In this document: positions 1 through 60,264 of the stretch, one piece after another
Layout: every line of letters begins with the position of its first letter
How positions within the stretch are numbered: the stretch's first letter is position 1
From: an uncultured Acidobacteriota bacterium
GTDB taxonomy: Bacteria > Acidobacteriota > CAIWXX01
Direction of reading: 5' to 3'
NCBI GenBank assembly: GCA_903916735.1
Contig: CAIWXX010000029.1
Location: 1-60,264, forward strand
DNA: 60,264 nucleotides
The notes under the pieces: generated by a model
Database searches by the model: none
What the model was told of the DNA's origin: nothing
Seen by the model: only the letters and a program-made list of their open reading frames with translations
Made by a program: the position numbers and the translations under genes

Positions 1-1
1 G

Positions 2-325
2 GTGACAAGTGCCGATGGCAAGCGGGATGCACTCTGCTTAAGGCTCGATGCTCAAGGCAATACCATTTGGCAGAAATCATACTCGGAGGCGCATTCCAGC
101 GAGTGCGCGCCGTTCGTACTGACCTCCAAATTGCCGGCCCGTCAATGGTCAAGTACGTCGGTGGAGACAAAAGCACTCAGAGACAAACACACGATAAAGA
201 GCAAAGTCGGGATTCTTAAGCCACGGACGTCGGCTGTTGAAAATTATTCTGCATGCGGATCGGCAGAATACGAAGCGAGCGTCACGAGCAACCATGGGGT
301 CACTCTGGTATCGATCATGAGGTGA
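2..325 (+). pseudogene. Fragment of a secreted repeat protein (window-edge remnant)
   Basis: The frame is open from the left edge. Its first ~30 residues contain LRLDAQGNTIWQKSY, typical of the repeated segment in secreted bacterial proteins whose units read roughly 'KLDxxGNxxWQKxYGG'. After about position 95 the translation loses any family character (Ser/Lys-rich, no continuing repeats), and the frame stops at 325 with no recognisable domain end. I read it as the tail of a longer gene off the left edge that has decayed or been truncated. Only the first ~95 bases look like real coding sequence. The rest may be non-coding. Confidence 0.3.
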
Positions 326-405
326 TGCTGGAATCTGCAAGCTGGTCCTGTGGTTCGTCGGTTGCCGCAGAGGAGCCGATGTGACAGGGAGGGGAGGTGA
401 GCAGA

Positions 406-451
406 CTCCTCTGCTCCTCTGCTGTTGCGAGAAGTAAAGAATCTCAAATGC
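406..451 (+). repeat. Dispersed repeat family 2, copy 1
   Basis: A 46-base segment matches 38 of 46 bases, without gaps, to 42012-42057. It starts with a CTCCTCTGC-like block and ends with CTCAAATGC. Both copies lie between genes and in the same orientation. The function is unknown; it could be a decayed interspersed element. Confidence 0.45.
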
Positions 452-489
452 ATTATTAATGCCGCGGGAGTAAAGGCGCTTCTCCCGGG

Positions 490-519
490 TTGACTTCTTA
501 AAAGAGCGCAAGGTATCCT
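490..519 (+). promoter_or_regulatory. Candidate promoter for the Tes-like gene
   Basis: TTGACT at 490-495 and TATCCT at 514-519 are separated by 18 bases, about 40 bases upstream of the TTG start chosen for the next gene. Assigned by consensus only. Confidence 0.4.
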
Positions 520-560
520 TAATAGTTCCAGGCGGGGTGAAGTACCCCAAGGAGGTCTCA

Positions 561-2213
561 TTGAGTACACATACGACATATCACGACAAAGTGCGGGATT
601 TTGAAATCGTCGAGCCGCTTGTCACGCACACCGGCACGAAAATCGAAGCCGTTCACCGCGGGCTTCCCAAGATCACTCAGTCGCTCTGCCCGGAGTGCAC
701 GAAAGTGATCGAAGCGATGGTGTTCGAGGAAAACGGCAAAGTCTATATGGAAAAGGTCTGTCCCGAGCACGGTCCGTGCCGGGATTTAATTTATTCCGAT
801 GCCAAGCTTTATGTCAAGATGCAGCATTGGGGGTTCGGGGATAATCGCGGGATTTCCAATCCGGCGATTCCGAACGCCACTCGTTGTCCGGAACAGTGCG
901 GTCTTTGCAATATGCACTTGTCCCATACGGGGCTTGCCAACATTGACCTCACCAACCGGTGTAACCTGACATGCCCTGTTTGCTTTGCGAATGCCAACAC
1001 ATCCGGCCATCTCTTCGAGCCCTCGCTGGAAGAGGTCCGGAAAATGCTGATTTCGTTGCGATCGGTCCAACCGGTGGCCGGGCGGATCATCCAGTTCTCC
1101 GGCGGAGAGCCGACCATTTATCCGTACTTCTTCGAATCCATGAAGCTCGCGAAGGAGCTCGGCTTCAGCCACGTTCAATGCGCCACCAATGGACTCGCCT
1201 TCAACGATATCGAGTTCGCGTATAAGGCTAAAGAATCGGGGCTCCATACGCTCTACCTGCAGATGGACGGAACTCAGGACAGTGTCTACAAGGCTGTGCG
1301 CGGCGAGGAGCTCTGGGCGCACAAGCTGAAATGCATCGAAAATGTTAAAGCCGTCGGGCTCAAGATCGTCTTCGTGCCGACGATCGTCAAAGGTGTTAAT
1401 GATCACCTCATTGGCGAAATCATGCAGTTGGCGCTCGATCACATCGAATGCATTTCCGGAATAAGCTTCCAGCCCGTCGCTTTCACGGGACGCATTTCGA
1501 CACGCGAACGCGAAGCCAAGCGGTTCACTCTTTCCGACCTGGCTCGCTGTATCGAAGAGCAGACCGGCGCAGCCGATCGCTACGAGGATTGGTTCCCGTT
1601 GGCCTGCGTGACACCTTTCAGCAAATTGCTGGGAGCGATTCGTGGCGAAGAAATCACGACATTATCCGCTCACCCGAACTGCTCGATGGGAACCTACTTC
1701 TTCGTCGATCAGGATCGGAAAGCGACGCCGGTGACGCGGTTCCTCGATATCCCCGAAATGCTGCAGGAGATGGAACTGCTCGCGCGGAAAACATCGGCCA
1801 CCAGCTTCAAGATGTTCTCCAAGATCAAAGCCTGGAATAACCTGCGGAAGCACTTCCACGCCAAGAAGGCTCCGAAGGACCTCACATTCAATCGCTTCCT
1901 TCAGACTCTCCAGGGAATGACCGATAAGCGCTACGGCCGCGGCGAGAAAGACGGGACTTTCACCTACAAGACATTGATGGTCGCCGGCATGCACTTCATG
2001 GATAGCTACAACTACGATGTTGAGCGCGTGAAGAGGTGCGTCATTCACTATGCCGCACCCAACGGAATGATCTATCCATTCTGCGCCTACAACTCGGGGC
2101 CGAACTTCCGCGAGAAAATCGAGAGGAAGTATGCGGTACCGGTGGACGTGAAGGAGCTCAGCCGGAAAGAAGAACAGCTCGTTCACATTGAAAATAACGG
2201 GGGCGGGAAATAG
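561..2213 (+). CDS. Radical SAM protein of the MJ0619/tetraether lipid synthase (Tes) type
   Basis: About 550 residues. In the translation I see, in order, an N-terminal four-Cys group (CPEC near 43-46, CPEHGPC near 67-73), a CPEQCGLC cluster near 109-116, the radical SAM motif CNLTCPVC near 134-141, SGGEP near 180-184, and a Cys-rich C-terminal part (CVIHYAAPNGMIYPFC). This layout matches the archaeal MJ0619/Tes family, which joins isoprenoid lipid tails by C-C coupling and carries extra Fe-S clusters and a rubredoxin-like iron. In bacteria, relatives have been linked to membrane-spanning lipids, but the substrate here is inference. I start at TTG 561 because AAGGAGGT (549-556) sits four bases upstream; the GTG at 537 lies before that site and would be wrong. 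No lipid gene adjoins it. It could also be a family member of other function. Confidence 0.7.
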   Translation: MSTHTTYHDKVRDFEIVEPLVTHTGTKIEAVHRGLPKITQSLCPECTKVIEAMVFEENGKVYMEKVCPEHGPCRDLIYSDAKLYVKMQHWGFGDNRGISNPAIPNATRCPEQCGLCNMHLSHTGLANIDLTNRCNLTCPVCFANANTSGHLFEPSLEEVRKMLISLRSVQPVAGRIIQFSGGEPTIYPYFFESMKLAKELGFSHVQCATNGLAFNDIEFAYKAKESGLHTLYLQMDGTQDSVYKAVRGEELWAHKLKCIENVKAVGLKIVFVPTIVKGVNDHLIGEIMQLALDHIECISGISFQPVAFTGRISTREREAKRFTLSDLARCIEEQTGAADRYEDWFPLACVTPFSKLLGAIRGEEITTLSAHPNCSMGTYFFVDQDRKATPVTRFLDIPEMLQEMELLARKTSATSFKMFSKIKAWNNLRKHFHAKKAPKDLTFNRFLQTLQGMTDKRYGRGEKDGTFTYKTLMVAGMHFMDSYNYDVERVKRCVIHYAAPNGMIYPFCAYNSGPNFREKIERKYAVPVDVKELSRKEEQLVHIENNGGGK

Positions 2214-2398
2214 CGAAAAGTCGCCAGGTCGTGATGTCCTTGGAAATCGCCAACGGCCAAGGACGGACCCTCATCATGCGGCAAGGTTTCTGGAGTTGGC
2301 ATTTTGTGCGTTGTTGAGCTCCGGTCTTCGCCTGGCGCCATGCCGTCCCGCTTCATTCGCGGCACTGACGATGCCGCTATTCCGACAGAGGAGTGATC

Positions 2399-3523
2399 AT
2401 GCCATCGATTCCGGTTATCGATCTCCATGCGCAATACCTGACCATCAAGGATGAGATCGATTCGGCCATCCATCGCGCCATTGAAAAATCCGCCTATATC
2501 GGCGGCGTTGAGCATGATGAGTTCGAAAAGGAGTTTGCCGCCTACCACCAAGCTCGCTATTGTGCAGCCGTTGCCAACGGCACCGATGCGCTGGTCCTGG
2601 CGCTTCGAGTGATGGGTGTCGGACCTGGAGATAGGGTGATCACGTCGCCGTTCACTTTTATTGCGACTGTCGAGGCCATCACACTGAATGGTGCGATCCC
2701 GATTTTTGCGGACATCGACAGTGAAAACTTCAATCTCTCAGCTGAGTCCGTTGAGAGCACCATCCAATCGCTTTCCGCCGGCGAACGCAAGACGCTGAAG
2801 GCGCTCCTGCCCGTGCATCTCTACGGCCGGCCGGCCGATATGAAAGGCCTCTGTGATGTTGCCGGCCGATACGGCCTTCCCGTGCTCGAAGACTGCGCGC
2901 AATCGCACGGCGCGACAATTGCCGGCCGCCGGGTCGGCACATTCGGCATTGCCGGCACTTTTTCTTTTTATCCCAGCAAGAACCTGGGCGCTTACGGCGA
3001 TGCCGGCGCGGTGATCACAAATGATGAAAATTTTTATGATCGGGTTTCCCGAATCCGCAATCACGGCCGGGCCGAGAAATATCTGCACGCAATCGAAGGA
3101 GTCAATTCTCGGCTGGATGGCATTCAGGCCGCTGTTCTGCGGATCAAGCTGAGAAGACTCGATCAATGGAACACCGCTCGACGCCGTCTGGCGGCGCGCT
3201 ACAATGAGCTGCTCGCGCCCTGCAAACGGGTCGTGAAGCCTCCGATCGTTGATGGTGCCGTCTTTTACCTTTATACGATCCGCCATCCGGAGCGCGACCG
3301 GCTCCGCGATTTCCTCGTGAAAAACGGCATCTCGGTGGGTGTTCATTATGCTGTCCCTCTGCATCTCCAGCCCGCTTACTCCTCGCTGAAACTCCAAGAA
3401 GGCGCCTTCCCCGTGACTGAACGCGCGGCGCACGAAGTGCTTTCGTTGCCGCTCTATCCTGAGATGGGAGAAGACGCTCTGCAAGCAGTTGCATCGAAAG
3501 TGCGGGAATTCGAGCGGGTCTAG
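2399..3523 (+). CDS. DegT/DnrJ/EryC1/StrS-family sugar aminotransferase
   Basis: 374 residues, the usual family size. These PLP enzymes transfer an amino group to nucleotide-linked keto sugars for surface glycans. The PLP lysine is in SFYPSKNLGAYGDAG (about K194), the ring-nitrogen Asp is in VLEDCAQSHG (about D165), and the N-terminal NGTDALVLAL segment is present. The sequence resembles 3-amino-3,6-dideoxyhexose transaminases (FdtB/QdtB type) more than WecE, but the substrate is not proven. ATG 2399 follows AGAGGAG (2387-2393) with a five-base spacer, so the GTG at 2393 is unlikely. It follows the Tes-like gene by ~185 bases in the same direction. No 3,4-ketoisomerase or acetyltransferase partner is adjacent, so it may work with genes elsewhere. 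Confidence 0.88.
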   Translation: MPSIPVIDLHAQYLTIKDEIDSAIHRAIEKSAYIGGVEHDEFEKEFAAYHQARYCAAVANGTDALVLALRVMGVGPGDRVITSPFTFIATVEAITLNGAIPIFADIDSENFNLSAESVESTIQSLSAGERKTLKALLPVHLYGRPADMKGLCDVAGRYGLPVLEDCAQSHGATIAGRRVGTFGIAGTFSFYPSKNLGAYGDAGAVITNDENFYDRVSRIRNHGRAEKYLHAIEGVNSRLDGIQAAVLRIKLRRLDQWNTARRRLAARYNELLAPCKRVVKPPIVDGAVFYLYTIRHPERDRLRDFLVKNGISVGVHYAVPLHLQPAYSSLKLQEGAFPVTERAAHEVLSLPLYPEMGEDALQAVASKVREFERV

Positions 3524-3546
3524 TTCGCGGCTCATTCAGAAAGATT

Positions 3547-3732
3547 GGTATCTGACCAGTCAATACTATGCACAAAATGGCAAGACCTGTGACATGGCAT
3601 AATCATGAATTCCTCTCAGGAAGCCATGAAGAAAGGAATGCAGGAATGGTTTATGCAACCACTGCTGGCCGATAAAAAATCCGTTCCTGCTTTCCTCTAT
3701 TCCTGCATTCCTGAGAGGTTCGGGTGCGATGG
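3547..3732 (+). repeat. Dispersed repeat family 1, copy A
   Basis: This copy begins GGTATCTGACCAGTC, continues through CACAAAATGGCAA and AATTCCTCTCAGGAAGCC, and ends CCTGAGAGGTTCGGGTGCGATGG. Related copies lie at 22181-22410, 31400-31592 and 32881-33111. Inside it CCTCTCAGGAA (3612-3622) and GAATGCAGGAA (3636-3646) pair with the contiguous right arm at 3700-3718, giving a long bulged hairpin. Copy A lacks the last ~45 bases (the GGTTGCGGCTATGCC end) seen in B and D. It overlaps the 3' end of the methyltransferase gene on the other strand. There is no coding capacity, so it is MITE-like or a large palindromic unit. Confidence 0.8.
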
Positions 3733-4485
3733 GCGCGCGACGACACACCAGGATGTTCCGCGCCCGAATGAAGCCTTGCCCAGAATTTTCCATTCCAGCC
3801 GGAGAGCGCATCGAAGGAGCGCATTGAAAAATGGACCTACGGAATATTCAGCCGCCGGATCACTGACATTGTGACCGCGCTTCAGCCGGGCGTTGATGAA
3901 GGACAAGGGCCACAACAGGCGAAACATCGGAAACATGCACTCGATCGTCAAGCCGGCGCTTTCCATGGCCGCCTGCATCGACTGTGCTGTATAGCGGCGC
4001 TGATGTCCCGCGTACACGTCCAGGTGGCTCCAGAGTGCAGGGTCAGCCGGCACTGTTAGAAGCAATCGGCCGTCTCTCTTGAGGACGGAATCGCATTCGC
4101 GGAGAAAGCCGACATCATCCTGGAGATGCTCGATCACATCAAAAGCACAGACCAGCGAAAACACTCGACTGAACGGAAGGTGATCTCCAGATGCGGCGAT
4201 GAGAAAGCGGCAAACTCCTCGACGACGGCTCTCCAGCAAGTCCCGCAACTGAATATCCATTCCAACCGTAAGGCGGCCGGGCAGGATATCCAATAAATGG
4301 CCGTCGCCGCAGCCGACTTCCAATGTCAGGCCGGGCTCTGACGATTTCAAATCGCGAAGCACCTCTTGGATGACCCGGCGGCGGGTCTCAAACCAGAAAT
4401 GTCCTGATCGCAAGCGCGCAAACGCCGGGTGCGCATTTTCCGGAAATTGTGAACGACGATTTGTTGACTGCACGTTGAGGCTCAT
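3697..4485 (-). CDS. Class I SAM-dependent methyltransferase, C-terminus supplied by a repeat
   Basis: 262 residues. Motif I is LTLEVGCGDGHLL, followed by VGMDIQ and the post-motif FDVIEHLQDDVGFLREC, as in Methyltransf_11-type small-molecule methyltransferases. An HQRRYT segment near the middle is common in homologues from polysaccharide clusters. The substrate is unknown; a sugar or polyprenyl-linked glycan is plausible from context. The ATG directly follows the stop of the truncated membrane-protein gene upstream (adjacent at 4485/4486), suggesting former translational coupling. The last ~12 codons and the TAG stop (3697-3699) lie inside dispersed repeat copy A, so the native C-terminus has been replaced or extended by repeat sequence. 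Confidence 0.8.
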   Translation of the reverse strand: MSLNVQSTNRRSQFPENAHPAFARLRSGHFWFETRRRVIQEVLRDLKSSEPGLTLEVGCGDGHLLDILPGRLTVGMDIQLRDLLESRRRGVCRFLIAASGDHLPFSRVFSLVCAFDVIEHLQDDVGFLRECDSVLKRDGRLLLTVPADPALWSHLDVYAGHQRRYTAQSMQAAMESAGLTIECMFPMFRLLWPLSFINARLKRGHNVSDPAAEYSVGPFFNALLRCALRLEWKILGKASFGRGTSWCVVARPSHPNLSGMQE

Positions 4486-4831
4486 TCAACCGGTTGATGT
4501 GTTGTGGCCCGTATGGCTATGGAATAAGTTTCGGCTCATTATGTCAGCCAGATCCACCGCGCTTGAGATCCAAGCCACCGGGGCCCAAAGAAGCAGGATG
4601 ATGATAATGATCTTTGCGGCTTTGCCATGAGCTGTCCACATGCGTGCCGCATTGACCCCGCCGATAACCGCCAGCGCGGGGGCAGGCGTGAGCAGCGGAC
4701 GGAGGTTCATCGGAGTGAGCACACCCATGACGATAAACAGGAGTGATGCGAGAATCCAGCCGATTGCGCAGTTTTGTAACCCGGTTTCATAAGTGTACGA
4801 TGGTACTTTCGTGACGCCGTCACTGTCAATG
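4486..4831 (-). pseudogene. C-terminal remnant of a GT-C type membrane protein
   Basis: The frame opens after a TGA near 4832 without a convincing start and codes about 115 residues. Three hydrophobic segments are visible (AIGWILASLLFIVMGVL, then one ending in NAARMW, then IIIIILLLWAPVAWISS). The pattern resembles the last ~100 residues of the 8248-10221 protein (compare LSVASPLDTRPYMIM with MGVLTPMNLRPLLTP). The catalytic N-terminal part is missing, so this is a 5'-truncated relic. Its stop abuts the methyltransferase start, consistent with a former operon. Confidence 0.5.
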
Positions 4832-4919
4832 ACTCCTCATTTTCCTTTAGCGGGCGGCGTTATTACTGCAGACGAGACTTCAATTTTCAATAACAGGGTA
4901 GAGGCGCGGAGGAACATGC

Positions 4920-5915
4920 TCACCTCCGCTCTTCGCGGCGCAGCCGCAACCGAGGCCAAGTGCGCTGGAAAATGCGCGTATCTCTCCACAGGCGATACCA
5001 GCCTCGCGGCCCGAGTGCAAAAATACGAATGCTCAGACGGAATGCATGCACAGTTCGGCGATGAAAAGCATCGGCGAGAGCGCAATTGAGTGCAATTGAA
5101 CAAAGGCCGATTTTGCGAATGTGATCTTCCCGGCGGAGGCGAGTCCGCCAGATACTCATATGCCGATCGAAGACGGTCTGGAGCTCTTGGTTGAATCTCT
5201 CAGAATCAGAACTGATTTCGATGGTCTGTGAACCTGGATGGATACGAACTTCGGCGAGAGGGCGAGGGTAATAGAATAAATCGCCACAGTTGATGAGCTT
5301 CAGCCAAAAGTCCCAATCCGCCGAGTAGAGCAGAGCAGTGTCCATCCCTCCGACTGATAAAGCCACTTGCCGATTGAAGATCGGCGCCGGCAGGGCTATC
5401 CAATTTTGGATCAGCAAACGTTCGATAACTTGTGTATTTGTGTGCAGAGGTGGAGAAGCCGAGAGTGGATTGGAGCACATTCCGAGACGATGGCCACACG
5501 CGTCGATAAACCATACAGGATGAGAAAAGAGCACGGCTTGTGGCCAGCTTTGAGTAAGTTGATACAGGATCTTCAGGCGTTCGCAAGCCCATCGATCATC
5601 CTGGTGAAGAATTGTAATGTAGAATCCCCTCGCCCTTTCCAATGCATAATTTATGTTTGCCACCCAGTTCCCGCTGTGCGGCAGCCGGTAAATTTCCAGC
5701 GGCAACTTCTCAGAAAAGGCGCTCAGAATTTCGTACGTTCGATCCGTAGAGCCATCATCGACGGCGAGAATTTCGATATTTTTCGTATGGGATTGCTCCA
5801 CGATGCTGTGTAGTGCCTCCTCCAGATGCCGTGCGCCGTTGAATGTCGGCATTAAGACGGAGAGCCATGGTTGAGTATCTGGTCGGACTGAGTTGTGCCC
5901 TGCTTCTGCGCTCAT
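4920..5915 (-). CDS. GT2-family glycosyltransferase
   Basis: 331 residues. The GT-A fold signatures are clear: LSVLMPTFNGARHLEEAL at the N-terminus, ILAVDDGSTDRTYEIL, and the metal-binding HQDDRW in place of the usual DxD. SADWDFWLKL later fits the catalytic-base region. It should transfer a sugar from a nucleotide donor in the cytoplasm, probably to a lipid-linked glycan. No transmembrane segment is evident; the tail is Arg-rich. The gene lies between broken membrane-protein fragments, so its partner genes may have been lost. Confidence 0.9.
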   Translation of the reverse strand: MSAEAGHNSVRPDTQPWLSVLMPTFNGARHLEEALHSIVEQSHTKNIEILAVDDGSTDRTYEILSAFSEKLPLEIYRLPHSGNWVANINYALERARGFYITILHQDDRWACERLKILYQLTQSWPQAVLFSHPVWFIDACGHRLGMCSNPLSASPPLHTNTQVIERLLIQNWIALPAPIFNRQVALSVGGMDTALLYSADWDFWLKLINCGDLFYYPRPLAEVRIHPGSQTIEISSDSERFNQELQTVFDRHMSIWRTRLRREDHIRKIGLCSIALNCALADAFHRRTVHAFRLSIRIFALGPRGWYRLWRDTRIFQRTWPRLRLRREERR

Positions 5916-6004
5916 GGAAAATCAATCATTCTGCCCCGAAGCAGAGGCAAATACAAGCATTCACGTTTTCGATTATTAACGATTCGCAAAAAGCACTTTG
6001 CGAC

Positions 6005-6013
6005 GAGACAGGG
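6005..6013. repeat. Target-site duplication, left (GAGACAGGG)
   Basis: GAGACAGGG directly precedes the left inverted repeat and is repeated exactly at 7396-7404 after the right inverted repeat. Nine bases fits the 8-9 bp typical of IS256-family insertion. Confidence 0.9.
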
Positions 6014-7395
6014 GAGGTTCCGTCAAGAGGTGTGTAAAAGCGTTTAGGCGGCAAGCACGCCTCCCTCCTGTTTATTCTCTATCTGGCCATCCTTAAATGT
6101 CGTCCCGGCATACACCTCCTTTAAGAGATGTGGTGCATTCAGGCGGCGAAATCGCTTTTCAGCAATCAGGAGCATTTTCCAAACAACCATTGTGGCATTG
6201 TCGACCTTTTTGAATCGGCGTGCAGCATCTGTCCGGATTCTCAAAGAGGCAAAAGGCGACTCGATTGGGTTTGTCGTTCGGAGGTGGACCCAGTGCTCTT
6301 TGGGGAATCTAAAGAATGTGACCATTCGCTCCCAGTCGTGATCGATCAGGACCCCGGCCTTGTTCTGATCCCTTTGCTGGCACCAAGCGATGAAGGTGTT
6401 CTTGGTGGCTTCCGCCTGTTCCCGTGTCTCCTGGTAAGGGATTGTCCCAAGAAGTCCCTTCGCCTTGGCCTGGAGCTTTTTCGGGAGCTTGTCGAGCACG
6501 TTCATGATCCGATGGTTCCAGCATCGCTGTTCCTCGGCCTCCGGGTAGACATTCCTCAACCCTGCCCAGATCCCAAGATGCCCGTCCCCGATCACGAGTT
6601 TCGGGGCAGACATCCCGCGCGACTTGAGATCACGCAAAACCGAGGACCAACCCTCTGTGGATTCTCGATGCCCCGGTACCACCGCGAGAAGTTCCTTCCT
6701 GCCGTCGCTGAGGCCGCCTAGAACAACCAATAACGCGGCTTTCTCCTTCTCCAACCCGGCCTTCACGTACACACCATCCACCCACATGTAGACGACTTCA
6801 CACCCCTTCAGCGACCGTTGATTCCACGTTTCCCATTCCTCTCGCCACTTCTCCTTCAACCTCGCTGCCGTACTGGCTGAAAGAGGTGCCTCCTCGCCCA
6901 ACAACCCGCGCAACGCCAGATCGAAATCTCCTTCGGCCAATCCGTGAAGATAAAGTTCCGGGATCAGCTCATTGACTTCTTTCGTCCGTCGCTCGAATAA
7001 CGGCAAAATCCGACTCTCAAATCGCTCTTCCAGGTCCCGAACTCGAGGCCGATTAATTGTTATTGTCCCTGCACTCAGTGTCAGATTCCGTGGCTTCCCA
7101 TAACCGTTTCGATATCCTTTTAGTGTGTCTATGTCACTCCGTCTTTCTGACTTCTGGCGCCCGAGAAGCTCGGTGATCTCCGATTCCAATAAATCCTGGA
7201 TCCATCCCTGAATACGTATCCGCGTCATCCCTTCCAGATTCTCCCAAACAACTCTTGACTCCTCGACCCTTTCGGTGTTCTTCTTCTCCATGGCGGTGAT
7301 CTCCTTTCCTGCCGGGCCCCAACCCGGTTTATTTTGTTGCTTCAGGAAGGATACTCACCGCCTCTACGCTTTTCCACACCTTTCGAGGTTACCTC
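6014..7395 (-). mobile_element. Intact IS256-family insertion sequence, 1382 bp
   Basis: Imperfect 38-bp terminal inverted repeats lie at 6014-6051 and 7358-7395 and match at 30 of 38 positions; the best block is AGGTGTG followed by AAAAGCG. A perfect 9-bp direct repeat (GAGACAGGG) flanks the element. A single transposase fills it on the minus strand. The identical target duplication and undamaged transposase indicate a recent insertion. Joining the flanks restores a sequence running into the membrane-protein remnant at 7478. Confidence 0.93.
6044..7291 (-). CDS. IS256-family (mutator-type) DDE transposase
   Basis: 415 residues, full length for the family. The catalytic residues fall where expected: D172 in MWVDGVYVK, D236 in VIGDGHLGIW and E344 in TTNPIESPF. 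The C/H motif CWNHRIMNVLDKLP typical of mutator transposases is at 257-270. A good ribosome site (AAAGGAG, eight bases upstream) supports the ATG at 7291. No frameshift or internal stop is present, so the element is probably active. The coding region runs into the left inverted repeat, as is common in this family. Confidence 0.96.
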   Translation of the reverse strand: MEKKNTERVEESRVVWENLEGMTRIRIQGWIQDLLESEITELLGRQKSERRSDIDTLKGYRNGYGKPRNLTLSAGTITINRPRVRDLEERFESRILPLFERRTKEVNELIPELYLHGLAEGDFDLALRGLLGEEAPLSASTAARLKEKWREEWETWNQRSLKGCEVVYMWVDGVYVKAGLEKEKAALLVVLGGLSDGRKELLAVVPGHRESTEGWSSVLRDLKSRGMSAPKLVIGDGHLGIWAGLRNVYPEAEEQRCWNHRIMNVLDKLPKKLQAKAKGLLGTIPYQETREQAEATKNTFIAWCQQRDQNKAGVLIDHDWERMVTFFRFPKEHWVHLRTTNPIESPFASLRIRTDAARRFKKVDNATMVVWKMLLIAEKRFRRLNAPHLLKEVYAGTTFKDGQIENKQEGGVLAA

Positions 7396-7404
7396 GAGAC
7401 AGGG
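7396..7404. repeat. Target-site duplication, right (GAGACAGGG)
   Basis: Exact copy of 6005-6013, immediately outside the right inverted repeat of the IS256-family element. Confidence 0.9.
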
Positions 7405-7477
7405 GGTTCTGCAACGCCAGCGGCATTACGGGACCACAGGAAGCAATAGATGATTTTTAACTCAACACACAAAAAAA

Positions 7478-8143
7478 TTGTACGTTAATCCAGCGTATCA
7501 TATGTGCCAAGCCAAGATTGTTTTGTCCCATCGCCCATTCTCCATCGGCGGGAATGGGGAAAGCGAAACAGGAGAATCCATCCCGGTTGTCAGGGTTCGA
7601 CTCTTCGAGGAGGCCGAAGCAGTCATGTGGAGCAAGGGCCACGATCCCGGCTCGACCGACCCGTTCACCCTGGCCCGCTACTCTAGACGTGTGACGACTG
7701 GCTACTTCCGGCACCAGCCATGGACCATCGCCAAAGCCTATGTTCGTGGACAGGCCTATTTGTTCGTCAACCTGGCCAACGGGATATATGTCAATATGCT
7801 GGAACATCATCCCGGACTGCCGGATACCGGAAGGAGCATCGCACAAATCACGATCATGCCGGCAGTCGGTTCGTATCTCTTCGTCACCTACGTCTGCACT
7901 AACATCGGACTCTATCTTGCGTGGAAACATCGGCAATCTTCCATTCTACTTATCTTCTTCGCTATGGCAGTGTACTTCGTGATCGTCACTGGAGGCGGTG
8001 GAATGGCACGTTTCAAGTTGTCTGTGATTCCCTTCTATTTCGCTTTCTCGGGAATAGTATTTGCCGCTATTGAAAAGTGGGCTGGATCTGCTCTCTTAAA
8101 AAAGAAAGCAGGAGGTGGAGCACAAACGCATGAGGCGATGTAG
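7478..8143 (+). pseudogene. 5'-truncated GT-C type membrane glycosyltransferase
   Basis: About 220 residues remain open. The C-terminal half carries two or three membrane segments and the pattern YFVIVTGGGGMARFKLSVIPFY, close to the end of ArnT/PMT-like proteins, where a [ST]GG..RFR..P segment precedes the last helices. The N-terminal catalytic region with its first-loop Asp/Glu is absent, and upstream sequence in the same frame carries no coding signal before the insertion sequence. I call it a relic. A short functional protein cannot be excluded but is unlikely. Confidence 0.55.
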
Positions 8144-8247
8144 AATCCCTGAGAAGGCCGGAGACACTATGCAAGCATTTGGGATTGCCGGATTTGATTG
8201 TTGGTCGAAACGAGTCCTCATGCGAGGGCGCGGCGGGATTGCCTATC

Positions 8248-10221
8248 ATGCACAATCATTCTCTTACTGACGGGCCAACCGGCACGCCGGTTCATCCCCA
8301 CCCTGTGGCACTACGGCATTCCGCCCTCGGCGCCGCATTATGTCTTCTCTTCTCACTTCTGACGCTTTTTGCGGTTTCTCTGTTCTTCTCCGGGTTTACC
8401 ATTCCAATCAACAGAGATTTATCAGGATTCGTCAATGGATTCTATCCGACTGAGGGTGATTACACGTGGACTGAAGGGACTGCAACCATTCACCTGAGTG
8501 GACTCAACCGCCATTCAGCATGGAAGTGCCAACTCATTTTTAGTTCTGCCTGCCCGATTCAGGATCAATTGCCTTTTGTGACGATCATGATTGATGGCCA
8601 TCCCTCCTTGAAGGTCCGTGCGTCGAATGCTATACAGATGATTGATATTCCGATTTCGCCGAATGCACAATCATCGGATCTCCTTCTGACTCTATCATCC
8701 TCTCCGATCTTCGTTCCGAGCTCTCAAGACACACGTGCCCTGGGCGTTATGATCCGAGGAATCCGATTCACGTGCGAGGGAATTCCCTGGCTCCCAGGGC
8801 GGCAATTGATTCTTGCTCTCCTGATATTCTCACTCATATTCGGGGCCTTCCTCGGATACACTCTCAGGTCCGCTGCCTCGATTGCCTTTTTCAGTCTGCT
8901 GGCCGGAAGCGGTTATGTAAGCCTGATTTCATACTCTGTCGCGCGATATTATCCCCCGTTTCTTTGGCATTCTGCAGTGATCGCAGTCTCGATTGCATCT
9001 CTTCTCTCGGTGGCGGTTTTTTGTCGTCATGTATTTCGATGCGAACTCACGATGATGGATCGTTATGCACTCGTCTCTGTCGCAATTGTTGCGTCGATCG
9101 AGATCGCCGTCCTTCTCCATCCCCATAAACCCGACATGGATGACACGATGCATGTGCATCGCTTCCTGGCCGTTCAATCCGGCAACTACTTCCTGACGGA
9201 GACAGCCCCGGGGGGCTATGTCTCCCCGCGCGCCATCGGGTTTTATGTTTTCGTCATGCTTTTTCGTGGGATGACCGCCGATATCAAATCACTCATGCAG
9301 GTGATGACCGTGCTCATCTTCAGTCTGGCAGCCCTGGCGATCCATCTCATGATAAAGAAATCCACAAAGGACGACGTGTGGGCTTTTTCCTCATGCGTCG
9401 CCTATCTGCTCTGCCCTGTCATGATGAATATGCTCGGGCGAGGATGCTTCGCACATCTTTTCGCATATCATCTCATCATTTTTGCGCTGCTTTTCATCAT
9501 CTTTATGTCGTCACGGTATGCTCTATTCTCCGGCATAGCCGCGGGGGCTTTTATTGCGGCTTCCTTTTTGAGCCATCTTGCGGCACTCATGGCATGCTTG
9601 CCTCTGTTTCTCATCATAGCTTGTCTCTTGTGGTGGAGTTCGCGTCCGGATCGACGGACGCTGGCTCTTTCCATTCTGGCTGCTGTTTTCATCGCAGTGG
9701 GACTATCCTATGCTTTATATTACAGCCATTTCAGCGATTTATATCAAGCTCAGATGATGAAAGCCTATCATGCGATGTCGTCCCCCGCCCCAAGCAACCC
9801 CCAAGAAGATTATCATCCGCGAGAATCTTCCGAATTGACTCCTTATGCCCCGGGAGGCCGCTCGATCGTTATCCGGGCGATGAGCGTGCCGCACTACATG
9901 CTGCAGGCATATGGCCTTCCCCTTCTCCTAATGGCTGCTTGCGGCCTTTATTTTGTCACGAAATCATACCAATCCGGCGACCTTGTCAGTGCGATAGCCT
10001 GTGCATGGATGATCGGCTCCGCCGGCCTCATCGTCTTGTCGGTTGCCTCTCCTTTGGATACGCGGCCGTATATGATCATGGCATTCAGCATGGTATGCAT
10101 GTCCGGGAGAGCTGTTTCGCTCATGCTGAAAAGGCATGTGCTCTGGCGAGTGGTTGTTTTCGTCGCTGTGATTGCACAAATCTATTTTGCCGCCCAGGCA
10201 AGTTGGGTTTGGCTGAATTGA
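8248..10221 (+). CDS. Polytopic GT-C-like membrane protein with an extracytoplasmic beta-rich domain
   Basis: About 657 residues. One N-terminal helix (about 25-47) is followed by a ~150-residue soluble segment with FVNGFYPTEGDYTWTEGTATI and a closing RALGVMIRGIRFTCEG, then about 10-12 membrane helices. The soluble segment matches that of the 26680-28917 protein (GFYPYDGNMLWMGREGCLQL), so both belong to one family. The loop HKPDMDDTMHVHRFL carries acidic residues that could bind a polyprenyl-phosphate donor, as in GT-C enzymes. ATG 8248 is chosen over the upstream TTG at 8179, but its ribosome site is weak. Donor and acceptor are unknown. It converges with the next gene. Confidence 0.7.
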   Translation: MHNHSLTDGPTGTPVHPHPVALRHSALGAALCLLFSLLTLFAVSLFFSGFTIPINRDLSGFVNGFYPTEGDYTWTEGTATIHLSGLNRHSAWKCQLIFSSACPIQDQLPFVTIMIDGHPSLKVRASNAIQMIDIPISPNAQSSDLLLTLSSSPIFVPSSQDTRALGVMIRGIRFTCEGIPWLPGRQLILALLIFSLIFGAFLGYTLRSAASIAFFSLLAGSGYVSLISYSVARYYPPFLWHSAVIAVSIASLLSVAVFCRHVFRCELTMMDRYALVSVAIVASIEIAVLLHPHKPDMDDTMHVHRFLAVQSGNYFLTETAPGGYVSPRAIGFYVFVMLFRGMTADIKSLMQVMTVLIFSLAALAIHLMIKKSTKDDVWAFSSCVAYLLCPVMMNMLGRGCFAHLFAYHLIIFALLFIIFMSSRYALFSGIAAGAFIAASFLSHLAALMACLPLFLIIACLLWWSSRPDRRTLALSILAAVFIAVGLSYALYYSHFSDLYQAQMMKAYHAMSSPAPSNPQEDYHPRESSELTPYAPGGRSIVIRAMSVPHYMLQAYGLPLLLMAACGLYFVTKSYQSGDLVSAIACAWMIGSAGLIVLSVASPLDTRPYMIMAFSMVCMSGRAVSLMLKRHVLWRVVVFVAVIAQIYFAAQASWVWLN

Positions 10222-10447
10222 AGGATTTGTTTCTTCTTAAGTTTTCTCTCACGGGAGGTCGATAAGGGGAGAAGAACTAACCCGACTTCGAAAGAGTTCA
10301 TTGTGTTGTGTATCTCTATATGGCTCCGCCTCCGAGAAAATCTCGATGCACCATCTGTAATTAACCGACCCGATCACTGGTATGGAACAGAGGAATTCCC
10401 GCCGCTGCTGCTACCCGAATCCGGGGCGTTTCGCTGTGTCGGTCCTG

Positions 10448-12034
10448 TTATTTTGAGAGATCATAGAGCCACAGTGAGGCCCGTCCGATCTTCACGTGCT
10501 CTTGACATCGCCCCGTTCTTTCGAGAATTGACCGAAACACCATCTCTTCATTGAAACCCCTTTCGGGGTTAGATGTGGCATCCTCGGGAATCCACGTCTT
10601 CGATAGGATAATCCAAACTCGATGCTTCCCTGCGAGAGTTTCCAGGTCATGCTGATATTCTGAAATGTCGGCGGTTCGCGCTATTCCCATATGGATGGCC
10701 ATGCCCTCAAACGCGTATTTCTTGTCGTATGCGTGATAGAATTCGAACGCATTGCTCGATCCGTAGTAGACATAAATATCGTCACCGATCTTCCCATATT
10801 CAAGTATGTAATCGAGCAATGGACGGGTTTCGTCCCAGTCATAGGGATTGAGGAATGTCCGAGCTGCATTCCCGGCGGGTCCAATCAGAAGCACCACTGC
10901 AATCGCAAGGGCTAGGATTGAAGTTGCAGGAGCCCTGATGTGCCAAATCAATTCCAATCCCGCTGCGACCGTGATCATGCATGCGGGTTCGAGAAAGAGG
11001 ATCATTCTTCCGCTGTATGGGTACTTTTGGAGGATGGAGGCGATGAGCGCGAAGGGCATGGGTGTAAGGAGTAACAAAAAGATGCGTCGACTCCTTGAAA
11101 ACAACCAAATACAGCCGAGCCCGAATCCAAACAAATTTAACCACCAGGGCCAGAGACCGATGTTGGAATCTCGAAACACACGGAAGGGTGTACGCAGAAG
11201 CCATATGGCAGAATTGACTGAGAGGAACGGTCGGGGCAGAAATCCATTCCTCCAACATGTCAGTAGGAATTCATCCGAACTGAGGGCGGATACGGACAGC
11301 AGGTAGTTCACGGCGAAAATAGCGAGCCAGCCGCATGCGACAGCGATGAGTCGTGCCGCGTTTCGGCGGTTTCCATCACGCCATTCCAACGCAATAAGTG
11401 TACATCCATAGCCGGCTAGAACAAATACGGAAGGATACGATGTCAAAATCGCCAGGACACCACAGATAGCCCACAGCAGCAAGAATGTGCTCGTGAAACG
11501 ACGCTCCCTCAGAATGCATGCGATCCAGAAGAGCAGCATTGCCCAGAAAACGTCGCCCGAGTATTGCTTCATAACGCTGGTATGGAGAAGGACGCTGCTT
11601 GAAAATGAGAAGAAGGCTACGACGATGGGTACAATCTGGGTCGATAATATGCGGCGTGATATGACATATAGAAGAATCAGAGAGAGGATGCCAACGAGGA
11701 GAGGAAATAGCCGGAGGACGTACTCATGGATGCCAAAAAAAAGCATCATGGCTTTTTCGATGAGGAGAAAGCCAACGGGAGCCCCATAGGTCATAGGAGC
11801 ATGCCTGAGCAACGAAATGAATGATTGTTTGATGATTTGTAGGGCCAAGCCGGCTTCATCCGCTTGCAAAGATCGGCACGCGAAATAGATTCGACATCGC
11901 AGCAATATCCCTATCAGGATGAAAAACCAGGGAAGGAGAGCTGCCCAGCGAGGCCATGGTGATGCACTCTCCATGGGTTTGTGAATGGTATTGTGCCACA
12001 TGGAAGATATCACTCTCATTGTTCGCAGGGGCAT
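10448..12034 (-). CDS. GT39/ArnT-like membrane glycosyltransferase
   Basis: 528 residues with about 11 hydrophobic segments. The first extracytoplasmic loop has SLQADEAGLALQII, the paired acidic residues (DE) that PMT/ArnT-type GT-C enzymes use to bind polyprenyl-phosphate sugars. A later HTSVMKQYSGDVF segment matches the second loop of such proteins. The C-terminal ~130 residues are soluble (YVYYGSSNAFEFY), as in many bacterial relatives. It would add a sugar to a glycan outside the membrane. It lies downstream of the carbamoyltransferase/methyltransferase trio with a 122-base gap, perhaps in the same transcription unit. Confidence 0.82.
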   Translation of the reverse strand: MPLRTMRVISSMWHNTIHKPMESASPWPRWAALLPWFFILIGILLRCRIYFACRSLQADEAGLALQIIKQSFISLLRHAPMTYGAPVGFLLIEKAMMLFFGIHEYVLRLFPLLVGILSLILLYVISRRILSTQIVPIVVAFFSFSSSVLLHTSVMKQYSGDVFWAMLLFWIACILRERRFTSTFLLLWAICGVLAILTSYPSVFVLAGYGCTLIALEWRDGNRRNAARLIAVACGWLAIFAVNYLLSVSALSSDEFLLTCWRNGFLPRPFLSVNSAIWLLRTPFRVFRDSNIGLWPWWLNLFGFGLGCIWLFSRSRRIFLLLLTPMPFALIASILQKYPYSGRMILFLEPACMITVAAGLELIWHIRAPATSILALAIAVVLLIGPAGNAARTFLNPYDWDETRPLLDYILEYGKIGDDIYVYYGSSNAFEFYHAYDKKYAFEGMAIHMGIARTADISEYQHDLETLAGKHRVWIILSKTWIPEDATSNPERGFNEEMVFRSILERTGRCQEHVKIGRASLWLYDLSK

Positions 12035-12156
12035 GGTAGCTGAAATTCAGAATAACAACAAGATGCCCAACCGGCTCACAGGGGCTCCTTCGCGTCTCCG
12101 GCGCCGCGGAACCTCTGGATGATCGGAGTCAGGATGGACCTTTTGTGTAAGGAATT

Positions 12157-12939
12157 CTATGCTGGTTTGACGCCATAGAAGAACAGCATGGTCCCACGAC
12201 CGAACAGTAACCGATTAACCAGGGTATCGGGCTGGTAGTAGTGGCGGAGAAATGTCGGCTGGATGCCGGTGCCGTCGAACCAGCGCTCGACTTCGCCCGG
12301 GTGGTAATGCATCTCAATCGGTACGTACATGAAATCCATCAGAGACATAGAGGGCTTTAAAAGCCATGGAGTCGCACGCAGAATAATGTTCATGAAACGT
12401 CTGGGAACCACCTTGCCCGCTAGCTTCATGGTAGGGACAGCAACCTCGTTAAAGAGTCCACCCCGACCGTAAACGCCGATGTACAAGCGGCCTCCGGGTT
12501 TCAGGACTCTTACGAGTTCGAGGAAAGCCTGCTTGGGCTCTTCCGTGTGGTGCAGCACACCATTGCAGTAAACGAAATCGAAACGGTTGCTCTCGAGTGA
12601 AAGCGAGAGCAGGTTCTCCACCTCGAAGCTGATGTGCTGCCGTGATGCAAAACGCGCCCGAGCGGCCGCGATGTTCGCTGATGAGAGGTCGATCCCGAGA
12701 ATGGGGGACGCGCCCAAGGCATCAGCGACCGCCACACCACCTGCGAAGCCGCCGCAACCGGCATCAAGGAACGACTTGTCCCGAAGGCACGTGGCGGAGT
12801 CCAGACCAAGTTGCATGAGATGCCGCCGAAAGCCGGGTAGAAGGTACTCGAGGGCATAACTCTCGCTGGCGTTGGCATGGAGATCGGCGTAAAGTAATGC
12901 GACTTCGCGCTCACGGGCAGTCAGTTCGTGCTCTGACAT
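12157..12939 (-). CDS. SAM-dependent methyltransferase, second of a tandem pair
   Basis: 260 residues from the ATG at 12939 (MSEHELTARERE). The start is set by homology with its upstream twin; the longer open frame reads through that gene in another phase. Motif I is FLDAGCGGFAGGVAVADALGA, then GIDLSSANI, with FDFVYCNGVLHHTEEPKQAF after it. The twin at 12921-13760 shares ADLHxxASxxYALEYLLPGFR, the YIGVYGRGGLFNEVAVP segment and the LLKPSxSLMDFMYVPIE segment. The gene overlaps its twin by 19 bases, so the pair is translationally coupled. Its ordinary HHTEEP post-motif differs from MITEDP in the twin, suggesting they act on different positions or substrates. Confidence 0.85.
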   Translation of the reverse strand: MSEHELTAREREVALLYADLHANASESYALEYLLPGFRRHLMQLGLDSATCLRDKSFLDAGCGGFAGGVAVADALGASPILGIDLSSANIAAARARFASRQHISFEVENLLSLSLESNRFDFVYCNGVLHHTEEPKQAFLELVRVLKPGGRLYIGVYGRGGLFNEVAVPTMKLAGKVVPRRFMNIILRATPWLLKPSMSLMDFMYVPIEMHYHPGEVERWFDGTGIQPTFLRHYYQPDTLVNRLLFGRGTMLFFYGVKPA

Positions 12940-13760
12940 GGTTTGACAGCGGAGAAGAAGATCATGGTGCCGTCTCCAAACAACAACCGGTTCCACCATG
13001 TGTCGGGCTGATAAGGGTGGCGAAGGAAGGTCGGCGTAAGGCATGCACGAATAAACCACGCCTCGATCTCCGCGATCCGGTAGTGGATCTCGATGGGGAC
13101 GTACATAAAATCCATCAAGGAGGTGGATGGCTTGAGCAGCCATGGTGTGAATCTTAAAACTCTCGCCATTAGGGATCGCGGGATGATGCAACCCGCCAGC
13201 TTCATCACAGGCACGGCCACCTCATTGAAAAGGCCGCCACGGCCATAGACCCCGATGTAGATCCGGCCTCCTGGCTTCACCAACCTGACGATTTCCCGGA
13301 ATGCTCGTTCCGGGTCCTCGGTGATCATCAGCACGCCGACCGAATAAACAAAATCGAACTGCTCCGAAGGCATCTGGATATCGAGCAAGGTCTCTACGCG
13401 GAAGCAGGCGTTGGGAACGCCGGCGAATCGTTTGGCGGCTGATCGGATGTTAGCATCGGACAGATCTATCGCCGTAACGGAACCGGCGCCAAGGGCGACA
13501 GCAACCGCTGCACCCCCAGCGAACCCGCCACAGCCCGCGTCCAGTACGCGCATGCCATGGATAGCGGTCTCGGGTATGAGTCCCAATGCAAGGAGATGCT
13601 GGCGGAACCCGGGCAATAGGTACTCCAATGCATAAGTGTCGCTCGCGTGGCGGTGTAGGTCGGCATAGAGTTCCACGGTCGCTTGTTCTCGTGGCGTGAG
13701 GTGGAGGTTGCTGATTGCAATCTCTCCGACCTTGGATGTGGGCGGAAGATTATCGACCAT
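12921..13760 (-). CDS. SAM-dependent methyltransferase, first of a tandem pair
   Basis: 279 residues from the ATG at 13760 (MVDNLPPTSK). This start overlaps the carbamoyltransferase stop (ATGGTCGATAA), so the two are translationally coupled. Motif I is VLDAGCGGFAGGAAVAVALGA, followed by TAIDLSDANI. Most of its length is closely similar to the 12157-12939 protein, so one arose from the other by duplication. Context with a carbamoyltransferase suggests O- or C-methylation of a sugar or a small secondary metabolite. The motif SVGVLMITEDPERAF carries MIT where the twin has HHT. Confidence 0.85.
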   Translation of the reverse strand: MVDNLPPTSKVGEIAISNLHLTPREQATVELYADLHRHASDTYALEYLLPGFRQHLLALGLIPETAIHGMRVLDAGCGGFAGGAAVAVALGAGSVTAIDLSDANIRSAAKRFAGVPNACFRVETLLDIQMPSEQFDFVYSVGVLMITEDPERAFREIVRLVKPGGRIYIGVYGRGGLFNEVAVPVMKLAGCIIPRSLMARVLRFTPWLLKPSTSLMDFMYVPIEIHYRIAEIEAWFIRACLTPTFLRHPYQPDTWWNRLLFGDGTMIFFSAVKPCQSTN

Positions 13761-15501
13761 CTTGTTTCTTCTGCACGAAGAACCCCTCAATAGCTGCGGC
13801 GTCGAGCCCCGAGAGGAGGAGAGTGCGATTCGCATCGGAAGGACTACATACGATTGGTTCTCCATGGAGATTGAAGCTGGTGTTAACGATCCCACCCACG
13901 CCTGTTAATCGTTCGAACTCGGACAACAGACGGTGATAGCGTGGGTTGATTGCACGTGAAACGATCTGTGGCCGGCAGGAGTAGTCGACCGAGTGCAGGC
14001 CGCACACGAGGTGTTGCTGTCCCAAGGAGGTGGATCGGAATGCGTTGATCATGAACGGGGCATCGAGGCTGCGTGGGTTGTGGATGTAATCCGATACGCG
14101 CTCCTCGAGGATCGACGGGGCGAAAGGCATCCAGAAATCCCGCATCTTAATAGCCATATTGATACGCCGGACGTTTTGCAAATTGCGCGGGTCAGCGAGA
14201 ATTGAGCGATTGCCCAATGACCGGGCGCCCCATTCCATCCGACCGGCCAAGCGACCGACGATTTGTCCGCCTGCGAGCGCCTGTGCGACGGTAGCATCGA
14301 TATCCGGACATTCCTGCCAGGTGACTTGGTCCGCCACCTGTTCGAGCGCGTCGAGCACCTCGTTGCGCGAGTATTCGGGCCCGAGGTATAGATCTTGAAG
14401 GGGCTTGACCACAACCTCGCGGCCCTGGTCGATTTCGTGCCGGGCATATGCGAGGAGGGCGGCACCAAGACCGATGCTTTCGTCACCACACGACGGCATC
14501 AGAAAAAGGTGTTCGATTTCGGTCTGTTCGCTGAGCAACATATTCAGCTTCACGTTCATGAATACGCCGCCTGCAACGGCGACTCGTCGAATACCGGTCT
14601 TCTCAACCCATGCCCGTACAAAACCTGTCATGATCTCTTCGACCAACCGCTGTACTCCAGCCGCAACGCCGTCGAACCGGATGCCTTGGAGGTCACGTGC
14701 CATCCGGTCGCGGAGGCCGGGGCCCCATGTACCAGACGTGTTTTTGAATGCGAGCCGATCTGGTGTCAGCCGGTAGTAAGACGAAAATATCCGGTACGCA
14801 CGCTCGGCCAACGAGGGTGGCGCGTATGGGGCCAGTCCCATTACCTTGTATTCGTGGTCGAGTGGTCGCATGCCGAGCATTTCGGTGACGCGGGTATACA
14901 GTTCACCGATGGAGTGATAACTCGGGGTAGCCTGCACGCGCTCGAGTGTTCCTTTATGCCCGATGTTGACGCTAGCACAGAGACCATCGCCGGATCCGTC
15001 GGCCGTCACAATGAGCGTTGGCTCTCCCGGGTCGTAGAATGGCGCTAGGAAATATGCAGTGGCTGCGTGGCACGCATGATGTTCGAAGCGGCAATCCGTA
15101 TAAAGGCGCGGGGAGATCCCGGCCGCCTCAAGCGCAGCGTTGAGGCCAGCCCAGTCACGTCGATGCTTGTAAATTGCCACATACGGTTTGACCAGGGCGG
15201 AACTCCCAATCACTGCTCGGGGTAGTAAAAGGTTGGCAGCGCGGAAAACCTGTCGGCGTGTCTGGTGAATATCCTCATCCCAGCTATAGAGGGGTTCAGT
15301 GAGCATCGCAAGGGCGACGGCATCGATGTCGCCACCTTTTAATCCGGCATAATCCAGAACCCATCGGATGGCACCCAAAGGTGCGCCTCCCTGGTTCTTT
15401 TTCCTCGTCAACCGTTCCTCGCTCATTATCGCCACGATGCGGCCGTCGATGAGCAGGCTTGCTGTGCTCAGGTGACCGTCATAGATACCAAGAATTTTCA
15501 T
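13750..15501 (-). CDS. NodU/TobZ-family O-carbamoyltransferase
   Basis: 583 residues, the normal length. The N-terminal MKILGIYDGHLSTASLLIDG and the metal-binding FEHHACHAATAYF (H141, H142, H145) mark the Kae1-like domain that transfers the carbamoyl group. The C-terminal part has the YrdC-like signatures (MEWGARSLGNRSILADPR, VNTSFNLHGEPIVCSP) that make carbamoyl-adenylate from carbamoyl phosphate and ATP. The product would be a carbamoylated sugar or metabolite hydroxyl. AGAGGT lies eight or so bases before the ATG. Two methyltransferases follow in overlapping frames, a set seen in decoration of glycans and antibiotics. A tail fragment of another member lies at 58309-58560. Confidence 0.95.
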   Translation of the reverse strand: MKILGIYDGHLSTASLLIDGRIVAIMSEERLTRKKNQGGAPLGAIRWVLDYAGLKGGDIDAVALAMLTEPLYSWDEDIHQTRRQVFRAANLLLPRAVIGSSALVKPYVAIYKHRRDWAGLNAALEAAGISPRLYTDCRFEHHACHAATAYFLAPFYDPGEPTLIVTADGSGDGLCASVNIGHKGTLERVQATPSYHSIGELYTRVTEMLGMRPLDHEYKVMGLAPYAPPSLAERAYRIFSSYYRLTPDRLAFKNTSGTWGPGLRDRMARDLQGIRFDGVAAGVQRLVEEIMTGFVRAWVEKTGIRRVAVAGGVFMNVKLNMLLSEQTEIEHLFLMPSCGDESIGLGAALLAYARHEIDQGREVVVKPLQDLYLGPEYSRNEVLDALEQVADQVTWQECPDIDATVAQALAGGQIVGRLAGRMEWGARSLGNRSILADPRNLQNVRRINMAIKMRDFWMPFAPSILEERVSDYIHNPRSLDAPFMINAFRSTSLGQQHLVCGLHSVDYSCRPQIVSRAINPRYHRLLSEFERLTGVGGIVNTSFNLHGEPIVCSPSDANRTLLLSGLDAAAIEGFFVQKKQDGR

Positions 15502-16046
15502 GACTGTGAGACCTCTGGTTCGGCTGCAGCGATCTGGGCCGCCACCCGTCGAACGTCAACAGCGACAAGAACATATGGCCGCGACAAAGGCGCCATGCTA
15601 TAGGGCGGCGCCGGGGTCTGTCAAGCCGCTCCGGCATCCTCCACCCCGGATGAAGGGTGTACGACAGGAAAGTTGGAGTAAATGTCACGCGATGAGAAGT
15701 TTTTGTGGTGGTTCAGCCGGAAATGGAATAATCCCCAAGTAATATAGGTTGAAGTGGTGAATTGCGCAACCCTTTTGGATTCGACGTTCAGAACGAGCGA
15801 GATAGGAATGCTTTCGACGAATGAACCACAGCCCCCTCCCTTGACGGCATATAGGTGTAGGGATGCACAGTTGTCCCGGGCGCCCCTCCCTCCGAACTGT
15901 GCAGGCGGATCTCCCGCACATTATGTTCTTGAGAACATAAAGTTCGGGAAATCCGCACACTCCATTCGACGTGGCGGGGGCCGGAAACGTGGCGGATCAT
16001 GCCAACGCGCCAGCCCTCGACCCTACCGGGCTATGCCTATATCTTT
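15502..16046. other. Intergenic stretch of 545 bases with a large palindrome
   Basis: This stretch separates the start of the carbamoyltransferase from the end of the next minus-strand gene. Apart from the palindrome at 15905-15956 I see no gene. A 21-codon frame at 15682-15747 has GGAG three bases before its ATG (MSRDEKFLWWFSRKWNN) but resembles nothing I recognise. The carbamoyltransferase promoter should lie near 15530-15650, but I could not pick convincing hexamers. Confidence 0.5.
15905..15956. repeat. 52-bp imperfect palindrome
   Basis: The centre has TTATGTTCT and AGAACATAA, perfect 9-base arms around a two-base TG spacer. The outer arms GCGGATCTCCCG and CGGGAAATCCGC also pair with one mismatch. 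No T-run follows on either strand, which argues against a simple terminator. It could be an operator, a recombination site or the relic of an element. Confidence 0.6.
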
Positions 16047-17663
16047 TCAGTGATCCCTGCGCAGGAGCATATGATAGTGCTGCGGCATATTGGGTACTGG
16101 TATTTCCACGAATTCGCTCATCAAGTACTCCCATACCAGATGATGTGTGTGACTGAACCTCAAATCATCCCGACCATCGAGGGGCAGATCCCCGATCAGA
16201 GCCACTCTCGCGGCACCTCCCTTGATCCGGGCGACGGTCTGCAATTGCTCATTAACAGGCTGAGGAAGCAGGAAGTAAATTTCCCATACTGGCGAGCACC
16301 GCCCTAAAATGCAGTACATCATCGGCCACCGCGGTGCAATGAGGACTCCCTCATGCTCACCGACGTTGCTTCTGATGGAAGTGGCGATACTGTCGAGCAT
16401 GCGCCCTTCTTCCACGTCGAGCCAGATACGGTCACCTGCAATGTCGTGCTCCCGTATCTGGCCAGGCTTGGATGTCCATTTGTAATAGACGGGGCTTGCC
16501 CGCCCAACTGTGAGTGCTGTAGCGAGAACCCAGAAGAGGGCCAAGGCAGACATGAGAGTCTTTGACCTTTTCGAATAGGAGGGGTGCGTCAAAGACGCCA
16601 GTCCGAGTAGCGTTGGCGGCACGGAGACTGCCAAGTGAGCAAGGTCGGCCCGCGAGAATACGTAGTGCAAGTACACGCTGCCCACTAGCAAGGACGCCGA
16701 GAGAACCGCATTCGGATTCGAAGCTCGGCGCCGCTTTGTGGCAAGCAGCAGAACCCCCGCTGCATAGAACAGCAATATGACAAGAAACAGAGTCCCCAAC
16801 ACAAGCTTGCTCGTCGATTGAATCCAATGCCACCCCGCGTAGTCCAAGCGCCAAGGCCATGGCACCGGTAACGGCAGATTCGTCGCACCCAATCGCGTCC
16901 ACAGAAGACATGTATCTACCAGACCCTCAAAGAAGCCCGGAAACACGACGATCATTGTGATTAAGGGGGCACATCCCACGGCAACTCCAGCAATCCAAGC
17001 CCGCAGCCACTTCAATCTCTCCCACTGCTCTCCTCTGACTTTCATAATGAGGATCAGCAGGAAGTAGGTTGCAATCGCGTAGAGTGCATGGTTACGACCG
17101 AAGAAACCTGCCATCCCAGTGAATAGGCCTGCCTGAAAGTGGGTTGAGACACAGGGGTTTTCAATCAGCCGCGTTGCGACCAACACAGATACAAGGACGA
17201 TTGCCGAGTCGAAAGCTTTGTACCTCGGATACAACCAGACGGCCTGCAAGGCAGCAAGGAAGACCATCTCGAAGGTGTTCAGCCGGAGTCTTCGCGCGAT
17301 CATGAGACCGCATGCCATGCCAATAGCTGCGAAGATCGCAGTCGACACACGGAGTGCCACAAGCCCCGTGCCGAGGAGTTTGGACCACGCTGCGCCCCAA
17401 TAGTACCTACCTGGTTCGTACGACTGGAAGTCCCTGAGAGGGACTTCACCCTTTGCTACGCGTTGTGTTCCGTACCACAGGAATCCTTCGTCGCTCAGGC
17501 TGATGCCGATCTTATATTCGAATCCAGTCAGAATCCCCATCGTGAGGACCGCGATGAGCCAAGTTCGGCAAAGAGAGCATCCCCGGGATACAGTGGCACT
17601 TCCAGGGCTCGATTCCTCCGCCATCTTCGGCAGCATCCCAATGGTTTGTCGGTAGCTCTTCAT
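16047..17663 (-). CDS. GT-C type membrane glycosyltransferase
   Basis: 538 residues with about 10 membrane helices and a soluble C-terminal domain of ~130 residues. The first loop reads ISLSDEGFLWYGTQRVAKGEVPLRDF, with the Asp-Glu pair expected for lipid-phosphate sugar binding, followed by SYEPGRYYW. The start is supported by AGAGGA seven bases before the ATG. It would transfer sugars on the outer face of the cytoplasmic membrane; donor and acceptor are unknown. It is divergent from the secreted repeat-protein gene at 17908 and shares a 244-base upstream region with it. Confidence 0.78.
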   Translation of the reverse strand: MKSYRQTIGMLPKMAEESSPGSATVSRGCSLCRTWLIAVLTMGILTGFEYKIGISLSDEGFLWYGTQRVAKGEVPLRDFQSYEPGRYYWGAAWSKLLGTGLVALRVSTAIFAAIGMACGLMIARRLRLNTFEMVFLAALQAVWLYPRYKAFDSAIVLVSVLVATRLIENPCVSTHFQAGLFTGMAGFFGRNHALYAIATYFLLILIMKVRGEQWERLKWLRAWIAGVAVGCAPLITMIVVFPGFFEGLVDTCLLWTRLGATNLPLPVPWPWRLDYAGWHWIQSTSKLVLGTLFLVILLFYAAGVLLLATKRRRASNPNAVLSASLLVGSVYLHYVFSRADLAHLAVSVPPTLLGLASLTHPSYSKRSKTLMSALALFWVLATALTVGRASPVYYKWTSKPGQIREHDIAGDRIWLDVEEGRMLDSIATSIRSNVGEHEGVLIAPRWPMMYCILGRCSPVWEIYFLLPQPVNEQLQTVARIKGGAARVALIGDLPLDGRDDLRFSHTHHLVWEYLMSEFVEIPVPNMPQHYHMLLRRDH

Positions 17664-17842
17664 GGATCATCCTCTTTACTTCAGAGCACCGAGTTCTCTT
17701 CTACGCTAAGCCCGTCTTTTAGTCAACCTCCGGATGACAGGGCTTCCGCGGCATGGCATATCGCGTTGAATCATAAAGCGTAAGCAGGATGGTGATTCCC
17801 AAGTTGATGTTATGTTCATAAGCTGGCCGGATGAACACGAAT

Positions 17843-17871
17843 TTGACGGGTTATGACAATTGTAGTAAAAT
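17843..17871 (+). promoter_or_regulatory. Strong sigma70-like promoter of the secreted repeat protein
   Basis: TTGACG at 17843-17848 and TAAAAT at 17866-17871 are separated by exactly 17 bases. Transcription would start near 17878, leaving a ~30-base leader with AAGGAGGT at 17893-17900, seven bases before the ATG. Confidence 0.65.
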
Positions 17872-17907
17872 GGAAGGGAGTATCTACCTTGTAAGGAGGT
17901 ATCGGCT

Positions 17908-20442
17908 ATGAAACGTGGCAACGCTGTGACTGTCGGCATTATCTGGAGTGCAGTGATTTTCCTTTTTTCATCGCAAGCCTTTGGAAGCCTTAGTGTCGGC
18001 CCGCCTTTCACCGTCGCGTCATGGGCAAACGCATCTTCGGTAGGGTTCCACAACTGTAATATGGCCTATGGCGATGGAGTCTATGCCTTCCTTTATGTCG
18101 ACCGGTCTTCTGGGAATGATCGGGTGAGTATCTCGTTCGTCAACGCCGCTAACGGCGCCGTCACCGGCCCATTCATACTTGATGCCATTACAGGGACCGG
18201 TCATGGACTAGTTTCAATAGCTTATGACAGCACTAACAAGCATTTCGGAGCATTGTGGTGCCAAGTGAAGGATTCCAGCCATTCTGAGCTCCTCTTTCGG
18301 TATGTATGCAAAGACGGATCCATGGGCACTCGATTTGTCGCATCCACGGCTTTTCCCTTGATGCCGAGCGGTTCCAGCATCACCTGGGCACCCAACCTGG
18401 GAAAATACGTGGCGGTTTTTGAATATTACAACGGCTCGGAATGGGATCTCCAGGCGATGAGCTTCACAGGCAATGGGACTCTTCGTACCTATTCGGCCAC
18501 ACTCGATTCTATGTCTGGGCCACCCCCCAGTATATCTTCGATTGAGAAGTCTCAATTTGGTGGCCCCGATTCATTCGGCCCGCGGATTGCATCCGATGGG
18601 TCAGGTGTCGGGGTTATCTATCACACGAATACTCTTCATTATGTCTATCTCACCAGCGGCCTCGCTATTCAATACGGACCAGCCTCGATCACCAGCGTCT
18701 CCTGCCAGCAATACAGCTTCGCTTATAATTCAACGAACAGCGAATTCAGTCTCCTTTGGGCCAAGCAAGTTCAGAATGCTGCAGGTATTCTTTTTTCACG
18801 ACTGGGGCCATCTGGTCTTCTTGCATCCAGTGCGCCGGTTCCAACATGCTATCAGAGTGCAATCCCAAGCTTGGCCTGGGACGGGAGCAAATACATCGCA
18901 TCATGGCATGAGTCAGATGGATTGAATTGGTACCATAGGGCAGCTACCCTTGATAGTAGCGGCAATATCGAGCAGGGGTCGTTGATAACCATTCCCTTCA
19001 CCGGTGGATCCGACACTTGCATGGTTGCTGCCTACGAGCCGAATAAATACATTATCGGCCGGCGATATGGTTACTCCGTCATCGAAGCCCGCTTAGCATC
19101 AACTCAGATCATGTTGACGACGACGGCGATTCCATCGGACGGCGGAAGGGTAGATCCGGCGGACATGACTGGCCCTTACACGCTCGGTGAGAAAGTAACG
19201 GTCACCGAAAATCCATCAAGTGGATGGACGTTCTCCTTTTGGTCTGGTGACATCGCAGACGCTACCTATCCGGACTATCCAGACCTAACTAGAATAAAGG
19301 TGACAATGGATCGTGCGAAAGCCATTGTTGCTAACTTCACGAACCCGTCGTGGCCGAGAATGACAGTCGCCGTCAGCCCCCCTAGCAGTGGAAATGCGAC
19401 TGTTAACGGACAGAGCTCGGCGCAGGCGGCCGCTGGAATATCCATGAATCTGTGGACCGCGGCGAATACAGGCTTCATCTTCAATAGCTGGAGGAATGCG
19501 GTCGGCGCGCTAATCGGGACGTTGCCGATGAATCGCGCGAATACGTACAACATGCCGAGTTTGGACACAACGGTGTATGCAACCTTCGACACGGCGTACT
19601 CCGTGACGACGACCGGCAGCCCGATGGAAGGCGGCACGGTTGCACCCACCGGCGCACTCTGGTACGTGGCCAACGCGCAGGTCGCTTTCACCGCCGGTGC
19701 ATACACCGGCTATACCTTCTCCGGATGGACAATCAACGGAGTGGATGCGGGCAACGCCAACCCGATCCTGGTGACCATCGACAACAATAAGACGATCTAC
19801 GCGAACTTCACATACAACGGAGGCGGAACGACCTACACTCTGACGACAAGCTATACGCCGACCGATGCAGGTACTGTCTCACCTTCCGGCACGACATCCT
19901 ATCCTGTTGGTTCAAATGTCAAGGTCACGGCATCACCGCTGACGGGATATGCTCTGGATTCCTGGAGCGGCGACGCCAGTGGAAACACGAATCCCGTGAC
20001 GATCAACATGAGTGCCAACAAGATTGTCACGGCCAACTTCAAGAAATATACAGGCAACCTCCAACCCGCTATTACGAACTTCAAGCAGCTCAGCTCGATT
20101 ACCAAGAGTAAAGCGTCCTTCAGCCTTGACTTTACGGACGGAGATGCCAACTTGAGCGGCGGAGCCGTGAACCTGACTTACCAGTACAAATCAAAACAGA
20201 AGCCGTACTCCGCCACATACACCATTCCTGCAAAAATCACTTCGATCACGGGAACGACATCCGGAACGATCTCGTTCTCCACGAAATTCAAAAGCTTGAG
20301 TGCAAGACTAAAATCTTTCTGGATGCAGGTTAATATCAACGATAAAGCCGCTTTGAAAAGCAATACGCTTGACCTCGTGGCTAAGAAAACCATGTCGAAG
20401 AGAATCACGTCTCGCGGCGATGATATGGAGCCGGAACAGTAG
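17908..20442 (+). CDS. Secreted protein with propeller-like repeats and four InlB-type B-repeats
   Basis: 844 residues with a signal peptide (about 1-26, ending SSQAFG). Residues ~30-395 contain 40-60-residue units such as NKHFGALWCQ, LGKYVAVFEYYNGSEW and SKYIASWHESDGLNW, suggesting a beta-propeller. Four divergent B-repeats follow at about 400-478, 479-560, 562-640 and 643-712; each has a GG/AGxVxP start, a G[YF]xFxxWxG core and an xxVxANF end. A ~130-residue Lys/Ser-rich C-terminal domain (NLQPAITNFKQLSSITKSK) closes the protein. No LPXTG, PEP-CTERM or secretion-system tail is obvious. An extracellular binding or surface role is likely. The ribosome site is the best in the window, suggesting high expression. 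Confidence 0.85.
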   Translation: MKRGNAVTVGIIWSAVIFLFSSQAFGSLSVGPPFTVASWANASSVGFHNCNMAYGDGVYAFLYVDRSSGNDRVSISFVNAANGAVTGPFILDAITGTGHGLVSIAYDSTNKHFGALWCQVKDSSHSELLFRYVCKDGSMGTRFVASTAFPLMPSGSSITWAPNLGKYVAVFEYYNGSEWDLQAMSFTGNGTLRTYSATLDSMSGPPPSISSIEKSQFGGPDSFGPRIASDGSGVGVIYHTNTLHYVYLTSGLAIQYGPASITSVSCQQYSFAYNSTNSEFSLLWAKQVQNAAGILFSRLGPSGLLASSAPVPTCYQSAIPSLAWDGSKYIASWHESDGLNWYHRAATLDSSGNIEQGSLITIPFTGGSDTCMVAAYEPNKYIIGRRYGYSVIEARLASTQIMLTTTAIPSDGGRVDPADMTGPYTLGEKVTVTENPSSGWTFSFWSGDIADATYPDYPDLTRIKVTMDRAKAIVANFTNPSWPRMTVAVSPPSSGNATVNGQSSAQAAAGISMNLWTAANTGFIFNSWRNAVGALIGTLPMNRANTYNMPSLDTTVYATFDTAYSVTTTGSPMEGGTVAPTGALWYVANAQVAFTAGAYTGYTFSGWTINGVDAGNANPILVTIDNNKTIYANFTYNGGGTTYTLTTSYTPTDAGTVSPSGTTSYPVGSNVKVTASPLTGYALDSWSGDASGNTNPVTINMSANKIVTANFKKYTGNLQPAITNFKQLSSITKSKASFSLDFTDGDANLSGGAVNLTYQYKSKQKPYSATYTIPAKITSITGTTSGTISFSTKFKSLSARLKSFWMQVNINDKAALKSNTLDLVAKKTMSKRITSRGDDMEPEQ

Positions 20443-20483
20443 TTCCTTCGCGGGGCTATTCTGCGTTTGACTTTTAGCTTCTT

Positions 20484-20510
20484 CAATCCGCGGGCGCTGC
20501 TCGCGGATTG
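20484..20510. terminator. Stem-loop between convergent genes
   Basis: CAATCCGCG and CGCGGATTG form a perfect 9-bp stem around a nine-base loop, between two genes that converge here. No clear T-run follows on either strand, so intrinsic termination is only possible, not certain. Confidence 0.5.
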
Positions 20511-20518
20511 AGGATCGC

Positions 20519-22075
20519 TTATTCGTTGCTCATCTTCGCTGTGGGAGTGATCGCCATCGACATGACGGCGTTGATGCGTTTGGGCTTGTTGAGCAGCAGC
20601 CAGCAGATCTTGTTGATGTATCTCAGAACATCGGGATTGATGATGGTGTTCACCATGGTTGGGTAGAGCCAGTTGAGCTTGTCAGGATCGAAGTCGGGCG
20701 ACAGGTGCCCACCGGCAATGGCGATATCATAGAGGTTCGTGCCGGGATAAGGAACAACGCACATCATGTTGGCCCGATCCATGCCCTCGTCCATATGTTT
20801 CTTGGCCAGCAGAATCGTCTCGGTGAGCTCCTCGTACGTCTCGTCAGGGTATCCAAAAATATAATTTCCGCCGACGGTCATACCGAGTCTCTTGGCAGTG
20901 CGGATGATCGATTTTGTGTCGGTGCGTTCCAGGTTGAGCTTATGCGAACCGTATTTGTTGAGAATTCTCTGGGAACCCGATTCGAACGGGAGCGTTAGCT
21001 CGGCGAACCCCGTTTCGGCCATTGTCGTCATCAGATGTTCATCTGCGACGAGCTTTCCACCTTCTGATCGGCACATGTGAGTGATGTTGACGCCGTTGAC
21101 GTCGCTGAGCGTGAGTTTCCTCTGCTGGAGTCCGTGAAAGATGTCGATGGCGCGGTCTTTCTTGGCGAGGAGCGAGTCGTCTTCGAGGAAGACGTACTGA
21201 ACGCCGAGTGCTTTCAGAACGTCGATTTCCTGGAGGACCCGTTCTTTGGATTTCAGCCGCAGGCGCCTGATGTCGCCGGACGGCGACCCGCTGCCTTCCT
21301 TGGAAATATGGCAGTATTCGCAGCGGAAGGGGCAGCCGCGCGATGTCATCATGGAACCATAGTGGATATTGTCTTCAGGCTTGAACCCGCCGCCGTGCGG
21401 GCGGGCCAGTTCCCAGTAGCGCGCCAGTGGAACCAGATCCCAGGCCGGCATGGCCAGCTTGTCCAGATCCTGTTCGACGGCGGGAGCCGGGCTGGTGATG
21501 ATGCGGCCGTCATTCATGAAAGCGATGCCGGCGACGCCCGAGAAATCACGCGAGCCGCGGCGGAGGATGGCTCCTATCTCGAGGATGGTCGATTCGGCTT
21601 CTGAGAGGCATATGAGGTCGGCGCCGGCGGCGAGAAACCGCGAGATCTGGTGCCGCGAATTGAGGCCGCCCAGAAGGACGAGCTTTTGCGGATCCGCTCG
21701 CTTAACAATTTGGACGACTTCGATGACTCGCGACGTCTGCACGGTGAACATCGATGTGATCCCGATGACGTCGTACGGCAGGATTTCTTTCGCGATGTCC
21801 TCGGGGGACATCCCGATGCGAATGAGGCCGTTGGACATCTGCTCGGTGCGAAAGAAGGTCTCTTGGAGGGAATGGTTTTCGTTGCCGATACAGGCATCGA
21901 GAACCGTGACGTCGTAGCCGCCTCGACGAAGTGCGCCCGCCAGATAGAGCAGGCCGAGCGAGCCGTCGGGTTTGGCGCTGTCTTCGGGGGGAAAGTGCTG
22001 AGGAGCGTACATCAGAAGAAATCTGGGATCTCTGATGTTGGTGATCGTTGCGGGACCGGATGCCTGGGTTGTCAT
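20519..22075 (-). CDS. B12-binding-domain radical SAM protein
   Basis: 518 residues from the internal ATG (MTTQASGPAT), which GAGAAAGA precedes closely; the longer frame starting at 22129 has no good site. The N-terminal ~170 residues look like a cobalamin-binding Rossmann domain (SLGLLYLAGALRRGGYDVTVLDA, GGLNSRHQ). The radical SAM motif is SRGCPFRCEYCH (Cys at about 248, 252 and 255), and LPFESGSQRILNKYG follows as usual for this class. These enzymes perform methylations or rearrangements on lipids, hopanoids, sugars or cofactors; the substrate cannot be told here. A different radical SAM protein of the same general type is cut by the right window edge. It is convergent with the secreted-protein gene. 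Confidence 0.85.
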   Translation of the reverse strand: MTTQASGPATITNIRDPRFLLMYAPQHFPPEDSAKPDGSLGLLYLAGALRRGGYDVTVLDACIGNENHSLQETFFRTEQMSNGLIRIGMSPEDIAKEILPYDVIGITSMFTVQTSRVIEVVQIVKRADPQKLVLLGGLNSRHQISRFLAAGADLICLSEAESTILEIGAILRRGSRDFSGVAGIAFMNDGRIITSPAPAVEQDLDKLAMPAWDLVPLARYWELARPHGGGFKPEDNIHYGSMMTSRGCPFRCEYCHISKEGSGSPSGDIRRLRLKSKERVLQEIDVLKALGVQYVFLEDDSLLAKKDRAIDIFHGLQQRKLTLSDVNGVNITHMCRSEGGKLVADEHLMTTMAETGFAELTLPFESGSQRILNKYGSHKLNLERTDTKSIIRTAKRLGMTVGGNYIFGYPDETYEELTETILLAKKHMDEGMDRANMMCVVPYPGTNLYDIAIAGGHLSPDFDPDKLNWLYPTMVNTIINPDVLRYINKICWLLLNKPKRINAVMSMAITPTAKMSNE

Positions 22076-22614
22076 AATATCTTTCTCAAATTTCCGGCTT
22101 TCCGCCGGTATCCGTAGGAGCCTCTCCAAAACATGCGGGGAATATAGGGCGCTGGCCTGGTGATGTCAAATAGCCATGATCCGAAGCGGCATAGCCGCAA
22201 CCAAATAAGATGTCATCGACAACCATCCCACCCGAACCTCTAAGGAATGCAGGAAGAGAGGAAAGCAGGAACGGATTTATTTTTTCGATCAGCAGTGGTT
22301 TCATAGGCCATTCCTGCATTCTTTTCTTCCTGGCTTCCTGAGAGGAATTCACGATTATGCCCGGGCACAGATTTTGCCATTTTGTGCACAGAGTCGACTG
22401 GTCAGATACCAAAAAATATTCCTCTTGCCAAGATCGCGAACGTTGTCGTAAACGTAGACGTTTTACTCATCATGTGCAGTGATCAACTTTGCCGTTGCCT
22501 TGGAGAACACCCACCCCCCCATACTCGCGATGGAATGTGATAGCATAATCGCTCCATGAAACGGCGGTATTCGACACGGTTGAGCCAACTTTCCGATCTG
22601 CCGGCGATCGATCT
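22076..22614. other. Intergenic stretch of ~540 bases with dispersed repeat copy B
   Basis: It lies between the divergent radical SAM and flippase genes. Most of it is repeat copy B (22181-22410). From 22411 to 22614 I see no gene and no convincing promoter pair, only a CATAAT at 22544-22549. Confidence 0.5.
22181..22410 (-). repeat. Dispersed repeat family 1, copy B
   Basis: This is a 230-bp full-length copy on the minus strand. It begins GGTATCTGACCAGTC, has AATTCCTCTCAGGAAGCCAG and TCCGTTCCTGCTTTCCTC internally, and ends GGTTGCGGCTATGCCGCTTCGG. The start and the two internal blocks align well with copy A; the 3' part aligns with C and D. No obvious target duplication flanks it. Confidence 0.8.
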
Positions 22615-24090
22615 ATGAAGAAGCAACGCCTGTCACACCAGATTTTCTGGGGGACGACATGGTTGAATGCGGCCAATGTCATTGCCCGGTTAATGGGATT
22701 CGCATCGCAGATTGTGCTCGTTCGCGTGATGGGACTTGCCGAGTGGGGCGCCATGCAGGTTGTCATCGCAGCCTTCGATCTCGTCGCTATTTTCTTCGAT
22801 CTGAATCTATATTATTCGGCGATCCGGTACGGCGGCGAGGCGCTCGGGAGAGGCGATCGAGACAAATACGAAAGAGTGTTTTCGGCGGTTCTCCAGATCA
22901 AAATAGCGCTCTCCGGCTTTCTGATTCTCATATCGATCGGCGCCTGGAGCCTCGGCTTCTCTTACAAGGGCCAGCGCCTCGGCATCTCTTTTCTGATCCT
23001 GGCGTTCAACTATTTATTCATGGCTCTCTTCGGTTATGCGGTGACAATTTTCAACACCGACAAGCGTTTCGGCATGGTTTCCCTTCAGAATGCCTCATCG
23101 TCCATCATCACTGCATCATCGATGATCGTGGCGGCACTTATGAGCGGGACGATGGTCTCGGTGCTTTTTGGCCAGGCGATCGGCAGCCTGACGATATCCT
23201 GCCTCGTTCTCATTCTGATTCGCGATCGCATCTATTTCAGGAGGATCACGCGCGCTCTCCTGAAAGAGGTCTCTGTTTACGCGGCGCAGTGGGCTGTGTC
23301 GAGCATCATGAAGAGGATTCTTGGAAAGATGAGTGTGCTGATCGTTGGGATCTATATCACTCCCAAGGCAGCGGGCCTGTATCGCATCGCCCAGTCAATT
23401 GCGTCTCCGATCAATACCGCCGTCGGGCCTCTCTGGAATGTTCTTTTTCCAATTGTATCGGAAACAGCCGGAAAAGAGGATTACGGCAAGTTGATGACGC
23501 TGGTCCATCGGGGAGGCCGGTTGCTGACGGTCGGCGCGATTCCACTCGCCGCTGTTGCTTCGTTCCTGGTCGCTCCTTTCCTTCACATCGTCTATAAAAT
23601 CGATTCTCCAGAGGCCGTCTCGACAGCGGTGCTTCTCCTGTGGGTCTCCGCGCTCTCTGTCACGAGCACGATTTTTCCACCCATCCTTCGTGTTTTCAGA
23701 AATGATATCGCAACCTGGTATTCCGTGGTGGCCACGGCTCTGAACGTCGGGCTCGCTTTCCTCCTCGTGCGGCCTCTCGGTATTCGAGGCTGTGCGATGG
23801 CGACTCTGATAACCTATGCTTCCGGCTTCGTCTTCATGTACGCTTACCTTCACGGCTTTCTTGCACGCCGGACCAAGGTTCGCTACGATGCCCGCTACTT
23901 TCTTCTCTACATACCCGCCACGCTGCTTCTGGTGACGGGATATTTGAACGAACACCTGATGACGGCTATCGGTACAGCCGCCTTAATCGGCGTTGTATTT
24001 ATATTTAGGATGATTTCACTTCGTGAGCTGAAGGAATTCCTGCCGAATTTCAAATTTGGACGAACTGTCAAACCGGAGTCGATTTCATGA
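22615..24090 (+). CDS. Polysaccharide flippase of the MOP superfamily (Wzx-like)
   Basis: 491 residues with about 12-14 membrane helices and no large soluble domain, as expected for the Wzx/MurJ-type transporters that carry lipid-linked oligosaccharides across the cytoplasmic membrane. The N-terminus, IFWGTTWLNAANVIARLMGFASQIVLVRVMG, has the pattern of Polysacc_synt members, and the FGYAVTIFNTDKRFG loop fits too. It is first in a four-gene operon and overlaps the next gene by four bases (ATGA). No Wzy polymerase or initiating phosphosugar transferase is nearby, so the lipid-linked unit must be started by genes elsewhere. Confidence 0.9.
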   Translation: MKKQRLSHQIFWGTTWLNAANVIARLMGFASQIVLVRVMGLAEWGAMQVVIAAFDLVAIFFDLNLYYSAIRYGGEALGRGDRDKYERVFSAVLQIKIALSGFLILISIGAWSLGFSYKGQRLGISFLILAFNYLFMALFGYAVTIFNTDKRFGMVSLQNASSSIITASSMIVAALMSGTMVSVLFGQAIGSLTISCLVLILIRDRIYFRRITRALLKEVSVYAAQWAVSSIMKRILGKMSVLIVGIYITPKAAGLYRIAQSIASPINTAVGPLWNVLFPIVSETAGKEDYGKLMTLVHRGGRLLTVGAIPLAAVASFLVAPFLHIVYKIDSPEAVSTAVLLLWVSALSVTSTIFPPILRVFRNDIATWYSVVATALNVGLAFLLVRPLGIRGCAMATLITYASGFVFMYAYLHGFLARRTKVRYDARYFLLYIPATLLLVTGYLNEHLMTAIGTAALIGVVFIFRMISLRELKEFLPNFKFGRTVKPESIS

Positions 24091-24818
24091 CGATCGGATC
24101 GCGCTTTTTCGAATTCATGGAGCTGTTTCTGACGAGACTCCCCCCGAACTGGGCGGCGGCATTTGATTTCTATTTTCACCCCGGCCTCCGTCACCAATGG
24201 GGAGGTGCTTTCAACGGCCAGCGCGGCAGGCGAGAGATCTTTGCTGATCTGCTCAAAATGTGCGGCTTTCAGGCTGTTGTGGAAACGGGATCCTATCGAG
24301 GCGGAACGACCGAATTCATTTACCGGCAATCATCTGTGCTGACGTACAGCGTCGAATGCGAACTGCGGTCTTACCATTACGCGGCGCGGCGTTTAAAGAA
24401 ATATGACAGCGTTCATCTGTCATTGGGAAATTCCCGCTCTTTTCTTGAAAAACTCAGCCGGGACCCGACGGTGCCGAAACAGAACGTCTTCTTCTATCTT
24501 GATGCTCACTGGTATGACCATCTTCCTCTCCGTCAGGAGCTCGAAATCATTTTCCGGCATTGGACCGAGTCGGTTGTGATGATTGATGATTTTCAGGTTC
24601 CGGGCGATCCTGGATATGGGTTCGATGATTATGGGGCCGGCGAATGCCTCTGCCTCGATTACCTCGCACCTCTCGCGCATCACAAATGGGAAGCGTTCTT
24701 TCCATCGGTTTCCTCGCAGAATGAAACAGGCCGCCGGCGCGGATGCGTCGTGCTTGCCAACAGCCCCATCACGAAGGATTCTTTGCAGCATCTGCAGACG
24801 CTCCGCCAGGCGTCCTGA
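24087..24818 (+). CDS. Class I methyltransferase-fold protein of a glycan operon
   Basis: 243 residues. VVETGSYRGGTTEFIYRQSS is a variant motif I (ETGS.RGG), then YSVECELRSYHYA and NVFFYLDAHWYDHLPLRQEL, where the acidic LDAHW motif resembles macrocin-type and cephalosporin hydroxylase-type methyltransferases. MIDDFQVPGDPGYGFDDYG follows. It is probably a SAM-dependent O-methyltransferase acting on a sugar. The start overlaps the flippase stop by four bases, so expression is coupled, and the next gene starts seven bases after its stop. Confidence 0.7.
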   Translation: MTIGSRFFEFMELFLTRLPPNWAAAFDFYFHPGLRHQWGGAFNGQRGRREIFADLLKMCGFQAVVETGSYRGGTTEFIYRQSSVLTYSVECELRSYHYAARRLKKYDSVHLSLGNSRSFLEKLSRDPTVPKQNVFFYLDAHWYDHLPLRQELEIIFRHWTESVVMIDDFQVPGDPGYGFDDYGAGECLCLDYLAPLAHHKWEAFFPSVSSQNETGRRRGCVVLANSPITKDSLQHLQTLRQAS

Positions 24819-24825
24819 GCCATTC

Positions 24826-25827
24826 ATGGCAGCGCCAACTCTCAAAGATCTCCCGCCGCCTCCTCCAATGAGGACCGGCTGGCCGTGGACCGAAGGCGCA
24901 CCATCGACTCCGGCCACTATGCCGGATGGCGCTCCATGGCCACGCATGTCGATGACGACCCCGTCATTCAATCAGGCGAAGTACCTGGAAGAGACAATCA
25001 GGTCGGTCCTTCTCCAGGGATATCCAAACCTCGAGTATTTCATCTTCGATGGCGGAAGCACCGATGGCAGTCTCGATATTATTCGAAAATATGAATCGTG
25101 GGTGACATATTGCGAAAGCGGTCGCGATCGGGGCCAGGGAGATGCGATCAACAAAGGATTCGCTCGCTCGACCGGCGATTACGTCGCCTGGATCAACTCC
25201 GATGATGTTCTCTACCCCGGCTTCATCACACGAATGGTGACCGCCTTCCAGAAGCGCCCGGATTGTGGACTGCTTTACGGGGATGTCGACACGGCATGGG
25301 ATATGGAAACCAAGAGAACGCCGCGGTTGGGGAGGAGCACGACCGTTGAGGAAATGCTGCGCACACTCAAGATACCGATCCCTCAGCAGAGCTGCATGTG
25401 GCGCCGGTCGGTCGTCGAAAAGATTGGACCGCTGGAACCGGGCTGGCGCGTGACGCTGGATCGGGAGTACCTCATGCGAACATGCCTGTGCACAAAATTT
25501 GGATATATCCCGGGATCCGTCGCTCTCTTCCGGTACCATTCCGGTACGATTGCGATGTCGGAACAGCGAGGATGGTTGACGGAGATCCCGAAGCTTTATC
25601 GGGAAATGTTCGAGAAAGAATATTTCCCGGAAAAGTTGCGAGCGTTGAGGCGAGAGACCATGAGCTCGGCCTTTATGTTTTGCGCGCGGACAGCGGTGAA
25701 ATGCGGGGAGCAGTGGAAGAGCATCGTGTTCACAATAAAAGCGATCGGGATATACCCGTGGTTGTTGTTTGGAAAAAATGATGTTTACACCGCGATCCGG
25801 AAGCGTTTTCGCAAGCTGCTTTCATAG
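24826..25827 (+). CDS. GT2-family glycosyltransferase
   Basis: 333 residues from ATG 24826 (MAAPTLKDLPPPPP). The longer frame from 24583 overlaps the previous gene in another phase and is rejected. The first ~35 residues are Pro-rich and precede the GT-A core: MTTPSFNQAKYLEETIRSVL, FIFDGGSTDGSLDII, and WINSDDVLYPG as the DxD-type metal site. LDREYLMRTCL follows in the acceptor region. Typical of enzymes adding one sugar to a lipid-linked oligosaccharide that the adjacent flippase would export. The Pro-rich leader lies outside the catalytic fold. Confidence 0.88.
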   Translation: MAAPTLKDLPPPPPMRTGWPWTEGAPSTPATMPDGAPWPRMSMTTPSFNQAKYLEETIRSVLLQGYPNLEYFIFDGGSTDGSLDIIRKYESWVTYCESGRDRGQGDAINKGFARSTGDYVAWINSDDVLYPGFITRMVTAFQKRPDCGLLYGDVDTAWDMETKRTPRLGRSTTVEEMLRTLKIPIPQQSCMWRRSVVEKIGPLEPGWRVTLDREYLMRTCLCTKFGYIPGSVALFRYHSGTIAMSEQRGWLTEIPKLYREMFEKEYFPEKLRALRRETMSSAFMFCARTAVKCGEQWKSIVFTIKAIGIYPWLLFGKNDVYTAIRKRFRKLLS

Positions 25828-25877
25828 CCGCCGGCTCAGATGTATCATGCTGAAGCGACGAGTAAAGTTGAAATGAA

Positions 25878-26633
25878 ATGAAAAAAATGAGGACGCTGGC
25901 GAGAAAGCTGCGCAAGGCAGCGGATCTGATGGATGTGCAAGACGCCTGGGAGGCTCGAAGACTGGGTGTGCCTCTCAACTTGTACCGATTTTTCCAGCGC
26001 GTGAACGTGATTGCGCCCATCCAGACAATCCTGGACATCGGCGCCAATCGCGGCGATTTTTCGCGATTTTGTGCCGTCTCTTTTCCTGACGCAACGATCC
26101 ATGCATTCGAACCCTTGACCGAATGCCGGCCGGTCTTAAAGGAATTGGCTGGGAAATATCAACAAATCCACCTCCATCCGGTGGCACTCGGCGAAACCGC
26201 CGGAGAAGTGGAGATGTTCGAAAACGCCTATAATCCATCCAGCAGCATTCTCCCAATGTTGGATCGGCATCGCGAATTATGGCCGAAAACCGCTTGGGAT
26301 AAAAAAATCAGGGTCACGATGGAGACGCTGGATCATTTCGTAAAGAACCTGGACCTCAAGCCACCGCTCTTCATCAAGATCGATGTTCAGGGATATGAGA
26401 TGCACGTTCTATCCGGAGCGAAGCGAGTCCTGCAGAACACGTCGGTCATTATGACGGAAGTGCTCTTCGAACCGCTCTACAAGGACCAGGCTGATTTCAT
26501 CGAGATCGTGAATTTCCTGGGGGGCCAGGGATTTCGATTCACGGAATTTGTCGATGAGCGACGGTTGCCGCCCTACGATACACTCGCCTACGCGGACGCC
26601 GCCTTCGTCAAGATGCCGGATCGGCGGCTTTAA
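25878..26633 (+). CDS. FkbM-family methyltransferase
   Basis: 251 residues. TILDIGANRGDFSRFC is motif I, followed by ATIHAFEPLTECRPVLKEL and the FkbM signature FIKIDVQGYEMHVLSGAKRVL. Members O-methylate sugars and macrolides. It ends the flippase operon. A second in-frame ATG three codons in (25887) is an equally possible start. The gene converges with the GT-C gene at 26680, leaving 46 bases with no clear terminator. Confidence 0.92.
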   Translation: MKKMRTLARKLRKAADLMDVQDAWEARRLGVPLNLYRFFQRVNVIAPIQTILDIGANRGDFSRFCAVSFPDATIHAFEPLTECRPVLKELAGKYQQIHLHPVALGETAGEVEMFENAYNPSSSILPMLDRHRELWPKTAWDKKIRVTMETLDHFVKNLDLKPPLFIKIDVQGYEMHVLSGAKRVLQNTSVIMTEVLFEPLYKDQADFIEIVNFLGGQGFRFTEFVDERRLPPYDTLAYADAAFVKMPDRRL

Positions 26634-26679
26634 AAAGCCGGCTCCTTCATATCACGGCAATCCACAGCGATAGAAATTT

Positions 26680-28917
26680 TCAGTGCACCAGTCGCTTGAG
26701 TATTCGATTCGTCGCTCCAACGACTCGCGTGAAAAGCACGCTGAGGATGAGAAGAAGGAGCGGCTCCACTTCGAACCTGAAACGCATGTTCTCCTTTCTT
26801 TCGAAAAGGGTGCCGGCGAAAAGTACATACGTCAGCGTGATCCATATAATGGCAATCGAGAACGTCGTATGGGACGAGACATTATGCCGGCGGAGCTCGA
26901 TGAAAAAGCTCATTGCGCCGTAGAGAAAACATGCAAGGTAGCAGAGAATGATGATGAGTCCGTCTTCGTTGAACAGAGCGGCACTCGTTCTGGTTGAGCC
27001 AAAACGAATCCAGGTGCTGATCCGCCCGTACAGGTAGCGTTCCCAGAATAGTGCGTATCTTCCGAGCTTATCACGAGAGCCTCTCATGTGTGGAAGATCG
27101 CTGCCGGGTTGGAAATAGTGGCATACGGCATAGAGACACCCTTGTAGATACAGCCCGGGCGCCGCTCGAATAAGCCGACCGACCTCTCGGGTGTACATTT
27201 GCGAGACACGGAGAATGTCGACAGAATGGAAATTATAGGCACCGGTCGATTTTATTTCCTGGTCGAGTATCGGCACTCCTGTTGGGGGGCCCTTCCTGTA
27301 GTAGTCACGATACCATTCCAGAGGTTGGAAGGAGGCGATTGTCAGCAGAGGGGAAACCTGCTTTGATTCCAAGAGATGGATGAACTGTGGATCGTTGTTG
27401 ATCCAGTGGACAATCACCCTTTCAAGATTCATCCCCATCCAGGAACTGGCTGTAAATATCCCGAAGAGCATGAAATTTTTTGCGTACCAGAGACTCACAA
27501 GTCCCAGGGTTCCGGCTCCGGATGCCACGAGCGTCCACCGTTTCCGCCATCTCAAGCCAAGCAGAGCGAAAACTATCGTGACAACCCATACGAGATGATA
27601 GAGACTCCGGAACAGTGCGATTAAGGCCACGAAAAAAAAGAACAGCGCAGCGTCGCGTGGGCGATCTTTCTGTGCGAAAAGCACCAGAAAGTAAGACGAT
27701 ATACTCTGCAGCGCAATGAGGGGGAGGGTGTAGTCGAACTGCCTGGAATACATAAGAAACGCCGGGCTGATGAAAAACAGGGTGACGAAAGGCAGGGCGA
27801 TCCGGACAGGGACTGAAAGGCGGCGTGCCGTGGCCAGAAGAGAAATTCCCGTCACCACGACAAGGGATAGGTACAGGACACTCAGCACGACTGTGTCATG
27901 CACTGGGAACCCCTTCTCGATGATCCCTAGCATGAGATTGAAAAGAGGTGGCTGGCTATGCAGATACCAGAGGCTTTCGAGAAGGCGCGACTTCAGCAGC
28001 ATGGGATCGATGACCTGCCATGCTCCGTCCAAAACACCTCGATTAGAGCGAAAGCCGGCTACTTCAGTAAAGACCCACGTGGCGCACGAGAGAGCAAAGA
28101 TGGCGAGTGCAAGAAAGACGTTTGACGATCGAGATTGCACCCACTCCCTGTAAAGCCATCGAACCGCGAAGGCGATGCCGGCGACGGCCATCGCCAAGAC
28201 TACAACCGTTGCGAGGGGATCAGAAAAAGGATTTGCCACCCAGAAGAGCCCGAAACTCGTAGCGAAAGAAAAGATGAGACTTATCACGATGGCCTGGCCT
28301 ATTGCACCGCATAGGATTGCTGCCAGGATACCGAGCATAATCGACTGAAAGCTCAGAGCCTCAATCTCGCGAGTTGAGAAGCCGAAAGCGCCAGGGGCTG
28401 TTTGTTGAAGGTTGAGGGATGTTATGGCGGCACCAAGTTCAAGTGCGTCCGTTGGGCCAGGGCGAAAGGTGTTGGCGGAGATGATACTCAGCGTGGCACC
28501 AGTATGCACAGAAGAAGCGGGAATGGGAATATGAAACTCCCGCTTTTCATTCTCAGCCCTTCCAATCAAAATTTCTTCGCCGCCAACTTGAAAAGAGATT
28601 TTCGGAAATCGAATCCCTGGCGGCCTGGGTGTGCAAATCGTCACGACACATATCCACGATTTGCTTCGGTCCAGTTCAGGAAGCTGAAGACAACCTTCAC
28701 GACCCATCCAGAGCATGTTTCCGTCGTACGGATAGAATCCCTTACTGCCGGGAGGAAGCGAATGGAGATCAATACTGACCCCACTCAACGTGAAGCATGT
28801 GCAGATTGCGAAGGTCAGGAACGAGACTATTCCCGAGACAATGATCGACCCTATCAAACGTCTGAAAAAAGCCTTGGATCTATGAATCGTGATAGTGGGG
28901 GATATGCTCTCGGTCAC
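26680..28917 (-). CDS. GT39-like membrane glycosyltransferase with an extracytoplasmic beta-rich domain
   Basis: 745 residues. One helix near 18-42 is followed by a soluble segment (about 45-185) with GFYPYDGNMLWMGREGCLQLPEL, RPPGIRFPKISFQVGGEE and ALELGAAITSLNL, matching the segment in the 8248-10221 protein. Then come 10 or more helices. SLWYLHSQPPLFNLMLGIIEKGFP resembles the conserved second-loop region of GT-C proteins. The GTG start lies one base after the epimerase stop, so the pair is coupled. It would use a polyprenyl-linked sugar, perhaps one made from the epimerase product, but that link is inference. Confidence 0.78.
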   Translation of the reverse strand: MTESISPTITIHRSKAFFRRLIGSIIVSGIVSFLTFAICTCFTLSGVSIDLHSLPPGSKGFYPYDGNMLWMGREGCLQLPELDRSKSWICVVTICTPRPPGIRFPKISFQVGGEEILIGRAENEKREFHIPIPASSVHTGATLSIISANTFRPGPTDALELGAAITSLNLQQTAPGAFGFSTREIEALSFQSIMLGILAAILCGAIGQAIVISLIFSFATSFGLFWVANPFSDPLATVVVLAMAVAGIAFAVRWLYREWVQSRSSNVFLALAIFALSCATWVFTEVAGFRSNRGVLDGAWQVIDPMLLKSRLLESLWYLHSQPPLFNLMLGIIEKGFPVHDTVVLSVLYLSLVVVTGISLLATARRLSVPVRIALPFVTLFFISPAFLMYSRQFDYTLPLIALQSISSYFLVLFAQKDRPRDAALFFFFVALIALFRSLYHLVWVVTIVFALLGLRWRKRWTLVASGAGTLGLVSLWYAKNFMLFGIFTASSWMGMNLERVIVHWINNDPQFIHLLESKQVSPLLTIASFQPLEWYRDYYRKGPPTGVPILDQEIKSTGAYNFHSVDILRVSQMYTREVGRLIRAAPGLYLQGCLYAVCHYFQPGSDLPHMRGSRDKLGRYALFWERYLYGRISTWIRFGSTRTSAALFNEDGLIIILCYLACFLYGAMSFFIELRRHNVSSHTTFSIAIIWITLTYVLFAGTLFERKENMRFRFEVEPLLLLILSVLFTRVVGATNRILKRLVH

Positions 28918-28918
28918 A

Positions 28919-29899
28919 TCACTTCGCCTTACTCATCTGATCAAAAATCCAGGCGTAGGTTTTTTCCATGCCGATGCGAAGCGGGGTGTTGGGCTCCCAG
29001 CCGAGCAGCTTTTTAATTTTTGTATTATCGCTGTTGCGACCGTTGACGCCTTTCGGAGCAGACAGATTGTAGTCGCGTTTAACGCGGATTCCGGCGATGA
29101 CTTCGACGATATCGACCAACTGATTGATCGTGACCAGCTCACTGCTCCCGATGTTGATAGGCTCATCGATCCCGCTCTCCATCAGATTCTGAGTCCCTTT
29201 GAGGCAATCATCGATAAAGGTGAAACTGCGAGTTCGAGTTCCGTCTCCCCAGACTTCGATTTCGTGGCGGCCGGTGAGCTTTGCCCGGATGATTTTTCGG
29301 CAGATAGCGGCCGGCGCTTTTTCGCGCCCGCCGTCGTACGACCCATGCGGCCCATAAACATTATGGTAGCGGGCGACACGCGTGATCACCCCGAAATCCT
29401 CGCGGAAGTGGCGGCACATGCGTTCACTGAAAAGTTTTTCCCAGCCATACCCGTCTTCCGGCATTCCGGGATAGGCATCCTCTTCACGGAGCGGCGTCAC
29501 ATCGGGCGATTTTTGTTTGTCGGCATTGTACACACAGGCCGATGACGAGTAGAAGTATCGTTCGATTCCGATATTGCGAGCGGCGATCAGAAGATGCGTG
29601 TTGATGAGTACATTGAGCATGCAGAGTGCTTTGTTGTTCTCGATGAACCCCATCCCACCCATATCGGATGCCAGGTCGTAGACACGCGATGCGCCCTGGA
29701 GGGCGCTATAACAGGCTGCGGGATTGCTGAGGTCCAGGACAAGGTTCTCGACATCTGAGAACCGTTGATACCACTGCGACAGAGGCTTGATATCCACAGA
29801 TCGCAGTCTGGTGAACCCCTGGCGGCGAAGATCGGCAACGAGATGGCCTCCGATGAACCCACCGCCGCCGCAAACAACAATTCCTAAATCCTTGTCCAT
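28919..29899 (-). CDS. GDP-mannose 3,5-epimerase-like NAD-dependent sugar epimerase
   Basis: 326 residues. An extended short-chain dehydrogenase fold is shown by VVCGGGGFIGGHLVADL (NAD-binding), the catalytic YxxxK in YGWEK (Y151, K155) and SSSACVYN, whose Cys122 matches the catalytic Cys of plant GDP-mannose 3,5-epimerase. DMGGMGFIENNKALCMLNV, REKAPAAICRKI and WGDGTRTRSFTFIDDC are also characteristic. It likely converts GDP-mannose to GDP-L-galactose or a related sugar, but could use another nucleotide sugar. GAGGAG precedes the start. It lies between a WecE-type aminotransferase and a GT-C enzyme on the same strand. Confidence 0.85.
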   Translation of the reverse strand: MDKDLGIVVCGGGGFIGGHLVADLRRQGFTRLRSVDIKPLSQWYQRFSDVENLVLDLSNPAACYSALQGASRVYDLASDMGGMGFIENNKALCMLNVLINTHLLIAARNIGIERYFYSSSACVYNADKQKSPDVTPLREEDAYPGMPEDGYGWEKLFSERMCRHFREDFGVITRVARYHNVYGPHGSYDGGREKAPAAICRKIIRAKLTGRHEIEVWGDGTRTRSFTFIDDCLKGTQNLMESGIDEPINIGSSELVTINQLVDIVEVIAGIRVKRDYNLSAPKGVNGRNSDNTKIKKLLGWEPNTPLRIGMEKTYAWIFDQMSKAK

Positions 29900-30045
29900 C
29901 CTCTACTCCTCAGTTCGCAATAGCGAAGTGAGTCATGTTACCCGACCTCCAGATTGAGATCAACCGAAGTAATGTAGATTTCAAGGATTGTGTTCTGACA
30001 AGGTCTGATGCCGCTGGTTCGTTGGCGGACCGTTTATTCGATGAA

Positions 30046-31221
30046 CTACGATGCGCTGGAAGTGCCGTCCACCCAATCGGCAATCGATCGCATGATGTCT
30101 TCCTGATCGGCTTCGGTGAGGTCATTGTAAAATGGAAGTCGAAGGAGGCGGTAGCTGATATCTTCGGTGACGGGGCAATCCCCAGCTTTTCCTCCGAAGC
30201 GCTGTCCCATGCCGGAGAGGTGCAGCGGCAGATAATGAAAGACACTGTAGATCCCATGAATTTTCAGATGCGCGATCAATTCCTGCTGATGTTTTGCCGA
30301 CGGCATCAGAAGATAGAACATGTGGTAGGGCTGTTGGCAGTGCGCCGGCACCGTTGGGAGACTGAAGTGGCCTTCGCGCGCGAGGCTCTGAAGATGTTGG
30401 AAATAACGATCCCAGATGCATTGACGCTTGCGTTGAATGATGTCGTGGGATTCGAGTTGAGCATAGAGAAATGCGGCCAGCATGTCGGATGGCAGGTAAC
30501 TTGATCCGATGTCGACCCAGGTATATTTATCGATCTCTCCTCTGAAGAAGCGGCTCCGGTTTGTCCCTTTCTCGCGAATGATCTCGGCGCGTTGTATGAA
30601 TCGAGCATCGTTGATGAGAAGCGCTCCGCCTTCTCCGCAATGAATATTTTTAGTTTCGTGAAAACTCTGAGTGGCCATGCAGCCGAATGTACCAAGCGCG
30701 CGTCCCTTGTAGGCTCCAAACAGTCCGTGCGAATTGTCCTCAATCACAGGAATTCCGTGAGCATCGGCGATTCTCATGATGGGATCCATCTCGGCTCCGA
30801 CACCGGCGTAGTGAACAACGACGATGGCTTTGGTTCTCGGCGTGATCAGCTCCTCGATGCGATTCTCATCGATGTTGAGTGTATCAGCACGGATGTCCGC
30901 GAAAATCGGTTGCGCTCCGCGCAAAGCGAAGGCGTTGATGGTTGACACGAAAGTAAAGGATGGTGAGATCACTTCGTCGCCGGATTGGATATCGAGCAAG
31001 ATCGCGGCCATTTCAAGGGCATGGGTGCAGGAGGTTGTCAGTAGCGCCTTCTTGGCTCCGATGACCTGCTCCAGGAATGCGTGGCACTTCTTGGTGAAGA
31101 TGCCGTCACCTGAAATGTGCCCGCGTGCAACCGCTTCGGAAACATAGCGCATTTCATTGCCGGTGAGTGCAGGCCGGTTGAAAGGGATTCGAATTTTGGT
31201 ATTATTCGTGTTTTCATTCAT
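30046..31221 (-). CDS. wecE: WecE-type dTDP-4-amino-4,6-dideoxyhexose transaminase
   Basis: 391 residues. The N-terminal IPFNRPALTGNEMRYV, PLP-lysine segment SFHETKNIHCGEGGAL (K191), VIEDNSHGLFGAYKGR, and the segment running from EKGTNRSRFFRGEIDKYTW into GSSYLPSDMLAAFLYAQL are hallmarks of WecE/RffA, which makes dTDP-4-amino-4,6-dideoxygalactose from the 4-keto sugar. In E. coli the product goes on to N-acetylation for enterobacterial common antigen. No WecD-like acetyltransferase or RmlAB is present here. It is upstream of the GDP-mannose 3,5-epimerase-like gene in the same direction, separated by 146 bases. Confidence 0.9.
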   Translation of the reverse strand: MNENTNNTKIRIPFNRPALTGNEMRYVSEAVARGHISGDGIFTKKCHAFLEQVIGAKKALLTTSCTHALEMAAILLDIQSGDEVISPSFTFVSTINAFALRGAQPIFADIRADTLNIDENRIEELITPRTKAIVVVHYAGVGAEMDPIMRIADAHGIPVIEDNSHGLFGAYKGRALGTFGCMATQSFHETKNIHCGEGGALLINDARFIQRAEIIREKGTNRSRFFRGEIDKYTWVDIGSSYLPSDMLAAFLYAQLESHDIIQRKRQCIWDRYFQHLQSLAREGHFSLPTVPAHCQQPYHMFYLLMPSAKHQQELIAHLKIHGIYSVFHYLPLHLSGMGQRFGGKAGDCPVTEDISYRLLRLPFYNDLTEADQEDIMRSIADWVDGTSSAS

Positions 31222-31632
31222 TGTGAATTACTCGCGATCTCGAACGATTCAAGAATATGGTGATGATGGATCTCGGTGGCACATCAGATGCCGTTAATGC
31301 GGACGCAAAGCGCTCACACCATGTCTCCTCTCCCAGCCAAATATCCAGCAAGATGGAATCGATCGTATAGGAGTTGCGCATGCGACTCAACCTCTTTTTG
31401 GTATCTGATCGGTGAAATCCGAGCATAAAATGGCAAAAGCCGGGAAGAAAGGAACTCATAAATGATTTATGAAGCCACCGCTGATCGACATAAAAATTTG
31501 TTCCTGCTTTCCTCTCTTCCTGCATTCCTGAGAGGTTCGGTAGCGATGGTTGTCGAAGCTATCTTGTTTGGTTACGGCTATGCCGCGTCAGGTGGTCGCG
31601 CCGCGCGTGCGCGAGTCGCACTGTACCGTCGT
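31222..31632. other. Intergenic stretch of ~410 bases with dispersed repeat copy C
   Basis: Between the aminotransferase start and the GT4 stop. Repeat copy C (31400-31592) fills almost half. 31222-31399 should hold the aminotransferase promoter; I see no clear hexamers and no gene. Confidence 0.5.
31400..31592 (+). repeat. Dispersed repeat family 1, copy C
   Basis: This 193-bp copy begins GGTATCTGATCGGTGAAATC and ends GGTTACGGCTATGCCGCGTCAGG. Relative to B and D it lacks an internal block carrying the CCTCTCAGGAAGCC arm, so its hairpin is reduced. It lies just downstream of the GT4 gene, inverted relative to copy D on the other side. Confidence 0.75.
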
Positions 31633-32715
31633 TCAGCCGATCTCCAGGGCAAGATAGTTGTTGAATGCGCCGGCATTCTTCTGGATGTCATAATGCTTTT
31701 CGATCGTGGTGCGAGCGTGTGCTCCCATTCGACGGCGAAGTTTTTCATCTCCCAAAAGAATCGATAGCCGGTCGATCCATTCCGCTTCTGTTGAAGCCGG
31801 AAAGCCGTCCTGTCCACTCTCGACAAGATGAACATTCTCGCCGATGCCCGAAACCACGACAGGAATGGCACACGCCATCGATTCGATCGCCTTGAAAGCG
31901 CACTTGGCGCGGTGGCGAGGCGTATCCGTCAGAGGCATGAGTCCGATATCAAACCGATGAAGCACATGCAAGACAGCGGATGGATTCGCCCAATCGAGAT
32001 TCGGGATGATTTCCATCCTGACGCCTTCAAAAGCGGCCAGTAGTTCCATCAATGCCGGGTCGTCCAGTGAGCCGACGAAAAGGAAGAGAAATTCAAACTT
32101 TTTTGCGAGCTCGATGAGAGGCAGGCGGAGAATTTTGATGTTCTCCAGATGCTCGGGCCCGGTTCCCATCCAACCAATGGTTGGCCGATGGCCGGTGAGT
32201 GGATTGGGTCGCAGCGAATAGTTGGAGAGCGGGATGCTGGTCGGAAAGAAATAGACACGGCGTGATCCCTGAGAATGGGCGAATAGTTCGAGCGCATGTG
32301 AGCCCACGATGACCATGTCGGCCTTGCATACGAGCTGGCGGGTGAGTTCCCGTTGCCCCTCTTGAACGGCGTCATCGATATCGAAAATAAGCGGCCGACT
32401 GCGGTGAGCGCGCAGCAGCATTGTGGCGAAACTCCGGCTGTAGACCGATCTCTGAGCAAAGATGATCTCACCACGAGGGATGTGCAGGAACGAGACGATG
32501 CTGCGCGCTACTTCACGCGATCGAAACATCGCGAGCTCGGTCAACGTCAGCCGACGTCCGCGCTGCTGGGTAAGGTATCTGCGGAGAATACGTGGAGGCG
32601 AGTGAAGCTTGCAGGGGCGTGCGATCTTTTCAAGCTCCTCCGCCAGATGGAAAACACGGTATCGCGAACTGGCGAGCCATGACCCGCCCTTGGGGAAAAA
32701 ATGAATACGCCTCAC
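31633..32715 (-). CDS. GT4-family glycosyltransferase
   Basis: 360 residues from the GTG at 32715 (VRRIHFFPKGGSW...). The open frame extends to 32928, but that part lies partly in repeat copy D and shows no family sequence. An N-terminal SSRYRVFHLAEELE suits a GT-B fold; later TIGWMGTGPEHLENI and VGSLDDPALMELLAAFEGV lead to the E-x7-E-type donor-binding region CAFKAIESMACAIPVVVSGIGENVHLV. The donor is unknown. The gene is bracketed by inverted copies C and D of the dispersed repeat, which may have carried it as a unit. Confidence 0.85.
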   Translation of the reverse strand: MRRIHFFPKGGSWLASSRYRVFHLAEELEKIARPCKLHSPPRILRRYLTQQRGRRLTLTELAMFRSREVARSIVSFLHIPRGEIIFAQRSVYSRSFATMLLRAHRSRPLIFDIDDAVQEGQRELTRQLVCKADMVIVGSHALELFAHSQGSRRVYFFPTSIPLSNYSLRPNPLTGHRPTIGWMGTGPEHLENIKILRLPLIELAKKFEFLFLFVGSLDDPALMELLAAFEGVRMEIIPNLDWANPSAVLHVLHRFDIGLMPLTDTPRHRAKCAFKAIESMACAIPVVVSGIGENVHLVESGQDGFPASTEAEWIDRLSILLGDEKLRRRMGAHARTTIEKHYDIQKNAGAFNNYLALEIG

Positions 32716-33201
32716 TCTTTGCCTGCCAATAGATGATCTGCGATCCGCATCTCGCCGATAGTATACACCGTTGAAATGCCGGGCATTCAAGAGAGAGTCA
32801 TGCGTCCCCAATCGGCGAGCAGGACTCGCAGATTTCGGTGCCTTGGGATGTGTGGCCGGCTTGGATCTCTGATAGGAGTCTCCTAACGAGGCATAGCCGC
32901 AACCAAACAAGGTGGCTTTGACAACCATCGCACCCGAACCTCTCAGGAATGCAGGAAGAGAAGAAAGCAGGAATGGATTAATATATCAACCAGCGGTGGT
33001 TTCAAAAGTCATTCCCGAATTCCTTTTTTCCTGGCTTCCTGAGAGGAATTCACGATTCTGCCTGATCACAACTTTTGCCATTTTATGCACAGATTTCACC
33101 GATCAAATACCAACTGGGGACCGGCAACTCTTCACGGAACTCGCCTGCTCCACCAGCCTCCTCTATGATAGGATTTCCTCTGAAAGCGAGGTTGAAAAAA
33201 G
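32716..33201. other. Intergenic stretch of ~490 bases with dispersed repeat copy D
   Basis: Between divergent GT4 and asparaginase genes; 32881-33111 is repeat copy D. 32716-32880 would hold the GT4 promoter and 33112-33201 that of the asparaginase. I could not identify either with confidence. Confidence 0.5.
32881..33111 (-). repeat. Dispersed repeat family 1, copy D
   Basis: A 231-bp copy on the minus strand, starting GGTATTTGATCGGTGAAATC and ending GGTTGCGGCTATGCCTCGTTAGG. Its first 20 bases match copy C with a single difference, so C and D are close relatives, as expected of a pair that arose together. Confidence 0.8.
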
Positions 33202-33693
33202 ATGGCCATACGGCTTTTCATTACTGGTGGCACATTCGACAAAGATTATGATGAGATCAATGGCAAGCTCTTCTTCAAGGATACTCATATTCGCCAGATG
33301 TTGAACCTGGGGCGTTGCCGTGTGGATGTCATGGTTCGCACTTTGATGATGGTCGATAGTCTTGAGATGACAGAGAGTGATCGCCATATTATTTTGGAAA
33401 ATTGTCTGAAAGCGAAAGAGGATCGCATCGTCATCACACACGGCACCGACACGATGTCCGAAACCGCCAAAGTACTGGGCAGTGCGATCAAGAATAAAAC
33501 AGTTGTCCTGACGGGAGCGATGGTCCCATACGCCTTCGGAAGCTCGGATGGTCTCTTCAACCTTGGCAGCGCCCTCTCCTTCGCTCAAAGCCTGCCGCCG
33601 GGGGTCTACATTGCGATGAACGGTTACTTTTTTCACTGGGATAACGTGCGAAAGAATCGGTCAGCTGGAATTTTCGAGCCCGAGCATCCCTGA
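33202..33693 (+). CDS. Short single-domain asparaginase-like protein
   Basis: 163 residues against about 320-340 for a normal type I/II L-asparaginase. It keeps the N-terminal catalytic domain: the first Thr in ITGGTFDKDYDE, the second Thr-Asp in VITHGTDTMSETAKVL, and VVLTGAMVPYAFGSSDGLFNLG with the catalytic Lys replaced or shifted. The whole C-terminal domain that helps build the active site at the subunit interface is missing. The stop is followed by 259 bases without a homologous remnant, and similar short family members exist, so this looks like a real short form rather than a break. It may hydrolyse asparagine or another small amide. Confidence 0.78.
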   Translation: MAIRLFITGGTFDKDYDEINGKLFFKDTHIRQMLNLGRCRVDVMVRTLMMVDSLEMTESDRHIILENCLKAKEDRIVITHGTDTMSETAKVLGSAIKNKTVVLTGAMVPYAFGSSDGLFNLGSALSFAQSLPPGVYIAMNGYFFHWDNVRKNRSAGIFEPEHP

Positions 33694-33952
33694 ATCCTCA
33701 ACCGGTGAGTGATGAGAGAACATCCAGGTCACGTCGGTGATCGGGACATTCATGTGAGACATCGCCTCTGGAGGCCGATCGAGCTGATTCGAGTCATTTC
33801 TTCGAATGTCGCCGGATCCGAGACCAACAAAGGGGAGGCGGGCTGACAGGCGTCGTTTCCATTGTGGGCAAAATGGGACATGATTCCACCGGCCGAGGCC
33901 ATGAGAAGATAATAAATTCGCCGGCTATTGGTTTTCTGGGATAATAGGGGTT

Positions 33953-34948
33953 GTGAAGATCTCGGTCATCACCGTTACCTACAATCGCAAGGGCGATTTG
34001 AGGCGTGCGCTTCGGAGCATACGTCGTCAGGCTGGCGTCGAGTTTGAGGCCATCGTCGTCGACAATGGGAGCAGCGATGGGACAGTGGAGATGTTGCATG
34101 AGGAGTTTCCATGGGTACGAGTGATAGAGATGGGGGCGAACACCGGCATGCGCGCTCACAACCGCGCAATCCGCGAAGCCGTTGCCCCGTACGTCTTCAT
34201 TCTCGACAACGATATGGTACTCGTGGAAGACGATGTGCTCGCATCGGTCTGTGATTTCCTTTCACGGGATCTGAAACTGGGGGCGGCGGCCTGTCGCGTC
34301 TGGGATGTTGTTCGCACCGAGAACGGCCCGGCGCTCAAAATTTCCGGTAACTCGCCGAAGCACATCCAGACCGATGACCCTTCGGGAGGCTATGAAACCA
34401 GCGCCTTTGATGGAGGCGGGGCTGCTTTCAGAAAATCGGCCCTGGTCGAAACGGGGCTGTTTTGCGAGGAATTTTTCCTCTATCATGGCGAAGTGGATCT
34501 CACAACGCGCCTGCTCGATTTCGGGTGGAATGTGCGATATTTTCCAAAAATCTCCGTCATTCATTGTCATTCTGCGGTCCAGCGATCATCGAGTTTCAAT
34601 TCCTATCTGATCACAAGAAATTATTTCTGGTATCTCTACCGCAACTACCCGGCGCGCGAATTGATCCGCGAATCGATGCGGTATTTGCGAGGAAGTGCCT
34701 GGCAGGCGTTACGTGGCCGCCGCAGATTCTTCTTCTGGCTCAAAGGAGTTGCCATCGGAATATTTCGCCGGAGTCCCGGGCGAAAGCCTGTCAGCATCGA
34801 GATCATCAGGCGTCAGCAAGCCATACGTGATGCAGACCGGCTGCGCAAGGCGAGTACTGGAGAGATGGGGGTCGTGCATCCGCTCAGTTCGGCGGAGATT
34901 GAGAAATACGGGTTGTCGCAGCCTTCGACGAACACCGCGTTGCGTTAA
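33953..34948 (+). CDS. GT2-family glycosyltransferase, rhamnosyltransferase-like
   Basis: 331 residues from a GTG start closely preceded by AGGGG. The GT-A motifs are complete: ISVITVTYNRKGDLRRALRSI, IVVDNGSSDGTVEML, FILDNDMVLVEDDV (metal site) and FDGGGAAFRKSALVETG with FCEEFFLYHGEVDLTTRLL as acceptor and base region. This is the pattern of WbbL-like enzymes. The substrate is not inferable. Its neighbours are metabolic genes, so it is an isolated glycan gene. Confidence 0.88.
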   Translation: MKISVITVTYNRKGDLRRALRSIRRQAGVEFEAIVVDNGSSDGTVEMLHEEFPWVRVIEMGANTGMRAHNRAIREAVAPYVFILDNDMVLVEDDVLASVCDFLSRDLKLGAAACRVWDVVRTENGPALKISGNSPKHIQTDDPSGGYETSAFDGGGAAFRKSALVETGLFCEEFFLYHGEVDLTTRLLDFGWNVRYFPKISVIHCHSAVQRSSSFNSYLITRNYFWYLYRNYPARELIRESMRYLRGSAWQALRGRRRFFFWLKGVAIGIFRRSPGRKPVSIEIIRRQQAIRDADRLRKASTGEMGVVHPLSSAEIEKYGLSQPSTNTALR

Positions 34949-35134
34949 ATCAACATAACCGTCCAGCCGCCAATTCCCGGTTCCCGTGGCGGTGAGGAAA
35001 TTCGGGTCTTTGATGAGAACTTGATCGAGCTGAGTACCGCGGGCTCGCTTGTGCTAGACTTTGGGAGAGGGCGAACGATCGATTGCGAATTCGCCCGGGT
35101 GCAATGAAAAAGAGATATTACGATATGGTTGCCG

Positions 35135-35509
35135 ATGGATGAGATTTTCATCGAGGGCATTCGGCTGCGCCCTCGAATCGGAATCACAGCCCGGGAGCGT
35201 GCCAGGCGGCCTCTTTGCTCCGTCGATCTGGTCATACAATACGATCTGACGCGCGCGGCGCGAAGCGATGATCTTTCTGAGACGCTCGATTACGAGGCCA
35301 TCCGGAACGATGTCCTGCGCCGTGCCGGGGAACGTGAGTATCATCTGCTGGAAACTCTGGCTGATCGCATCGCCATTTCGATCGCCAGGCACTCGGGCGT
35401 GAAACAGACGACGGTCACGGTGAGGAAGCTCGGAGCACGAGGGCTTGCGGCGTACGGAGTTCGTCGCCGGTGTTCGAAAAAATCGGCGGCTGCACTGGAA
35501 AAAACATGA
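35135..35509 (+). CDS. folB: Dihydroneopterin aldolase
   Basis: 124 residues, normal size. It would convert 7,8-dihydroneopterin to 6-hydroxymethyl-dihydropterin and glycolaldehyde in folate synthesis. IFIEGIRLRPRIGITARERARRP carries the substrate-binding Glu (E21), LDYEAI the conserved Tyr (Y53), HLLETLADRIA the conserved Glu (E73) and VTVRKLGA the catalytic Lys (K98). ATG 35135 fits the family better than TTG 35129. It overlaps moaA by four bases. Other folate genes are not in the window. Confidence 0.92.
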   Translation: MDEIFIEGIRLRPRIGITARERARRPLCSVDLVIQYDLTRAARSDDLSETLDYEAIRNDVLRRAGEREYHLLETLADRIAISIARHSGVKQTTVTVRKLGARGLAAYGVRRRCSKKSAAALEKT

Positions 35510-36498
35510 AGCCACTGCTGGACGGCATCGGAAGAAAGATCACTGACCTGCGTCTCTCGGTCACCGACCGGTGCAATTTCTATTGCTCCTACTGCCGGGA
35601 TGCAATGGCGCCGTCCATTGGCCAAAGAAGCGAGATCCTGAGTTTTGAGGAAATCTACCGCATGTCGCGGATTCTGGTTGGAATGGGAATTGAGAAGATC
35701 CGCCTCACAGGCGGTGAGCCTCTTCTGCGCCGGAAGATCGAGATGCTTGTCCGTGATCTCTCCGGAATTTCCGGACTTCGTGATCTGGCCATGACGACGA
35801 ATGGGTATCTCCTCAAATGGAAAGCCGCTGGTTTGCGCGAAGCCGGGCTCCGCCGTATCAATTTCAGCATGGATTCGACGCGGGAAGAACGATTCGACAA
35901 ACTGGTCGGTTGTCACGCCTTTGCCAAGGTGCTCGATGGGCTGCAGGCGGCACTTGCAGCCGGATTCGATCGCGTGAGGTTGAACACGGTCCTCATCCGC
36001 GGCATGAATGATGATGAAATACTGGACTTCGTGGAGTTCGGCAAGAGGATGGGAGCTCAAGTTCGATTTATTGAATTTATGCCGCTTGGAGAAGGGAATC
36101 GCTGGAGGAAAGATCTGGTTGTGACTGCCGAAGAGATCCTCGCCGCTGTTTCAACCAAATATTCGGTTCTTCCGATTCCACGATCCGATTCCGGCCAGAC
36201 ATCTCGTGAATATCACGTGCCGGCGCTCGATACAATCTTCGGCATCATCCCATCGGTGTCCATCCCGTTCTGCGATCGCTGCAGTCGTATCCGTATCACA
36301 GCCGATGGTCATCTCCGGACGTGCCTTTTCTCGGCCTCCGAAGCCGATGTCAAGAAACATCTACGGTCGGGCGTTTCGGATGACGAGATGGAGCGGTTTT
36401 TCAGAGATCAGATTTATCAGAAGGAAGCCGCCGGCCATCAGGGGGAATCTCCCGATCTCGCCACCTCCTGCCGACGAATGCCGACGATCGGCGGATGA
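35506..36498 (+). CDS. moaA: GTP 3',8-cyclase MoaA (molybdenum cofactor synthesis)
   Basis: 330 residues from the ATG in the ATGA overlap with folB. The N-terminal radical SAM cluster is CNFYCSYC (C23, C27, C30); IRLTGGEPLLR binds SAM and AMTTNGYLL follows. The C-terminal cluster CDRCSRIRITADGHLRTC and a terminal GG (MPTIGG), essential in this family, are present. It would convert GTP to 3',8-cyclo-7,8-dihydro-GTP, with MoaC completing cyclic pyranopterin synthesis. No other moa or mod genes are present here. Both folB and moaA start from GTP-derived chemistry, which may explain their coupling. Confidence 0.95.
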   Translation: MKPLLDGIGRKITDLRLSVTDRCNFYCSYCRDAMAPSIGQRSEILSFEEIYRMSRILVGMGIEKIRLTGGEPLLRRKIEMLVRDLSGISGLRDLAMTTNGYLLKWKAAGLREAGLRRINFSMDSTREERFDKLVGCHAFAKVLDGLQAALAAGFDRVRLNTVLIRGMNDDEILDFVEFGKRMGAQVRFIEFMPLGEGNRWRKDLVVTAEEILAAVSTKYSVLPIPRSDSGQTSREYHVPALDTIFGIIPSVSIPFCDRCSRIRITADGHLRTCLFSASEADVKKHLRSGVSDDEMERFFRDQIYQKEAAGHQGESPDLATSCRRMPTIGG

Positions 36499-36530
36499 GG
36501 GCGAGCCGTGCGATTTCCTCGGCCTGCTCT

Positions 36531-38057
36531 CTACCGGTCGTCGACTCCAATTTCCTGTGCAAAAATATAGCTATCGCTTCGGGGGTGCCAGGAGAGGGAA
36601 TGGTCGACGGCGAAGACGTCTTGATCGGCGTAGAGCGGAATCAGGGGCAGTTCGACAGCCACAATTCTGAAAACCTGTTGCATCAAGCGAAGCCGGGCAC
36701 CGGCATTTGATGCGGCCGCGCACTGTTCAATGAGGCGATTGACTTCGGGGTTGTCATAGCCCCCATAGTTGCTGATACCGAATCGCCCCGTGGGATCCTG
36801 CGAATGAATCGTATCTTCCAGGAGATCACCGGCATCGCCTGTCACGCAGCCAAAACGGGTCAGGAATAGAGAGGCGTCCCGTTTGTCGACGGCGTTGAAG
36901 AACTCGTGATCGGGAAGAGCCTTCACGATGACACGAATGCCGATCGCAGCCAGTTGCTGCTTGATGAGCTCGGCCGACTGTTGCAGGATCCGCCGTACGT
37001 GTAATGTGACGTCGAATCCACCGTGAAATCCGGCACGAGCGAGCAGCGACGCTGCTTCAGCGGGATCATAAGCAGGCACCTTAATTTCCGGATCAAACCC
37101 GAAAACGAAATCCGGGATCGGCTGAGTCGCTGGAATTGCCGATGTTGCGAGACCGGCGACGAGGCGAGGCCGGTCGATAGCGAGCTGGATAGCTTTTCGA
37201 ACCAGCAGGCTCTTGAAAGGATTCGATTTGGCGGAGCAGTACGGTGTTGCATTCCGAGCGACATCGTAGCTGAGATATTTGATAAAAAGACTATCGTGCT
37301 CGAAAACCCTGAATCGCGCTCGCCGACTGGCCTCCTCTTTCATCTCCTTGTCGTTGCTCTGGATCAGCCGGCACGTGCCTGAGACCAGGTCCATCATCGC
37401 CTGATCATGAGTCCGACTCAACAGGAATGTCACGATCTTCAACGGCGGCTGAACTCCCCAGTACTTATCATTTCGTCGCATCCGTATGAGAGTTCCATTT
37501 TCCCGATCAACCAATTGATAGGGACCGGTGCCGTCGACCTTCTGTCGGAGGCTCTCGGAGGTGGAGCCCGCGGGCACGATGAGAACAAAATTCAGCTGGC
37601 TCAGAAAGGACGCGATGGGGCGTTTCATGCGGATCATGACCTGGGATGGATCGATCTCAATGACCTCCTGCACATTGCCGACTCGACCTCTCATCTCCAA
37701 TGTCCGGCTTTCCAGCAGCCTACGGATCGAATAGATCACATCTTCGGCGCGCATCACTTTGCCACTATGGAATTTCACAGCGGGCTCGAGGCGAAACACC
37801 CACGTGAGAGGATCCGGGCTTTCCCACGATTGCGCCAGACATGGTCGGACTCGAAGCTGCGCATCTGTACGGACAAGAGGCTCGTAAAAATGCGAGGCGA
37901 TTGTGAAATCGCTGATGGTGTTATGCTCATGAGGATCCAGTGAATCGAGCTCATAGGGGACGGAAATTGTAATGGATTCGATTGGTGTCGGCACAGGTTG
38001 ATGGCAGGAAACGAGGCCGGACGCGAAGATAACCACAAGGACGTGCTTGAGGTTCAT
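36531..38057 (-). CDS. Extracellular solute-binding lipoprotein, family 5 (peptide/nickel type)
   Basis: 508 residues, as expected for SBP_bac_5 proteins (DppA/OppA/NikA). A lipobox, GLVSC, sits near residue 18, so the mature protein is probably a lipoprotein in the periplasm or on the outer leaflet. TISVPYELDSLDPHEHNTISDF and WVFRLEPAVKFHSGKVMRAEDVIYSIRRLLE are the usual N-terminal signatures; NPFKSLLVRKAIQLAIDR is conserved further on. The ligand is likely a peptide but unknown. No permease or ATPase gene lies nearby, so the partner transporter is elsewhere or the protein acts alone. Confidence 0.9.
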   Translation of the reverse strand: MNLKHVLVVIFASGLVSCHQPVPTPIESITISVPYELDSLDPHEHNTISDFTIASHFYEPLVRTDAQLRVRPCLAQSWESPDPLTWVFRLEPAVKFHSGKVMRAEDVIYSIRRLLESRTLEMRGRVGNVQEVIEIDPSQVMIRMKRPIASFLSQLNFVLIVPAGSTSESLRQKVDGTGPYQLVDRENGTLIRMRRNDKYWGVQPPLKIVTFLLSRTHDQAMMDLVSGTCRLIQSNDKEMKEEASRRARFRVFEHDSLFIKYLSYDVARNATPYCSAKSNPFKSLLVRKAIQLAIDRPRLVAGLATSAIPATQPIPDFVFGFDPEIKVPAYDPAEAASLLARAGFHGGFDVTLHVRRILQQSAELIKQQLAAIGIRVIVKALPDHEFFNAVDKRDASLFLTRFGCVTGDAGDLLEDTIHSQDPTGRFGISNYGGYDNPEVNRLIEQCAAASNAGARLRLMQQVFRIVAVELPLIPLYADQDVFAVDHSLSWHPRSDSYIFAQEIGVDDR

Positions 38058-38064
38058 CAGATAA

Positions 38065-38070
38065 ATTATA
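38065..38070 (-). promoter_or_regulatory. Perfect TATAAT close to the binding-protein start
   Basis: On the minus strand TATAAT ends seven bases before the ATG at 38057, so transcription would begin at or just before the start codon. No ribosome site is visible and the -35 position is poor (CAATTT with 17 spacing). Confidence 0.3.
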
Positions 38071-38214
38071 CCCCATGTGTGAAGAATAAATTGGTGGTCT
38101 TGCGACTAAATTCCTGAGATGCCGGCCGGGCGCTAACAGGCCTTAGGGGAAAAGGCTGCGTTAAAGTCGAGAATCTTTGTGCGACTGACTCTCTGGGGTG
38201 GGACACCCTGCAAT

Positions 38215-39180
38215 TTAATCAACTCGATTTCGAGGAGTTCCGGCGAAAAAGGCTCGAATGTTTTCGACCATTTCATCAACCAGGCGTTGGCGAGATTCAC
38301 GCGCTGTCCAGGCGATATGTGGCGTGACAATGAGATTCGGGATTGTTCCATCGAGAAGGAGATGCCCGTGGACAGGCGGCTCCGTCGTCAGAACATCGAT
38401 ACCGGCGCCCCCCAGCCGCCCAGCCTTCAAGGCGTCGATGAGCGCGATTTCGTCGACAATGCCACCTCGTGCCGTGTTGACAATGAGTGCGTCGGGTTTC
38501 ATCAATGCCAGTTCGGCCGCGCCAATCAGGCCGCGGGTTTCCGGTGTCAGCGGGCAATGCAGGCTGAGGACATCCACCTGGGGCAGGAGTTTGTCGAGAG
38601 GGACACGATTGGATTCTGATGGAGTCCCTTTGCGCTGTGCCACAAGGACTTGCATTCCGAGACCGTCTCGTGCCGCCTGAGCCACTCCACGCCCCAACGC
38701 TCCATATCCTACGATTCCGATCGTCTTGCCGGCAAGCTCGCGGATGGGGTAATCGAGCATGCAGAAATGCGGGCACTTCTGCCAGCCGCCTTCGCGGATG
38801 CTTTGATGGAACTCGAGAAGATTGGTGCTGAGAGTGAGAATCAGAGTCAGCACATGCTGGACGACCGAAGCGGTTGCGTATCCGCGGACGTTGCAGACGG
38901 CGATTCCGAGGGCGCGCGCCGCGTCGAGGTCGACGTTGTTCGTCCCTGTCGCCGCAACGCAGATCAAACGAAGGCCGGGCGCCGCACGGAGCATGAGCTC
39001 TTCCAAGCGAGCCTTATTGCTGATCACGATTGTCGCACCGGCGATCCGCGCTGAAATGGAATCGGGGTGTGAGACGCTGTGAAGGTGCCAGCGTGGGAGA
39101 GTCGCTTTGAGCGCGTTCAAATCCAAGTCACCCCGATCCAACGAACCGCAGTCCAAGAAAACGCCCAGCTCGTCACTCAT
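38215..39180 (-). CDS. D-2-hydroxyacid dehydrogenase (glycerate dehydrogenase-like)
   Basis: 321 residues from the second ATG (MSDELGVFLDCGSLDRG); AGGAGGT precedes this ATG by eight bases but the first by only two. It carries the NAD motif GIVGYGALGRGVAQAA, the catalytic Arg in VNTARGGIVDE, Glu in VLTTEPP and His in VTPHIAWTARE. The N-terminal pattern matches hydroxypyruvate/glycerate dehydrogenases. It would reduce a 2-keto acid such as hydroxypyruvate with NADH. Its neighbours do not reveal the pathway. It lies between the polymerase gene upstream and the binding lipoprotein downstream, all on the minus strand. Confidence 0.92.
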   Translation of the reverse strand: MSDELGVFLDCGSLDRGDLDLNALKATLPRWHLHSVSHPDSISARIAGATIVISNKARLEELMLRAAPGLRLICVAATGTNNVDLDAARALGIAVCNVRGYATASVVQHVLTLILTLSTNLLEFHQSIREGGWQKCPHFCMLDYPIRELAGKTIGIVGYGALGRGVAQAARDGLGMQVLVAQRKGTPSESNRVPLDKLLPQVDVLSLHCPLTPETRGLIGAAELALMKPDALIVNTARGGIVDEIALIDALKAGRLGGAGIDVLTTEPPVHGHLLLDGTIPNLIVTPHIAWTARESRQRLVDEMVENIRAFFAGTPRNRVD

Positions 39181-39246
39181 CTTCATCCACCTCCTGAGCT
39201 CATCCTTCGTTCGTCATGATGACGTTGAATGACCGGAATCCCTGTT

Positions 39247-41703
39247 TCAATCGAAGAGATTGAGCTGCGGGTTATCGGAGAGATCGTCAACCGTGTAATT
39301 GAAGACGTTCAGAATTCGCAGAAAACTGTCGATCAAGCGGTCGCGATAATAGATATAGTCGGGAGAAAAGTCGAAGGGCAGGCCGTCGAGGTACGGTTCG
39401 ACGCGTTGAGGCGTTATCCCGGAGTCCACCACAATCCAGCTCACTTTCATTCCCGGCGATATCGTGACCCCACGCTTCTCAGCCTTTTTCATGGCCTGAA
39501 CAATAGGGAGGCTGTCGGCGACCTTGCGCTCCCTGATATTCTTTTCGCCAAACAACGTATCTTCGGTCTCCTCCGTAATGACTTTATAGCTGCTTTCGTC
39601 GGCGGCAGTTTTAGAAATAACGAGATCTTCCAATTCGACTTTGCCGCTCATCAGATCGCGCAGCATTTGCCTGCAATATTCGAGGGCGCCATTCTGATCG
39701 CGGCTTAGAATGTATTCGAAAAGTGTTTCGAGCCCGCGGGTTTGAAGATCAAAGCTGTCTCCACGCCGTGTTTCGAATCCACGGACAAAGATTTCGCTCT
39801 TGAGGCCGCCGGCCCAGACGATTCTTCCGAAATAGCGCTTTTTCGCAGATGAAAGAAACAGCGGATTTATGATTTTTTCCATTTCGAGAGAGATGTCGCC
39901 ATGGCTGAATCGACCTGCTATTGTTTGTCCGAACGCGACCGTCTCGTCGAGCGTCTGGAAGGGCGAGACGACGAAAAGCGAATCGGTGTCGGAGTAAACG
40001 ATCATTTGACCTTCCGACTGGAGTGTCTGGATTATGCGTTTCGTGCCTTCCCGTCCAAAAGCCGTGATGGAACCTCCGATGCGCTGGTCTGTGAAGCGGT
40101 AGAATTTCGAGCTGAACACGCCGAAGTGGGCGTTAGCGAGGATTTTCTGTGCAAGCTGGAGGCCGTTGTAATACTCCATTTCGTCCGTGGTTTTGGCCTC
40201 CTTCATCAGTTTCTTGCTTTCACGCCGGGCTTTCAGGAGGCTGCTCATGATACGCGGCAGCATTCCTTGCTTGACCTCACGGGCGAGAAACTTCACCCCC
40301 AGCGGTGAAACAATGGTGCCTTCATCCGAGAGTGTCGTCAGGCAGATGTTATTCTGCAGAATGACGCTCGGGTACAGCGAAGCGAAGTCAAAGACGATGA
40401 CCCGGTCATAGAGTCCGGCGATCGGCTGGAGCACATAGCCGCCTTCGATAGCTTCTTCGTCACCATTGTTACTGCGTCGCGTATTGGGGACGGCGACCCC
40501 CTGGCGGTCGGCTTCGCGGATGAAGAGCGAATCGATGAGAACGCTGGTTCGGTCCGAGAAGGTGTCAAAGAGCGGCAGGCGGGCGACCGATGCCAGAGCC
40601 TGGTACTTGTCGATAACACGGATTTTTTCGAGGATCTCATGCGAGAGAATCGTGTCCTGCAGACAATATTCCTTGACCTGAATCGGATCCTTCGCCCAGG
40701 CTTCGCCGAGCTTCGTGTTGTCGATGGGAAGTTTGTCTTTGCCGAGGATCATCTGAGCCATCGCGGATAGTGTTTCGCGCTTAGGGCGCTTCTCTTTCCG
40801 CGCGAAGTACCAACTGTCGACGACAATCCGGCCGGCGATTTCGACGACTTTGTTTGTGCCTTTATCGACTTGTTTTTTCTCACCGCTTTTGGCGCTTCCA
40901 CCCATCTGCCGGATCCGCATGTGGCGGAGGTTGCGGCCGATATCGAGTTTCAAGCCGAGGCGGGCGGCGCGCCCTTCGATATATGGGAAATCGTAATTGC
41001 AGACGTTGTATCCGGATAGGATGTCACAATCTTCTTTTTTGATAAGGCGCGCAAAATCCTCGAGGATTTTCCGTTCGCCGCCCTCCAGCACGCATGTGTC
41101 GCGCTTTTCTCCGAATTGCGAAACGATGCCGATGCAGAGAATTTCTCCGCCGATGATGTTCTCGATATCGAAGGAGAAAATCTTTAGCGGCGAAGGGAAG
41201 TAGGGAACTTCCTTGACTTCCTCCAGCAGCACGATTCGGTCCGTCAAATAGGACCGGCCGGCCATCTGTTTGCTGCCGAGGTCTTTGCCTTTTGCGTGAA
41301 TGCAATAACCGAGGTCGTTGTCATAAAGGTAACGGAATCGGAAGAGGATATCAGCGGCGATCGCTCCATAGCGGTCGCGATACTGAGGCGTATCACCCGG
41401 CACGTAGAGAGTGACGTTCAATGCGGGCTGCTGCCGGCCTTCGTGAAATAGCTCTGTGGTCTCAACCGACTTCACTTGGGGATCAGAGGAGAGCTCCTTG
41501 ATGGCTTTGTCGGTCGGATTAAGGAGATGGAAGTGCGGGTAGAATCTGGGATGCAGCAGCGTCACGGATTCGCCATCGCGCGAACGGCCGAAGATCTCGA
41601 TGACGGGGAATTTTTCTTCGGCCCCGTTTTTCTTTTGAGAGTGATTGTAGTAGGAAACGTCCAGAATCTTTATATCGGCTTCGAAGTTATCCATATCATG
41701 CAC
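39247..41703 (-). CDS. Family-B DNA polymerase with 3'-5' exonuclease and a clamp-binding tail
   Basis: About 818 residues from a GTG at 41703, nine bases after GAGGG; the ATG at 41694 is also possible, and the extension to 41826 is not supported. Exonuclease motifs: FSFDIEN (about 178-182), GYNVCNYDFPYI (about 231) and EYCLQDTILSHE (about 346). Polymerase motifs: FDFASLYPSVILQNN (about 439-453), KILANAHFGVFSSKFYRF and YSDTDSLFV (about 570-578). The last residues QLNLFD match a bacterial sliding-clamp binding motif (QLxLF). Such enzymes act in repair, translesion synthesis or replication restart, as in E. coli Pol II, to which this could be orthologous or an archaeal-type relative. Confidence 0.93.
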   Translation of the reverse strand: MHDMDNFEADIKILDVSYYNHSQKKNGAEEKFPVIEIFGRSRDGESVTLLHPRFYPHFHLLNPTDKAIKELSSDPQVKSVETTELFHEGRQQPALNVTLYVPGDTPQYRDRYGAIAADILFRFRYLYDNDLGYCIHAKGKDLGSKQMAGRSYLTDRIVLLEEVKEVPYFPSPLKIFSFDIENIIGGEILCIGIVSQFGEKRDTCVLEGGERKILEDFARLIKKEDCDILSGYNVCNYDFPYIEGRAARLGLKLDIGRNLRHMRIRQMGGSAKSGEKKQVDKGTNKVVEIAGRIVVDSWYFARKEKRPKRETLSAMAQMILGKDKLPIDNTKLGEAWAKDPIQVKEYCLQDTILSHEILEKIRVIDKYQALASVARLPLFDTFSDRTSVLIDSLFIREADRQGVAVPNTRRSNNGDEEAIEGGYVLQPIAGLYDRVIVFDFASLYPSVILQNNICLTTLSDEGTIVSPLGVKFLAREVKQGMLPRIMSSLLKARRESKKLMKEAKTTDEMEYYNGLQLAQKILANAHFGVFSSKFYRFTDQRIGGSITAFGREGTKRIIQTLQSEGQMIVYSDTDSLFVVSPFQTLDETVAFGQTIAGRFSHGDISLEMEKIINPLFLSSAKKRYFGRIVWAGGLKSEIFVRGFETRRGDSFDLQTRGLETLFEYILSRDQNGALEYCRQMLRDLMSGKVELEDLVISKTAADESSYKVITEETEDTLFGEKNIRERKVADSLPIVQAMKKAEKRGVTISPGMKVSWIVVDSGITPQRVEPYLDGLPFDFSPDYIYYRDRLIDSFLRILNVFNYTVDDLSDNPQLNLFD

Positions 41704-42011
41704 AATCTTAGTCCCTCTCAAACCCGATGCACAAGCCACACCCGCTGATGCGAGGAAATGCCTTCTACGAGAGGTGTATATCGCTCGACGAGCCCCGGAA
41801 GCTTGAAAACAGGCATTTGGACGCACTCCTGAAAATGAATGATCATGATCGGCTGCATCAAGAGAAGAGTGAAATTCACTTGGTACAAGGGGGTTTGAAA
41901 TAATCTCTTATCTGAAATCACCGCGCTTTTAACAATATGATTTGATTTCCGGGGTGTGAGAAAAGAGTTGGTTGATAAAATAACTGTATTCGAGCAGTAA
42001 AAATGAGTGAA

Positions 42012-42057
42012 CCCCTCTGCACCTCCGCTATTGCAAGAAGAAAAGAACCTCACATGC
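42012..42057 (+). repeat. Dispersed repeat family 2, copy 2
   Basis: 46 bases matching 38 of 46 to 406-451 without gaps, from CCCCTCTGC to CTCACATGC. It lies upstream of the divergent polymerase and GT genes. Confidence 0.45.
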
Positions 42058-42096
42058 GAGAGTAATTCCGCTGGATGAGGGGGGACACGTCCGCCA

Positions 42097-42126
42097 TTGA
42101 TCCCTTAACGGAGACTCCTATATACT
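42097..42126 (+). promoter_or_regulatory. Candidate promoter of the large GT operon
   Basis: TTGATC at 42097-42102 and TATACT at 42121-42126 are 18 bases apart. The start would fall near 42133, only about five bases from the ATG at 42138, so the message would be almost leaderless. Confidence 0.35.
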
Positions 42127-42137
42127 CGATTCACATT

Positions 42138-44582
42138 ATGTGGATGAAACAGGATTCGTGGAAAATATCAGCATTGGCCGGACTCGGCGCCGCACTGATC
42201 GCTATTGTGTTCACCTCGGCCGGCTTTCATAGCGGATTTACGCCGGCTGATTCCTTTCTTGTGCTGGAGGCACGAGAGGGGTGGACGGGTTTTGCGACCC
42301 TCCTTCAGGCGCATCTCCCCGAGCAACCCTATTCGCCTCTGGCGATTGTTTCCCTCTGGATTGATGCCGCGCTTTGGCCATTATCGCCTGCCGGCTATTT
42401 TGCGCTGAATCTGCTCCTCCATGCTGTGAGTTGTGCGATGTTATTTCGCCTTCTATCCTCAATTGGATCAGCAGGGAGCAGGCTCGCCTGGCTCTCGGTT
42501 GGTTTCTTTTCCATCTCTCCGGCTGTGCTTCCATATTTGTTTCGTGTCGCGAGTCGTGGGCCGATTTTGTGTCTGCTTTTTCTTATGATCTCCATGTTGC
42601 TGTTCACTAGACTTTTCACGAAACAGCATGAACCTCTGGGCACTCTCCTTATCAGTGTGCTGTTTTTTGTTCTTGCGTTGCTCAGTTGTCCGTGGGCGCT
42701 TCTATTATTACCAGGTCTGATCGTTATTGTTGCCTTTGTCCGTAAGCGTACGATACTTCAGATCATTCCATTTTTAAGTGTCGCCTGTCTTTACATGTAT
42801 CTGTTTTTCGGACAACTGGGGGACGGAACATTTCGGACAGTGAGTGTGAATTCTCTGCAAAGCCTCCTCGCCTCGCTCATGCCGTTTCCTGCTGACTTGC
42901 CAAGGATCGATCTCAAGATTTTTCTCACATGTGCATATTTCATCGTGCTTGTGCTGGGGATCTGGAATGGCAGGATTCGCTCCTCGCTGATGATCCCTGG
43001 AGTTCTATGGTTTCTTCCGCTTTTCATGGCCCATCCTGGAAACGCGCCCGATTCGATCGGGCCGCCGCTTCAAGCCGTGTACATTTTCATACCGGGACTG
43101 GCGTGGATTCTGGGCAACTTATCGGACTCGGTTCTTCAGATTGATCGGCAGCAACTACGGACATTTGCCGGATTCGTCATTATCGGGATGACTGCGTGCT
43201 ATTTGAAACTCAGTTCAGCCAACGCTGTCGTCGGCTCAAGAAACAGCGACAGTCTGAGCATGCCGCTCAAACAATTAATGGAGCGGTATAGCTCTGAGAA
43301 GCTCCCGATTCAATTCATGGTGACCATGGACTTCAGCCAAGACCCGGTTTCCTATGTCAACCAATCTCGGCCTTATACTGATCTGCTCCTTCGTTGCCGG
43401 ATGAAACAACTTGATTCTCCTCCTTCTGTTCTGAGAACGCCGAGCCAGGGATTTCTTTGGGCACGGCGGGACTCCTTTGCTGGTGTCACTACCACTCCAG
43501 TGCCTCATACAAGGTTCCTTCAAGCTGAACTGGCAAATGGCGAACCCCTCCTCAAGCAGAAGGATACTCTCCTTCTCTGCGCCGAACCGGGTGCTATCTC
43601 GAAAATTGACTATCGTTCTGCATGGGATTTTCGTTCGAACATACAATTGCGTTATCCGGTTTGGGACGAGGATCTTTCCCAGTGGACGGCCTCTGATGCT
43701 CAGATCACGAGCGTTGATAAAGCAATACGAATCGTATGCGGCCATATTGATCCCTACCTAACCAGTCCAACATTCTATTGGCCGGCGCCGGCAGTTGAAC
43801 GATTGCGGATTAGGTTGGAGGTTGAGAAGCCGGGGGCCGACAGATGGATACGCCTCTATTGGGAGTCCTCTTCGCATCCAGGGGTTGCAGAAGAACGGGC
43901 TGTAAATATTGAGATCCCGGAATCAATGTGCCGTCTTGACGGCCGTCCAGCACCATATATCGATGTCTATCTCGCTTCTTATCTGCCCTGGGTGGCGAGT
44001 GGAATGATAAGCCGAATCAGGCTCGATCCGCCATCCGGTTCCACGTTAATCATTCGATCTATAGCCCTTCTACCCGGGGCGAATGAAGAGACGAAAGGGG
44101 AGCAGCGGGCGCTCCTTCTATGGACAAAAGAGCAGATCAATCAACTCACGCCTTACGGAATTGAACCGGATGCATCAACGCATTGCCTTCGCTCAAACAA
44201 TGATGATCCCAACATCTCCGGGACTGTCTCGATAGACCCGATGAGTTATGACAAGTTGCGAATCACTATGAGCGGGTCTGTGCCTGCCGGAGATGTCGTT
44301 CAGCAAATGGGACAACTGTACTGGAGCAGCACAGCACAACCCGGTTTCGAAGAGCAACGGAGACTCGATTTCCCTGTCATCCTGGATGGGCAGGATCGAG
44401 TTTACCTGATTAACATGCGACGGCACTGCTATTGGCTTAACGCCGATCAGATTACACGAATACGCATCGACCCAATGAACTCCCCAGGTTCGTGCTGCAT
44501 TCAACGTGTGGAACTTCTCGGGACTTCACCAGTGCCGGCAGGGCAACCGGCCATGAAGACCGAGGGGACCATTTCACACTAA
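42138..44582 (+). CDS. Large GT-C-like membrane protein with two tandem C-terminal beta domains
   Basis: 814 residues from ATG 42138 (MWMKQDSWKIS). Residues ~1-390 contain about 10-12 helices. The loop HSGFTPADSFLVLEAREGWTGF has the position of the catalytic first loop but only scattered acidic residues. The C-terminal half (~520-800) is soluble and has two related segments: LRIRLEVEKPGADRWIRLYW...RIRLDPPSGSTLIIRSIAL and LRITMSGSVPAGDVVQQMGQLYW...RIRIDPMNSPGSCCIQRVEL. These look like carbohydrate-binding beta-sandwiches. It is first of six co-directional genes, overlapping the next by one base (TAATG). The function is probably polyprenyl-linked sugar transfer. Confidence 0.68.
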   Translation: MWMKQDSWKISALAGLGAALIAIVFTSAGFHSGFTPADSFLVLEAREGWTGFATLLQAHLPEQPYSPLAIVSLWIDAALWPLSPAGYFALNLLLHAVSCAMLFRLLSSIGSAGSRLAWLSVGFFSISPAVLPYLFRVASRGPILCLLFLMISMLLFTRLFTKQHEPLGTLLISVLFFVLALLSCPWALLLLPGLIVIVAFVRKRTILQIIPFLSVACLYMYLFFGQLGDGTFRTVSVNSLQSLLASLMPFPADLPRIDLKIFLTCAYFIVLVLGIWNGRIRSSLMIPGVLWFLPLFMAHPGNAPDSIGPPLQAVYIFIPGLAWILGNLSDSVLQIDRQQLRTFAGFVIIGMTACYLKLSSANAVVGSRNSDSLSMPLKQLMERYSSEKLPIQFMVTMDFSQDPVSYVNQSRPYTDLLLRCRMKQLDSPPSVLRTPSQGFLWARRDSFAGVTTTPVPHTRFLQAELANGEPLLKQKDTLLLCAEPGAISKIDYRSAWDFRSNIQLRYPVWDEDLSQWTASDAQITSVDKAIRIVCGHIDPYLTSPTFYWPAPAVERLRIRLEVEKPGADRWIRLYWESSSHPGVAEERAVNIEIPESMCRLDGRPAPYIDVYLASYLPWVASGMISRIRLDPPSGSTLIIRSIALLPGANEETKGEQRALLLWTKEQINQLTPYGIEPDASTHCLRSNNDDPNISGTVSIDPMSYDKLRITMSGSVPAGDVVQQMGQLYWSSTAQPGFEEQRRLDFPVILDGQDRVYLINMRRHCYWLNADQITRIRIDPMNSPGSCCIQRVELLGTSPVPAGQPAMKTEGTISH

Positions 44583-47134
44583 TGTCCGAGCCATCCTCGC
44601 AGACTCAAAAAGGCGCGAACCGTCGCTCCATCTGTCTTCTGCTTCTGATCACAACAATCATCATCGTGAATTTGCTGCAGTGGAGGTGGATGACAAAGTA
44701 TCGTATCTGGGATCTTCCCCCCTCCTGGGACGCCGCCATGTATCACGCAAGGGCTCTCCAGTATTCAAATGTAATCCGTGAAAACGGATGGGCCGGGTTC
44801 TCCGAAGAGTTTAAGAATCCATCTCAGGCGCGGCCGCCATTGCTTGCGATCTCCACTCTCGCCTTCTATCCCGCCGGTCCATACCACCTCGAATTCGGCC
44901 ACATCATCGTGCTTTTGTATGTCGCCTTGCTGGTCATCATGACCTATTTCATAGCCGAACTACTCAGCGATCCCTATGGCGGCCTTTTCAGCGGACTCTA
45001 TCTGCTCTTCTTCCCAAGTATCATGAGCTATTCGAAAGAGTTCCTGAGCGACTTACCTGCTTGCGCATTTCTCAGCCTGTCAATGTACTGCCTCCTGCGG
45101 AGCAGGGACTTCAGGTTGATCAGATGGAACATCATGATGGGGGTCGGGATTGCCCTCGCCATGTACGCACGTAATTTCGCCGGCATCTATATTCTTTTTC
45201 CGTTGATCTACACACTCTTCCGCGGCTGGCGGGCCATGAAGTGGTCTGCTCTGGCACGGCTTCTGCCAGGTGTCATCGCAGCCATTCTCATCCTTTATCC
45301 ATGGTATATGCATCACCTTAGCACTCTGCTGAATTTCTACTCCAAATACATCGTCGGCAGTTTTGCCGGTCTCCAGAGAGAAGTCGAGATACTGGATTTC
45401 TTTTCACCAAGCGGAACGCAATGGCCACCCGTTTACTATCTCCGAGTCCTATTTTCCCAATCCATATCCGTCCTATTCGGAGCGCCCTTGCTGGGCATGT
45501 CAGTAATAGCATTTGTGAAGCGTGGACGGACTCTTCCGACCCCGGGCATAATGCACATCTGTCTATGGATCGCGAGCTCCTATTTTTTTGTATCCCTATC
45601 CACAAATCTCTCTTCTCTCTATTTGCTCGCGGCCCTACCACCCCTGGCAATTCTATTGGAACTACTTGCACACAAGCTGAACATTCAAAGCGCATTTCGC
45701 ACATACTCGACATTACCCATCATTGGACTTGGATGTTATTTTCTCTTTTCACTACCTCCTTTCGAAATTGCCAACACTCTCCGATGGGTCTACCGTGATC
45801 CGGCAGGTGCTCATTCCATCAACCCGGATTGGAAGATCGGGGAGATCCTCGAAACGGTTGGACGGCGGGCGAAATCTGCGAATCCCCACATCGGCATCGC
45901 CGGATCTCATCCCTTTTTTTCCAGTAACAGTTTCCGCTTCGAGATCGTGCGTCGTGGCTTGAACTATCCGGTGATCGATGTGGAGATGAACCAGGACAAT
46001 TTCATTCGAGAATTGCTTCTCAAGTCTGACTTCGTCATCACGAAAACTGGTGATCAATTCCCGTCGACCGCGAGCGTCCCACCCAGCCAACTGCAGAAAT
46101 TCTTTGATGGCCGTTTCTTACGCTATCAAAAGATTCCGATACTATTCCTACTTCCTGATAAATCTCAAGCCTTGCTGTTCCAGCATCTCCCCAACTCCCG
46201 TCTTCTGCAGAGTCCGGACCAAAGACCCTATTCCGGTCAAACCGTAATCAGTGCATCGGGTGATTTTCTAGGAGGGCTGATTAAACGGCAAGTATCGGCT
46301 GTTTTCGCCGACAAAATTGAGCTGATGGGCATGCAGATCGATCGGCATGACGGAAGATGGTTCGCGTATTATTTCTGGCATATATTGGAAAAGCTTGACC
46401 GGGAATACGGAGCCTTCGTACATTTCCTGGACGAAAAAGGGACCATCATCAAGCAAGGCGATTACCTGATGGGTGATGAATTTACCACTAAGAAATGGGA
46501 CCCCGGGGATTTTGTCGTCGATGGACGGTACCTCGGTGCTGACCTGCCACTTGACGGAATCACAACGATCGGGGTCGGCATCTGGACTCCAGCCACGAAA
46601 TCAGATTCTCTTAAAACGTCCATTTCAACATTGCCAACGGACTGGAATACGACTCGTGTTCTTCTGCCTATGAGGCTGGCAGGATTGATTCCGCCACGTG
46701 AAATACTGCCACCAACAGGGCGGGAAAAACTTCAAAAGGAGGTTAATTTTGGCGACCTTTTTATCCTGGCTTCCTGTGCAATCGATGACAATCCTGAGAG
46801 TCCGTCTCTCTGGTTAGTCTGGCGGTGCATTGGCCTTCCCTCGGCCGACTACCTTTTCTACGTCCATTTCACTGATGCAAATGGAAAGATTGTCTTCCAA
46901 GCAAATCATCAACTATTAGGCGGTGTCATGCCGGCTATCGGCTGCCGCCCGGGAGAGTGGATTTCTGAGCGATACCGTTTGCGACCGCCTCCCGGCACGG
47001 ACCTCTCAAGTCTCGATGTGCGTCTTGGGGTTAGAATTCAAGCGACTCCGCCAAGCCATCTCAAAATACTGGCTAATCAGTGCGAATCCGATTGGGGAGG
47101 AGTGCGGCTTGTACTTAGAGCCAACACGAAGTAA
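44582..47134 (+). CDS. GT39-like membrane glycosyltransferase with two tandem C-terminal domains (paralogue 1)
   Basis: 850 residues from the ATG that shares its A with the previous TAA. Residues ~1-440 hold about 11 helices; LPPSWDAAMYHARALQ carries the conserved acidic residue of the first loop, with YSKEFLSDLPACAFL after it. Two similar soluble domains follow at ~560-715 and ~718-850 (IELMGMQIDRHDGRWFAYYFWHI and FILASCAIDDNPESPSLWLVWR; then FVHFLDEKGTIIKQGDY and YVHFTDANGKIVFQANH). Each has an F-V/Y-HF-D..GKI pattern used in bacterial GT-C proteins. It would act on periplasmic glycan. The next gene is a full-length paralogue. Confidence 0.82.
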   Translation: MSEPSSQTQKGANRRSICLLLLITTIIIVNLLQWRWMTKYRIWDLPPSWDAAMYHARALQYSNVIRENGWAGFSEEFKNPSQARPPLLAISTLAFYPAGPYHLEFGHIIVLLYVALLVIMTYFIAELLSDPYGGLFSGLYLLFFPSIMSYSKEFLSDLPACAFLSLSMYCLLRSRDFRLIRWNIMMGVGIALAMYARNFAGIYILFPLIYTLFRGWRAMKWSALARLLPGVIAAILILYPWYMHHLSTLLNFYSKYIVGSFAGLQREVEILDFFSPSGTQWPPVYYLRVLFSQSISVLFGAPLLGMSVIAFVKRGRTLPTPGIMHICLWIASSYFFVSLSTNLSSLYLLAALPPLAILLELLAHKLNIQSAFRTYSTLPIIGLGCYFLFSLPPFEIANTLRWVYRDPAGAHSINPDWKIGEILETVGRRAKSANPHIGIAGSHPFFSSNSFRFEIVRRGLNYPVIDVEMNQDNFIRELLLKSDFVITKTGDQFPSTASVPPSQLQKFFDGRFLRYQKIPILFLLPDKSQALLFQHLPNSRLLQSPDQRPYSGQTVISASGDFLGGLIKRQVSAVFADKIELMGMQIDRHDGRWFAYYFWHILEKLDREYGAFVHFLDEKGTIIKQGDYLMGDEFTTKKWDPGDFVVDGRYLGADLPLDGITTIGVGIWTPATKSDSLKTSISTLPTDWNTTRVLLPMRLAGLIPPREILPPTGREKLQKEVNFGDLFILASCAIDDNPESPSLWLVWRCIGLPSADYLFYVHFTDANGKIVFQANHQLLGGVMPAIGCRPGEWISERYRLRPPPGTDLSSLDVRLGVRIQATPPSHLKILANQCESDWGGVRLVLRANTK

Positions 47135-47233
47135 TCGCTAAAATATCCGGCACATGGATAAACAAGGCCGCATGACGCTCGATTTCATTAGAAAAGGGTT
47201 TAATCCAGATGATCGCTTGACCGGGATCACGCA

Positions 47234-49819
47234 ATGACGATTCCATCCCAACACGAAGGCATGAAGCGCACAGCTATCCTCTTTGTCATCATAGTCATCG
47301 CGGTCGTTTCCGCACTGCAATGGCGTTGGCTGATGAACTACCGTATCTTTGATCTGCCTCCGAGTTGGGATCAAGCCAACTTTCACACAATGGCTGTCAC
47401 TTATTACAACGGCATCAAACTCGAAAAGTTCTCCGGATTCAAACGAATCTTCCTTGACCCAGCTCAAGAACGGCCTCAGTTACTTCCCATTTCGACTCTC
47501 CTTTTCTATTCATGCCGACCCTATCGAGTTGAATATGGCCACATCATCATTCTTGCCTTTTCTGCGCTTTATATCATCTCGACATATATTCTTGCGGCTG
47601 GGATGCTTAACCGGACAGCCGGTGTCTTCAGTGTTCTATACCTGACCTTTTTCCCGGCGACGCTGACCTATTCCCGTGAGTTTCTGGGTGATTTGCCGGC
47701 TGGAGCTTTTATCTGCCTTGCTATGCTCTGCCTCATACGGAGTGAATTTCTGTATCGAATCGGGTGGACAATTGGGTTTGCCGTTTCTCTTGGCCTAGCC
47801 ATGAACCTCCGCAATTTTGCCGGAGCCTACCTCCTGTTCCCTTTCATTTATGCACTCTATCGAGGTGCCCGGGAACACAGGATAAGAATTTTCCTCAGAA
47901 TCGCTCCCGCCGTGCTGATTGGAGCGGCATTGCTATATCCATGGTATTACTCACATATGGATGCGCTCACTTCCTTTTTCACAAAATATACATATGGTAG
48001 TTACGCCCGCATTCATCTTGATTCAACCAAATTCGATTTTTTCACACCATCCGGCCAGGATTGGCCGATTATTTTCAATTTGCGAATCCTTCTCGTTGCC
48101 GCGCCCTCTCTCTATTTTGGAGTTCTCATTATTGCGCTTTGTGTCATGCAGTGGAGGAGGAAGGGAGAAATCTTCACCGCAAGTGGAACCCACTCTGGCG
48201 GCATTTATCTTCTTCTTTGGGTAACCGGATCTTTGGTGATCCTCTCACTCATTTCAAATGTCAGCTATACCTACATGCCACCCGTGATGCCAGCAATGGC
48301 AATCGGGATCGAGTATTTGGCAGCACGGATCGGCCGGCAGGTCCCGGTCAGGATGTTCGCCACAATAACCGTCTTGGCTGTAGGAACGGCATATCTGCTG
48401 AACTTGCCGGCGGCCGAGACAGCAGGCACGATCCGCATGGTTTACAGGGGTGATGTTTCCGGCAGTCAAATCAACACAAACTGGAGAATTCCAGAAATTC
48501 TGGATGACATCCTGAAGAGAGACTCGAGAGAAGAGCTGATTATCGGCATCATCGGATCGCATCCATTTTTTTCTCAAAACGCGTTCAAGTTCGATGCATG
48601 TCTTCGCAGCCTGCCCATCGTGATCACCAATGCCGAATTGGCGCGCGATAGCGATATCAAGCAGTGTCTCTTAACATCTGACTACATCATTATCAAGACA
48701 GGATTCCAGGCCCCATCCTCTGCGGCGGTCACACTAGATCAATTGCACACCTACTTTAACGCGAGCTCCATGCGATATCACCCACTCCCGGCTTCTTTCA
48801 ATCTTCCCGATGGGTCGACAGCTTTCGTTTATCGGCATGCCCCTGCCTCACAAATTGTCCGAAGTGAAGAGACGTCCCCGACTCGATATAATAAACAAGT
48901 AGCCGTTTCGAATTCACTATTGAACGGTCTCCTGTTGAATCCGGTGGTGATTGATTTTGGAGGGCAGATTGAGCTCCTTGGGGCTTTTATGGAGGCCAGG
49001 GAAGAACGATTTTACTGCACATATTTCTGGCACTGTCTGAAAAAACCTGATGAGCGTTTAAAAGCATTCATTCATTTTATCGACCGAGATGGAAGGATCG
49101 TATCCCAGGGCGATTATTGGATTGGTGGAGATATTCCAACGACCGAGTGGAAGGCAGGCGACTATGTGACGGATGGCCGTTTTTTATTCAAACTAACAAG
49201 CCTTCAGGACGTATCGTCAATCGCCATAGGTCTCTGGCCGGCGGAAAGCGATGGGAATCGGCTTGTTGTGAAGTCTTCCACAGTGCCGACTGATGATAGC
49301 GGAACAAGGGCACTTGTACCAATCGAATTGACGGGATCAGTACCACCATCTGATATAACAGCCGGTGCCGGCAGGGAGTTCATCTCCCAGGGGATTAATT
49401 TTAACGATCTCTTCTTTATGACGTCGTGTACGATCGAGGATGAGAACGGAAGCGAGCCACGGATTCGATATATTTGGCGGTCGCTTGGGAAGCCGTCTCA
49501 GGATTATAAGCTCATTGCCTGCTTCACCGATCCGGACGGAAAGATCATTTTTATGGATCAACATTTTCTTTTAGACGGCAGGATTCCGGCATCCCAGATC
49601 AAACCCGGCGAATGGGTGTCCGAGTGTTATCGCTTGACCTTCGCTGCTCGCAGCAGGATGACCGATCTCGACATCAGGGTCGGCATACAACCAGTAAATG
49701 GAAGCGATCCCCCACTTCAAATCAATAACTTCGATGTTGAAAAAGACCAGTATGGAACCCGCATAATATTGAGGTACTCACGAAGCCGGTATGTTTCCGG
49801 CGAGTCGGGAGGCCGTTGA
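47234..49819 (+). CDS. GT39-like membrane glycosyltransferase with two tandem C-terminal domains (paralogue 2)
   Basis: 861 residues; ATG 47261 (MKRTAILF) is an alternative start. It aligns with paralogue 1 over the full length: LQWRWLMNYRIFDLPPSWDQ versus LQWRWMTKYRIWDLPPSWDA, then YSREFLGDLPAGAFI, LRNFAGAYLLFPFIY, LLYPWYYSHM and FDFFTPSGQDWP. Two C-terminal domains again show FIHFIDRDGRIVSQGDYW and ACFTDPDGKIIFMDQHF. The pair probably adds different sugars or linkages in one glycan, a functional split after duplication. It lies 99 bases after paralogue 1 on the same strand. Confidence 0.82.
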   Translation: MTIPSQHEGMKRTAILFVIIVIAVVSALQWRWLMNYRIFDLPPSWDQANFHTMAVTYYNGIKLEKFSGFKRIFLDPAQERPQLLPISTLLFYSCRPYRVEYGHIIILAFSALYIISTYILAAGMLNRTAGVFSVLYLTFFPATLTYSREFLGDLPAGAFICLAMLCLIRSEFLYRIGWTIGFAVSLGLAMNLRNFAGAYLLFPFIYALYRGAREHRIRIFLRIAPAVLIGAALLYPWYYSHMDALTSFFTKYTYGSYARIHLDSTKFDFFTPSGQDWPIIFNLRILLVAAPSLYFGVLIIALCVMQWRRKGEIFTASGTHSGGIYLLLWVTGSLVILSLISNVSYTYMPPVMPAMAIGIEYLAARIGRQVPVRMFATITVLAVGTAYLLNLPAAETAGTIRMVYRGDVSGSQINTNWRIPEILDDILKRDSREELIIGIIGSHPFFSQNAFKFDACLRSLPIVITNAELARDSDIKQCLLTSDYIIIKTGFQAPSSAAVTLDQLHTYFNASSMRYHPLPASFNLPDGSTAFVYRHAPASQIVRSEETSPTRYNKQVAVSNSLLNGLLLNPVVIDFGGQIELLGAFMEAREERFYCTYFWHCLKKPDERLKAFIHFIDRDGRIVSQGDYWIGGDIPTTEWKAGDYVTDGRFLFKLTSLQDVSSIAIGLWPAESDGNRLVVKSSTVPTDDSGTRALVPIELTGSVPPSDITAGAGREFISQGINFNDLFFMTSCTIEDENGSEPRIRYIWRSLGKPSQDYKLIACFTDPDGKIIFMDQHFLLDGRIPASQIKPGEWVSECYRLTFAARSRMTDLDIRVGIQPVNGSDPPLQINNFDVEKDQYGTRIILRYSRSRYVSGESGGR

Positions 49820-49888
49820 ACCAAACGTTCACATGACGGTCCATCCCTCCTGCTCCACTATCTAAAGGGACTGAGGCATTTGTATCAC

Positions 49889-49916
49889 AAACATGGCAAT
49901 TTTTTGCCATATGTTT
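49889..49916. terminator. T-rich stem-loop between operon segments
   Basis: AAACATGGCAA and TTGCCATATGTTT pair around four T residues with a two-base bulge, just before the -35 of the next promoter. It could terminate the upstream message or act as an operator. Confidence 0.4.
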
Positions 49917-49922
49917 AGTTGT

Positions 49923-49952
49923 TTGAGACAAAACGTCTTCCGATGCTATACT
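49923..49952 (+). promoter_or_regulatory. Candidate promoter of the coiled-coil fusion gene
   Basis: TTGAGA at 49923-49928 and TATACT at 49947-49952 are 18 bases apart, ~50 bases upstream of the ATG at 50004. Its own promoter and the preceding stem-loop suggest separate control of the fusion protein. Confidence 0.5.
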
Positions 49953-50003
49953 TCATCTTGAATTCGAGGCCATTCATGCCCATTCGCTAGAGGCAGTGTA
50001 CCC

Positions 50004-53000
50004 ATGAAAAACCTGAGGAAAGCGACGAAAGGGAGAGCCGGAAGAGCGCGCCTGCAGGAGAGTTACAGTCTCAACGCCGGCCGCGATATTCCTGATTTCG
50101 AGTCAATTTACCGATCCCTGGCTGCTGGTGGGGTGGCAAATATCGGCTTCACGGGCACAGACCTTTCCCTGCATCGTATCTTGCTGCAAGCCTCAAAGCA
50201 CCCTTGGCTAGCATCAATATCACATCGCGGTCAGAGCATTACTCTGACACTGAGGAAGGTGGGGTCACACTTCGCATTTGATGATGGCATGGCACACGGC
50301 GATGGTTGTCTTGTCTTTCCTGTCGCCAACCTTGGCCTCTACCTCATCAACCTCCACTATCCAGTGCGAGTCGCCTTTCGCCTTCGTATTAAAGAGGGCC
50401 GGCCGCTCGCCATTTCTTATCACGGGGGACAATTCGCCTTTTCGAGTCATGAGGCGGATGAGACATATATCGTTGTCACTGAGCCAGCCATGTTTTCTCC
50501 AGGCGGATATCCCATCACAATCCAAGCAGACCGGCCGGAAACTTGTATCATGACGGTCGATCTACTGACATCAATCCCAAATCCGGAGGATCCGCCCTTC
50601 ACCCTGCCACCAGACCAGTTCACACGTTTCCGCGCCGCAGCGGCCGCGGCAATTGTCATCAACGGAAAAGCGGCTCGCTTCCTGGATGTAGGCGCTGGTG
50701 ACGGGGCGTTATCCTGCTTCCTGCCCGATCTCATCTCATTCGACCGGCAGTTCCTCGACCGGCACAATCACATCATCGGATCCATTTTAGAGGATGAAAT
50801 TCCCGAGTGCGATGTCGCTCTTATGCTTGACGTTCTGGAGCATATTCCAAACCCCGAACGATCTCATGCACTCGATCGACTCGCTCAGGCTGCACAAAAA
50901 GGCGTCGTGATTTGCGCCCCTTTTAACTCACCGAACCGCGTCATGACTGAAAAGTATGTGGCGGCCAATTTCCGTCGTTTTTCGGGCTATGAGCATCAGT
51001 TCCTTGAGGAGCACCGGCTCAATGGACTGCCGGATTTAAAGGAAACCCTTGCCACGCTCGATCGCCTGCGCCTTCACACAGTGTTTTTCGGGTTCCATCC
51101 TCTGAATACATGGGCCTTCAGCATGGTCATCAGCAGTTTTCTGGACCGGGACCCACAATTTCAACCCCTTCGCGAAATATTTTTTCGCTTCATCAATCAG
51201 AATTTTACAATAAACGCACCGCGGATGGAGGACTGCTATGAAACCCTGATCATCGCCACCCGGGCACCTCTGGCGAAAAACATAGTCAGAAGCCTCAGAC
51301 AGAAGCTGGCCGCAGATCTCCGCCACAGGAAATCCCTCCCGCCTGAAACCCTGCCTCTCATCCTGGATACTCTAGTGCAGGGGAAATTGATCGAAAAAGA
51401 CGAATACATCCACTATCTCGAATCGGAAAAGGCGGCGGCGTATGCATCCCATGTCCCGCTTGAAGATCGCATCAAGGATCTTACAGCCGATCGGGACAAC
51501 TGGAGGAAATCCTCTCATGAAACGGAAACGGACCGACTTAACAAGATTGATCATATCAGGAACATCGAGCTTCACCTCATGGAAGCACAAAACCGGATTG
51601 GAGACCTCGAAGCCGACCATGAGAACCGAATCGCTCTTGAGAAGGATCTACAACAACGGATCGCCTCTCTGACAGGATCGTTGGAGAATACGGTCGTTCG
51701 CCATGAAGAGCGCACACAACATTTACATAATCTAGAAGAGGAGCTATTGCGGGCCCAATGCGAGTTGGATTCTCTCAGAGCCGACCATGAGAACCGAATC
51801 ACTCTTGAGAAGGATCTACAACAACGGATCGCCTCTCTGACAGGATCGTTGGAGAATACGGTCGTTCGTCATGAAGAGCTCACACAACATTTACATAATC
51901 TAGAAGAGGAGCTATTGCGGGCCCAATGCGAGTTGGATTCTCTCAGAGCCGACCAGGGAAACCGCATCAAGCAGGCCGAAGAGGAGAAGCGAATCCGCAC
52001 CGAACTTGAAATCGACCGTACCAATTGGCACACCTTATTCATGGAAACCGAATCGAATCGTAAATCGGTGGATGTACACGCCCGGAATCTCGAACATGAC
52101 CTCTTGGAAGCCCGATTTCGTTTACAGGCACAGGAAACCCAAACGAAGGAGATGATCAGGCGAATTGAGGATCAGGAGAGTGTTATTACACATGCGATGA
52201 GCCGAACGCATGAGCTGGAAGAGCACGCACAAAACCTGACCGGGGAACTGGTTCGAACACAGGCCGCCTCCGAATCTTTACAAAAAGATCAGATCAATCG
52301 CATTCAGCAGGAGCAATTTCAGATAGAACAGATGAAATCTGTGGAATTGGACCGAGATAATTGGAAGCAGCTCTGGGGAAAAAGCGAGTCGTACCGGAAC
52401 AACCTCCAGGAACACAACACCAACATCGAGAGGGATTTGGCCGATGCAAAAGCACGTCTGGTGTCACAGGAGGACTCAGTCCGGCATCTCATCGAGAGGC
52501 AGGGGGAGTTAACCGATCATGCTCAGAATCTGACCGCCGAGCTCACTCATGCCTCTGCGGAACTGCAAGCCTTGAGGAGCGATCATTCGAACCGCATCCA
52601 GCTGGAAAAACAGCTCAACAACTTGTTGAGCTCAGTCGAGGCGGATCGTGATAATTGGAAGATTCTTTGGGACCAGAGCGAAGCGCATCGAAACGAGCTC
52701 AAACGACACGTATCAAATCTGGAATCTAGAAACCTACAGTCCATAGCTGATCAGGAGGAACTCAGAAACATCAACGAGGCGCTCCGGCTTACCTTGCAAC
52801 AGAAAGAAGAGGAATTCCACATTCGACGGCAGGAACTGGAAGAGTCACTCAAAACTTTGCAAATAAAAAACGGTGAAACAGAACGCGAACAAATGGATGT
52901 TCGAATCCGAATGGAAACTCTTCAACGAGAGATGGCACACGAGTTGGAAGAATCGAACATTCTGAGGCGAGAGTCCGAGGATGCCATCCGGCGGCGGGAT

Positions 53001-54572
53001 GTCGAATTGGACGGAAAACAGAAGCATATCGACAACATCGAATCCCTCCTCCATGATATTTGGTCTTCACGAACCTGGAGCCTTTTGCGGGGCATCGACC
53101 GGCTTCTGGGGCGTGCTCCCGGCAAGGGTAAATCGCCATCCGGATCGGCGGATTCAGATGATCCATCCGGAAGCCGTCAGCCCTCTTCGACTCATCAACG
53201 TGGTCTCCGTATACTTCAGACTGTCCATTTCTTTCTCCCCCGCCATTATGCAGGCGTGGAGTTGTACACGTACTATCTGAGCAAACAACTTCAGCTTCGA
53301 AATGAGGTTCATCTTTTTTTTGCTGAACATAATCTCACGGTCCCACAATACACCGTCGTCGACGGCGAATACGACGGGATCCCCTATCGGGAAGTGACCA
53401 ATAATTTTCATTACAACAGTTTTGTTGAAACATATGAGAATGCGGCAATTAACCGGATTTTCGAGGGAATAATCGATGCATACAGACCGGATGTCATCCA
53501 TTTTGAACATCTGCTGAATCTGTCGCTCGGCATGATCGAGGTCGCGAAGAAACATGGGATTCCGACTGTTTACACACTCCATGACTTCTGGTTGACCTGT
53601 CCCTCCGGCGGGCAGCGGTTCCGCAAAGATCTCTCACGATGTGAAAACGTGGACGTGGCTGCATGCAGTGATTGTTTTCTAACATCGCCCTTCAATGCCG
53701 GCCGTCTGGAGAGGAAGACATTCGAAGTCGCACAAAAACTCGGCCCTGCTGCTGCCGGTGGAATCTATAAGGTCATGAATGCAATGCGCATCCATACGCC
53801 ATCAATTGCTGCCAAAGCCACATCCTCCTCAGCGGATTCGCCCTCTCTAGCTTCACAGATTGCCGATCGCCTCGTCCGGGTGCGCAAGATCACTGCTGAT
53901 GTCGACCTTTTCCTTGCCCCCTCCCAATTCATCGCCGATGTCTTTGCCGATTTCGGTGTGCCTCGAGATCACATCAAGCATTTACCCTATGGCCGGGAAG
54001 CCTTTCCAGTACATCCAAGAGAACGAAATGGTACCCTCAGAATCGGATTTGTCGGCACTCTCGCCCCCCACAAGGGTGTTCATGTACTCATTGAAGCCTG
54101 TCGGCTCCTGCCCGCAGGCCGTGTCAACATAAAAATTTTCGGTGAATTGACGATTGCACCCGATTACGTTAAAAGCATCCGAGCACAAGCAGAGGGCCTT
54201 CCCATCATATTCATGGGAAAAGCTGACAACACACAAATTGCCGATGTCTTTGCACAAATTGATGTTCTCGTCGTTCCGTCGATCTGGTGGGAGAATTCGC
54301 CCTTCACAATTTACGAGGCGTCGATCGCTCACGTAGCGATAATCGGGTCAGCCATCGGCGGAATCCCGGAACTTGTGAGACCGGGTCAGAACGGACTGCT
54401 CTTCACAGCCGGAGATCATTTTGATCTGGCTGAAAAACTCCGCCTGCTTCTTGACAACTGTGACATGCTGATCCGGCTTCAGCAGGGAGCTCCACCCATC
54501 AAGACGATTCAGGAGAACGCGATCGAACACGAGGCGATCTACCATTCCCTCATCACCGCACATCAAAGATAG
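50004..54572 (+). CDS. Methyltransferase / long coiled-coil / GT4 glycosyltransferase fusion
   Basis: 1522 residues with three parts. After ~210 beta-rich residues comes a methyltransferase-like domain (ARFLDVGAGDGALSCFL near 224, VALMLDVLEHIPNPERS near 270). Residues ~470-1020 are an almost unbroken coiled coil of Glu/Arg/Leu heptads. A Ser/Pro-rich linker leads to a GT4 domain (~1067-1520) with GFVGTLAPHKGVHVLIEA and the donor-binding NSPFTIYEASIAHVAIIGS. Landmarks (A/K/S)D(H/Q)xNRI in the coil are at nucleotides 51612, 51780, 51948, 52284 and 52578. The layout is analogous to WbdD, whose coil sets O-antigen length, but the enzymes at the ends differ, so the role as a ruler is inference. 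It sits among GT-C genes. Confidence 0.85.
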   Translation: MKNLRKATKGRAGRARLQESYSLNAGRDIPDFESIYRSLAAGGVANIGFTGTDLSLHRILLQASKHPWLASISHRGQSITLTLRKVGSHFAFDDGMAHGDGCLVFPVANLGLYLINLHYPVRVAFRLRIKEGRPLAISYHGGQFAFSSHEADETYIVVTEPAMFSPGGYPITIQADRPETCIMTVDLLTSIPNPEDPPFTLPPDQFTRFRAAAAAAIVINGKAARFLDVGAGDGALSCFLPDLISFDRQFLDRHNHIIGSILEDEIPECDVALMLDVLEHIPNPERSHALDRLAQAAQKGVVICAPFNSPNRVMTEKYVAANFRRFSGYEHQFLEEHRLNGLPDLKETLATLDRLRLHTVFFGFHPLNTWAFSMVISSFLDRDPQFQPLREIFFRFINQNFTINAPRMEDCYETLIIATRAPLAKNIVRSLRQKLAADLRHRKSLPPETLPLILDTLVQGKLIEKDEYIHYLESEKAAAYASHVPLEDRIKDLTADRDNWRKSSHETETDRLNKIDHIRNIELHLMEAQNRIGDLEADHENRIALEKDLQQRIASLTGSLENTVVRHEERTQHLHNLEEELLRAQCELDSLRADHENRITLEKDLQQRIASLTGSLENTVVRHEELTQHLHNLEEELLRAQCELDSLRADQGNRIKQAEEEKRIRTELEIDRTNWHTLFMETESNRKSVDVHARNLEHDLLEARFRLQAQETQTKEMIRRIEDQESVITHAMSRTHELEEHAQNLTGELVRTQAASESLQKDQINRIQQEQFQIEQMKSVELDRDNWKQLWGKSESYRNNLQEHNTNIERDLADAKARLVSQEDSVRHLIERQGELTDHAQNLTAELTHASAELQALRSDHSNRIQLEKQLNNLLSSVEADRDNWKILWDQSEAHRNELKRHVSNLESRNLQSIADQEELRNINEALRLTLQQKEEEFHIRRQELEESLKTLQIKNGETEREQMDVRIRMETLQREMAHELEESNILRRESEDAIRRRDVELDGKQKHIDNIESLLHDIWSSRTWSLLRGIDRLLGRAPGKGKSPSGSADSDDPSGSRQPSSTHQRGLRILQTVHFFLPRHYAGVELYTYYLSKQLQLRNEVHLFFAEHNLTVPQYTVVDGEYDGIPYREVTNNFHYNSFVETYENAAINRIFEGIIDAYRPDVIHFEHLLNLSLGMIEVAKKHGIPTVYTLHDFWLTCPSGGQRFRKDLSRCENVDVAACSDCFLTSPFNAGRLERKTFEVAQKLGPAAAGGIYKVMNAMRIHTPSIAAKATSSSADSPSLASQIADRLVRVRKITADVDLFLAPSQFIADVFADFGVPRDHIKHLPYGREAFPVHPRERNGTLRIGFVGTLAPHKGVHVLIEACRLLPAGRVNIKIFGELTIAPDYVKSIRAQAEGLPIIFMGKADNTQIADVFAQIDVLVVPSIWWENSPFTIYEASIAHVAIIGSAIGGIPELVRPGQNGLLFTAGDHFDLAEKLRLLLDNCDMLIRLQQGAPPIKTIQENAIEHEAIYHSLITAHQR
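51612..51947 (+). repeat. Tandem 168-bp duplication inside the coiled coil
   Basis: 51612-51779 and 51780-51947 are identical except for three bases, two of which change residues (Ala to Thr, Arg to Leu). Each copy encodes 56 residues, exactly eight heptads, so the duplication lengthens the coil without breaking its register. Confidence 0.97.
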
Positions 54573-54886
54573 TCCCGGATAATGTTTGTACCTCGCTTCA
54601 CGGTCAAGAAATCATAAAGTTCAAGAACCTGACCCTCGCCAAACCTAAGATGCGCAGGCTCACCAACATTCCCCTTGATTGGATACGATGCCGATGAAGA
54701 CGGCAACTTCATCGACATTTATCATTTGATGTCGCCATGAATCTAAAAAAAACAGCTTGTTCTCAGTAGTTTGTTAAAAGATAATATCGCTGATGATATC
54801 AAGAAGCGACACATAGAGAGTGGCGGACAATAACTTCCGATGAGTGCGGGTAAGAAATGCATTTCTATGGAGAATAAATCGACGTC
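54573..54886. other. Intergenic stretch of ~310 bases
   Basis: I see no gene. A short in-frame stretch near 54680-54740 reads YDADEDGNFIDIYHLMSP before a stop and may be the tail of a lost gene. No clear promoter was found for the following gene; GGAGA at about 54870 is 13 bases from its GTG. Confidence 0.4.
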
Positions 54887-56221
54887 GTGATCGCCGAATC
54901 ATCAACGGATACCAATAATAGTCATAAGTTCTCTCTATTGCACAATTCTATTCCTGAAACGACAGTTCATGCTTTGAGCGGCTGGACCCCGGTTTTCATC
55001 CTTATCATTGCACTACCGGTCATAGCTCTCTTCGCGACAATTATTCATTTCGGCGTCAATATACCTTACCAGGACGACTACAACGCGGTCTTCGATTTTC
55101 TGAACAGGTTCACATCAACAGCTGACTTGCAGGAGAAGGCAAGGCTCCTCTTTGATAACCACAACGAGCATCGCATTGCTTTCGCGCGCGTCATCATCTA
55201 TGGCTGTTACCGGGTCATGGGATTCATCGATTTCTGCCCTCTAATGCTGATAGGTGATCTTAGCATCATCGTCCTGATTTTTACATTGTACCGCGGTATG
55301 AGGATCACGGAAAGAAAGCTGTTCGCGTTTCTGCCGGTGACGTTCTTACTCTGCCAGCCACAGTACTACGAAGCTATCACATGGGCACAGGTTTCGTTAT
55401 CGAATCTCTGGGTCTATGCTCTTGTCTTTCTATCGTTCCAGTTCCTGACTCGGTCTCATTCCAAGCTCTCAGTGGGAACCGGCCTCGCTTTGGCGCTCAT
55501 CGCCACTTACACACACGGAAATGGCATGCTGAGTTTGTTCATCGGTTTCCTCTGCCTGTTCCAACAGAGGCAGGTCCGTACAGCTCTCATCTGGTTTGCG
55601 ATAATGGTTCCGGCGATCGGCCTGTATTTCCACAACTGGAATGGGCCACACGGAAATTACACAGTGACTCTTCAACACCCCATACAGGCGACACGGTTTT
55701 TCTTCGCCTTCATTGGGTCGACATTGGGCCACACATTCATCCCAGGTTTTTTATGTTTTGCTCTGTTCCTTCTGCTAACACTGACACGATACGATCGCAA
55801 GAATGCCGGGGTCTATTTCTCGCTCCTATTTCTCTTTGCTACAGCGGCTGTAGCGGCAGTCACCCGTTCGCACGAGTCAGTTGAGTACGCCGGCGTTTCT
55901 CGGTATCGATTCGTCTCGACATTGTTTCTCGTAACAACCTACATCGCGTGCATCGAATGGATTGGCCCGGTGTGGCGGAGGCGCCTTTGGATCCCGGCTT
56001 TCATCCTAGTTATTGTCTTCAATGTCCTCAGTTATTGGAGGAACATCCCGCAAATGCGAGAAGAGAGAGAGGCCAGGATCTGGAGCGTGGAAGAGTGGGC
56101 GCGCACAGGGAAGCCCGATCACCTGTTCCATAACATGGTGGAGGCCGCTAGCAGTATGATGTCGAAGTCAATCAACCGCGGGATTTATCGTTTCCCGAAG
56201 GAGCTCGTCCTTGGTGAATAA
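54887..56221 (+). CDS. GT-C-like polytopic membrane protein
   Basis: 444 residues from GTG 54887, about 10-11 helices. The first loop has VNIPYQDDYNAVFDFLNRF, an adjacent Asp pair as expected for a GT-C catalytic base, and DNHNEHRIAFARVIIYGCY, seen in membrane proteins of polysaccharide clusters. No large soluble domain is attached, unlike its neighbours. The substrate is unknown. The next gene begins 11 bases before its stop, so the two are coupled. The start is uncertain because its ribosome site is distant. Confidence 0.68.
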   Translation: MIAESSTDTNNSHKFSLLHNSIPETTVHALSGWTPVFILIIALPVIALFATIIHFGVNIPYQDDYNAVFDFLNRFTSTADLQEKARLLFDNHNEHRIAFARVIIYGCYRVMGFIDFCPLMLIGDLSIIVLIFTLYRGMRITERKLFAFLPVTFLLCQPQYYEAITWAQVSLSNLWVYALVFLSFQFLTRSHSKLSVGTGLALALIATYTHGNGMLSLFIGFLCLFQQRQVRTALIWFAIMVPAIGLYFHNWNGPHGNYTVTLQHPIQATRFFFAFIGSTLGHTFIPGFLCFALFLLLTLTRYDRKNAGVYFSLLFLFATAAVAAVTRSHESVEYAGVSRYRFVSTLFLVTTYIACIEWIGPVWRRRLWIPAFILVIVFNVLSYWRNIPQMREEREARIWSVEEWARTGKPDHLFHNMVEAASSMMSKSINRGIYRFPKELVLGE

Positions 56222-58199
56222 CCCGATGAACTGTGAATTGACGGTCGACCCACGATGCTCGGTGAAAAATGATGAATCAGGGCGCGAGGATCGTCTCTGG
56301 AACAGCCGGTCTATTTTGGTGGCGGGTGTGCTCGTTATGATCACACTTTTGCTTGCTTTGAAAAGCGGACCCAACATGCCTGTCGATGACGCGGCGATCG
56401 GATTCCGTTACATAGAACGATTCGTTTCAGGGCACGGATTGACCTACAACGATCATGAACATGTACAGGGATTTAGCTGCCCACTGTATATCCTGTTGCT
56501 CTCAGGGCTCCATTTCTGTGGGTTGGGAATTCAACAGGCATCCATAGGCATGGGGATCGTGTTTTATGTCCTATCTGTCTTACTTGTTTTCTATCTTGCC
56601 TTCCGGATCACCAACTTGCTCGGCGGTGGGATCGCAGGAGTGACAATTGCCTTGCAGTGGTTTTATCGGTATCAGATTCTCAGCGGAATGGAAGTAGGGT
56701 TTGCCGTATGTCTCGGCTTATCCTCCATCTGCGCACTCGAAAGGAAGCGGCACACGCTCGCCGGATTTCTGATCGGCTTAGCCATCATCAATAAACTAGA
56801 TGCCGGGCTCCTTGCCGCAGCATGCGCTCTTGCTGCGGTGATTGTGCTGCGGCGCATTCCCTGGCGCATGGTATGCATGTCCATCCTTACCGCTTCGGGC
56901 TGGTTCCTTTTTGCCCTCTATTATTACGGTTCAATTTTACCGCAATCCATCCGTGCCAAAATCCATCACTCGGGCTTTTTCGATCCCTGGTGGATCTACC
57001 ATCTGCTGCGAAATGATAAACGCTATATAACCGTCATTCTCGTCTTTCTAGGCTTGGCGTTCTTATGGAAATCCATGTCTCAAGGCCCTCGACTCGCCTC
57101 CCTCGCCTTGATGTTTTGGTTTCTCTTTCACGGTCTGACATACTCTCTCTTGAATCTCGGGGCTAATTATCCCTGGTACCTGACCGCCCTCTTCCCACCC
57201 TTGCAGATATTGGGCACCTCTGGAATTTTCTGCTTGTATCGACCCAACGCAGGCTCATTGAAATCGATCTCCTTCCTGCTCACAACAATCTTATTTCTTG
57301 CTTTTTATTTTCCCACAAGGCATGAATTTGACTGGACAATTAATGATCTTGTTACAGGTTCCCCGCTTCGCTCTTGGGAAGTGTTTGACATGGATCGAAG
57401 ACTTCTCGGGATTTTTCTCAACCAGTATGCCGATCAGCAGGAAGTCCTCATCTCAGGGTTTGGCTGGACTGATTATGAATCCCGGTTACCGATCCGGGAT
57501 GACTCCCTCATCAATTCACAAAAGCTGCAGGAGAACATCTCATATTTCATTGGATATAATGAACGGATCAATCCCTTTGAAAAGCCCGGCGGGCCAGACA
57601 GCTTCATCCAGGTGGCGACGTTTGATCTGGCCTATGAGATGTTCGGTGGTGAAAACAAATGGTTCGTGCTTTACGCCAAGACCACATCGGCGATCGTGTT
57701 GCGAGGGGCACGGTTTCTAAAATATGGGTTGCGAGATTTTCCCCGTCCCGAGGCTTACTCCTTGGAGCAGGGAGTGCAACACATACGCATCGACGGGGAT
57801 CATATGAATGCACCTCCTCCCTCAGGAGCCGTCTTCACAATGGGTCGGCTGGCCAGCCCCGTGCGTCTCAGCTTCATACCACGAACATCCGGCCAAGTAC
57901 GGTTCACAGTTCTTGTCAACGGTATGACAATTTTTGATGAAATACATACTGCTATTCAGCCATCTGTGCCTCTTATCATCCCTTTCACCTTACATGATGA
58001 TCGTACCTCGATTGCATTTTTGACGACATCCGACAAAGATGTCAATCAACCCCAGCCAGTTGCCCGATGGGAAAATATGCGGATATTAATCGGAGATTCC
58101 TGGCCCGATGTGGAACGGATCACCAATCCGGTTCTCAGAGAAGCATGGTGCCGGCGAAACCAATGCTTAACCGACACGGGAAACGAGTCTCCAAAGTGA
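56211..58199 (+). CDS. GT-C-like membrane glycosyltransferase, AftB-like first loop
   Basis: 662 residues from GTG 56211. MPVDDAAIGFRYIERFVSGHGLTYNDHEHVQGFSCPLYILLL matches the first loop of AftB-like arabinofuranosyltransferases and relatives: Asp-Asp, an RY..N/R pair, GHGL and G.S.PLY. About 10 helices end near 400. The remaining ~250 residues are soluble with a beta-rich tail (RLSFIPRTSGQVRFTVLVNGMTIFDE). It should use a polyprenyl-phosphate sugar on the outer face of the membrane, though arabinose is not implied. It is the last gene of the large operon before a degenerate stretch. Confidence 0.78.
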   Translation: MVNNPMNCELTVDPRCSVKNDESGREDRLWNSRSILVAGVLVMITLLLALKSGPNMPVDDAAIGFRYIERFVSGHGLTYNDHEHVQGFSCPLYILLLSGLHFCGLGIQQASIGMGIVFYVLSVLLVFYLAFRITNLLGGGIAGVTIALQWFYRYQILSGMEVGFAVCLGLSSICALERKRHTLAGFLIGLAIINKLDAGLLAAACALAAVIVLRRIPWRMVCMSILTASGWFLFALYYYGSILPQSIRAKIHHSGFFDPWWIYHLLRNDKRYITVILVFLGLAFLWKSMSQGPRLASLALMFWFLFHGLTYSLLNLGANYPWYLTALFPPLQILGTSGIFCLYRPNAGSLKSISFLLTTILFLAFYFPTRHEFDWTINDLVTGSPLRSWEVFDMDRRLLGIFLNQYADQQEVLISGFGWTDYESRLPIRDDSLINSQKLQENISYFIGYNERINPFEKPGGPDSFIQVATFDLAYEMFGGENKWFVLYAKTTSAIVLRGARFLKYGLRDFPRPEAYSLEQGVQHIRIDGDHMNAPPPSGAVFTMGRLASPVRLSFIPRTSGQVRFTVLVNGMTIFDEIHTAIQPSVPLIIPFTLHDDRTSIAFLTTSDKDVNQPQPVARWENMRILIGDSWPDVERITNPVLREAWCRRNQCLTDTGNESPK

Positions 58200-59076
58200 T
58201 GCACCGTGCATCTTCCACATATTTCAACAAGGAAAGCACCCGGGAATATCCACAATAACAAATGATCCCAACCCGCCTGGTCGCAGATGTCCTTTGTTCC
58301 TATCTCACTCAAACACTGCCGGATAGGCGACTCTGAATAACATGGATTCGTCGTGAGCTCCCGACCCGGGCTGACTCGATAGTGTACTTGGCGCGCCAGC
58401 CTTCGTCGTCCTTGAAGGGAGGCTGCTCTTCGCGTAAGAGAATGTGGTTTTCGAGCACCAGGACATCCATTGCGGTGCGGCGGAAGCAGCGATGGGTATC
58501 GATTGGCGTGCAGACGATGGGCTCGCTGTGCGTGTTGAAAGCGATTAACAATGCCATACCGATGAGTTCTATAAGTACCACGACCTTGCCTGGACCGTCA
58601 CCTCCTTCAACGACGACCTGCTCGAATACGCGAAGGTTGGCGAATGAAACCTGGAGAGCTGGGTCCAAGAGGACCACTGGTGCCGGAACACCACCAACAG
58701 CTTCTTCCAGTTAACCAATTTCGCGAGATGAAGATACAAGGTGGTGAGATGATCGGCCGCCGGATGCGACAGATTCACGACAGGGGCGAGATACCGATCG
58801 GAACGACCGGCCTAGCGATGCACAATAGGGAGAAGACCGATCTCCACATGATCCACTGCACCCCCATCTAGTTCTGGCGTCGAACGATTGAAGTAGTGGA
58901 TCATGGCGCAATGCTACCCATACAGGTAATGTAGTTTTTATCCGACTGCTGATGAGGTGAACCGGTCAAGAATGACTCCTCATCTCTCCAGATAGTGCAG
59001 CGCGATCGACATTATGGGCAACAGAATGCGCACATGATTTCAGCAGCTAATATCAAGACGAGGCATCCCGGGGCGG
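58200..59076. other. Degenerate stretch of ~880 bases with gene remnants
   Basis: No intact gene. It holds the carbamoyltransferase tail at 58309-58560 on the minus strand, and plus-strand sequence near 58560-58650 reading DEFYKYHDLAWTVTSFNDDL before an in-frame TGA, which looks protein-derived but is unidentified. From ~58900 to 59076 I see nothing. Confidence 0.5.
58309..58560 (-). pseudogene. C-terminal remnant of a NodU-family carbamoyltransferase
   Basis: The minus-strand translation contains IAFNTHSEPIVCTPIDTHRCF and then DVLVLENHILLREEQPPFKDDEGW. These match the family ending, where NTSFN..GEPIVC.P.DA.RCF leads into D.LV.GN, a KEDQP block and a W(R/K). segment. About 60 residues survive; the metal-binding HHxxH domain is missing. 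The homology starts around 58560 and the frame stops at 58309. It differs clearly from the intact gene at 13750 (which ends after FVQKKQ without the QPP extension), so it came from another subfamily. Confidence 0.6.
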
Positions 59077-59724
59077 TCAACTCCACCGCGCCACAATTAG
59101 CAGATGAGGGTGTATATATCCCTGATCGATAGATTTGAACTGAACACTGAGTCCGGAATCTTCGTCCAGCCACCTGGAAATGATCTCCAGCGAAACATGA
59201 TGAATCCCCTGGCCGTATGTGAGACGGAGGACCTTCACCGACAAAAACTCCTGCATCTCATCCCAGGCGATTTTCATACGGCGCCGGGTGTCCATGCATT
59301 TGATCAGGAAGTGTCCCGTGGGATTCAGATGCCGGGCAAGGGCCCTCAGTAGATTGCGCTGATCATCCGGAGGCAGCAGGTAGAGTACGTCCACGACGGT
59401 GATGCCGTCGAAAAGTTCTTCTTCCTGTGGAAGGCACGGATTGCGGAATTCAAAAGATAGGTTTGTTAGAGCTGTCCCTTTTTGTGCGAACTGAACTTTA
59501 GCGGAGTCGGGCTCGATGCCGAGAATCCGGCGTTGAGGGGATTGGAGTGCCAGCATGCGCGCGAATATTCCTGAACCACTGCCGACATCGAGAATCCGGC
59601 CTTCCATAGGAACGGCGTCACAGATTTTTTCAAGCGGGCAGGTATGGCTCCTCATGTACAGATAGAAACGCTCGCTGATCGTCAGATTCGTGTATTGAGC
59701 GAGCGCCTTTTCTGTGAGCGTCAT
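59077..59724 (-). CDS. Class I SAM-dependent methyltransferase
   Basis: 215 residues. ILDVGSGSGIFARMLALQSPQRRILGIEPDSAKV gives motif I and II, with FDGITVVDVLYLLPPDDQRNLL and HFLIKCMDTRRRMK after. It looks like a small-molecule or polyprenyl-type methyltransferase; the substrate is unknown. Its ATG shares its A with the stop of the upstream radical SAM gene (TAATG), so they are translationally coupled and may act on the same compound. Confidence 0.85.
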   Translation of the reverse strand: MTLTEKALAQYTNLTISERFYLYMRSHTCPLEKICDAVPMEGRILDVGSGSGIFARMLALQSPQRRILGIEPDSAKVQFAQKGTALTNLSFEFRNPCLPQEEELFDGITVVDVLYLLPPDDQRNLLRALARHLNPTGHFLIKCMDTRRRMKIAWDEMQEFLSVKVLRLTYGQGIHHVSLEIISRWLDEDSGLSVQFKSIDQGYIHPHLLIVARWS

Positions 59725-60264
59725 TAGTTACTGAATAAGAGCGAATACGCTGTGCGACACTTTGAAAGTAGGTCCCGTGGCCCGCTGATCTTCGCGAGCC
59801 GACTCAGAAGGTAGTTCGGCCGGAGGTAAAAAGATCGAGTCGTTTTTTTCTGAAAAGCGCGGAGCTGTTCTTGTGTCAGGGCCTTGAGGCGCAGTGGGCT
59901 TCCCGTTGTGGAATCGAACACTGTTCGCGCCGGATCGAGATCGCCTGCTCGGATTGCCTCCTCTCGCATCGGCGTTCCCGGATCCGGAGTCGTAATTGAA
60001 AATGTGGCATAGTCACACGGCAATTGCAGAGCGAAATCGAGAGTCGCGTTCATCGATTCGGGAGTCTCACCCGTCAGTCCCAGCATGAAATAGGCCAGGG
60101 TCTCGATGCCATGCTTTCGGAGGAGCGCAAAAGCCTTCTTCGATTCTTCCAGGCCATGGCCTTTGTGATGCGCCGAGAGGAGTTCAGAGCTGCCTGTTTC
60201 GACTCCGATCATCATAAAGTGGCAACCCGCTCGTTTCGCGGCGATGATAATTTCTTCGTCGAGA
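59724..60264 (-). CDS. Radical SAM protein, C-terminal part (cut by the window edge)
   Basis: The frame runs through the right edge; about 179 residues are visible. CHFMMIGVETGSSELLS is the segment where radical SAM proteins of the B12-binding/Elp3-like class have GxESGSxxxL, followed by YFMLGLTGETPESMNATLDFAL and the TPDPGTPMREEA segment, all characteristic. The CxxxCxxC motif and any cobalamin domain lie beyond the window. It is coupled to the methyltransferase that follows it on the minus strand. Such pairs occur in lipid, glycan or natural-product pathways; which one cannot be said here. Confidence 0.85.
   Translation of the reverse strand, partial: LDEEIIIAAKRAGCHFMMIGVETGSSELLSAHHKGHGLEESKKAFALLRKHGIETLAYFMLGLTGETPESMNATLDFALQLPCDYATFSITTPDPGTPMREEAIRAGDLDPARTVFDSTTGSPLRLKALTQEQLRAFQKKTTRSFYLRPNYLLSRLAKISGPRDLLSKCRTAYSLLFSN

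What the first reader, a model, noticed from the sequence alone, without database searches (positions are those of the whole stretch)
50004..54572. A methyltransferase-coiled coil-GT4 fusion that may be a length-measuring device
Seen: one 1522-residue protein with a methyltransferase-like domain, ~550 residues of coiled coil, and a GT4 domain. Recurring landmarks (A/K/S)D(H/Q)xNRI are 56, 56, 112 and 98 residues apart, and DRxNW landmarks 175, 112 and 98 apart; every spacing is a multiple of seven. At 1.5 angstroms per residue the coil could span up to about 80 nm if continuous. Known: WbdD, a chain-terminating kinase-methyltransferase, uses a coiled coil as a ruler for O-antigen length. Here a transferase that extends chains and a methyltransferase that could cap them would sit in one polypeptide. 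That is inference.
Basis: partly seen in the sequence, partly recalled or inferred. Interest (0 to 1): 0.86.

Follow-up and report, generated by a model that had tools for sequence, protein, structure and literature searches.

The report
Sugar-chain capping enzyme with built-in ruler
An Acidobacteriota bacterium encodes one giant protein that holds a methyl-capping enzyme and a sugar-adding enzyme about 80 nm apart on a repeat-built coiled-coil rod, most likely to set the length of a surface sugar chain; the design is known from Klebsiella and E. coli, but this is a new and unusually long version of it.

Summary
Landmark spacings are as reported; one heptad register predominates from 455 to ~961. 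The 56/56 spacing comes from a 97%-identical 168-bp tandem duplication (8 heptads). The only other genome held of its class has an orthologue (41%) whose start codon overlaps wzt in a wzm-wzt(CBM)-fusion-GT2-GT4-GT2 operon; the window organism has that operon on another contig, without the fusion. Relatives of the methyltransferase lie within 10 kb of wzm/wzt in 7 of 17 fetched loci, against 2 of 39 PF00534 loci of the own genome. This is the setting of the known coiled-coil chain terminators (WbdD, WbbB, Klebsiella O7 ORF6); O7 ORF6 already joins methyltransferase, coil and glycosyltransferases in one chain. New: a GT4 version without kinase, a coil about four times WbdD's spacing, and visible in-register coil growth. 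Whether coil length tracks glycan length could not be tested. New variant of a known kind.

The parts
50004..54572 (+). Gene for the 1522-aa methyltransferase - coiled coil - GT4 protein
   Evidence: orthologue L015:3837-8234, 41% identity over 1536 aligned positions
50205..50573 (+). All-beta domain, residues ~68-190, about a dozen strands; possibly carbohydrate-binding (inferred)
   Evidence: AlphaFold2 model, secondary structure; fold not searched on its own
50595..51278 (+). Class I SAM-dependent methyltransferase domain, residues 198-425 (LDVGAGDG, D247, DVLEHIP, family motif EHxxxGLPD)
   Evidence: Z 15.3 to 4qdk/9fce/9fcq; Z 14.6 to CgnL 7pd7; profile hits RebM 3bus and AtmM 6uv6, sugar O-methyltransferases
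51456..53066 (+). Long helical coil, residues 485-1021 (537 residues, ~80 nm if straight), possible break at 683-690
   Evidence: AlphaFold2, heptad register and periodicity
51606..51773 (+). Tandem repeat copy 1, 168 bp = 56 residues = 8 heptads
51774..51941 (+). Tandem repeat copy 2, 97% identical; a third partial copy of 27 bp follows (51942-51968, 78%)
   Evidence: four codons differ, one of them synonymously
53067..53123 (+). Amphipathic segment at the end of the coil, residues 1022-1040 (SRTWSLLRGIDRLLGRAPG), probable membrane anchor
   Evidence: 79% conserved in the orthologue; hydrophobic moment 0.60 against mean 0.23 and maximum 0.53 in the coil; similar tails end the coils of the G218 and G061 relatives
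53202..54548 (+). GT4 glycosyltransferase domain, residues 1067-1515, with E-x7-E (1430-1438)
   Evidence: 84.5 bits; 61% identical in the orthologue
47234..49819 (+). Upstream neighbour, 861 aa, GT-C type membrane protein (PMT_2); similar large membrane proteins at 44492-47134 (PMT_2) and 42075-44582 (no Pfam hit). Part of the system only if the gene serves a local pathway
   Evidence: relation to the pathway unknown

Best explanation
It is a coiled-coil chain terminator of the WbdD / WbbB / Klebsiella O7 ORF6 design, for a polysaccharide exported by a Wzm/Wzt ABC transporter. The amphipathic segment at residues 1022-1040 anchors the C-terminal end of the coil at the inner membrane, where the fused GT4 domain (with separately encoded GT2/GT4 enzymes) lengthens a lipid-linked glycan. 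The coil, probably a parallel dimer or trimer, holds the methyltransferase up to ~80 nm away. When the growing end becomes long enough to reach it, the methyltransferase methylates the terminal sugar, which stops growth and makes the mark that the Wzt carbohydrate-binding domain recognises for export. Coil length would then set chain length, and tandem duplications in whole heptads would change it. Shown: domains, fold, helix continuity, heptad register, duplication, operon with wzm/wzt in the orthologue. Inferred: membrane anchoring, oligomer, capping, chain extension by this GT4, ruler function.
For: Same module order as the known terminators: capping enzyme at the distal end, coil, GT module at the membrane end (design described in PMC11231755). 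Methyltransferase fold match to CgnL 7pd7 (Z 14.6), reported as the best match of the O7 ORF6 methyltransferase (PMC11231755), and profile matches to the sugar O-methyltransferases RebM and AtmM; RebM is also a close structure to WbdD's methyltransferase (PMC3482155). The orthologue in the only other genome held of the class starts inside the end of wzt (19-nt overlap) in wzm-wzt(Wzt_C 90 bits)-fusion-GT2-GT4-GT2. The window organism has the orthologous wzm-wzt-GT2-GT4-GT2 operon (66, 70, 66, 66, 46% identity) on contig C95 without the fusion, with GT2 starting at the very place where the fusion starts in the relative, and with no long coil or methyltransferase of this family beside it; the fusion is the only member of the family in the genome. 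wzm/wzt lie within 10 kb of the family's methyltransferase gene in 7 of 17 relatives (5 of 11 genera with long enough contigs) against 2 of 39 PF00534 loci of the own genome (Fisher p 0.002 and 0.004). The G218 and G061 relatives are methyltransferase-coil-amphipathic tail without GT, as WbdD. Between the orthologues the catalytic domains align almost without gaps and nearly all indels fall in the coil.
Against: In the window organism the gene is not in the wzm/wzt operon, and no ABC exporter was found among the genes of these 60 kb that were scanned; its neighbours are GT-C type membrane proteins. One genome with the operon arrangement is one observation. No kinase, so not the methyl-phosphate cap of O9a/O7 (E. 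coli O8 WbdD also lacks the kinase, PMC3482155). The Wzt_C domain is known only by family, not by ligand. The coil model was made as a monomer from two sequences and has low confidence at about 682-692 and 847-855. The co-location test uses loci that are partly from one genus and a control from one genome.
Confidence: 0.6

Rival explanations
1. The coil is a tether or scaffold, not a ruler: it oligomerises the protein and docks partner glycosyltransferases in a membrane complex, and its length drifts by tandem duplication without a strict link to glycan length. The methyltransferase still modifies the glycan.
For: Conserved landmark motifs along the coil (DRxNW, HxxNIE, DHxNRI), shared with the orthologue though lengths differ, look like repeated binding or packing sites; coil length differs between the two orthologues (524 and 458 residues from first DRDNW to WSSRTW).
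Against: The register and helix are kept over ~500 residues, and the recent duplication seen is in whole heptads, as expected if a straight rod is selected; in the characterised systems with this design the coil is a ruler or the marker of one (PMC11231755, PMC5082667).
Confidence: 0.22
2. The protein serves a different pathway in the window organism: with the GT-C membrane proteins beside it (42075-49819 and 54887-58199) it makes or O-methylates a lipid-linked sugar or oligosaccharide for a periplasmic transfer route, and its link to the ABC exporter is lost or was never general.
For: The gene follows three large membrane proteins on the same strand (two with a GT-C type PMT_2 domain), two more membrane proteins follow it, and wzm/wzt are on another contig. 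A Wzx-type flippase gene lies in the window at 22615-24090.
Against: The orthologous fusion overlaps wzt in the relative, and the neighbours of the window gene have no counterpart beside it there. The gaps of about 185 bp before the gene and 315 bp after it do not argue for one tight operon.
Confidence: 0.15
3. The methyltransferase domain is degenerate or structural (a glycan-binding or dimerisation platform), and only the GT4 works.
For: Pfam scores stay below the curated cut-offs (20.3 of 27 bits); the GT4 domain is more conserved (61%) than the methyltransferase (46%).
Against: Motif I, the acidic residue after strand 2 (D247), D276 and the EHxxxGLP motif are kept across 19 diverse relatives with few exceptions; the model matches SAM-bound enzymes at Z 15.
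Confidence: 0.03

Closest known systems
Klebsiella pneumoniae O7 ORF6 (PMC11231755)
   Same: One polypeptide with N-terminal methyltransferase, a beta domain (CBM-like in ORF6), a central coil and C-terminal glycosyltransferase; gene in a wzm/wzt cluster (here in the orthologue); methyltransferase model matches CgnL in both.
   Different: ORF6 has a kinase and two GT2 modules; here no kinase and one GT4. The beta domain precedes the methyltransferase here. ORF6 activity is shown in vitro; here none is. Sequences were not compared: ORF6 was in no collection searched.
Escherichia coli O9a / O8 WbdD (PMC3482155, PMC5082667)
   Same: Methyltransferase held away from the membrane by a coiled coil with a membrane-binding C-terminal end; ABC-exported glycan; the O8 form methylates the sugar directly without a kinase.
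   Different: WbdD carries no glycosyltransferase and spaces its enzymes ~20 nm from the membrane (PMC5082667); here GT4 is fused and the coil could span ~80 nm.
Raoultella terrigena / Klebsiella O12 WbbB (PMC11231755, PMC9587256)
   Same: Terminator, ruler and polymerase modules in one polypeptide.
   Different: WbbB terminates with a Kdo transferase (GT99), not a methyltransferase, and has GT102/GT103 modules.
ROCK2 kinase coil (PMC5082667, PMC4686654)
   Same: Very long parallel coil (107 nm) that places catalytic domains at a set distance from a membrane end.
   Different: Eukaryotic kinase; analogy only, no relation claimed.

Membership tests
Coiled-coil chain terminators of ABC transporter-dependent glycans (WbdD/WbbB/O7 ORF6 design) | Capping-type catalytic domain at the distal (N-terminal) end of the coil | tested here: met
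   Class I methyltransferase at 198-425, coil from ~455; capping activity itself not tested
Coiled-coil chain terminators of ABC transporter-dependent glycans (WbdD/WbbB/O7 ORF6 design) | Extended continuous coiled coil | tested here: met
   Helices 485-682 and 691-1021, one predominant register 455-961; oligomer not tested
Coiled-coil chain terminators of ABC transporter-dependent glycans (WbdD/WbbB/O7 ORF6 design) | Membrane-associated amphipathic helix at the end of the coil | tested here: inconclusive
   Residues 1022-1040 are amphipathic and 79% conserved; membrane binding not testable
Coiled-coil chain terminators of ABC transporter-dependent glycans (WbdD/WbbB/O7 ORF6 design) | Encoded with wzm and a CBM-bearing wzt | tested here: inconclusive
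   Met in the orthologue; in the window organism the matching wzm/wzt are on another contig
Coiled-coil chain terminators of ABC transporter-dependent glycans (WbdD/WbbB/O7 ORF6 design) | Modification of the non-reducing end and coil-dependent chain length | not testable with these tools
   No glycan data exist for any carrier
WbdD of the O9a type (kinase-methyltransferase) | Kinase domain between methyltransferase and coil | tested here: not met
   No kinase family in Pfam or NCBIfam scans; residues 425-485 are helix leading into the coil
Class I SAM-dependent methyltransferases | Rossmann-like fold with glycine-rich motif I and acidic residue after strand 2 | tested here: met
   LDVGAGDG and D247 conserved; Z 15.3
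Class I SAM-dependent methyltransferases | Curated Pfam cut-off of a methyltransferase family | tested here: not met
   PF13489 20.3 bits, cut-off 27; the relative L076 does pass PF08241 (34.4 bits, cut-off 21.2), so the domain is divergent rather than something else
GT4 retaining glycosyltransferases | Pfam GT4 domains over cut-off and E-x7-E motif | tested here: met
   PF00534 84.5 bits, PF13439 61.9 bits; E1430-E1438

The most novel reading that the evidence does not exclude
A ruler whose length is set by tandem duplication of 56-residue, eight-heptad blocks: an ~80-nm single-polypeptide extender-capper device that works in trans for an exporter encoded elsewhere, and whose relatives (coils from about 60 to 580 residues on related methyltransferases) form a natural series in which coil length predicts glycan length.
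Probability: 0.25. Interest if true: 0.75.

Novelty: new variant of a known kind. Interest (0 to 1): 0.55.

Why it matters
How bacteria set the length of surface sugar chains has been worked out in a few enterobacterial O-antigens. This protein points to the same device in an almost unstudied class of Acidobacteriota, in a minimal form (one methyltransferase, one coil, one GT4), with a much longer coil and with a recent, in-register duplication that shows how a ruler can be lengthened. The related methyltransferases with coils of very different lengths, several beside wzm/wzt genes, make the rule 'coil length sets chain length' testable across natural variants.

Tried and rejected
A scan of the genome collection with the single protein found nothing; a second with the two-sequence profile gave the orthologue, one split relative and many lone GT4 proteins; only the best 80 of 484 related stretches could be kept, so absence elsewhere is not shown. 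PDB search with the single N-terminal sequence gave nothing and with the bare methyltransferase only noise; the 19-sequence profile worked. The WbdD structures do not appear in the 50 rows shown by the structure comparison, which says nothing either way. The idea that multiples of seven are a code was set aside: they follow from an unbroken heptad coil, and the orthologue breaks the rule once. The 1092-aa gene beside the C3 wzm/wzt pair was checked as a possible second terminator and is a TRCF/Mfd-type repair protein. G218 was checked for a polymerase: a 1406-aa GATase-Asn synthase-GT2-GT4 protein lies next to its methyltransferase-coil gene. Defence-system models: no match. Hagelueken 2015 on the WbdD ruler is not in the library; its result is taken from the review PMC5082667.

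Full report
What is there. The open reading frame 50004-54572 (+) encodes 1522 residues. Pfam finds a clear GT4 glycosyltransferase at the C-terminus (84.5 bits) and only a sub-threshold methyltransferase near the N-terminus (20.3 bits, cut-off 27). An AlphaFold2 model of residues 1-489 built on 19 relatives (pLDDT 84) shows an all-beta domain (about 68-190) and a class I methyltransferase (198-425); the latter matches SAM-bound enzymes at Z 15.3, and CgnL at 14.6. A profile of the family finds RebM and AtmM, which methylate sugar hydroxyls, as best solved relatives. Residues 440-1060 model as a helix from 485 to 682, a low-confidence break, a helix from 691 to 1021 and a short helix 1023-1035. 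The GT4 E-x7-E motif is intact.

The coil. The hydrophobic pattern has a significant 3.5-residue period and one phase from 455 to about 961, with short excursions, and shifts after that. So the multiples of seven are the signature of an unbroken heptad coil built from repeated modules (roughly DRxNW-ExxR-HxxNIE-DHxNRI), not a separate code. Part of it is recent: 51606-51773 and 51774-51941 are a 168-bp tandem duplication, 97% identical, exactly 8 heptads. A module of this coil is found nowhere else in the own genome or in 58 sampled relatives, except in the orthologue. The stretch 485-1021 would be about 80 nm long if straight (0.15 nm per residue, arithmetic). For comparison WbdD holds its enzymes about 20 nm from the membrane (PMC5082667).

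Relatives. The class to which this organism belongs has two genomes in the collection, and both have the fusion. The second, G001, is the Acidobacteria MAG with contig JACPPM010000341.1. Its orthologue is 41% identical over the whole length: GT4 61%, methyltransferase 46%, N-terminal domain 33%, coil 35%, and the amphipathic segment after the coil 79%. The catalytic domains align almost without gaps; nearly all insertions and deletions are in the coil, mostly in its middle. Among 394 further genomes of the phylum no other methyltransferase - long coil - GT4 protein was found, but the methyltransferase family is present with strong scores in 16 of them, in other settings: two methyltransferases in tandem around the beta domain, methyltransferase-coil-amphipathic tail (G061, G218), methyltransferase-short coil-GT2-GT2 (G025). 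In a deltaproteobacterial MAG (L076) a methyltransferase-short coil gene is followed after about 8 bases by a gene for a close lone GT4.

Context. In G001 the order is wzm (PF01061, 68 bits), wzt with the Wzt C-terminal carbohydrate-binding domain (PF14524, 90 bits), the fusion, GT2, GT4, GT2; the fusion's first in-frame ATG lies 19 nt inside the end of wzt. The window organism has the orthologous operon on contig C95 (66, 70, 66, 66 and 46% identity) without the fusion; there GT2 overlaps wzt by the same 19 nt. No other member of the methyltransferase family was found in its genome, and none of the genes near the C95 exporter has a long coil. So the fusion has either moved out of the operon here or into it there, and could serve the C95 exporter in trans (inference). 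Over the family, wzm/wzt lie within 10 kb in 7 of 17 relatives that were fetched with strong scores, against 2 of 39 PF00534 glycosyltransferase loci in the own genome (p 0.002; by genus 5 of 11, p 0.004). Several contigs are short, so the first number is a lower bound; the control comes from one genome only. wzt and the methyltransferase gene are direct neighbours in G001, G218 and G263.

Mechanism. In ABC transporter-dependent pathways, glycans are finished on a lipid at the cytosolic face, a terminator modifies the non-reducing end, and the Wzt carbohydrate-binding domain admits only terminated chains; the terminator sits at the far end of a coil whose length sets chain length, and the polymerase at the membrane end (PMC11231755, PMC5082667). 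The protein here has each of these parts in that order. I therefore read it as a methyl-capping terminator with a built-in ruler and one polymerase (or primer) module. Shown: parts, order, fold, helix, duplication, operon in the relative. Inferred: cap, anchor, oligomer, ruler, in-trans action. Without a kinase, the cap would be an O-methyl sugar as in E. coli O8 (PMC3482155), not a methyl phosphate.

Known or new. Capping enzyme, ruler and polymerase in one chain are known from WbbB (O12) and Klebsiella O7 ORF6 (PMC11231755); the latter has the same order methyltransferase - coil - glycosyltransferase. New here are the GT4, the lack of a kinase in a fused form, the phylum, the length of the coil, and the traces of its growth by whole heptads. 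That is a new variant of a known kind. The strongest open claim, that coil length predicts glycan length over these natural variants, is untested.

Limits. The genomes used here are largely metagenome assemblies or drafts; the number of 168-bp units may be under-counted in assembly. The coil model is a monomer from two sequences. Other phyla were covered only by one pattern-limited scan.

Noticed in passing
G000:C95:6674-11991 (L068): wzm-wzt-GT2-GT4-GT2 operon, orthologous to the one that holds the fusion in G001, with the fusion cleanly absent between wzt and GT2 (same 19-nt overlap).
   Followed up: yes
L162:6963-15311 (G218): wzm, wzt, methyltransferase-coil (~190 residues)-amphipathic tail, then a 1406-aa protein with glutamine amidotransferase, asparagine synthase, GT2 and GT4 domains: an odd fusion beside a WbdD-like terminator.
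   Followed up: partly
L018, L155, L157, L016, L073, L074, L158, L159: A family of ~700-aa proteins in Acidobacteriota with two methyltransferase domains around a beta domain and a basic C-terminal helix, in some cases beside wzm/wzt.
   Followed up: partly
window:42075-49819 and 54887-58199: Three large membrane proteins (835, 880, 861 aa; two with a GT-C type PMT_2 domain) before the gene and two membrane proteins (444, 662 aa) without Pfam match after it, all on one strand.
   Followed up: partly
window:39247-41826 (-): Family B DNA polymerase, 75% identical to the one near the fusion in G001, although the genes between are different.
   Followed up: partly
window:17908-20442 (+): 844-aa protein with several divergent InlB B-repeat domains (PF18998).
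   Followed up: no
window:12157-13895 (-) and 13750-15501 (-): Two overlapping neighbouring methyltransferase genes with the same Pfam profile, next to a carbamoyltransferase.
   Followed up: no
window:20519-22129 (-) and 59724-60215 (-): B12-binding radical SAM protein, and at the contig end a truncated radical SAM gene closest to HpnJ/BchE-type families, beside a methyltransferase.
   Followed up: no
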